NCBI GenBank assembly: GCA_021780735.1
Contig: JAJXYE010000097.1
Coordinates: 1 to 32,960 of the forward strand
Origin: Pseudomonadota bacterium
GTDB taxonomy: Bacteria; Pseudomonadota; Gammaproteobacteria; Xanthomonadales; Rhodanobacteraceae
Reading direction: 5' to 3'
DNA length: 32,960 nt
Part shown: positions 1 to 32,960 of the stretch, piece by piece
How the letters are laid out: every line of letters begins with the position of its first letter
Position numbering within the stretch: position 1 is the stretch's first letter
Program-made: the position numbers and the translations under genes
Notes under the pieces: generated by a model
Seen by the model: the letters and a program-made list of their open reading frames with translations, nothing else
Databases searched by the model: none
What the model was told of the DNA's origin: nothing

Positions 1-261
1 TCCGATCTGGGTCTTGCCAGCCTTGAAGGCAGGCACTTTCGAGGCCTTGATCTTGATCGCCTCATTGGTGCGCGGATTGCGGCCGGTGCGCGCTGCACGC
101 TTGCGCACGGTGAACGTACCGAAACCCACCACCGAAACATCCTCCCCCTTCTTCAACGACTTCTGCACAGCCTCAAGATAGGCTTCCAGTGCACGGCCTG
201 CGTCAGCCTTGGTGAGCTCGGCATTCTCGGCGATGGCATTGATCAGATCGGTTTTGTTCAT
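1..261 (-). CDS. hup: DNA-binding protein HU, partial at window edge
   Basis: Nucleoid-associated histone-like protein that binds and bends DNA as a dimer. The visible 87 residues start at ATG 261 ([16 protein letters not shown]) and include the family core GFGTF and the DNA-arm segment with R-x-G-R-NP near residues 58-63. Only the last few residues are cut off by the window edge (HU is about 90 residues). A GGGAG ribosome binding site lies just upstream. It follows lon on the same strand, as in many gammaproteobacteria, but has its own promoter (409-438). Confidence 0.95.
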
Positions 262-594
262 TGAAAAACTCCCTTGCTCGAATTTAGCCAGCGTGTCCCG
301 TCTGACGACAGGACAACACCGGCATGGATTGGTTGGCTCTTGACTAGGTGCCGTGACGCAACCCCGCATCGCTACGTTGGCGAACAACGCCGGGACTGCG
401 GTATCGCCTTTATACCAGTGCCTTGCGGGAATCCGCAACACAAGCCACAGCAAGGTTTGCGCCGGATCGGCGCGTCGTGATTCCGCTTGCAAAATGAGCG
501 CCAGAGGACTACCCCCGACAACCCGGCAGACCGGAAAGCGGGCGTCCGTGCCTTCTTGCCGGTACCTGTTCACGCCGTCCGCCTCCGGCGTGGA
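262..594 (-). other. lon-hup intergenic region (333 bp)
   Basis: No gene is visible. On the minus strand it holds an imperfect terminator-like hairpin just after the lon stop (arms CACGCCG 571-577 and CGGCGTG 586-592, with no T-run, so weak) and the hup promoter. The predicted hup leader is about 140 nt. Confidence 0.6.
409..438 (-). promoter_or_regulatory. predicted sigma70 promoter of hup
   Basis: On the minus strand a -35 TTGCGG (433-438) and a -10 TATAAA (409-414) are separated by 18 bp. Transcription would start near 402, giving hup a leader of about 140 nt. This fits the usual separate, strong expression of HU downstream of lon. Prediction from sequence only. Confidence 0.55.
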
Positions 595-3111
595 TCAGTG
601 CGTGAGTGAATGCCCCTCACTCGACTCCCCAACCACCGCCGCAGCGGACTCGTCCTTGGCGGCATTCGGTTGCAGCGGGCGCTCCAGCGCGATGTCGAGC
701 ACTTCGTCAATCCAGCGTACCGGATGGATTTCAATCGACGAGGTGATATTCGCCGGCATGTCCGCAAGATCCTTCTTGTTGTCCTCCGGAATGATCACCG
801 TGGTGATGCCGCCGCGAAGCGCCGCCAGCAGCTTTTCCTTGAGCCCGCCGATCGGCAGCACGCGCCCGCGCAAGGTGATCTCACCGGTCATGGCCACTTC
901 CGAACGCACTGGCACCTTGGTCAGCACCGACACCAAGGCGGTGCACATGGCGATTCCGGCACTTGGACCGTCCTTCGGGGTGGCACCTTCCGGCACGTGG
1001 ATGTGTATGTCGAGCTTCTGATGGAAGTCCGGATCGATGCCCAACTGGTCAGCGCGCGCGCGCACCACCGAAAGTGCCGCCTGAATGGACTCCTTCATCA
1101 CGTCACCCAGTTGGCCGGTGTGCACCAGTCGCCCCTTGCCCGGAACCACGGATGCCTCGATGCTCAGCAATTCGCCGCCCACCTGGGTCCAGGCCAATCC
1201 GGTCACAAGACCCACTTCGTTCTGCAGCTCCTTGCGTCCGAAATCGAATCGACGCACGCCAAGATAATGCTCCAGGTTTGCCGAATCGACCTTGACCTTG
1301 AGCAGCGCAGCGGACCTGGATTTGCCGGTTTTTGCTGTTGTCAGCGCCTTCTTCACCGGCCCCTGCGCCACCAGGTTTTTTCCTGTCTTCCCAACCTTGG
1401 CAGCCTTGACCTGTCCCAGAGTCAGCTCCTTGACCACCTTGCGGCAGATCTTGGAAATCTCGCGCTCAAGGTTGCGCACGCCTGACTCGCGCGTGTAGTA
1501 ACGCACGATATCGCGCAGCGCCTCTTCTTCGACGCTGAGTTCCTCGGCCTTCAAACCGTTTGCCTTGAGCTGCTTGGCCAGCAGGTACTTCTGCGCGATG
1601 CCAAGCTTTTCGTCCTCGGTATAACCGGGAATGCGAATAACCTCCATGCGATCCAGCAGCGGGCCCGGGATATTGAGCGAATTAGCCGTGGCGACCCACA
1701 TCACCTCGGACAGATCAAGGTCGACCTCGAGGTAGTGATCGTTGAACGTATGATTCTGCTCGGGATCGAGTACTTCGAGCAGGGCCGAGGACGGATCGCC
1801 TCGAAAATCCATCGACATCTTGTCGATTTCGTCGAGCACGAACAAAGGATTCTTGGCGCCGACCTTGTTGATGTTCTGCACGATGCGGCCCGGCATCGAA
1901 CCGATGTAGGTACGTCGATGACCGCGAATTTCAGCCTCGTCGCGCACGCCACCCAGACTCATGCGCACGAATTTTCGATTGGTCGCCTTGGCAATCGACT
2001 GCCCCAGCGAGGTCTTGCCCACACCCGGAGGACCGACCAGACACAGGATCGGCCCCTTCATCACCGAGACGCGCTGCTGCACGGCCAGGTACTCGAGAAT
2101 CCGCTCCTTGACCTTTTCCAGGCCAAAGTGATCGGCGTCGAGCACTTCCTGCGCCAGTCGCAGATCCTTGCGCACCTTGCTGCGCTTCTTCCACGGCACG
2201 CCGACCAGCCAGTCGAGGTAGTTGCGCACCACGGTGGCCTCGGCCGACATGGGCGACATCTGCTTGAGCTTGTTGAATTCCTGCCGCGCCTTGCTCAGCA
2301 CCGGCTTGGGCATGCCGGACGTCTCGATCTTCTTCTGCAGCTCCTCGATCTCGTTCGGACCCTCCTCGTTGTCGCCCAGCTCCTTCTGGATCGCCTTCAT
2401 CTGTTCGTTGAGGTAATACTCGCGCTGGCTCTTTTCCATCTGCGACTTGACCCGGCCGCGGATGCGCTTCTCGACCTGCTGCAGATCCATCTCGCCATCG
2501 ACCAGGCCGATCAGCAGCTCCAGCCGCTTGCCGACGTCGGCGGTCTCCAGCACCTTCTGCTTGTCCGCCATCCGCACGGAAAGATGCGCAGCGATCGAAT
2601 CGGCCACACGTGACGGGTCATCGATGCCGGAAAGGCTGGCCAGCACTTCGGGCGGCAGCTTGCGGCTTTGCTTGACCAGTTGCTCGAACAGCGAGATCAG
2701 CGTACGCGACACCACGTCGAGCTCTCGCTCCTTGGCGTTGTAAACCGGTTCGATCAGGCGCGAACGCGCCATCAGCATTCCGTCCTCTTCCTGAAAACCG
2801 TCAACCGCCACGCGCGACTGCCCCTCGACCAGCACCTTGACCGTGCCGTCAGGCAACTTCAGCAATTGCAGCACGCCGGCGAGGGTGCCCACCTCGTGCA
2901 GGTCGGCAATCGCCGGGTCATCGATATCGGGGCTCTTCTGTGCCACCAGCAGAATCTGGCGCTCGCCCTCCATCGCGCGCTCCAGTGCGCGCATGGACTT
3001 TTCGCGACCGACAAAAAGGGGGATCACCATGTGCGGATACACCACCACGTCGCGCAGCGGCAACACCGGCAGAGCGTCCAGCGTGGCAGGAGGGGTAGCG
3101 TTCTTGGCCAT
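595..3111 (-). CDS. lon: ATP-dependent endopeptidase La (Lon)
   Basis: Cytoplasmic AAA+ serine protease that degrades misfolded and regulatory proteins. Using ATG 3111 ([11 protein letters not shown], start of the Lon N-domain [13 protein letters not shown]) it has 838 residues. The LON substrate domain spans about 10-205, the AAA+ module has Walker A GPPGVGKT (360-367) and Walker B FVLDEID, and the protease domain has the Ser-Lys dyad Ser717 (PKDGPSAG) and Lys760. An open frame extends upstream to 3249 but crosses the clpX terminator, so the internal ATG is preferred. Between the AAA+ and protease domains there is a Lys/Ala/Thr-rich segment (about 561-607) that looks like a loose insertion. 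It follows clpX on the same strand, separated by a terminator. Confidence 0.97.
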
Positions 3112-3220
3112 CTGGGCAGGGTTCCTCGAATTCGAATCTGGTTTCGTCCCGACACTGCGCCGGGTGGGTCTACACGTCAAGTGGAGGCGAATCCGCGTCC
3201 ACGCAAGGTGCTGCGGCTGC

Positions 3221-3258
3221 CACAAAACAAACGGCCCCGGTGAAATCACCGGAGCCGT
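3221..3258 (-). terminator. terminator between clpX and lon
   Basis: Inverted repeat with 13-bp arms (3231-3243 and 3246-3258, one C-A mismatch, 2-nt loop), followed on the minus strand by TTTGTTTTG. This is a good rho-independent terminator just after the clpX stop. It suggests that lon is transcribed mainly from its own promoter in 3112-3220. Confidence 0.8.
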
Positions 3259-3284
3259 GGTTCTGGCAAGCTGCGCGCAAAGGT

Positions 3285-4583
3285 TCAGGCGGCGGCGTCA
3301 CCACTGTCGCCAGCGATCCGCTGTTGCTGCAGGTTGCCGCGATAGATCAGGTAAGGCTCGGCCTGGCCATCAATCACCGCGTCGTCCACCACCACCTTGC
3401 TCACGTGCTCCAGCGACGGGAGTTCGTACATGGTGTCCAGCAGCACCTGCTCAAGGATCGTACGCAGACCACGCGCGCCGGTCTTGCGCTTGAGCGCCTT
3501 GCGCGCGATCGCCTGCAGCGCCTCGGGGCGGAACTCGAGCTCCACCTCCTCCATTTCAAACAACTTGCGGAACTGCTTGGTGACCGCATTCTTCGGCTCG
3601 GTGAGAATTTTCACCAAAGCGGCTTCGTCCAGTTCATCCAGCGTGGCAACCACCGGCAGGCGCCCGACGAATTCGGGAATCAGGCCAAAGCGGACCAGAT
3701 CCGCCGGCTCCACATCGGACAGCACCTTGCCCAGGTTCTCGGTGCGCTCCTTGCTGCGCACCTCGGCGGAGAAGCCGATGCTGGTGTTCTCGGATCGCTG
3801 CTGGATGACCTTTTCCAGGCCCGCGAAGGCGCCGCCGCAAATGAACAGGATGTTCTTCGTGTCGACCTGCAAGAACTCCTGCTGCGGATGCTTGCGACCA
3901 CCCTGGGGCGGCACCGAGGCAAGCGTGCCCTCGATCAACTTGAGCAGTGCCTGCTGCACGCCCTCACCCGAAACATCGCGGGTGATCGACGGGTTCTCGC
4001 TCTTGCGGGAAATCTTGTCGATCTCATCGATGTAGACGATGCCGGACTGCGCCTTGTCGACGTCATAGTCACACTTCTGCAGCAGTTTCTGGATGATGTT
4101 CTCGACATCCTCACCGACATAACCTGCTTCGGTCAGCGTGGTGGCATCGGCGATGGTGAATGGCACGTTGAGCAGCCTGGCCAGCGTTTCGGCCAGCAGG
4201 GTCTTGCCCGAGCCGGTCGGACCGATGAGCAGGATGTTGGACTTGGCCAGTTCGATATCGTCGCTTTTCTGCCGCGACTCGATCCGCTTGTAGTGGTTGT
4301 ACACCGCCACCGCCAGCGCCTTCTTGGCGCGGGTCTGGCCAACCACGTACTGATCCAGCGATTCGCGGATCTCGCGTGGCTTGGGCAACTGAGTCCGCCC
4401 GGAGGCGGCTTTCTCTTCCAGTTCCTCGCGAATGATGTCGTTGCAAAGCTCGACGCACTCGTCGCAGATGAACACGGAAGGACCCGCGATCAGCTTGCGA
4501 ACTTCATGCTGGCTCTTGCCACAAAACGAGCAATAAAGAATCTTGCCGCTGTCGCTGGAACGCCCCTGCCGGTCGTCACTCAT
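3285..4583 (-). CDS. clpX: ClpX, unfoldase subunit of ClpXP
   Basis: AAA+ hexameric unfoldase that recognises tagged substrates and feeds them to ClpP. Using ATG 4583 ([14 protein letters not shown]) it has 432 residues. The N-terminal zinc-binding domain has four cysteines (C18, C21, C40, C43), Walker A is GPTGSGKT (121-128), the pore loop GYVG is at 154-157, and Walker B is IVYIDEID (182-189). A longer frame to 4628 adds 15 residues not expected in the family. It lies downstream of clpP with about 108 bp between. The gap contains a 7-bp perfect hairpin (4638-4653) without a T-run, perhaps an RNA processing or attenuation site. Confidence 0.97.
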
Positions 4584-4691
4584 ACTCTGGATCCCACTGT
4601 AAATCTGTCTGCGTCGCGAGAATAGCACAGCGTTCCACGTCTGCCTGCAGACGCAGAACCCTGCTCGTGAGGATGGGGTAAAGTCGCGAAA

Positions 4692-5321
4692 TCAGGCCGA
4701 TTTCACGGACTCGCCGGCGCGCTTGTCGAGCACTTCGTCGATCAGACCGTAGGTCTTTGCGTCGACCGCATTCATGAAGCGGTCACGCTCCATGTCCAGC
4801 TCGATCTTCTCCAGCGGCTGACCGGTATGTTCGACGTACAGCCTGTTCAGCCGTTCGCGAATGTAGAGAATTTCGCGCGCCTGAATCTCGATGTCGGTCG
4901 CCTGACCCTGCGCACCACCGGACGGCTGGTGGATCATGATGCGCGAATTCGGCAACGCAAAGCGCTTGCCCTTGGTACCGGCCATCAGCAGGAACGATCC
5001 CATGCTGCAGGCCTGGCCAATGCACATGGTGCTGACATTCGGCTTGATGAACTGCATGGTGTCGTAGATCGCCAGGCCGGCGGTCACCGCGCCACCGGGG
5101 CTGTTGATGTAGAAATTGATGTCCTTGTCCGGGTTTTCCGACTCGAGGAACAACATCTGCGCAACGATCAGGTTGGCGACCTGATCGTTGACCTCGCCCA
5201 CCAGAAAGATCACACGCTCCTTCAGCAGGCGCGAGTAGATGTCATAGGATCGCTCGCCGCGAGCTGTCTGCTCGACGACCATCGGTACCAAATTGAGATT
5301 CTTGATCGGATCCATGGTCAT
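4692..5321 (-). CDS. clpP: ClpP, proteolytic subunit of ClpXP
   Basis: Tetradecameric serine protease that forms the degradation chamber for ClpX. It has 209 residues, the normal size. The catalytic triad is visible: Ser106 in ACSMG, His131 in MIHQPSGG and Asp180 in MERDRFM. Start ATG 5321 (MTMDPIK); a second ATG two codons later is equally possible. It is 37 bp downstream of tig and probably cotranscribed with it. Confidence 0.97.
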
Positions 5322-5358
5322 GCTCGCAGCTCTCCGCTAGATGGGCCTGGCGACTTGC

Positions 5359-6651
5359 TCAGGCGTTGGCCGGGCGCATCACGTCATCGAAGCTCAAATC
5401 CTGCTGGGTGGTGTTGGCGTGTTCGGCCACCCATTCGGCCACCTGATCTTCGATTACCCGATTTTGCAGCCCGGACATCAATTGGGGGTCACCGTTGTAG
5501 AGTTCAATGACCTGCTCCGGCTCCTCGTAGGTCGACGCAATCGCCGCGAGCTGCTCGGCAACGCGTTTGCGATCGATCTTGAGATCCTGCTTGCGGGCGA
5601 TTTCGCCCATCAGCAGGCCGGCGATCACCCGCTTGCGTGCCATCGGCATGGCGGCCTCGATCAGTTGCGGCGGCGGCTGCTGACCCTGCGGGACACTGCC
5701 GGAGGCCATGTTGCGGGCCTCCGACTGCACCATCAGGTTCGGCACATCCAGACCAGGATGTGCGTCGGCCAGCTTCTCGGCAACCTCCGACTTCAATCGC
5801 GCCATCAGCGCAGCCTTGAGCTCACGCTCGAGGTTCGCGCGAACCTCCTTGCGGAAAGTCTCCAGATCACCATCCTCGATGCCAAACAGCTTGGCAAACT
5901 CGCTGTCGATCTCGGGCAATTTCTGCTCCTGTACCTTGACGATCTCGAACTGCACCTGGGCGGGCTTTCCGGCCAGCTGCTCATTGCGGAAATCTTCCGG
6001 GAACACGATCTCGGCTTCGAACTTGTCTCCAGCCTGGCGGCCCTTCAGCGCCTCATCCAGAGCGGCAAACAAGGTGCCCGAACCCAGCACGCTGCCAGCA
6101 CGCTCCAGACCTTCGGCCGGGAAGCGGTAGTCGCCGGCGATTGCCGAGTATTCGAACATCACGAAGTCGGTCTCGATCGAAGCACGCTCGACCTCGTCGA
6201 AACTGCGACGCTGCTGACGCAGGGTCTCCAGCATCTTGTCGATATCGGCATCGGTAACTTCCGCGACGGCCCGATGGATCTCCAGCGCGGCGACGTCGAC
6301 CTCCGGAAACTCCGGCATGATCTCGAACGTGGCGGTGTACGCAATCTCGCCGTTCTCGGGCTTGCCGGTGGTGTTGATGGCCGGATTCGCGATCGGCTGC
6401 AGCTTTTCCTGCTCCACCGCCTCGCGCAGGGTGCTGCCGATCAGATCGGACAATACCTCGCCACGAACCTGCTCGCCGAAGCGCTGCTTGATCACCGTCG
6501 CCGGCACCTTGCCCGGACGGAATCCCTTGAGCCGAACCGTGCGACCCATTTCAGCAATCCGTGCGCTCACCTGCGTCTCGAACCGCTCCGCGGGAAACTT
6601 CACCGTGAGCTTGCGCTCGAGCGAACCGATGTTCTCAACCGAAACCTGCAT
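5359..6651 (-). CDS. tig: trigger factor, ribosome-associated chaperone
   Basis: Ribosome-bound chaperone and peptidyl-prolyl isomerase for nascent chains. It has 430 residues. The ribosome-binding signature GFRPGKVP is at 43-50, an FKBP-type PPIase domain lies around 150-245 (VMFEYSAIAG to PEDF), and the C-terminal arm is helical. The start at 6651 has a strong AGGAGACGTC ribosome binding site. It is the first gene of the tig-clpP-clpX block and lies about 90 bp downstream of tRNA-Leu, so read-through from the tRNA promoter is possible. A hairpin GGCGGC-AGA-GCCGCC lies between them but lacks a T-run. Confidence 0.97.
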   Translation of the reverse strand: MQVSVENIGSLERKLTVKFPAERFETQVSARIAEMGRTVRLKGFRPGKVPATVIKQRFGEQVRGEVLSDLIGSTLREAVEQEKLQPIANPAINTTGKPENGEIAYTATFEIMPEFPEVDVAALEIHRAVAEVTDADIDKMLETLRQQRRSFDEVERASIETDFVMFEYSAIAGDYRFPAEGLERAGSVLGSGTLFAALDEALKGRQAGDKFEAEIVFPEDFRNEQLAGKPAQVQFEIVKVQEQKLPEIDSEFAKLFGIEDGDLETFRKEVRANLERELKAALMARLKSEVAEKLADAHPGLDVPNLMVQSEARNMASGSVPQGQQPPPQLIEAAMPMARKRVIAGLLMGEIARKQDLKIDRKRVAEQLAAIASTYEEPEQVIELYNGDPQLMSGLQNRVIEDQVAEWVAEHANTTQQDLSFDDVMRPANA

Positions 6652-6741
6652 GACGTCTCCTGGTACTACCTATGTTGTGGGCCTGCCACAGGCGCCATGG
6701 CGGCTCTGCCGCCTGCAAAACCAATGGGAATCAGCGGGGCA

Positions 6742-6826
6742 TGGTGCGAAAGGGGGGACTCGAACCCCCACGGGGTTAACCGCCAGAACCTAAATCTGGT
6801 GCGTCTACCAATTCCGCCACTCTCGC
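6742..6826 (-). tRNA. tRNA-Leu (anticodon UAG)
   Basis: The minus strand folds as an 85-nt class II tRNA with encoded CCA. The acceptor GCGAGAG pairs with CTTTCGC. The anticodon stem CCAGA/TCTGG surrounds the loop TTTAGGT (anticodon TAG), and the long variable arm expected for Leu is present. Confidence 0.95.
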
Positions 6827-6896
6827 CTTGCCACCCCGATCAAACTTGCGCGCGTCGAACCCCGGAACCGGTTGACAGGCATTCGGACAACGATCG

Positions 6897-6926
6897 ACTA
6901 CCCTGCGCCACGCTCGTCCAAGTCAA
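6897..6926 (-). promoter_or_regulatory. possible promoter of tRNA-Leu
   Basis: On the minus strand TTGACT (6921-6926) and GGTAGT (6897-6902) are 18 bp apart, about 70 bp upstream of the tRNA. The -35 is good and the -10 is poor. Support comes mainly from the terminator upstream at 7048-7083, which would otherwise leave tRNA-Leu without a promoter. Confidence 0.35.
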
Positions 6927-7047
6927 TGATTCCCTTGTACGAAAGCGATCCATTTTACGGTCGCACTACCCCGCAACACAAGCACCGACGGGAACGTGAA
7001 CACGGGTGTTGCCAAGCCCGTACCGGCAGTCTCGCCTCATCCCGCAA

Positions 7048-7083
7048 AGCAAAACGCCGATCGCTGGCGATCGGCGTTTTGCT
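7048..7083 (-). terminator. terminator after the Pro-Arg-His-Lys tRNA unit
   Basis: Perfect 17-bp inverted repeat (7048-7064 and 7067-7083) with CGCCGATCGC in the stem and A/T-rich flanks that give a T-run on either strand. It lies 5 bp downstream of the tRNA-Lys 3' end and should end the four-gene tRNA transcript. Confidence 0.85.
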
Positions 7084-7088
7084 GGAGA

Positions 7089-7164
<76 letters not shown>

Positions 7165-7199
7165 ATTGACTGGGTCTTGCCCTGCTACGGGCATGAAAC

Positions 7200-7277
7200 T
7201 GGGGTGGATGATGGGATTCGAACCCACGACAACCGGAATCACAATCCGGGACTCTAACCAGCTGAGCTACACCCACC
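7200..7277 (-). tRNA. tRNA-His (anticodon GUG)
   Basis: 78 nt on the minus strand, counting the encoded G at position -1 that faces discriminator C73 (a His identity feature) and the encoded CCA. The anticodon stem CCGGA/TCCGG surrounds the loop TTGTGAT (anticodon GTG). Confidence 0.95.
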
Positions 7278-7291
7278 ATGAATCTTGTAAC

Positions 7292-7368
7292 TGGTGCGCC
7301 CGACAGGATTCGAACCTGCAACCCTCGGCTTAGAAGGCCGATGCTCTATCCGGTTGAGCTACGGGCGC
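7292..7368 (-). tRNA. tRNA-Arg (anticodon UCU)
   Basis: 77 nt on the minus strand with encoded CCA. The acceptor is GCGCCCG/CGGGCGC, the anticodon stem is TCGGC/GCCGA, and the loop CTTCTAA gives anticodon TCT. Confidence 0.95.
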
Positions 7369-7393
7369 AGTCATCACCAGTAGAACGTGTTGC

Positions 7394-7470
7394 TGGTCGG
7401 GGCAGAGGGATTCGAACCCCCGACTTTTGCGTCCCAAACGCAACGCTCTACCAGACTGAGCTATACCCCG
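7394..7470 (-). tRNA. tRNA-Pro (anticodon UGG)
   Basis: 77 nt on the minus strand with encoded CCA. The acceptor is CGGGGTA/TGCCCCG, the anticodon stem is TGCGT/ACGCA, and the loop TTTGGGA gives anticodon TGG. First gene of the four-tRNA unit. Confidence 0.95.
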
Positions 7471-7510
7471 CTTTCGAATCCCCGGTTGCATCAGCCACCG
7501 GAACCTTGAA

Positions 7511-7539
7511 ATGTTACGGGTGACGCCTCGCTCAGTCAA
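7511..7539 (-). promoter_or_regulatory. predicted promoter of the Pro-Arg-His-Lys tRNA unit
   Basis: On the minus strand a -35 TTGACT (7534-7539) and a -10 TAACAT (7511-7516) are separated by exactly 17 bp. The start would be near 7504, about 34 nt before the mature tRNA-Pro. It lies just downstream of the terminator that ends the tRNA-Arg(ACG) unit. Confidence 0.8.
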
Positions 7540-7603
7540 TCCGTATCGAAGCACACCACCACATCCTTGCCGCGTCTCCACGAAGGCATGCCCGCCCCTC
7601 CGT

Positions 7604-7633
7604 GAAAACAAAGCGGGGTGCAAGCACCCCGCT
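7604..7633 (-). terminator. terminator after tRNA-Arg(ACG)
   Basis: Perfect 10-bp inverted repeat (AGCGGGGTGC 7612-7621; GCACCCCGCT 7624-7633) followed on the minus strand by TTGTTTTC. It separates tRNA-Arg(ACG) from the next tRNA unit. Confidence 0.85.
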
Positions 7634-7647
7634 CCACTGAATAAAAA

Positions 7648-7724
7648 TGGTGCGCCCGGAGAGATTCGAACTCCCGACCACCTAGTTCGTAGCCAGGTAC
7701 TCTATCCAACTGAGCTACGGGCGC
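7648..7724 (-). tRNA. tRNA-Arg (anticodon ACG)
   Basis: 77 nt on the minus strand with encoded CCA. The acceptor is GCGCCCG/CGGGCGC, the anticodon stem is CCTGG/CTAGG (with one mismatch or wobble), and the loop CTACGAA gives anticodon ACG (read as inosine after deamination). Monocistronic, flanked by its own promoter and terminator. Confidence 0.94.
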
Positions 7725-7789
7725 ACTGTAAAACTTTTTCACCGGCCGTTTCGATGCCTCAACATCAACCCGGCGAAGCCAGAAGCGGA

Positions 7790-7818
7790 ATTATTCAGAA
7801 TCCGCCCCCGCACGTCAA
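7790..7818 (-). promoter_or_regulatory. predicted promoter of tRNA-Arg(ACG)
   Basis: On the minus strand TTGACG (7813-7818), a 17-bp spacer and AATAAT (7790-7795, five of six matches). The start would be near 7783, about 60 nt upstream of the tRNA. The flanks are A/T-rich in an otherwise GC-rich gap after ftsH. Confidence 0.75.
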
Positions 7819-7990
7819 CCTTTTTTTCAAAAATTCCCGCGTCGGGCAACCAGACCGGCCCGACAATGCCTCCGCCCGGCTGGCACCAAAATCATCTTCC
7901 CGAAAAGCCGCCGCCAAGGCCATGGCAGGGTCGCCAGACCCCCCTTCCACCCTCCGCGCTCACTCGGCAATTAGCCGTCCAGACTTCCAT

Positions 7991-9949
7991 TCACTTATTC
8001 AGTCCGTTACGGCTCTGCGCTGCCGGATCACCCACTTTGCCTACCGCCGAACCCGCATCGCCCTTGGGCGGTGGTGGCGGCGGCACAGTGCCGGTCGAGG
8101 CATTCTTGGTCCAATCGGCCGGCGGCCCCGGCTCGCGCCCGGCCATGATGTCGTCGATCTGATGTGCATCAATGGTTTCGTATTGAAGCAGCAACTCGGC
8201 CATCGTATGCAGCTTGTCGATGTTGTCGGTAAGCAACTGGGTGCTGCGGGCATAGGCGCGATCCAGGATGCCACGCACCACTTCATCGATCTTGCTGGCC
8301 GTTTCGTTCGAGATGCTCTTGTGCTGAGTCACCGATCGACCGAGGAATACCTCATCCTCGTCCTCGCCATAGGTGATCGGGCCGAGCTCATCGGACAACC
8401 CCCACTTGGTCGCCATGTTGCGCGCCATCTTGGTGGCCCGCTCGATGTCGTTGGAGGCGCCAGTGGTGACCTTGTCGGCACCGAAGATCAGTTCCTCGGC
8501 CACCCGCCCACCGTACAGCGAGCAAAGCTGTGACTGGATCGCCACCCGGTTGATGCTGTACTTGTCGCCCTCGGGCAGATACATGGTGACGCCGAGCGCA
8601 CGCCCACGCGGAATGATCGTGACCTTGTAGACCGGGTCATGCTCGGGCACCAGACGACCGACGATGGCATGGCCGGCTTCGTGATAAGCGGTCAGCTTCT
8701 TCTCGTCCTCGCTCATCGCCATCGAGCGCCGTTCACTACCCATCAGGATCTTGTCGCGCGCCTTGTCCAAATGGCTCATGCGCACTTCACGGGCGTTGTC
8801 CCGCGCGGCAAACAGCGCCGCCTCGTTGACCAGATTGGCGAGGTCGGCACCGGAAAAGCCCGGTGTGCCCCGCGCAATGGTCATCGCGTTCACGTCACTG
8901 GCTGTCGGCACCTTGCGCATGTGCACCTTGAGGATCTGCTCGCGGCCGCGAACATCGGGCAACCCGACCACCACCTGGCGATCGAAGCGGCCCGGACGCA
9001 GCAACGCCGGATCCAGCACGTCCGGACGATTGGTCGCGGCGATCACGATGATGCCTTCGGTGCCCTCGAAACCATCCATCTCGACCAGCAGCTGGTTCAG
9101 GGTCTGCTCGCGCTCATCATGCCCACCACCGAGGCCTGCGCCACGATGACGGCCAACCGCGTCGATCTCGTCGATGAAGATGATGCAGGGCGCATGCTTC
9201 TTGGCCTGCTCGAACATGTCACGCACACGGCTTGCACCCACACCGACGAACATCTCGACGAAATCGGAACCGGAGATCGCGAAGAACGGCACCTTGGCCT
9301 CGCCGGCAATCGCCTTGGCCAGCAACGTCTTGCCCGTACCGGGGGGGCCGACCATCAGCACACCGCGCGGAATCTTGCCGCCGAGCTTCTGGAATCGGCC
9401 GGGATCGCGCAGGAACTCGACCAGCTCGCCGACCTCCTCCTTGGCCTCGTCGCAACCGGCGACGTCACTGAAATTGACCTTGATCTGATCCTCGCCCTGC
9501 AACTTGGCGCGCGAGCGACCGAAACTCATCGCTCCACGACCACCGCCGCCTGACTGCATCTGGCGCATGAACCAGATGAACACACCGACGATCAGCAGCA
9601 CCGGCAACCAGCTAACCAGCAGACCGATCAGCGAAAAGCCTTCGGAAGGATCCTGGCGCACTTCGACGCCCTTGTCCTGCATGTCCTTGACCACCGCGTT
9701 GGTGGAAGAGCCCAGCATGGGCGCTACCGTGCGGAACGCACTGCCGTCCTTCAGCTTGCCGCTGATGGTGGCCGGCTGATCGGCACTGATCGTGGCACTG
9801 GAGATGTTGCCGCTGTTCACGTTCTGCACGAACGAGCTGTAGGCCAGGTCGGAAGAACCGGCACCATGGGGACTGAAGCTCTGGAATACGGTGAACAGAA
9901 CCACCGCAATAATCACCCAGAGCAACACGTTTTTCGCTGTTTCATTCAT
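7991..9949 (-). CDS. ftsH: ATP-dependent zinc metalloprotease FtsH
   Basis: Membrane-anchored AAA+ protease that degrades membrane and short-lived regulatory proteins. It has 652 residues. Two transmembrane segments (about 8-25 and 106-128) flank a periplasmic domain. Walker A is GPPGTGKT (201-208), Walker B is IIFIDEID (256-263), and the zinc site HEAGH is at 423-427 with a distal acidic residue near 501. The C-terminus ends in a proline-rich tail (PPPPPP at about 623-628). The start ATG 9949 overlaps the rlmE stop by 8 nt (ATGAATGA), showing translational coupling in an rlmE-ftsH operon. Confidence 0.98.
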
Positions 9950-10595
9950 GCGTGGTTCTCGCCGGTGGCACCGCTAGGGGCTTGCGCCCCGTTGCCAGTG
10001 CATACACCTCACGCGAACGGGCGCGTGAGGCCTTGGGTTTACGCATGGTCACGCGGCTGAAGTCCGCGCGCAAGCTGCGCAAGTATTCGTCAAAACCGAC
10101 TCCCTGGAACAATTTGATCAAAAAGGAGCCGCCTGGCTTGAGCCACTGTCGACTGAAATCCAGCGCGAGATCGGCCAACGCCATCGCACGGATCTGGTCG
10201 GCCAGCGCCACACCACTCATATTGGGGGCCAGATCACACAGTACAAGATCAAGCCGGCACCCTTCCAGCCGGCTTTCCAGCTGGCGCAATACCGACTCCT
10301 CGCGAAAGTCGCCCTGCAGGAAATCCACCCCGGCAATACTCTGCATCGGCAGGATATCCAGCGCGAACACCTTGCCGCTGTCGCCCAGACGGTTGCGTAC
10401 CAGTTGCGACCAGCTGCCCGGCGCGGCGCCCAGATCGACCACGTTGATACCGGGTTTGAGCAGGCGATCACGCTCGATCAGTTCCTCCAGCTTGTACACC
10501 GCCCGGGATCGCAGGCCCTCGGCCTGAGCCTTCTTGACGTACTCGTCGTTGAAATGTTCGCGCAGCCAGACTGCACTGCTCTTGCTGCGGGCCAT
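9942..10595 (-). CDS. rlmE: 23S rRNA 2'-O-methyltransferase (U2552) RlmE
   Basis: SAM-dependent methyltransferase (FtsJ family) that modifies U2552 of 23S rRNA. The SAM-binding motif [13 protein letters not shown] and the K-D-K-E catalytic layout ([16 protein letters not shown]) are visible. ATG 10595 ([15 protein letters not shown]) matches the family start; an upstream in-frame start at 10631 would add 12 unlikely residues. First gene of the rlmE-ftsH operon, divergent from yhbY across 79 bp. Confidence 0.95.
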
Positions 10596-10674
10596 GGGGA
10601 GAGTCACCGATTGGGGAACGGGATGCCGCATGATACCCTTTGCCGTTCATTTACCGCGAATCGAGCACCAGCGC

Positions 10675-10971
10675 ATGGCCCTTTCATCCTCGCAGATCCG
10701 TTACCTGCGCAGCCTCGCCCATGACCTGAGCCCGGTGGTTCTGCTTGGCAACAAGGGTGCCAGCGAGGCCGTGGTCAAAGAGCTGAACCAGGCCCTCGAC
10801 ATCCATGAACTGGTGAAAGTGAAACTTTCCGGTGGCGACAAGGACGAGCGCCAGACCCAGATCGAGGTGCTCAGCAGCGGCACCCAGGCCCAGAAAATCC
10901 ACCAGATCGGCCACGTTGTGGTGTTGTTCCGGCGCAACGTCGACGAGCCGAAGATCGCCCTGCCACGCTAG
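10675..10971 (+). CDS. yhbY: YhbY, CRM-domain RNA-binding protein
   Basis: Small ribosome-associated protein (98 residues) made of a single CRM domain that binds pre-50S particles. Family features include LSSSQIRYLRSLAH at the start, the LGNKGASE loop (the GxxG motif of the CRM fold) and the C-terminal IGHVVVLFR strand. ATG 10675 is chosen over longer upstream frames because it matches the family N-terminus. It faces rlmE, another ribosome-assembly gene, across a shared promoter region. Confidence 0.93.
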   Translation: MALSSSQIRYLRSLAHDLSPVVLLGNKGASEAVVKELNQALDIHELVKVKLSGGDKDERQTQIEVLSSGTQAQKIHQIGHVVVLFRRNVDEPKIALPR

Positions 10972-11143
10972 GAGCGTGGGCGGCAGAAGTCTTTGGGCTG
11001 CGATGGTGCTCTCATCCATGGGCCGCGCCTCTCGTCGGGCTTGCATGGAATAACCATGCGCACCCTCCGATAGACGCGTCCTATGGCGATAGCTCAATCC
11101 CGCTATCCAAAGTTTCTACCGCCCACACTCCTAGGAGGCCCGG

Positions 11144-11521
11144 ATGGATCTGTCGCTGGATCACCCCGAAGACTACCTGTTCGTGCGTCGCGTCGACGCG
11201 CACGGCATCACCCTGATCGACCGCACACTGGCCAGCAGCTTCCTGCTGGCGCCGGATCAGGCGCTCGAGAACTGGCCAGTGGATGCCGCCGCCAACCTGC
11301 GACTGAGCCATGTCGACGCCCTGCTCGCATTGAACCCGGAGCTGGTGATACTCGGAACCGGCCAGCGGCAGGTGTTTCCGGCGGCCGAGTTCATCACCGG
11401 CTTTCTGCGCAGGAACATCGGCATCGAGGTGATGGACAATGCCGCTGCGGCGCGCACCTACAACCTGCTCGCCAGCGAAGGGCGACGCGCCGTGGCCGGA
11501 TTCATCCTGCCAAGGCAGTGA
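11144..11521 (+). CDS. Mth938-like (DUF498/NDUFAF3-type) protein
   Basis: 125-residue cytoplasmic protein of the Mth938 domain family (relatives of complex I assembly factor NDUFAF3; bacterial function unsettled). The family features are P-E-L-V-I-L-G-T-G-Q-R-Q near residues 64-76 and IGIEVMDNAAAARTYNLL near 92-109. The start has a strong AGGAGG site a few bases upstream. It is convergent with the nlpD-like gene (18 bp between stops). The family name is recognised from motifs only. Confidence 0.85.
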   Translation: MDLSLDHPEDYLFVRRVDAHGITLIDRTLASSFLLAPDQALENWPVDAAANLRLSHVDALLALNPELVILGTGQRQVFPAAEFITGFLRRNIGIEVMDNAAAARTYNLLASEGRRAVAGFILPRQ

Positions 11522-11539
11522 GCGCCATCGGCACCGGCC

Positions 11540-12508
11540 TCAACGAGCCGGCAGGTAACTGAGCGGATCGACCGGATTGCCGTCCTTGCGTATCTGGAAC
11601 TCCAGTTCGTCGCGGGTGGCCCCGGTGGAACCCATTTCCGCAATCTGCTGGCCGGCGCTCACGTGCTGGCCCTCCTTGACCAGCCGCTTGCGATTGTGAC
11701 CGTAGGCAGAAAGGAAGCTGTCGCTGTGCTTGATGATTACCAGTTCGCCGTAACCGACCAGGCCGTTGCCGCTGTACACCACCACGCCATCCGCGGCCGC
11801 GCGCACCGGGTCTCCCGACCTGCCCGCGATCTCGATGCCGGGAATCGCGTCCGTGCTGCTGAACCGGCTGACCAGACTGCCCTCTACCGGCCAGCGCCAG
11901 CTCACCCCGCTGACCGCACGTGAAGGCCCGGCGGGCACCGGCTTCGATGCTTGCGCGCTGGCCACCGGCCGGTTTGTCGGCAAACCCGCCACCGGCACCA
12001 CCTCGGCCGCCGTTGCGGCGACCGGATGTTGCGGCCTTGCGGCCGAGACGGCAGTACTCGCTGTGATCGGCTTCGCTGCAGTCGGCGTCGAAGGCACGGG
12101 CTCGAATACCGGCGCTGATGGCGGGTTGGCAGTATGGCTGGAGGCGGCAACGCTCGCCTGCCCTGACGTCGATGCCGTCAGCGTCAATCGCTGGCCAGGC
12201 CAGATCGTGTAGGGTGCGGGAATCGAGTTCCAGCGGGCCAGGTCGCGAAAATCGACGCCCTTGCGAAAGGCGATCGAATACAGCGTGTCGCCCTTGGCCA
12301 CCACATAGCTGCCGCCGGCAATCGGTGTGCGGACGGGCACTGGAAAAACCTGGCCCGACGCCGCGCGACTCGTCGCCACCGGTTCAACCACCACTGAATT
12401 GCGCAGGCTGCCGCAGGCCGTGAGCAGCATGCACACAGCCATGGGCAACAGGCTTTGAAAACGTCGATCCATGCGCCCCAGCATAGCGAGCTCGCGCCGT
12501 TTTTTCAT
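11540..12508 (-). CDS. nlpD: NlpD-like LysM/LytM lipoprotein (amidase activator type)
   Basis: 322-residue outer-membrane lipoprotein. It has a basic n-region, a hydrophobic stretch and the lipobox LLTAC with Cys32. A LysM domain spans about 68-110 (YVVAKGDTLYSIA), a Pro/Ala/Val linker about 111-200, and a C-terminal M23/LytM domain 207-322. The M23 zinc ligands are replaced: GIEIAG (224-229) stands where active enzymes have H-x-G-x-D, and LEFQIR (302-307) stands where they have L-H-F-x-I-R. It should therefore be a non-enzymatic activator of cell-wall amidases, like E. coli NlpD. The start at 12508 has a GGGAGGA ribosome binding site. Last gene of surE-pcm-yqaA-nlpD. Confidence 0.92.
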   Translation of the reverse strand: MKKRRELAMLGRMDRRFQSLLPMAVCMLLTACGSLRNSVVVEPVATSRAASGQVFPVPVRTPIAGGSYVVAKGDTLYSIAFRKGVDFRDLARWNSIPAPYTIWPGQRLTLTASTSGQASVAASSHTANPPSAPVFEPVPSTPTAAKPITASTAVSAARPQHPVAATAAEVVPVAGLPTNRPVASAQASKPVPAGPSRAVSGVSWRWPVEGSLVSRFSSTDAIPGIEIAGRSGDPVRAAADGVVVYSGNGLVGYGELVIIKHSDSFLSAYGHNRKRLVKEGQHVSAGQQIAEMGSTGATRDELEFQIRKDGNPVDPLSYLPAR

Positions 12509-12534
12509 GCGCGTCCTCCCCGCCCGACCTGCCT

Positions 12535-13140
12535 TCAACGCGGCCACAGCCACCATGCCAGCGTCAAGCCGAGAAGCGCCAGCGCGACCCAGCCGATCCA
12601 CTCGATATGCCGGTGCAGGATGTGCTCGGCGCGCTCACCGAACAGTCGGATCAGCAGCGCCAGCAGCCATACCCGCTTGCCGCGACCCAGCGCGATGCAA
12701 GCCAGAAACGGCAGGATCGGCACACCGACGATGCCGGCAGCCCAGGTGACGAACTTCATGGGAATCACCGGCTGCAGCGCCGCCAGCATCAGCGCCGCCC
12801 ACATGGCCAGCCAATGCTGGCTCATGTCGATGCGCAAATTGCCCACCCAGGTCGTGATGACCTGCTGCATGTGCACGCTGAGCAGCGGCCTGACTCCCTC
12901 GTAGGCCCAGTGCCCCAGTGCATAGCCGACCAGCGAACCAAGCAGGGAGAACAGCAGCGACATGTTGGCGTAGAAAAACGCCTTGTGCCGCTTGCCCATC
13001 ATCATCGGCGCCAGCATCACCTCCGGCATGATCGGAAAGATGAACGCCTCGACAAAGCTCAGAGCGCACAGGTAGTGAACCGCAAGCGGTGCCCGGGCCC
13101 AAACCAGTGCCCGCGTGTACAGGGCACCGAAAAGTCGCAT
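12535..13140 (-). CDS. YqaA/DedA-type inner-membrane protein
   Basis: 201-residue membrane protein of the SNARE-associated/DedA superfamily. Several hydrophobic segments are visible (about 20-45, 58-78, 110-140, 145-165 and 180-198). The family-type segment F-x-E-A-x-x-x-P-x-x-P-E lies near residues 30-41. The start ATG overlaps the pcm stop (TGATG), so the two genes are translationally coupled. Some DedA relatives are undecaprenyl-phosphate or phospholipid flippases; the role of this one is not shown. The position between pcm and the nlpD-like gene is typical of xanthomonads. Confidence 0.88.
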   Translation of the reverse strand: MRLFGALYTRALVWARAPLAVHYLCALSFVEAFIFPIMPEVMLAPMMMGKRHKAFFYANMSLLFSLLGSLVGYALGHWAYEGVRPLLSVHMQQVITTWVGNLRIDMSQHWLAMWAALMLAALQPVIPMKFVTWAAGIVGVPILPFLACIALGRGKRVWLLALLIRLFGERAEHILHRHIEWIGWVALALLGLTLAWWLWPR

Positions 13141-13835
13141 CAACCGATCCCGCCAAGCAGCGGCACGAAGCTCGCCGCACCAAGCTCCTCCTGGATGAAA
13201 TCACCGTGGCCGTCGCCGCGCATGCGAATCAGCGTTTGCCGGCTGGGCGAGCCGACTGGCGCCACCAGCACACCGGTCGGACTGAGTTGATCGAGGATAC
13301 GGCTGGGAATCGTGTCACCGGCGGCGGTGAGGATGATCGCGTCGAACGGCGCCTCGTCCGGCCAGCCGAGCTTGCCGTCGTCGTAGCGTGAACGCAGATT
13401 GGTCAACCCGAGCTGACGAAATCGCCGGCGCGCCTGGCGCAACAGGGCCTCGATGCGCTCCACAGTGAAGACCTCCGGCACCAGTGCGGCCAGCACCGCC
13501 GCCTGGTAACCGGAGCCGGTGCCGATTTCCAATACCTTCTGCGGCACAGCCTGGCCACCGTCGGCTTGCTCCAGCAATGCCTCGGTCATGCGCGCGACGA
13601 CCCAGGGTTGCGAGATGGTCTGGCCGTGGCCGATCGGCAACGCATCATTTTCGTAGGCACGCGGATGCAGCGCCTGGTCGATGAAGTGATGGCGCGGCAG
13701 GTTGCGAATCACCTCGATCACGCGCGGGTCACGGATGCCGCCCGCCTTCAGGGTCTCCGCCAGGCGGTCGCGCGCGCGTTGAGAGGTCATCCCCTCGCCC
13801 TTCAGATCCGCGGCTGGCAATGGATAGACATTCAT
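13140..13835 (-). CDS. pcm: protein-L-isoaspartate O-methyltransferase
   Basis: SAM-dependent repair enzyme that methylates isoaspartyl residues in aged proteins. It has 231 residues. The SAM motif VLEIGTGSGYQAAVLA lies near 115-130, and the PCMT signatures HHFIDQALHPRAYEND and IGHGQTISQP are present. It starts 3 bp after the surE stop; a second possible start (MTSQRARDRL) lies 15 codons in. Middle of the surE-pcm operon. Confidence 0.95.
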   Translation of the reverse strand: MNVYPLPAADLKGEGMTSQRARDRLAETLKAGGIRDPRVIEVIRNLPRHHFIDQALHPRAYENDALPIGHGQTISQPWVVARMTEALLEQADGGQAVPQKVLEIGTGSGYQAAVLAALVPEVFTVERIEALLRQARRRFRQLGLTNLRSRYDDGKLGWPDEAPFDAIILTAAGDTIPSRILDQLSPTGVLVAPVGSPSRQTLIRMRGDGHGDFIQEELGAASFVPLLGGIG

Positions 13836-13838
13836 CGC

Positions 13839-14636
13839 TCAAGCCGCCTCATCGCTGCTGTCCCGAGCCGTTGCCATCTCCTCGCTCAACGCCAGCATCC
13901 AGCTGCTGACCTTTTCCAGCGCCTGGAAGCGGGTAAGGTCGACATGGATCGGGGTGACCGAGACGAAGCCCCGCCGTACTGCGTTGAAATCCGTACCGGG
14001 CCCGGCATCATCCACCTCACCGGCCGGACCAATCCACCAGATCGGCCGCCCGCGCGGATCGGTTTGCGCAATGCACGGCTCGGAACGGTGACGCCGCCCC
14101 AGCCGCGTCACCTCGAAACCCTGGATGTCGGCCCAGGGCAGATCCGGCACATTGACATTGAGTATGGTGTCCGCCGGCAGCGGGTCGACCAGCAGGCGCT
14201 GCATCAGCAGCAGCACGGCCTGCGCCGCCGATTCGTAATTCTCGCCCTTGTGGTCGCGGGTCACCAGCGACACCGCAATCGCCGGCAGGCCGAGGAAACG
14301 TCCCTCCATCGCCGCCGACACGGTGCCCGAATAGATCACGTCGTCGCCGAGATTGGCCGAATTGTTGATGCCGGAAACCACCATGTCCGGCTCTTCGTCC
14401 AGCAGCCCGGCCAGTGCCAGGTGCACACAATCCGTCGGCGTTCCCGCCACCCGGTAGTAGCCGCCACCCATCGGCAGCACGCGCAGCGGCGCATCGAGCG
14501 TGAGTGAATTGCTGGCGCCGGAACGATCGCGATCGGGGGCTACCACGATCACCTGGCCCACCGCGCCGAGGCGCTCGGCAAGCACGCGGATGCCCGGTGC
14601 ATCCACGCCATCGTCGTTACTTACCAGAACTCGCAT
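13839..14636 (-). CDS. surE: 5'/3'-nucleotidase SurE
   Basis: Survival-protein phosphatase acting on nucleoside monophosphates in stationary phase. It has 265 residues. The metal site SNDDG (6-10) follows MRVLV, and [15 protein letters not shown] and the SGINNSAN loop are present. The C-terminus is slightly longer than usual. First gene of surE-pcm-yqaA-nlpD, divergent from the Smr gene across about 130 bp. Confidence 0.96.
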
Positions 14637-14764
14637 GGTGCTCCATCAAAAGCCAGATGCATCGACCGTCCACCGCGCCGATGACGTATACCCGATGACT
14701 TCAAGTCTACCGGAGCATGCTGTCGGATTCACACGAACCTGCGTGCTCTGGCTACGATGGCGGC

Positions 14765-15310
14765 ATGAAGCGTCGCACGCCCGCACCGATCTCCGACGAC
14801 GACCGCCGCCTGTTCCTCGAAGCGATCGGTGAAGTGCAGCCGTTCGCGCCGGTGCAGGCACCACCGGCAGCCGCCAGGGCCGCGCCACACCCCCGCATGC
14901 TGGAAGCCGACGAAGCGGCTGTGCCAGGTGAATTGCTGGACATGGCATTCGACCCGGCCACGCTCGAAGTGGGCGAGGAACTGAGCTATCTGCGCGATGG
15001 CTGCCCGCCGAAGCTGCTGCGCCAGCTCAAGCGTGGCCAGTTCAGCGTGCAGGACGACATCGACCTGCACCAGATGAATGCCGCGGCGGCCCAGGCCAGC
15101 ATCGTCATGTTCCTGGCCGAGGCCCGCAAGAGTGGTTTCCGCTGCGTGCGCATCGTCCACGGCAAGGGCTTGCGTTCGCGCGCCAGCGGACCGGTACTGA
15201 AGGGACTCACCGATCGCATGCTGCGTCGACGCGATGAGGTGATCGCCTTCGCCTCGGCACGACCGGCACAGGGCGGCACGGGCGCGGTGATCGTGCTGTT
15301 GAAGGCATGA
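14765..15310 (+). CDS. Smr-domain protein (SmrA/SmrB-like nuclease family)
   Basis: 181-residue protein with an N-terminal disordered region and a C-terminal Smr domain. The domain carries DLHQM (100-104), the conserved VHGKGLRS (131-138) and the terminal strand GTGAVIVLLKA. In E. coli SmrB is a ribosome-rescue endonuclease cutting mRNA between collided ribosomes; whether this protein is the same is an inference from the domain alone. The start at 14765 follows the weak site GATGGCGGC. Divergent from surE and convergent with the next gene. Confidence 0.88.
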   Translation: MKRRTPAPISDDDRRLFLEAIGEVQPFAPVQAPPAAARAAPHPRMLEADEAAVPGELLDMAFDPATLEVGEELSYLRDGCPPKLLRQLKRGQFSVQDDIDLHQMNAAAAQASIVMFLAEARKSGFRCVRIVHGKGLRSRASGPVLKGLTDRMLRRRDEVIAFASARPAQGGTGAVIVLLKA

Positions 15311-15356
15311 AAGAACCGCATGCGCTGCGTCAACGGCGCCGCGCATCGGGTTGTGA

Positions 15357-15755
15357 TCAAACCGCGCGGTAATCCTGGTAGGATTTTTCCTCGACCAGTT
15401 GCGAGCCAAGCTTGAGGTTGATCTGGCGCTTGAACGCTGCCCGCTCGTCGTTGCGGAAGTATACGGCGCGGGCCAGCTCGATGAATTCCCGGTCGAATTC
15501 CTGCGCGCGCTCCTTCAGGCGGATCTTGTCCTCGATATCCCACAGCAGTTCGTTCACCGCCAGCAATTGCGCGCGTTCGCTGCCGATATCGGTCTGCGAG
15601 GCGCCGTCGTTCTGCCAGGTGGCATTGAGCAGTTCCAGCTCATTGCGGACGTTGGCCAGCTTGGCCTCGTCGGCGATACGGCGCGACTTGATTTCGAGAA
15701 TGGTGATCTTGTCGATCAGCTCACCATAGGAGACCGGGGTTTGAATCAGGCTCAT
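15357..15755 (-). CDS. DUF6165-like protein
   Basis: 132-residue helical protein resembling DUF6165 (T-P-V-S-Y-G-E-L-x-D-K-I-T-I-L-E-I-K start, A-N-V-R-N-E-L in the middle, SYQDYRAV end). No function is known to me. It has no signal peptide or membrane segment, and a coiled-coil propensity around 12-45 and 75-95. It starts at ATG 15755, 26 bp downstream of the ammonia-lyase gene on the same strand, so the pair is probably cotranscribed. Confidence 0.7.
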   Translation of the reverse strand: MSLIQTPVSYGELIDKITILEIKSRRIADEAKLANVRNELELLNATWQNDGASQTDIGSERAQLLAVNELLWDIEDKIRLKERAQEFDREFIELARAVYFRNDERAAFKRQINLKLGSQLVEEKSYQDYRAV

Positions 15756-15780
15756 CGTGGGGTTCCGTGCTGCAGTGGGA

Positions 15781-17682
15781 TCAGGGTGAAGGCTGGATTG
15801 CGCGCTGCCTGACCAGCTCGCATACCTTGTTGACATCACCGTCCATGGCCCGGTCGCGGTGCATGAAGTCGATGTGCCGACGCAGGATCGCATGCGCATC
15901 GCGCACCTGGGTGCCGGCATGAAAATCACCGGTGGCGGCGAGCGCGTCGGCCAACTGCTGCAGCTCACTGACAAACTGGGCGTACTGCGGCTGATCCTCG
16001 CGCGGTACGTTGGCAATCTTGGTCGCCAGCGCCTGCCAGCCGCCGCGGCTGGCCAGCCGGCGTGCGGCATTGAGCATTTCCTGACGATAGTCGAGCGCCT
16101 GTGCGGCGGTATACAACTCCAGCGCCAGTACATGGCCAAGGTCCTCGGTCATCTCCAGCACATGGCGCGCCTCATTGGCGCCCATCGAAACGTGATCCTC
16201 GGCGTTGGCACTGGTCGGCACCGAATACACGCTGGCCGGATGCGCGCGGGTCGCCAGGTCGTTGACCAGCGCCGCGGCGGTGTACTGCACAATCATGAAG
16301 CCGGAATCGGTGCCGTCCTCGTTGCCGGTGAGGAAGGCGGGCAGGCCATCATTCGTGGCCGAATCCACCAGCTTGTTCAGGCGACGCTCCGAAATCGAGG
16401 CCAGCACCGGAATCGCCGCCTTCACGTAGCTCATCGCCAGCGCCAGCGGCATGCCGTGGAAATGCCCGGCGGATATCACCTGTTCCTCGATGAACGAAGC
16501 TTCGTCGTTGTCCGGGAAGATCAGCGGATTGTCGGTGACCGAATTCAATTCGATATCGAACACCCGGCACGCCTGTGCCCAGGCATCGCGCACCGCGCCA
16601 TGCACCTGCGGCATGCAGCGCAGGCTGTAGGCGTCCTGCGGCTGATGCTTCTTGCCACCCTTGAACGGCAGGAAGCGGCTGTAGAACGCCTCGCGCCCGT
16701 GGCGCTGGTTGGCCGGCACCCAGTCCCAGCCGATATCGAAGCTGAGCGCCTGATCGTCCGGCTCGCTCCATGCTTCGGCACTCCACGGCTTGAACCGCGG
16801 CACCAGATGATAAGGAATGTCGAGCAAGGTGGAACCGTCAAGCAGCCCGCGCACGCGCCCGGCCGTTTCGACCTGCCCCGGATGTGGACGCAAGGCGTGC
16901 ACTTCCGGTCGCAACGCACCACTGCGCCCGGCAAAGGCGTCCAGGGTCATTGCCGCGGCCAGGTCGGCGGTATCAAGCAGGTGTTCCAGCGCATCCAGCG
17001 CCAGCGCGCCGGTCGCCAGCATCTGCGCGGTACCGTTGTTCAGCGCCAGGCCTTCCTTGAACGAGAGCCGGATCGGTGTGAGACCGGCGCGCTTGAGCGC
17101 CTCGGCACCGCTCATCCGGGCGCCCTGATAGAACGCCTCGCCGCCGCCCAGCAACACGATGGCCAGATGCGACAAAGGCGCCAGGTCGCCACTGGCACCA
17201 ACGGATCCCTTTTCGGGCACGACCGGCACGACGCCGGAATTGAGCATCGCGGTCAGCGCCTGCAGCGTGCTGACGCGGATACCCGAGTGCCCCCGCATCA
17301 ACGTGTTGATGCGGATCAGCAGCATCGCCCGCACCACGTCTTCGGCAAACGGCTTTCCCACGCAGACCGCATGAGTGATGATCAGGTTGTGCTGAAGTTC
17401 CTCCAGCAGCGTCCCTTCCGGCTGATGGGGGTTTCCGCCCGGAAGTTCATCGCGCAGGCGATGCGCGCCCAGCAGCTTGTCGGCATTGCTGCCAAAGCCG
17501 GTGGTGACGCCATAGGTAGGCTCGCCACAGCTGACCTTGTCTGCCAGGAATTCGGCGGCACGCTGCACGCGCTGCAGCCCTGCCGGCGCCAGCGTCACGG
17601 GCAGACCGTGACGGGCCACCGCAACCAGTTGCGCGCGGGTAAGGCTGTTGCCATCGAGAACGATGCTTTCGGTTGTACTCAC
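15781..17682 (-). CDS. MIO-type aromatic amino acid ammonia-lyase (HutH-related)
   Basis: Homologue of histidine/phenylalanine/tyrosine ammonia-lyases, which remove ammonia from an aromatic amino acid using the self-made MIO cofactor. The ASG triad that forms MIO is at 163-165, the Tyr loop PTYGVTTGFG is at 55-64, and QDAYSLRCMPQVHGA and PTSANAEDHVSMG follow. At 633 residues it is much longer than HutH (about 510). An extra segment lies at about 283-345 (Trp- and Pro-rich, ending KGGKKHQPQ), and the C-terminus is extended. No hutU, hutI or hutG is nearby, so histidine catabolism is not supported. Xanthomonads carry ammonia-lyase homologues in pigment loci; the substrate here is unknown. GTG start with GAGG upstream. 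Confidence 0.85.
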   Translation of the reverse strand: MSTTESIVLDGNSLTRAQLVAVARHGLPVTLAPAGLQRVQRAAEFLADKVSCGEPTYGVTTGFGSNADKLLGAHRLRDELPGGNPHQPEGTLLEELQHNLIITHAVCVGKPFAEDVVRAMLLIRINTLMRGHSGIRVSTLQALTAMLNSGVVPVVPEKGSVGASGDLAPLSHLAIVLLGGGEAFYQGARMSGAEALKRAGLTPIRLSFKEGLALNNGTAQMLATGALALDALEHLLDTADLAAAMTLDAFAGRSGALRPEVHALRPHPGQVETAGRVRGLLDGSTLLDIPYHLVPRFKPWSAEAWSEPDDQALSFDIGWDWVPANQRHGREAFYSRFLPFKGGKKHQPQDAYSLRCMPQVHGAVRDAWAQACRVFDIELNSVTDNPLIFPDNDEASFIEEQVISAGHFHGMPLALAMSYVKAAIPVLASISERRLNKLVDSATNDGLPAFLTGNEDGTDSGFMIVQYTAAALVNDLATRAHPASVYSVPTSANAEDHVSMGANEARHVLEMTEDLGHVLALELYTAAQALDYRQEMLNAARRLASRGGWQALATKIANVPREDQPQYAQFVSELQQLADALAATGDFHAGTQVRDAHAILRRHIDFMHRDRAMDGDVNKVCELVRQRAIQPSP

Positions 17683-17721
17683 TGCTGCCTCACTGATGAA
17701 GGGAATATCCGTTGCAGGCCA

Positions 17722-19107
17722 TCAGCCCATCGCTGCGGCCTGTTCCAGTTCCACCCGCAACGTCTTGATCAGCTCGCTGCGCGACACCTCGAACTGGTCC
17801 TCCCGGCGCAGATCCTTCACCGTCACCACGCCCTTGGCCAGTTCATCCTCGCCCAGCACGATCACGAAACGGATGCCGGCACGATCGGCGTATTTGAACT
17901 GCTTGCCCAGCTTGCCGCCTTCAAGCACCACCTCGGTGGCGATGCCGGCGCCGCGCAGCTCGCCGGCCAGCGCCAGGTACGCCGGCAGTTGCGCCGCGTC
18001 CATCTGGGTCACCAGCACATCGACCGTGCTGGTCGCGGTGTTGATCAGGCCGGCATCGCGCAACTGCCAGTACAGCCGGGTCAGGCCGATCGAGATGCCC
18101 ACGCCGGGCAGCTGCGACTTGGTGTACTGGCTGGCCAGGTTCTCGTAGCGCCCGCCGGAACAGATCGAGCCAATCTGCGGGTGCTCGTTGAGCGTGGTCT
18201 CGTAGACCGTACCGGTGTAGTAATCGAGGCCGCGGGCGATCGACAGGTTCAGCGCATAGTGCGTCTCCGGCACGCCGAAGGCGTGGATCAGACCAAGCAC
18301 CTCCTTCAACTCGTCACGCCCCTGCTCCATCGCTTCCGGCCCGGCGCCAAGGGCATCGAGCTTGTCCAGCGCGTCCTGCAGCGAGCTCGAGCGCACCTGC
18401 ACGAAGGCGAGGATCTTCGCCGCGACCGCGGCACTGAGGCCGAACAGCTCGCCGGTCAGGGTGTCGCGTACGTAATCGGCGCCGCGCTTGTCCAGCTTGT
18501 CCACCTCGCGCAGCACCAGCATCTGCTGCTCGGCGTCGACGATACCCAGGCTCTCGAAGTAGCCACGCATCAGCTTGCGGTTGTTGAGCTGGATCGTGAA
18601 CGGGCCAATCGCCAGCTCGCGGAACACGCTGTAGATCACTGCCGGAATCTCGGCGTCGTAGCGCACCGACAACGCATCCTTGCCGATCACGTCGATGTCG
18701 CACTGGTAGAACTCGCGGAAGCGCCCACGCTGGGCGCGCTCGCCGCGGTACACCTTCTGCATCTGGTAGCGCCGGAACGGAAAGCTCAACTCGCGCTCGT
18801 GTTCGGCGACATAGCGCGCCAGCGGCACGGTGAGGTCGAAACGAAGGGCCAGTTCCGGCATGCCCTCGTCAACCTTGTTCGCACTCAGGGCTCCGGTCGA
18901 CTGCACGAAATACACTTGCCTCTCGGTCTCGCCGCCGGTCTTGGTCAGCAGCACGTCGGAATATTCGATCACCGGCGTCTCGATCGGCAGGAAGCCGAAG
19001 CGCTCGTAGTTGCGGCGGATCACGTCAAGCATGCGCTGGAACGCGATCTGGTCGAGCGGCAACAGCTCGAGCACGCCGGGCATGGTGCGGGCCGGGGTAA
19101 GCGCCAT
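17722..19107 (-). CDS. hisS: histidyl-tRNA synthetase
   Basis: Class II aminoacyl-tRNA synthetase charging tRNA-His. It has 461 residues from ATG 19107 ([16 protein letters not shown], ribosome binding site AGAGGA). Class II motif 2 ([20 protein letters not shown]), the histidine-specific segment [15 protein letters not shown] and a C-terminal anticodon-binding domain from about 355 are visible. An in-frame extension to 19194 lacks family similarity. It lies 39 bp upstream of the ammonia-lyase gene. Confidence 0.97.
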
Positions 19108-19233
19108 GGAATCCTCTACTGACGATGGGGGACATTCCGTCTGACGGCAGAGCGCGCGACGGCAGCCGTCAAGATTAGCAGAACACCGGCGCACCCCTCT
19201 GACCCGGAGAGCCCTGCCGATGCATCGAACCTG

Positions 19234-19262
19234 TTGCCAAGCATTCGCACGGCGATTAAGAT
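19234..19262 (+). promoter_or_regulatory. predicted promoter of tRNA-Pro(CGG)
   Basis: TTGCCA (19234-19239), a 17-bp spacer and TAAGAT (19257-19262). The expected start is near 19269, a few bases before the mature tRNA. Confidence 0.75.
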
Positions 19263-19275
19263 ACGCGGCTTACCA

Positions 19276-19352
<77 letters not shown>

Positions 19353-19368
19353 AGAAAAGCAACGACTT

Positions 19369-19395
19369 GGGCCACCCTCACCGGGTGGCCCTTTT
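19369..19395 (+). terminator. terminator after tRNA-Pro(CGG)
   Basis: Perfect 9-bp stem (GGGCCACCC 19369-19377; GGGTGGCCC 19383-19391) with a 5-nt loop, followed by TTTT. Confidence 0.85.
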
Positions 19396-19558
19396 CGTTG
19401 GCAGCTTACGTGGCAACGGTACAAGATGTCGGGGCCGACGATGATGCGTGTGCCGAACTGCCACATGCCGATGGCGGTGTTCCTCGTTTGATCGAGCTTG
19501 TTTGCATCGGGGTGCACCGAGACAGACCAGTCATGTGCAAATATGTGGCATGAATGAC

Positions 19559-19576
19559 TTGCATTCCCAAATGCAA
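19559..19576. promoter_or_regulatory. palindromic site upstream of the FNR-type regulator
   Basis: Perfect 7-bp inverted repeat TTGCATT-CCCA-AATGCAA. It lies about 175 bp upstream of the regulator start in an A/T-rich stretch. It does not match the FNR consensus, so if it is an operator it would be for another protein. Site only; the binder is unknown. Confidence 0.35.
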
Positions 19577-19750
19577 ATGACCGCCATCACCAGCATCCAC
19601 GGCGAAAAAGATCGCAATGACAGCGACTTATGCGAACGCGACCATAGTTGTTGAGGAAAAAAGCCGGTAATCTTTCACATGGATTTGTCGTCCGCCGCGC
19701 AATAAAAACCCTTGGCGCGCGCCAGTCCAATTTCCCGAAGAGGCCATCAC

Positions 19751-20506
19751 GTGACGATCGACACCTTCAAAGGTACGGCGGCAAGCCTGAGCCTGGACAA
19801 GCTGAGACGCAGTTGCGGCTACTGCGCCATGCACGATGTCTGTCTGCCAGCGGGCCTTGATGGCGGAGATCTGGAGAGGCTCGATTCGACCGTTCGCGAA
19901 AGGCGTCCGCTTGATCGAGGCAGCGCGCTCTTTCACCAGGGCGATTCGTTCACGGCGCTTTACGTGGTGCGGTCGGGGTCGCTGAAGAGCTATGTGGAAG
20001 GATCTGATGGCGACATGCAGATTCTCGGCTTTCACCTGCCCGGCGAGATCATGGGGGTCGGCGGCCTCACCAATGATCATTACCCCAGCAGCGTCGAGGC
20101 GCTTGAGCGCTCCAGCATCTGCGAACTGCCCTATCCGCAATTGCAGGCGGTGAGCGCATCCATGCCTGCCCTGCATCACCAGCTGATCCGTGTGATCAGT
20201 CATGAGATCGTCTCCGAGCAGGCACACATGGTGATGATGGGCAAGCAACAGGCACAACGACGCGTCGCCATATTTCTGCGCAGCCTGGCCGATCGCTACG
20301 GGCGCTTGTCGCGAGATCCGACGGCTTTGACGCTACCGATGTCGCGCGGTGACATTGCCAACTACCTGGGCCTGGTCATCGAAACCGTCAGCCGACTGTT
20401 CAGTCGAATGGAGGCGGACGGCATTCTTGCGGTGAACCGCAAGTCGGTGCGTATCCTGCGCCGCGATCTGCTCGATGCCCTGTGCGGTGGAGAGACCGAA
20501 AGCTGA
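19751..20506 (+). CDS. fnr: FNR/Anr-type oxygen-sensing Fe-S transcription regulator
   Basis: CRP/FNR-family activator that senses oxygen through a [4Fe-4S] cluster. Using GTG 19751 (GAAGAGG ribosome binding site) it has 251 residues; a TTG at 19712 would add 13. The N-terminal cluster cysteines C22-x2-C25-x5-C31 and the distal C124 (SSICELPY) match the FNR spacing. A cyclic-nucleotide-fold domain spans about 40-150 and a dimer helix about 140-170. The HTH (about 198-220) carries E211-x2-S214-R215, equal to the FNR residues that read TTGA half-sites. Four matching sites lie in the next 12 kb, so it is the likely regulator of the accessory region. Confidence 0.92.
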   Translation: MTIDTFKGTAASLSLDKLRRSCGYCAMHDVCLPAGLDGGDLERLDSTVRERRPLDRGSALFHQGDSFTALYVVRSGSLKSYVEGSDGDMQILGFHLPGEIMGVGGLTNDHYPSSVEALERSSICELPYPQLQAVSASMPALHHQLIRVISHEIVSEQAHMVMMGKQQAQRRVAIFLRSLADRYGRLSRDPTALTLPMSRGDIANYLGLVIETVSRLFSRMEADGILAVNRKSVRILRRDLLDALCGGETES

Positions 20507-21051
20507 GTTGGCTGTGCGCACTGCAGAGGAGCACGCCAGCGCAGCGACTGACCGGCACAGGCAAGTTGCGAATCGCCAGCATGTCGAGCGGCTGCCTGCC
20601 CGCGGCAGCGGGCTCGCGTGCTGACGAACCTGCGATGCGACCACGGGCTGGAAACAGATCCGCCCTGTCACGGCATGGTGACGGCACTGACCCCTGAGTA
20701 CCGGCGACAGTCGGGTCTCGACCTGCCTGATGGCCTCATCCGGGCAAAGGACTCTGACGGGCCTGCGCAATGTCGCCCCGGTCATGCGCCGGATACAACG
20801 CGGCCCCATCGCGGGCGCAGACATCGGCATCGACGCCCGCCGTGGCTGGCCGGAATCACGATGCCCCCCTGCGCTTCTGCCCCCTCCACCCTCCTGCCGC
20901 TGACACTCCTCGCGAGGACGGTGTTCCATGGCAGCAGATCGTCGTTGCCCGCGCAAGGTGATCAGCAGGCTTTTCGTCGAATCACCGCACGCTCCGCATG
21001 ACACAAGGCGTGGTGAGCAGCACGCCGCCCTCCGTAGCGCAGTGGATCGAG
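20507..21051. other. 545-bp region without a recognisable gene
   Basis: Between the regulator and the first stress-protein gene. Open frames exist on both strands but none shows a recognisable family or a consistent ribosome binding site. Possibly decayed coding sequence; nothing is supported. Confidence 0.5.
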
Positions 21052-21065
21052 TTGACCGTAGTCAA
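21052..21065 (+). promoter_or_regulatory. FNR-type box upstream of a stress-protein gene
   Basis: TTGAC-CGTA-GTCAA, a perfect inverted repeat. Its centre is 63 bp before the ATG at 21122. A weak -10 (CACGAT, 21088-21093) sits at the class II FNR spacing, giving a start near 21100. Confidence 0.7.
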
Positions 21066-21121
21066 TAACGCGCCACGACATCCACTGCACGATGGCTCAT
21101 CATCGGCCAGAGTGAGCAAGC

Positions 21122-21922
21122 ATGCTGGACATCATCGTCAAGATAGACCAACACACGGCCGACATGGCATGGCTGAACGGCGCTCTGGCGCTTGCGCGCC
21201 GCCAGCAGGCGTTCCTGACCGGACTTCAGCTGGTTGCCGTGCAGCCTGCGCTGATGGAGATTCCCGACGCGATCAGCCTGCTCGCTGCCGAGGAAAAAAT
21301 TGCCATCGGCCGCCGCGACTGGTGGCTTGAGCTTTGCCGCGAAGCGGGCATCAGCGGTGAGTGGGAGGTCATACGCGGAATCCAGACCGCTGCGCTGGCC
21401 AAACGCTCGCGCCTGGCCGATTTCGTGATCGGCGAGCTGCGCATCAGCGATCCGGATGCACCGGCGGGATTCGACGAGATCACCCGCGCACTGTTCGCCA
21501 ATGCCGCACCCATGCTGCTGATTCCCGACATCTGCCACAACGGCCTGCACACGGATCGCATCGTCATCGCCTGGAATGGTTCGGCTGAAGCCGCGCAGGC
21601 GGTGAAAGCGGCCCTTCCGCTCTTGACACAGGCATCGGCCATTCAGGTGCTTGATGGCGAACGTGGCGGCTTGCCAGGCATCAGCCCACCGCCGCTGCCG
21701 CTGCGCGCCTGGTTGCAACGGCACGGCATCGAGGCTCAATGGGTTCCCTTTCCGGTCGAGCACGATGTGGGTACAGCCCTGCTGAACGCGGCCAAGGAGT
21801 TCCGCGCCGACCTGATGGTCATGGGGGCGTGGGGCCGTTCGCGAATCAGCGAGCTCGCCCTGGGTGGCTCAACCCGCTGGCTGCTCGAACACGCAACCCT
21901 GCCGCTGTTTCTCGCCCGTTGA
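21122..21922 (+). CDS. universal stress protein, tandem-domain (UspA family)
   Basis: 266-residue protein with two Usp-like halves. The C-terminal half ends in a nucleotide-binding-type loop GAWGRSRISELALGGS (about 236-251), close to the G-x2-G-x9-G-S/T motif but with one extra residue before GS. The N-terminal half (about 1-140) lacks the loop. This two-domain layout is common in Usp proteins of low-oxygen and persistence regulons. It is preceded by an FNR-type box and a GAGTGAG site. Its partner or ligand is unknown. Confidence 0.85.
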   Translation: MLDIIVKIDQHTADMAWLNGALALARRQQAFLTGLQLVAVQPALMEIPDAISLLAAEEKIAIGRRDWWLELCREAGISGEWEVIRGIQTAALAKRSRLADFVIGELRISDPDAPAGFDEITRALFANAAPMLLIPDICHNGLHTDRIVIAWNGSAEAAQAVKAALPLLTQASAIQVLDGERGGLPGISPPPLPLRAWLQRHGIEAQWVPFPVEHDVGTALLNAAKEFRADLMVMGAWGRSRISELALGGSTRWLLEHATLPLFLAR

Positions 21923-21925
21923 GGG

Positions 21926-22596
21926 TCAGCCGCGCCCTCTGAATTGCAACAGGTGACTTTGCAGCAGGCCAAGAAACCTGCTGTGCCGCGGTGCGCTGTT
22001 GTCCAGATGGCCACGCCCAGCGTGCGAAGCCCCTCGCCGCCCGGGCATCGATCCATCGGCTCACCTCGGCCCGCACGGGCTCAGCGCACTCGGCCAGATC
22101 CAGCATGACCTGCGGCGCACCCTTGCTGGCCGTGACCCTGGCGGCCCTGCGGATCGGTCCAGCGGCCCTCGCCGCGCTTGCCAACCGGATCGAACGGCAT
22201 GAAGTGCCCGACCACGTAACCGGTTGGCAGCTGCTGCCCCGGAAGCGCCGACCGGATCGCCCCGTCAATCGCATCACCGGTGCCGGACTGGCTGGCCAGC
22301 GCCGCATGAAGGTTCAGTACGCCGATGGATGATGATGAAATCCGCCCAATGCCGCACCAGCGCCGAAAGCAGCGCGGCAATCTCGATCATCCACGGTATC
22401 GCCCCCAGGAGTAATGAAACAGCTTCTTCCGCAGGCTTTCCCGTACCTCGGGCAGCCTGTTGGATCCGAACGTGGCCAGCCGCCACGCCTCAACCTGATC
22501 AAGCCCGCCGGGCTGGCTATCCAGCGGCTGCTGCAGTTCTTCCGGCTGCAGTGATTGTGCAGTCTTCGCGTCAAGCTCGTTGATCGGGGTGTGCAC
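21926..22596 (-). pseudogene. degraded plasma-membrane-type proton P-ATPase
   Basis: Remnant of a P-type H+-ATPase broken by several frameshifts and an internal deletion. The original start is still visible: GTG 22596 with GGAGGAG upstream, then the cation-ATPase N-terminal pattern ending GSNRLPEVRESLRKKLFHYSWG. A one-base loss near 22401-22407 shifts the frame into IPWMIEIAALLSALVRHWADFIIIH (first membrane hairpin). Near 22325 the frame jumps to LNLHAALASQSGTGDAID and HFMPFDPVGKRGEG, which belong to the nucleotide-binding domain, so roughly 270 residues including the DKTGT phosphorylation site are missing. A further shift gives VTASKGAPQVMLDLAECAEPV and then decay to about 21926. The C-terminal half is absent. 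Confidence 0.85.
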
Positions 22597-23012
22597 GGAT
22601 CTCCTCCATGCGATGCATCTGTCGTGCGGTGAGCAGAGCTCAATCACCTTTCAGTGCAAGAGACCGGGCTGCTCTCGCTCGATCTCCGCGGACTGCGCCG
22701 ACGTGGCGGTTGCACCGAATTCATCCGTCACCTTGAGCAGGGCATCAGGTACACCGTGACCGCTCCGCCATGCCGAGTGTGATTGCGCTGCCTTTCTGGC
22801 CGGGTTCGCCGTGGTCTGCGCGCGACGGCTCCCGCCACGAACCACAAGGCTCCGCTGCAGGCGCCCTGCACGCGCAGACCACTGCAAGCCGGGTTCGAAC
22901 ACACCACGATCCGGACGCTGGCATGCGAGCCCGGCACGGCCGAGGACACCGAGAACCGCCATGCCACCAGGACACGCCGCGGATGGGCGCAAACCGATCG
23001 TGATGGCGCCGC
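22597..23012. other. 416-bp region without a recognisable gene
   Basis: Lies between the ATPase remnant and the phaB stop. Open frames on the minus strand (for example 22651-22992) show no family motif, and frames are open on both strands as expected of high-GC sequence. It may be further decayed sequence. Confidence 0.5.
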
Positions 23013-23738
23013 TTACACCAGGTACTGGCCACCGTTGATCGACAGCGTCGAGCCGGTAATGAAGCCGGAGTCCTCATGCACAAGGAACGCCACCGCATGG
23101 GCAATTTCCTCCGAGCGCGCCAGCCGTCCGACCGGAATCTGCGCCACGATCCCCTCCAGCACGGTGGGATCAACCTTCGCCACCATCTCGGTGGCGGTAT
23201 AGCCCGGCGCCACCGCATTGACGGTCACGCCCTTGCGTGCGGCCTCGATTGCCAGCGCCTTGGTGAAGCCGATCATGCCGGCCTTGGCGGCGGCATAGTT
23301 GGCCTGGCCGAATTGGCCCTTCTGTCCATTGATCGACGACACGTTGACGATGCGGCCCCAGCCACGCGAGCGCAGGCCATCGATCACCGCATGGCTCATG
23401 TTGAAGCACGACGAGAGGTCATCGTCCAGCACCTCGCGCCACTGGCGCGAAGTCATCTTGTGCAGACCGGCATCGCGGGTGATACCGGCATTGTTGACCA
23501 GGATATCCACCGCCTGCGCCATATCGGCCTCGACCTGCCTGACTCCCGCCTCGCACGCATCGAAGTCAGCCACGTCCCACTTGTACGCAGGAATACCCGT
23601 CTCTTCGGTGAAATCCTGAGCCGCGGCATCGTTGCCGTGGTAGGTCACCGCGACGCGGTAGCCATCCTGTTTGAGGCGTTGCGCAATCGCGGCACCGATG
23701 CCGCGCGTCCCGCCTGTGATCAAGGCCAATTTGCCCAT
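23013..23738 (-). CDS. phaB: acetoacetyl-CoA reductase (PhaB/PhbB)
   Basis: Short-chain dehydrogenase that reduces acetoacetyl-CoA to (R)-3-hydroxybutyryl-CoA for polyhydroxybutyrate. It has 241 residues from ATG 23738, which has GGAGA seven bases upstream (the ATG at 23750 lacks one). The cofactor motif TGGTRGIG (8-15), NNAG (82-85) and the catalytic Ser135, Tyr148 and Lys152 are visible. The segment GRIVNVSSINGQKGQFGQ-NY is characteristic of PhaB rather than FabG. Last gene of a phasin-USP-phaB operon. No PHB synthase or thiolase gene lies in the window. Confidence 0.92.
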   Translation of the reverse strand: MGKLALITGGTRGIGAAIAQRLKQDGYRVAVTYHGNDAAAQDFTEETGIPAYKWDVADFDACEAGVRQVEADMAQAVDILVNNAGITRDAGLHKMTSRQWREVLDDDLSSCFNMSHAVIDGLRSRGWGRIVNVSSINGQKGQFGQANYAAAKAGMIGFTKALAIEAARKGVTVNAVAPGYTATEMVAKVDPTVLEGIVAQIPVGRLARSEEIAHAVAFLVHEDSGFITGSTLSINGGQYLV

Positions 23739-23818
23739 GTGTGTCTCCATCCAGGTAGATCAGGAAATGCGCGGCCAGACCAGTCGAACCGACCAGCACG
23801 GTCACGCCACGATGCGGC

Positions 23819-24283
23819 TCAGGCAGCGACATCGCAACGATGGCGCGGAAGCGAATGCTCCAGCATCAACGAAACCTGGCAGCGGCATGCCAGTTCATCC
23901 GCAACGCTGCCCAAGGGAAGGTTCGTTCGCAGATTTTTGCCGTGCGCGCCGCAGACGATGAGATCCGCGCCGACCACGGCAGCCTCGAGCAGGATCTGCT
24001 GGGCGATCGAGCGCTGCCTCTCATGGATCACCAGCACGGCAGTGCTGCCCAGCAAACCCTGCCCGCACGCCAAACCTACCGCGTGATCCAGCAGACTGTC
24101 GCCCGCCATGTGCATCGCGTAACGGGCCTCGTCCCACTCTGACGACTTCGTCGTGTGTTCAATCACGTGGACGAAATGGATCTCGGCATGCTGGTCGGCG
24201 GCTATGGCGATGGCACGGGCAAGTGCCCGTTCGGAGCCCTCGCTGCCGTCCACCGGCACCAGCACCCGTCTGAACACCTTCAT
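23819..24283 (-). CDS. universal stress protein, single-domain
   Basis: 154-residue UspA-family protein (MKVFRRVLVPVDGSEGSERAL). The ATP-binding loop is intact: G-A-H-G, then nine residues, then GS (GAHGKNLRTNLPLGS, about 117-131). ATG 24283 is preferred to a start six codons upstream. It sits 45 bp after the phasin gene and 80 bp before phaB, in one operon. Confidence 0.9.
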   Translation of the reverse strand: MKVFRRVLVPVDGSEGSERALARAIAIAADQHAEIHFVHVIEHTTKSSEWDEARYAMHMAGDSLLDHAVGLACGQGLLGSTAVLVIHERQRSIAQQILLEAAVVGADLIVCGAHGKNLRTNLPLGSVADELACRCQVSLMLEHSLPRHRCDVAA

Positions 24284-24328
24284 CGCCGCCACCCTGCACA
24301 ATCCATCGCCACGCCGCCTTTGCCCGAG

Positions 24329-24883
24329 TTACTTGCCAGCCCCGCCGGTGGCCGCAGACTTGCCGTTGCCGCCAGCGGCGTGAGCAGCGCGAGCCGTCGA
24401 CTCGGCCATCGCCATCACCGGCTTGAGACCGGAGTTCACGAGATGGGTTGCATCCTCGAACGAGTGCAGGAAGCTGTCCATCCAGGGGTTGGCGAGCTTG
24501 GCCGGCGGCGTGCCCAATTGCACCGCGTCGCGGCTTGCCGTCTGCAATCCGGCGAAGGTGTCACTGCCATAGGCCATCGCCAGGCGCAGGATTTCGGCGT
24601 AGGCAGCTGCGGTCTCCTTGAACAGCTCGCCGGAGCGCCCGCTCTGGCTGGCGATGCTCTTGCTGATCTGCTGCAGCGCTTGCTGCGCCATGGCGGCCGG
24701 ATCGCGACCGGCTTCACCATCGTTCGATGCCGCGAGATCGTGCAACAGGCCATGGATCACCTCGACCTGGGCATCACTGATGCGTCGGCGCTGATCGAGC
24801 AGCTTGCTGGCGAACAGGAAGGTATTGGCGACGTGGTTCTTGTGAATTTGCTTGAGTTCGTCCAACTGGGTGGCGGAAATCAT
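24329..24883 (-). CDS. phaP: phasin-family protein
   Basis: 184-residue, largely helical protein (MISATQLDELKQIHKNHVANTFLFASKLLD) with the phasin-type pattern and an Ala/Gly-rich tail. Phasins coat polyhydroxybutyrate granules. ATG 24883 has GGAGG eight bases upstream; an in-frame extension to 24925 is unlikely. It leads the phasin-USP-phaB operon, with an FNR-type box about 200 bp upstream. Family assignment is from overall pattern and context. Confidence 0.8.
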   Translation of the reverse strand: MISATQLDELKQIHKNHVANTFLFASKLLDQRRRISDAQVEVIHGLLHDLAASNDGEAGRDPAAMAQQALQQISKSIASQSGRSGELFKETAAAYAEILRLAMAYGSDTFAGLQTASRDAVQLGTPPAKLANPWMDSFLHSFEDATHLVNSGLKPVMAMAESTARAAHAAGGNGKSAATGGAGK

Positions 24884-25188
24884 CGGAGGCCTCCGGGTGC
24901 GGTGCGTTCGTCGATAGAGCGGCATGGCTCCTCAGCGGAGCTGTCGGCGCATGGGCCTGAGGCCGGTCGCAGCGGGAATCGGCTGTTTCGCGTGGCGCGC
25001 TGCGCGTATGCCAATGGGCCGCAGGTCACGGCCACCGGACATCCCATGAACATGTCGACGATAGCCGCGGAATACCGATGCGTTATTGAGCTGGATCAAC
25101 TGGAAGCGGGAATCCCGACGCCATCGAGGCCAGCCGCGGCCTGGCCAGGGATGTGGCCATGCGGGACAACTCCCGCAGATCCGCTTCA
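24884..25188 (-). promoter_or_regulatory. leader and promoter region of the phasin operon (305 bp)
   Basis: Between the alcohol dehydrogenase stop and the phasin start. It holds an FNR-type box (25086-25099) and a -10-like TATCGT (25058-25063), giving a start near 25051 and a leader of about 170 nt. No convincing gene lies in the leader. Confidence 0.6.
25086..25099 (-). promoter_or_regulatory. FNR-type box upstream of the phasin operon
   Basis: Read on the minus strand: TTGAT-CCAG-CTCAA. The -10-like TATCGT begins 30 bp from the box centre and the predicted start is about 41.5 bp from it, the class II FNR arrangement. Confidence 0.7.
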
Positions 25189-26190
25189 TCAGGCGGGCAA
25201 ATCGTTCGCACAAGTCAATACGGCTGCACCGAGGACGCGGCCATGCCGCAAATCGAACAGTGCTTCATTCGCACGAGTGAGCGGATAGGCGGTGGTCGTG
25301 GTGACCACCCCTGCCAGGGGCACGGCGGCAAAGAAGACTTTCGCATCGGCACGTGTCAGGTTGGCCACCGACATTACGTGCCGTTCCTCCCACAGCAAAC
25401 GGTAGGGAAACGCCGGAATGTCCGACATGTGGATGCCACCGCAAACGACACGCCCACCCTTGCGTACCGCCTGCAGCGCGCGCGGGATCAGGCCGCCGTC
25501 CGGGGCAAACACGATCGCGGCGTCCAGCTCCTCCGGCGCAGGCGTGGCGGAGCTGCCGGCCCACGCCACCCCCAGCGAACGCGCGAATGCCTGCCCTTCG
25601 CCATCGCCTGGCCGGGTGAATGCGAACACCCGCCGGCCCTGCCAGTGTGCCACCTGGGCAATGATGTGGGCCGCCGCACCGAAGCCGTACAAGCCCAGAA
25701 CATCGGCCTGGCCGGCCTTTTCCAGGCAACGCCAACCAATCAGGCCGGCGCACAGCAGCGGCGCAACGGCCACCGGGTCGCAGTCATGGCCAAGAGGAAT
25801 GCAGTAGGCCGCCGCCGCGACCACCCGACTGGCGAATCCGCCCGGACGCGTGTAGCCGGTGAATTGCGGCGTATCGCAAAGGTTCTCCGCCCCCGCCCTG
25901 CAGTACCGGCACGTGCCGCAGGTATGCCCCAGCCAGGGCACGCCCACTCGATCGCCCACGGCCAGGGCCGTGACACCCTCGCCCAGGGCGTCGACGATGC
26001 CGACGATCTCGTGGCCCGGAATCATCGGCAAATCCGTCTTCGGCAGTTCGCCATCGACCAGGTGAAGGTCAGTGCGACACACGCCACAGGCCTCGACGCG
26101 CAAACGAACCTCGCCTGCACCCGGCTGCGGGTCGGGCAGCTCCTGCAGACTCAGGGGCTGGCCGATGTCGGTCAATACCATGGCGAACAT
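25189..26190 (-). CDS. zinc-dependent alcohol dehydrogenase
   Basis: Medium-chain dehydrogenase, 333 residues from ATG 26190 (AGGGAGGAAGC upstream). Catalytic zinc ligands are Cys38 (CGVCRTDLH), His60 (GHE) and Cys147. The structural-zinc cysteines are C91, C94, C97 and C105 (CGTCRYCRAGAENLC). The Rossmann glycine motif is GLYGFGAAA (166-174). It would interconvert an alcohol and an aldehyde with NAD(P); the substrate is not shown by sequence. It lies 97 bp downstream of the phosphoribosyltransferase-hydrolase gene on the same strand and may share its FNR-controlled promoter. Confidence 0.92.
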   Translation of the reverse strand: MFAMVLTDIGQPLSLQELPDPQPGAGEVRLRVEACGVCRTDLHLVDGELPKTDLPMIPGHEIVGIVDALGEGVTALAVGDRVGVPWLGHTCGTCRYCRAGAENLCDTPQFTGYTRPGGFASRVVAAAAYCIPLGHDCDPVAVAPLLCAGLIGWRCLEKAGQADVLGLYGFGAAAHIIAQVAHWQGRRVFAFTRPGDGEGQAFARSLGVAWAGSSATPAPEELDAAIVFAPDGGLIPRALQAVRKGGRVVCGGIHMSDIPAFPYRLLWEERHVMSVANLTRADAKVFFAAVPLAGVVTTTTAYPLTRANEALFDLRHGRVLGAAVLTCANDLPA

Positions 26191-26287
26191 GCTTCCTCCC
26201 TTGCGACATGGCACGTCGAAAAATGGATCAGGACATGGCGGGAGACGTCGCCCTGCCATGCCGCAGGCTCGGAGCGCGTCGCACCGA

Positions 26288-27580
26288 TCAGAGCCAGCGC
26301 GTGAACCAATCGGCGGCGATCACCGCCACCTCTTCCAGCGCACCGGGCTCCTCGAACAGATGCGTGGCTCCCGGCACGATGGTGAGCTCCGCCACATGTG
26401 GCATCGATGCCTGCGCTGCGCGGTTGAGCGCAAGCACTTGCAGGTCGGCGCCACCCACGATCAGCAGCGTGGGCGCACGTACCTGCGACAGGCCCGACGC
26501 GCCTGTCAGATCCGGGCGACCACCACGCGAGACCACCGCACCAATCTCGCCGGGTCGGGCCGAAGCCACCATCAAGGCAGCCGCCGCGCCGGTACTGGCA
26601 CCGAACAGGCCACAGGGCAAATCGCGCAGTGTGGGCTCCTGCTGCACCCATTGCAGGGCCGCATCCAGCCGCCGGGCCAGCTGCAATATATCGAAGCGCG
26701 CCGCTCTGTCGCGATCCTCCTGCGCGGTCAGCAGGTCGAACAGCAAGGTTGAAAAGCCGCGCTGATTCAATACCGAGGCCACGTAACGATTGCGCGAGCT
26801 GTGCCGGCTGCTGCCGCTGCCATGCACGAAGATCACCAGACCCTGCGAAGGCGACGGCGTGACGAGGTCACCCTCGAGCACGACGCGGTCGGCGGGGATG
26901 CGCACCGGCTTGCTCCCCGGCACCGATGCGGTGGCAGCTGGTGTGACCTGGCCCGCCAGCAAGGCAATCACTTCTTCATCGCTGACTGCGGTGAAATCCA
27001 GGTAGTGCACACCGACCGCGTGGAACGGGTGCGGTGCCGCCAGGCAAACGACTTCGTCGGCCAGTCCGGACACGCGCTGCAGGCTGTCGCGCGCAGCCAC
27101 GGGCACGGCGCAGACCAGTCGTGCCGGTTCCTGCGCGCGAATCACCTGCAGCGCTGCTGCCATGGTGGCACCGGTGGCCAGGCCGTCATCGATCACGATG
27201 ACGGTTCGCCCGGCCAGGGCCATCGCGGGCCGGCCCGGGCGGTAGCGCGCGCGACGCTCGCGAATCAGCGCCAGTTCGCGTGCCGCGACCTGCTGCACAT
27301 AGGCATCGTCGGCACCGGCTTGGGCGGCGTATTCATTGAGCAACACGCGGCCCCGTTCGTCCACGGCGCCAATGGCAAACTCCGGATTGCCCGGCGCACC
27401 CAGCTTGCGCACCAGCACGACATCGAGATCGCCACCCAGCGCATCGGCGACAACTTGTCCTATCGGCACCGCGCCGCGCGGAATCGCCAGCACCACCGGA
27501 TGCGAGCCCCGGTAGTGCAGCAGCGCGGCGGCGAGTTGCCGGCCCGCATCGTCACGATCGCGGAATGGAAGCGTAACCAT
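26288..27580 (-). CDS. phosphoribosyltransferase fused to an alpha/beta hydrolase
   Basis: 430-residue two-domain protein. The N-terminal part (about 1-215) is a type I phosphoribosyltransferase with the PRPP loop VIVIDDGLATGAT (127-139) and the family start of FRDRDDAG-type proteins. The C-terminal part (about 235-430) is an alpha/beta hydrolase of dienelactone-hydrolase type: oxyanion HGSGSSRHS, nucleophile Ser329 in GASTG, Asp379 in GGADLQV and His407 in GATHLFEE. ATG 27580 has AGAGG eight bases upstream; GTG 27589 is an alternative. Both catalytic sets look intact. The substrate of neither domain is known. Divergent from the esterase-family gene over one FNR-type box. Confidence 0.88.
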   Translation of the reverse strand: MVTLPFRDRDDAGRQLAAALLHYRGSHPVVLAIPRGAVPIGQVVADALGGDLDVVLVRKLGAPGNPEFAIGAVDERGRVLLNEYAAQAGADDAYVQQVAARELALIRERRARYRPGRPAMALAGRTVIVIDDGLATGATMAAALQVIRAQEPARLVCAVPVAARDSLQRVSGLADEVVCLAAPHPFHAVGVHYLDFTAVSDEEVIALLAGQVTPAATASVPGSKPVRIPADRVVLEGDLVTPSPSQGLVIFVHGSGSSRHSSRNRYVASVLNQRGFSTLLFDLLTAQEDRDRAARFDILQLARRLDAALQWVQQEPTLRDLPCGLFGASTGAAAALMVASARPGEIGAVVSRGGRPDLTGASGLSQVRAPTLLIVGGADLQVLALNRAAQASMPHVAELTIVPGATHLFEEPGALEEVAVIAADWFTRWL

Positions 27581-27675
27581 CAGGGTCACCTCTGGCGTGC
27601 CTTGCCCGCAGCGTCCTTCGACGGCGGCTACTTCGCACCTGTGCGGCTACTGTCCCGCGTTCACCGCGGCGTCTG

Positions 27676-27689
27676 TTGACCAGGATCAA
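27676..27689. promoter_or_regulatory. FNR-type box between divergent genes
   Basis: TTGAC-CAGG-ATCAA, near perfect. It sits 96 bp from the phosphoribosyltransferase start and 69 bp from the esterase-family GTG, so one site could serve both promoters. The -10 elements at class II spacing are weak on both sides (27712-27717 to the right). Confidence 0.7.
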
Positions 27690-27757
27690 GATAACGCGCG
27701 ATTCCGCTGTCAAACTTGATCCATTGCCACCGTGCGACCGTCCGGTTCGAGGTGCGT

Positions 27758-29089
27758 GTGATCACCCGTCATTCTCCCTTGCTGGAAACCATCCGCGACG
27801 CGGCCGTCGTGCTCGGCAGCGGCGACCACGACTATGACGCGCTGATGCGGATGGTGGGTGACCGCACCTTCGTGCTGCTCGGCGAGGCCACCCATGGCAC
27901 GCACGAGTTCTACACCATGCGCGCACAGATCACGCGTCGACTGATCGGGGAGCTCGGTTTCGATGCGGTTGCCGTGGAGGCCGACTGGCCCGACGCTTAC
28001 CGGCTCAATCGTCATGTCCGTGGCATCGGCGATGCCTCGATCGACGAGGCGTTCGGCGACTTCCAGCGCTTCCCGACCTGGATGTGGCGCAACCAGGCCG
28101 TGCGCGGATTCATCCAGTGGCTGCAGGCCCACAATGCCGGGCTTCCGGCCACCTCCCACACCGGCTTCTACGGGCTGGATCTGTACAGCCTGTACCGCTC
28201 GGCCGATGCAGTCATCGATTACCTCCAGGACGTCGACCCCGACCAGGCCACGCTCGCCCGTCAGCTCTATGTGGGGCTGGATCACGTGCGCGAGCCACAG
28301 ACTTACGGACTCGAGGCCGCCGCCGGCCTGCGCCCGCCCTGCCGCGATGCCGCCGCCGCCCTGCTCGTGAACCTGATCCGCAAGGCGCCGGCCTACCTGG
28401 CCGCCGACGGCTCGGCGGCGCAGGACGAGCAGTTCTTCGCCGAACGCAACGCGTACGTCGTGCTAAACGCCGAGCAGTACTACCGCGCCATGTTCGGCAG
28501 CCGCATCAACACCTGGAATCTGCGCGACAGCCACATGGTGAATACCCTGTTCGCGCTTCGCCAGCACCTGCGCTCGCAGGGGCGCAAGGGCCGCATCGTG
28601 GTATGGGCGCACAATTCGCATCTGGGCGATGCGCGTGCCACCCAGATGGGTCAACGCGGCGAATGGAATGTCGGCCAGCTTCTGCGCGAGCAGGCCGGGG
28701 CCGCGCAGGCCCTGCTGGTGGGCTTCACCACCTATACCGGTCACGTTACCGCGGCACGCGACTGGGACGCCCCGGCGGAACGGCGCTGGGTGCGTCCGGC
28801 ACGCGCGGACAGTTGCGAGCACCTGTTCTACACCACCCACCTTGACCGCTTCTTCCTGCCACTGTCCGGCATCGCGGCCGAGGATCTCGCGCCACCGCTG
28901 CTCGAGCGGGCCATCGGCGTCGTGTACCGCCCCGAAACGGAGCTCGCCAGCCATTACTTCAGCGCTTCGCTGAGTCAGCAGTTCGATGCCGTGTTCCACC
29001 TCGATGAAACCAGTGCGGTCGAACCGCTCGACATCAGCGCACACTGGACCACGCATGAGCCGCCGGACACCTACCCTTCGGGCCTGTAG
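27758..29089 (+). CDS. erythromycin-esterase-family protein
   Basis: 443-residue member of the erythromycin esterase (EreA/EreB-like) family. Catalytic-type residues are present: GEATHG (42-47, with Glu43 and His46), Glu74 in VEADWPD, and WAHNSHLGD (283-291, with His285 and His288). The family includes true macrolide esterases and many proteins of unknown substrate; nothing here indicates macrolide resistance. GTG 27758 has GAGG upstream; the earlier in-frame TTG 27716 lies before the start site expected from the FNR-type box, so it is disfavoured. Divergent from the phosphoribosyltransferase-hydrolase gene. Confidence 0.85.
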   Translation: MITRHSPLLETIRDAAVVLGSGDHDYDALMRMVGDRTFVLLGEATHGTHEFYTMRAQITRRLIGELGFDAVAVEADWPDAYRLNRHVRGIGDASIDEAFGDFQRFPTWMWRNQAVRGFIQWLQAHNAGLPATSHTGFYGLDLYSLYRSADAVIDYLQDVDPDQATLARQLYVGLDHVREPQTYGLEAAAGLRPPCRDAAAALLVNLIRKAPAYLAADGSAAQDEQFFAERNAYVVLNAEQYYRAMFGSRINTWNLRDSHMVNTLFALRQHLRSQGRKGRIVVWAHNSHLGDARATQMGQRGEWNVGQLLREQAGAAQALLVGFTTYTGHVTAARDWDAPAERRWVRPARADSCEHLFYTTHLDRFFLPLSGIAAEDLAPPLLERAIGVVYRPETELASHYFSASLSQQFDAVFHLDETSAVEPLDISAHWTTHEPPDTYPSGL

Positions 29090-29189
29090 CGATGCCGCAC
29101 CGGAACTGGCTCGACCCGCCTGACCGGCAACCCGCCATGCGCGGGGTGGAGCTGTTGCGGCCGGGGAAGGCCGTGCCGGCTCGACGTCG

Positions 29190-30929
29190 ATGAGCCGCAG
29201 CAATGCGGACATCGCCGCCGTGTTCGAGGAAGTGGCCGAGCTCCTCGAATGGCAGCAAGCCAATGCCTTTCGCGTGCGCGCCTACCGCAACGCGGCGCGC
29301 ACGATCGCCAGCTGGCCCGAGGCGATGGCCGACCTCATCGCACGCGATGGCAGGCTGGACGAGCTGCCGACGATCGGCAGGGATCTGGCTGGCAAGATCG
29401 GGGAGATCGTGCGGCGCGGCAGTTGCGACCTGCTCGATCGCCTGCGTTCGTCATCGCCACCGGGCATCACTGACCTGCTGCACATTTCGGGCCTGGGACC
29501 CAGGCGGGTGCATGCGCTTTACCACGAACTGGGCATCCACACGCCGACCCAGTTGCTCGATGCGGCACGCGAAGCTCGCATCCGCTCGCTGCCCGGCTTC
29601 GGGCCACGCAGCGAGCAGCGTCTGGCCGAAGCCGCGGCCGGCTATCTCGAGCGCTCACGGCGCTGGCCGCTGGCCAGGGTCGCGCCGATCGTCGATGCGC
29701 TGCAGACCTGGCTGCGCACCGCACCGGGCGTTGCCAGGGTGGTCATGGCCGGCAGCTTTCGTCGACGCCGCGAGACGGTCGGCGATCTGGATATCCTGAT
29801 CGCAGCGCAACCCGGGCCAGCACTGACCCGCTACCTCACGGGCTTCGAGCAGGTCGACTCGATCCTGTCACGCGGGCCCAGCCGAACCAGCGTGGTGCTC
29901 CATGGCGGCCTGCAGGTGGACTTCCGCGTGGTGGCGGCGACCGAGTTCGGCGCCGCGCTGGTCTACTTCACCGGCTCCAGGGCACACACCATCGCCCTGC
30001 GCCGCATCGCCCGGTCGCGCAAACTGAAGATCAACGAGTACGGGGTGTACCGTGGCCGCAAACGCATCGCCGGCGACACCGAGGCGTCCGTCTATGGCAG
30101 CATCGGCCTGCCCTGGATTCCACCGGAATTGCGCGAGAACCGGGGCGAGATCGAGGCAGCCCGCGACGGAACCTTGCCGAAGCTTGTCCAGCGCAGAGAC
30201 CTGCGCGGCGACTTGCACGCACATACACAAGCCAGCGACGGCAGGGAGAGCCTGGAACAGATGGCGCAGGCGGCAAAGGCCGCCGGCCTGAAGTATCTTG
30301 CCATCACCGATCATTCACGCCGCCTTGCCATCGCCAACGGACTCGATCCGGGACGCCTGGCGGCGCAGATCGATGCGATCGACCAGCTCAACGAAAAGCT
30401 CAGCGGCATCGTCCTGCTCAAGGGCATCGAAGTGGACATCCTGCCGGATGGGCGACTTGACCTCCCCGACGCCTTGCTCGCCCGCCTGGATCTGGTGGTC
30501 GGGGCGGTGCACAGCGATCTGGAGCTGTCGCGCGCACGACAGACCACGCGCATCCTGCGCGCCATGGATCGGCCGAATTTCAGCATCCTGGCGCATCCCA
30601 ATGGACGCCTGTTCGGCAGCCGCGGCCCATGCCAGCTGGACATGGATCTGATCATTGACCACGCCCGCGAACGCGGCTGCTTCCTTGAACTCGACTCGCA
30701 GCCGGATCGGCTGGACATGTTCGACACGCAGTGCCGGCGGGCCAGGGAGGCCGGCGTGATGGTGGCCATCTCCAGCGACGCCCACCACGGCAGTGACCTG
30801 CGCTGGCTGGAGCTGGGAGTCGATCAGGCTCGACGCGGGTGGCTGCAGGCAGGGGACGTGCTCAATGCTTTGCCGCTGGGTCAGCTGCGTCGCATGCTGG
30901 CCAGAACGATGACCCAGGCGCGAAAGTGA
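29190..30929 (+). CDS. polX: DNA polymerase/3'-5' exonuclease PolX
   Basis: Family X DNA polymerase with a PHP nuclease domain, used in gap-filling repair. It has 579 residues, normal length. Helix-hairpin-helix segments lie at about 55-140. The polymerase site GSFRRRRETVGDLDIL (188-203) gives Asp199 and Asp201, with the third Asp244 in LQVDFR. The PHP domain starts near 340 with DLHAHTQASDG (His343, His345), AITDHS (Asp374, His375), Glu414, His441, His469, Asp530 and His532. All metal ligands appear present. It starts 100 bp after the esterase-family gene and is probably cotranscribed. The ribosome binding site is weak. Confidence 0.94.
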   Translation: MSRSNADIAAVFEEVAELLEWQQANAFRVRAYRNAARTIASWPEAMADLIARDGRLDELPTIGRDLAGKIGEIVRRGSCDLLDRLRSSSPPGITDLLHISGLGPRRVHALYHELGIHTPTQLLDAAREARIRSLPGFGPRSEQRLAEAAAGYLERSRRWPLARVAPIVDALQTWLRTAPGVARVVMAGSFRRRRETVGDLDILIAAQPGPALTRYLTGFEQVDSILSRGPSRTSVVLHGGLQVDFRVVAATEFGAALVYFTGSRAHTIALRRIARSRKLKINEYGVYRGRKRIAGDTEASVYGSIGLPWIPPELRENRGEIEAARDGTLPKLVQRRDLRGDLHAHTQASDGRESLEQMAQAAKAAGLKYLAITDHSRRLAIANGLDPGRLAAQIDAIDQLNEKLSGIVLLKGIEVDILPDGRLDLPDALLARLDLVVGAVHSDLELSRARQTTRILRAMDRPNFSILAHPNGRLFGSRGPCQLDMDLIIDHARERGCFLELDSQPDRLDMFDTQCRRAREAGVMVAISSDAHHGSDLRWLELGVDQARRGWLQAGDVLNALPLGQLRRMLARTMTQARK

Positions 30930-30975
30930 GCTGGTGGTCGCCGGCCCGGTCGGCACCCGCCAGCAGGTTCTCTGG

Positions 30976-30989
30976 TTGACCGTCGTCAA
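30976..30989 (+). promoter_or_regulatory. FNR-type box upstream of the CBS-ATPase operon
   Basis: TTGAC-CGTC-GTCAA, a perfect inverted repeat. The -10 CATCAT (31012-31017) is at class II FNR spacing, with the start near 31024 and 34 nt before the CBS gene ATG. Best of the four sites. Confidence 0.75.
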
Positions 30990-31057
30990 GACGGCGGCGT
31001 TGCCCTGCGGCCATCATGCCGAGGTGGCCGGATGGGCCACGACCAAGGAGATTTTCG

Positions 31058-31507
31058 ATGCGCATCGCCGAAATCTGTACCCGCCACGTGGTGGCTGTCG
31101 AGGCCGACGCATCGGTGCGCGAAGCTGCCGGGGTCATGCGCAAGCAGCACGTTGGAAGTCTGGTCGTCACCCAGCAGCCCGACGGCGAGCGTATCCCGAT
31201 CGGCTTCGTCACCGATCGCGACATCGTCCTTGGCGTGGTCGCCGCGGGCATCGACGCCGATGCACTTGCCGTGGCCGACATCATGAGCGGCGATGTCGCC
31301 ACATGCACCGAGAGCGAAGACATCTTCGACGCCATCCAGACCATGCGTTCTCGCGGCATACGGCGCCTTCCGGTACTCAACGGCAATGGCGGACTGGCGG
31401 GCATGGTCAGCGCCGACGATATCTACTCGGCGCTCAGCACGCACATGCATGAACTGACCGCAGCCCTGACCGGCGAGCAGGTGCACGAGATGGCATCGCG
31501 CACCTGA
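31058..31507 (+). CDS. CBS-domain pair protein
   Basis: 149-residue protein made of two CBS domains (about 7-63 and 75-128), a module that binds adenine nucleotides and reports energy state. ATG 31058 has AAGGAG seven bases upstream; a longer frame to 31016 has no ribosome binding site and begins before the predicted transcription start. First gene of an operon with a small unknown ORF and a P-type ATPase. It has no fused output domain, so it may act on a partner. Confidence 0.92.
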   Translation: MRIAEICTRHVVAVEADASVREAAGVMRKQHVGSLVVTQQPDGERIPIGFVTDRDIVLGVVAAGIDADALAVADIMSGDVATCTESEDIFDAIQTMRSRGIRRLPVLNGNGGLAGMVSADDIYSALSTHMHELTAALTGEQVHEMASRT

Positions 31508-31533
31508 AGTTCCCCGTTCCGTGGAGCAAGGCG

Positions 31534-31869
31534 ATGGCAAAGCGATATCCGGTGGTTTGCTGTCCGATGACCGGCAACGCACAAGGGATCGCCGATGCGG
31601 TCGTCGCCGCCGTCAACACCGACCGCGAGAAAGATTGCGCGCGCTCTCGGCGGAATGGCACGGCTGCTGCGCTGCATGCCTGGTTCGATGCCATCACCCG
31701 TGGCGAGTCATCGATCGATCCCGTTCGTCGGAATCCGTGGGGATGCGGGATGCTGGTCGCCCGCGGATCGGATCTGTGCCATCGCGGCGCGCCGCATTCC
31801 TCTGAATGGGCCAGCGCAGCCCATGGCTTGATCGGGGGCGCTTCGCCCTGGGCCGGAACAGCGCCGTGA
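31534..31869 (+). CDS. hypothetical protein, 111 residues
   Basis: Not recognised. It begins MAKRYPVVCCPMTGNAQG with a GGAGCAAGG ribosome binding site, and shows two adjacent cysteines early, no signal peptide and no membrane segment. Its stop TGA overlaps the GTG start of the ATPase gene (GTGA), which supports translation and coupling. It lies 26 bp after the CBS gene. It could still be a chance frame with a fortunate overlap. Confidence 0.45.
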   Translation: MAKRYPVVCCPMTGNAQGIADAVVAAVNTDREKDCARSRRNGTAAALHAWFDAITRGESSIDPVRRNPWGCGMLVARGSDLCHRGAPHSSEWASAAHGLIGGASPWAGTAP

Positions 31870-32960
31870 CCCGCCGCCGCTCCGGGCCGACACGGGAACA
31901 CGCCGCCGACGCGATCGCACGCCCGCCCCGCAAAAACGGCGAAGCGTCGCGGCGATGGTCTGATGCAGCAGCAGCGGGCCTGTCCAGCCGCGAAGCCGCC
32001 GAGCGCCTGCGCCGCAATGGGCCAAACCTGCTACCGCAAGCACAACGGACGCGCTGGCTGGAAGCCATCGCCAGCATGCTGCGCGAACCGATGCTGTTGC
32101 TGCTGCTCGGTGCGGCTGTCATCTACTGGATCCTCGGCGATCCGCAGGAAGCAGCCGTACTTGGCGCCTCGGTGCTTCTGGTCATCGCCATGACTGCCTA
32201 CCAGGAGCTCAAGTCCGAACACGCACTGCAGGCGCTGCGCGACCTCAGCAGCCCGCGTGCGCGCGTGCTTCGCGACGGCATTACTTGCCAGGTCGCGGCG
32301 CGCGACCTGGTCACCGGTGACGTGATCCTGGTCGGTGAAGGCGATCGAGTGCCAGCCGATGCCCGGCTGTTCCATGGCGGCCATCTGCAGGTGGACGAAT
32401 CGCTGCTGTCCGGCGAATCGGTACCCGTACGTCGCCATGCCGCGAGCGCCGCATCGGGCGATAGCAGTGACCTTCTGCGTGCAGGCACCCTGGTGATCAG
32501 CGGTCATGGCATGGCCGAGGTGGTGGCTACCGGCGCCGACACGGAAGCAGGCCGAATCGGCGTGGCCCTGCGCACGATCCGCAGAGAGCCCTCGCCGATG
32601 CAGCGCGAAATGCGACACGTGGTTCTGGTGTTCGCCCTGATCGGGCTTGCTTCATGCACGTTGGTCGTCGCGCTTTACGTCAGCACCCGCGGCGGCTGGC
32701 TGGATGCGCTGCTGGCGGGTATCACGCTCGCCATCTCCAATATCCCCGAAGAACTGCCGGTGGTGATGACGGTATTCCTTGCCCTTGGCGCGTGGCGCAT
32801 GGCGCGTCATCAGGCACTGATCCGGCGTGCACCCGCCATCGAGGCGCTTGGCGCGGTGACGGTACTGTGCACCGACAAGACCGGCACGCTGACCGAGAAC
32901 CGCATGGCGGTGGTCGAACTGGCCACACCGGATGAACATGCCAAGCCATCGTCGGCGCTG
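31866..32960 (+). CDS. cation-translocating P-type ATPase, partial at window edge
   Basis: N-terminal 365 residues of a P2-type cation pump (ion unknown). Visible: a cation-ATPase N-terminal pattern (GLSSREAAERLRRNGPNLLP), two membrane helices, the actuator loop LLSGESVPV near residue 184, the membrane segment with NIPEELPVVMT, and the phosphorylation motif DKTGTLTENR with Asp337. It starts at GTG 31866, overlapping the previous stop. The gene continues beyond 32960. Unlike the ATPase remnant at 21926-22596, this one is intact as far as seen and has a different N-terminal sequence. Confidence 0.9.
   Translation, partial: MTRRRSGPTREHAADAIARPPRKNGEASRRWSDAAAAGLSSREAAERLRRNGPNLLPQAQRTRWLEAIASMLREPMLLLLLGAAVIYWILGDPQEAAVLGASVLLVIAMTAYQELKSEHALQALRDLSSPRARVLRDGITCQVAARDLVTGDVILVGEGDRVPADARLFHGGHLQVDESLLSGESVPVRRHAASAASGDSSDLLRAGTLVISGHGMAEVVATGADTEAGRIGVALRTIRREPSPMQREMRHVVLVFALIGLASCTLVVALYVSTRGGWLDALLAGITLAISNIPEELPVVMTVFLALGAWRMARHQALIRRAPAIEALGAVTVLCTDKTGTLTENRMAVVELATPDEHAKPSSAL

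Follow-up and report, generated by a model that had tools for sequence, protein, structure and literature searches.

Microoxic control in Bradyrhizobium diazoefficiens depends on FixK2, a regulator that is not of the Fe-S FNR type. According to the accessible part of one report, this species raises universal stress proteins (Usp), CBS-domain proteins, phosphoketolase, a phasin, and AdhP under microoxia (PMC6515984). In Herbaspirillum seropedicae, the available text on the Fnr1/Fnr3 regulon places usp, ompW1, the phaC2-fabI operon, a phasin gene, cydAB, and adhA under Fnr control as direct targets, and describes three Fnr orthologues, two of which are required at some promoters (PMC5934665). 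In Burkholderia cenocepacia, the passages at hand on the low-oxygen-activated (lxa) locus list BCAM0296 as an acetoacetyl-CoA reductase, BCAM0299 as a zinc-binding alcohol dehydrogenase, and BCAM0295 as a 19.8-kDa uncharacterized protein whose number falls between a Usp and phbB (PMC6127331, PMC9733578), while part of another report states that strain H111 without lxa still survives anoxia (PMC9104464).

We analyzed a window of 32,960 bases that makes up a whole contig (C82) of a Rhodanobacter genus genome and ends inside a P-type cation ATPase gene; genes were called with a home-made codon-usage caller (Table 1). Members of Rhodanobacter are known inhabitants of denitrifying soils and groundwater. 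We propose that the right part of the window carries accessory cassettes for stress, storage, and repair at the tRNA-Pro(cgg)/hisS junction, where cassettes are also present in G005 and G041, and that predicted class II FNR-dependent promoters drive them as part of a genome-wide low-oxygen regulon. We put the probability of this explanation as a whole at roughly 0.8. Among the matches listed, literature titles and abstract openings did not describe this gene set in Rhodanobacter, which does not prove its absence.

Table 1. Features of the window, in order of position
Feature	Coordinates	Strand	Evidence or remark
hisS	17722..19194	-	left neighbor, core gene; translation; match in 44/45 genus genomes, own included
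tRNA-Pro(cgg)	19276..19352	+	accessory-region edge; ARAGORN
FNR regulator, 251 aa	19751..20506	+	Fe-S ligands C22/C25/C31/C124; reading residues E211/S214/R215
FNR box TTGACCGTAGTCAA	21052..21065	+	56 bp before usp (21122+)
Predicted -10 CACGAT	21088..21093	+	offset 22 after box, towards usp
Universal stress protein (Usp), 266 aa	21122..21922	+	PF00582
Possible P-type cation/proton ATPase remnant, not an intact gene	21846..22647	-	two weak collinear pieces: Cation_ATPase_N E 0.0034, TIGR01647 E 0.018
Acetoacetyl-CoA reductase, PhaB type	23013..23738	-	TIGR01829 above cut-off; PhaB equivalog NF042966 below its cut-off
Universal stress protein, about 153 aa	23819..24280	-	PF00582
Phasin-like protein, 184 aa	24329..24883	-	putative name, from size, predicted helices, and PhaB neighbor
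Predicted -10 TATCGT	25058..25063	-	offset 22 after box on minus strand, towards phasin-like gene; same hexamer in L243
FNR box TTGAGCTGGATCAA; TTGATCCAGCTCAA on minus strand	25086..25099	-	202 bp before phasin-like gene (24883-)
Zinc-binding alcohol dehydrogenase (ADH; adh_fam_2)	25189..26190	-	TIGR02822 above cut-off
Phosphoribosyltransferase fused to dienelactone-hydrolase-like domain (PRT-hydrolase)	26288..27580	-	profile match; 1wd5, 2o2g
Predicted -10 GACAGT	27649..27654	-	offset 21 after box, towards PRT-hydrolase
FNR box TTGACCAGGATCAA	27676..27689		between divergent PRT-hydrolase (27580-) and esterase (27758+)
Predicted -10 CAAACT/AAACTT	27711..27717	+	offset 21 or 22, towards esterase
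Erythromycin-esterase-like protein (EreL), PF05139	27758..29089	+	profile match
PolX-type DNA polymerase/exonuclease	29190..30929	+	NF006375 above cut-off
FNR box TTGACCGTCGTCAA	30976..30989	+	68 bp before CBS (31058+)
Predicted -10 CATCAT	31012..31017	+	offset 22 after box, towards CBS
Two-CBS-domain protein	31058..31507	+	PF00571, two stretches
P-type cation ATPase	31806..32960	+	profile match; cut by contig end

Two of the cassette proteins call for caution in naming. Profile searches gave no family match for the phasin-like protein and no solved relative was found; its model is all-helical with low confidence and, with a mean pLDDT of 46.1, too poor for a fold search. Searching 12 genomes, one of them a Burkholderia, gave 0 matches, an empty answer that is uninformative for that search. 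Since EreL scores far below the EreA/EreB/EreD cut-offs, its probable function should not be called macrolide-specific on present evidence. In the stretch from 21923 to 23012, none of 29 stop-to-stop pieces matched any of 3,108 long frames from relatives' loci, which lends the possible ATPase remnant no support, and tblastx matches were discarded as scattered short pieces.

The four FNR-like inverted repeats of the original prediction are all present, and each lies between genes, ahead of a gene or operon. Its matrix, TTGAY-N4-RTCAA, is exact in three of them; the box at 25086 carries one mismatch, though it is an exact TTGA-N6-TCAA. The latter pattern occurs four times in the window, always in the right part, versus 0 for each of 11 permuted half-site palindromes, and TTGA/TCAA pairs with other spacings from 0 to 14 are found at most once. 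Between 19751 and 32960, three exact sites were found versus 0.126 expected by uniform density (Poisson P = 3e-4, although the choice of this region was not independent of the sites). Allowing one mismatch weakens the signal (6 found; shuffle mean, 2.06; at least 6 in 3 of 100 shuffles). Across the genome, a scan with a background count returned 35 exact boxes versus 2 for the reversed control pattern; since C267 and C328 share the same site and the same flank, these are probably 34 distinct boxes, and 8 of the 35 lie inside called coding sequence.

The spacing between boxes and putative -10 elements points to class II FNR promoters, in which the box is centered near -41.5 and the -10 lies downstream: all four boxes are followed by a candidate NANNNT at offset 21 or 22. 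In the genome's 26 box-gene pairs, this motif stands at offset 22 in 58%, with a mean of 3% at other offsets and a next best of 19% at offset 21. When offset 21 was added after inspection of the data, 18 of the 26 pairs had the motif at one or the other position (14/22 outside the window), with a mean of 1.45 and a maximum of 5 for other offset pairs, and 8 had no -10 at either. The same holds for 45 of 83 pairs from relatives (mean, 4.72, and maximum, 13, for other offset pairs). Among 51 boxes with one candidate gene, NANNNT at offset 22 faced the gene in 22 cases and pointed away in 6. An earlier reading of the box at 27676 as lacking a -10 in the minus direction, based on offset 22 alone, was rejected upon finding GACAGT at offset 21.

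The boxes recur in relatives, whose loci were selected for carrying these genes and are thus no random sample (24 loci in one set; 11 of 80 loci used in the upstream-box comparison). Own copies included, a box precedes 19 of 21 distinct Usp orthologues, 10/16 EreL, 10/13 PRT-hydrolase, 2/2 phasin-like, and 3/5 CBS rows, with 0/30 for the hisS control; within 300 bp it is absent in 6 of the EreL, 3 of the PRT-hydrolase, and 2 of the CBS rows. ADH has a box in only one of seven rows. PolX and FNR have one in 1/3 and 13/32 rows, respectively, after removal of rows with impossible distances (1,269 to 1,636 bp) arising from clipped starts (PolX L239, L240, and L241; FNR L187). The phasin-like gene of G005 (L243) keeps the same 202-bp distance to its box. 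When nine divergent hydrolase/esterase spacers are aligned, conservation is complete in the half-site columns (1.00) and averages 0.53 in the others, with a putative -10 facing each way in 9/9.

The cassettes look like part of a genome-wide low-oxygen regulon and not like a closed unit. The region had been proposed as a self-contained regulon, and we reject a closed local circuit because boxes occur throughout the genome, three Fe-S-type FNRs are encoded, and the esterase cassette is separated from FNR in relatives. Boxes also precede cytochrome bd (cydA), OmpW, a phaC...fabI run, Hsp20, and other Usp genes. In the one-contig genome G041, a distance of 1.45 Mb separates the esterase/hydrolase/ADH cassette from the FNR orthologue, and in drafts G019, G055, G011, and G006 the two are on different contigs, while Usp cassettes often adjoin FNR in relatives, as does the Usp gene in G006, G044, and G048. 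The proposed extent of the regulon, covering the whole accessory region, is likewise too wide: in the window, none of fnr, ADH, and PolX is preceded by its own box at a distance of up to 300 bp.

The regulator at the left end of this region bears all seven residues ascribed to it. It aligns with the solved FNR 5cvr/5e44, a distinct protein that we take to be from Aliivibrio fischeri, over residues 21 to 248 (E 7e-54), with the four cysteines and the DNA-reading residues (E..SR) aligned. It scores 216.8 bits against the NCBIfam Fnr subfamily model NF008365, just below the curated cut-off of 228, and is not a member of that model. Among 30 orthologue rows, own included, the four cysteines are kept in 27 and E..SR in all. 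Seven Crp/FNR genes of the genome score above the Pfam cut-off, with three more matches below it. The seven are the window FNR, the FNRs on C95 and C125, which also carry the four cysteines and E..SR, and four others in which no E..SR was seen by eye.

Which FNR reads the boxes is where the leading alternative arises: the boxes may be working FNR sites read mainly by the C125 or C95 protein, with the window FNR a minor or cassette-specific partner. Both paralogues carry the four cysteines and E..SR, G049 has box-bearing cassettes while its matches to the window FNR reach just 37%, and the Herbaspirillum precedent, in the text available, is that two of three orthologues can be needed at one promoter (PMC5934665). 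However, the window FNR adjoins a box-bearing Usp gene, likewise in G006 and G044, and the C95 and C125 proteins share only 32% and 37% identity with it, so their flanking-base preferences may differ. We regard this alternative as a serious one, though with odds somewhat below even.

Of the four Fe-S ligands, one to three are gone from the sister FNRs in G048, G006, and G044, which still have the DNA-reading residues and a box-bearing Usp gene nearby. G049 has an FNR-like gene next to Usp that also keeps E..SR; across these four genomes, one to four ligands are missing. The window FNR itself falls in a weakly supported clade in which 11/11 rows show a match to HHE-ATPase or Usp no more than 1.5 kb away. 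It is conceivable, if doubtful, that it belongs to a cassette-borne Rhodanobacter lineage on its way to an oxygen-blind local activator; because its nearest sisters lack ligands but keep the reading helix and Usp, boxes derived from a global oxygen regulon would then come under a regulator that answers to a different trigger or to none. Provided that the ligand losses are genuine, they would show an oxygen sensor changing into something else beside stress genes. That a clusterless FNR-type regulator already reads the repeats here, with a signal other than oxygen itself, is improbable: ligand-poor proteins with E..SR exist in those four relatives, but no ligand is missing from the window FNR, C95, or C125, and in the remaining four Crp/FNR genes above the Pfam cut-off no E..SR was seen by eye. 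Chance palindromes are rejected, for although the loosest one-mismatch count stays within shuffle range (10 found; mean, 6.68; at least 10 in 14 of 100 shuffles), exact counts with their controls, -10 spacing, and recurrence before orthologues leave next to no room for them; the four repeats are not chance.

In the regulon that we favor, falling oxygen would place an Fe-S FNR dimer on each predicted box, centered near -41.5 or -40.5 relative to the putative start sites, and the bound dimer would recruit RNA polymerase to a -10 whose first base lies 21 to 22 nt beyond the box. The box at 21052 would serve Usp, and that at 25086 the phasin-like/Usp/PhaB run. The box at 27676 may drive both divergent pairs, PRT-hydrolase-ADH and esterase-PolX, the latter pair presumably cotranscribed, and the box at 30976 would act on CBS and perhaps the cation ATPase. 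These putative operons might benefit anoxic survival, a step against which the survival of B. cenocepacia H111 without lxa speaks (PMC9104464). One conserved box facing two -10 elements also offers a neat test of how a single FNR dimer can act on two promoters.

The comparison with lxa, drawn in the original prediction, stands for shared gene content by annotation; the host class and gene set differ, and the genes here are split over several contigs. By annotation alone, and in the passages available on lxa, both have several Usp, an acetoacetyl-CoA reductase, and a Zn-ADH in common, and the lxa heat shock protein (alpha-crystallin) and phosphate acetyl/butyryl transferase have counterparts here on contig C363 (PMC6127331, PMC9733578); the PRT-hydrolase, the esterase-like protein, and PolX are not named among lxa genes in those passages. 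The lxa locus comprises about 50 adjacent genes induced at low oxygen; about a dozen genes are found here before the contig end, with similar genes on C348, C363, and C144. Both C144 and C363 terminate in a piece of FtsH, but adjacency is unproven since no exact overlaps of 15 to 300 bases were found between the ends of C82, C348, C363, and C144. The families raised in microoxic Bradyrhizobium, such as Usp and CBS-domain proteins, are likewise shared with this genome. The Herbaspirillum regulon was, in the part of that report at hand, shown by ChIP-seq and RNA-seq, whereas ours is known from sequence alone; as in that regulon, boxes here precede Usp, OmpW, a phaC...fabI run, a phasin-like gene, and cydA. 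The result is a predicted low-oxygen regulon outside Burkholderia that is open to testing.

On sequence evidence, the right part of the window is best accounted for as a group of stress cassettes for low oxygen, tied into an FNR regulon that spans the genome. The original prediction correctly placed four FNR boxes and named seven regulator residues (ligands C22, C25, C31, and C124; reading residues E211, S214, and R215, or E..SR); the box at 25086, though present where it was placed, is one base off the proposed matrix, TTGAY-N4-RTCAA. TTGA-N6-TCAA occurs four times in the window, all within 21052-30989, each of 11 permuted palindromes is absent, and half-site spacings other than N6 give at most one match. 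In the proposed background check, the exact matrix gave 35 sites genome-wide versus 2 for the reversed pattern. Matches were found in 41/41 genomes scanned (9 to 84 each; controls, 0 to 26), and FNR-type boxes are therefore in excess throughout the group. Counts that allow one mismatch give weaker evidence than exact counts.

Coordinates of features in the window and in related loci
Feature	Sequence	Positions	Strand
FNR gene	window	19751-20506	+
Interval from fnr to first box	window	20507-21051	
Box before Usp	window	21052-21065	
Stretch without intact gene	window	21923-23012	matches on -
Box before phasin-like gene	window	25086-25099	
Box between divergent PRT-hydrolase and esterase genes	window	27676-27689	
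Box before CBS gene	window	30976-30989	
phaC-to-phosphoketolase run	L104 (C363)	1-8533	
HHE-ATPase	L103 (C348)	6113-8407	
Cassette protein	L103	8407-9687	
Cassette protein	L104	9970-11013	
Cassette protein	L103	12757-13254	
FNR-like gene beside Usp	L250 (G049)	6266-7147	

The 35 boxes (8 coding and 27 intergenic, 5 of the latter too far from any gene start) yielded 26 box-gene pairs, of which 58% have NANNNT at offset 22 after the box (mean of offsets other than 22, 3%; offset 21, 19%). Among 83 distinct pairs of relatives, drawn from 67 boxes (61 intergenic and 6 coding; one box had no gene in range) in 24 loci chosen for carrying cassette genes, the values are 33%, 3%, and 23%. Combined, offsets 21 and 22 account for 18/26 and 45/83 pairs (averages for other offset pairs, 1.45 and 4.72); this is the spacing of class II FNR promoters. 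All four window boxes have a predicted -10 at offset 22 towards the gene, and box 27676 has a second at offset 21, towards PRT-hydrolase.

Boxes recur upstream of orthologues. Counting distinct rows with a box at most 300 bp upstream, own copies included, from 11/80 relatives' loci plus further loci of same-genus genomes, we found boxes for Usp (19/21), the erythromycin-esterase-like gene EreL (10/16), PRT-hydrolase (10/13), CBS (3/5), the phasin-like gene (2/2), ADH (1/7), and, with artefact rows dropped, FNR (13/32) and PolX (1/3); none lay within 300 bp upstream of Usp1 (0/1), PhaB (0/2), or the control hisS (0/30). In both genomes, 202 bp separate the phasin-like gene from its upstream box, and the predicted -10 hexamer is identical. 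In nine aligned divergent PRT-hydrolase/esterase spacers (window, L023-L027, L029, L079, and L170; box-bearing L028 omitted), the half-sites are invariant and other columns average 0.53. Among the Usp orthologues (L187-L207), 13 of the 19 rows with a box have another one 66-153 bp farther upstream, which suggests tandem FNR sites.

Contrary to the original prediction, the regulon is not self-contained: the same boxes precede genes on other contigs, and three FNRs of the genome retain all four cysteines (window, C95, and C125). On C144, boxes stand before genes for cytochrome bd, OmpW, and FtsH; on C363, before Hsp20 and a phaC-PTB-ackA-fabI-phosphoketolase run; and on C348, before Usp and GNAT genes. 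On C421, one overlaps the called start of a cytochrome oxidase subunit I gene. The C363 run (phaC, MaoC-PTB, acetate kinase, FabI-like, phosphoketolase, and an ATP-synthase alpha/beta-family gene, with two boxes ahead) looks like a fermentation/storage bypass. C348 also carries a P-type ATPase with a C-terminal hemerythrin (HHE) domain, which adjoins FNR in several relatives. Three cassette proteins found again in relatives had no Pfam match.

Contig C82 (32,960 bases) is the entire window, from a 3.57-Mb MAG (426 contigs, 86.8% complete). Its right part follows hisS and tRNA-Pro(cgg) and is truncated by the contig end within a P-type ATPase gene. No convincing gene was found in the 0.5 kb between fnr and the first box. 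In a stretch of about 1.1 kb that holds no intact gene, two weak collinear family matches suggest a decayed P-type cation/proton ATPase, an identity that comparison with long frames of relatives' loci did not confirm. Across 45 genus genomes (own included; thresholds as used), EreL occurs in 7, Usp in 17, CBS in 4, and FNR in 41 (match at 1e-30) or 33 (row with identity of at least 60%). At the tRNA-Pro/hisS junction, G005 has FNR, HHE-ATPase, Usp, PhaB, and the phasin-like gene, and single-contig G041 has the esterase cassette, 1.45 Mb from FNR. No such cassette was found in 12-14 kb of this junction in each of G007, G054, G018, G006, and G060, four of which gave only partial P-type ATPase matches (35-37%).

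In a tree of 33 rows, the window FNR groups with ten others with weak support (80/99, drawn open). All 11 have a match to HHE-ATPase (6) or Usp (5) within about 1.5 kb, and 3 also have GNAT nearby; GNAT is near 18 of the other 19 orthologue rows, six of these also with a Usp match (41-45%). All seven residues are retained in 27/30 orthologue rows, and the ligands of the window copy are intact. Its closest rows (support 90/80, not starred) read C-S-H-F (G048), C-C-R-C (G006), and C-C-Q-C (G044) at the ligand positions, with E..SR retained in all three; an FNR-like gene of G049 has none of the four ligands and keeps E..SR. These regulators lacking one to four Fe-S ligands (L144 in G048, L145 in G006, L146 in G044, and L250 in G049) lie near box-bearing Usp genes.

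What is established here concerns sequence; that the cassettes would respond to oxygen and may serve persistence is inferred. Burkholderia cenocepacia H111 lacks the low-oxygen-activated (lxa) locus yet survives anoxia, and removing both anr genes causes survival loss in anoxia (PMC9104464); survival without lxa counts against a simple persistence story. Gene sets of this kind are already known, and the lxa locus of B. cenocepacia, the Fnr targets of Herbaspirillum, and the microoxic genes of Bradyrhizobium are examples.
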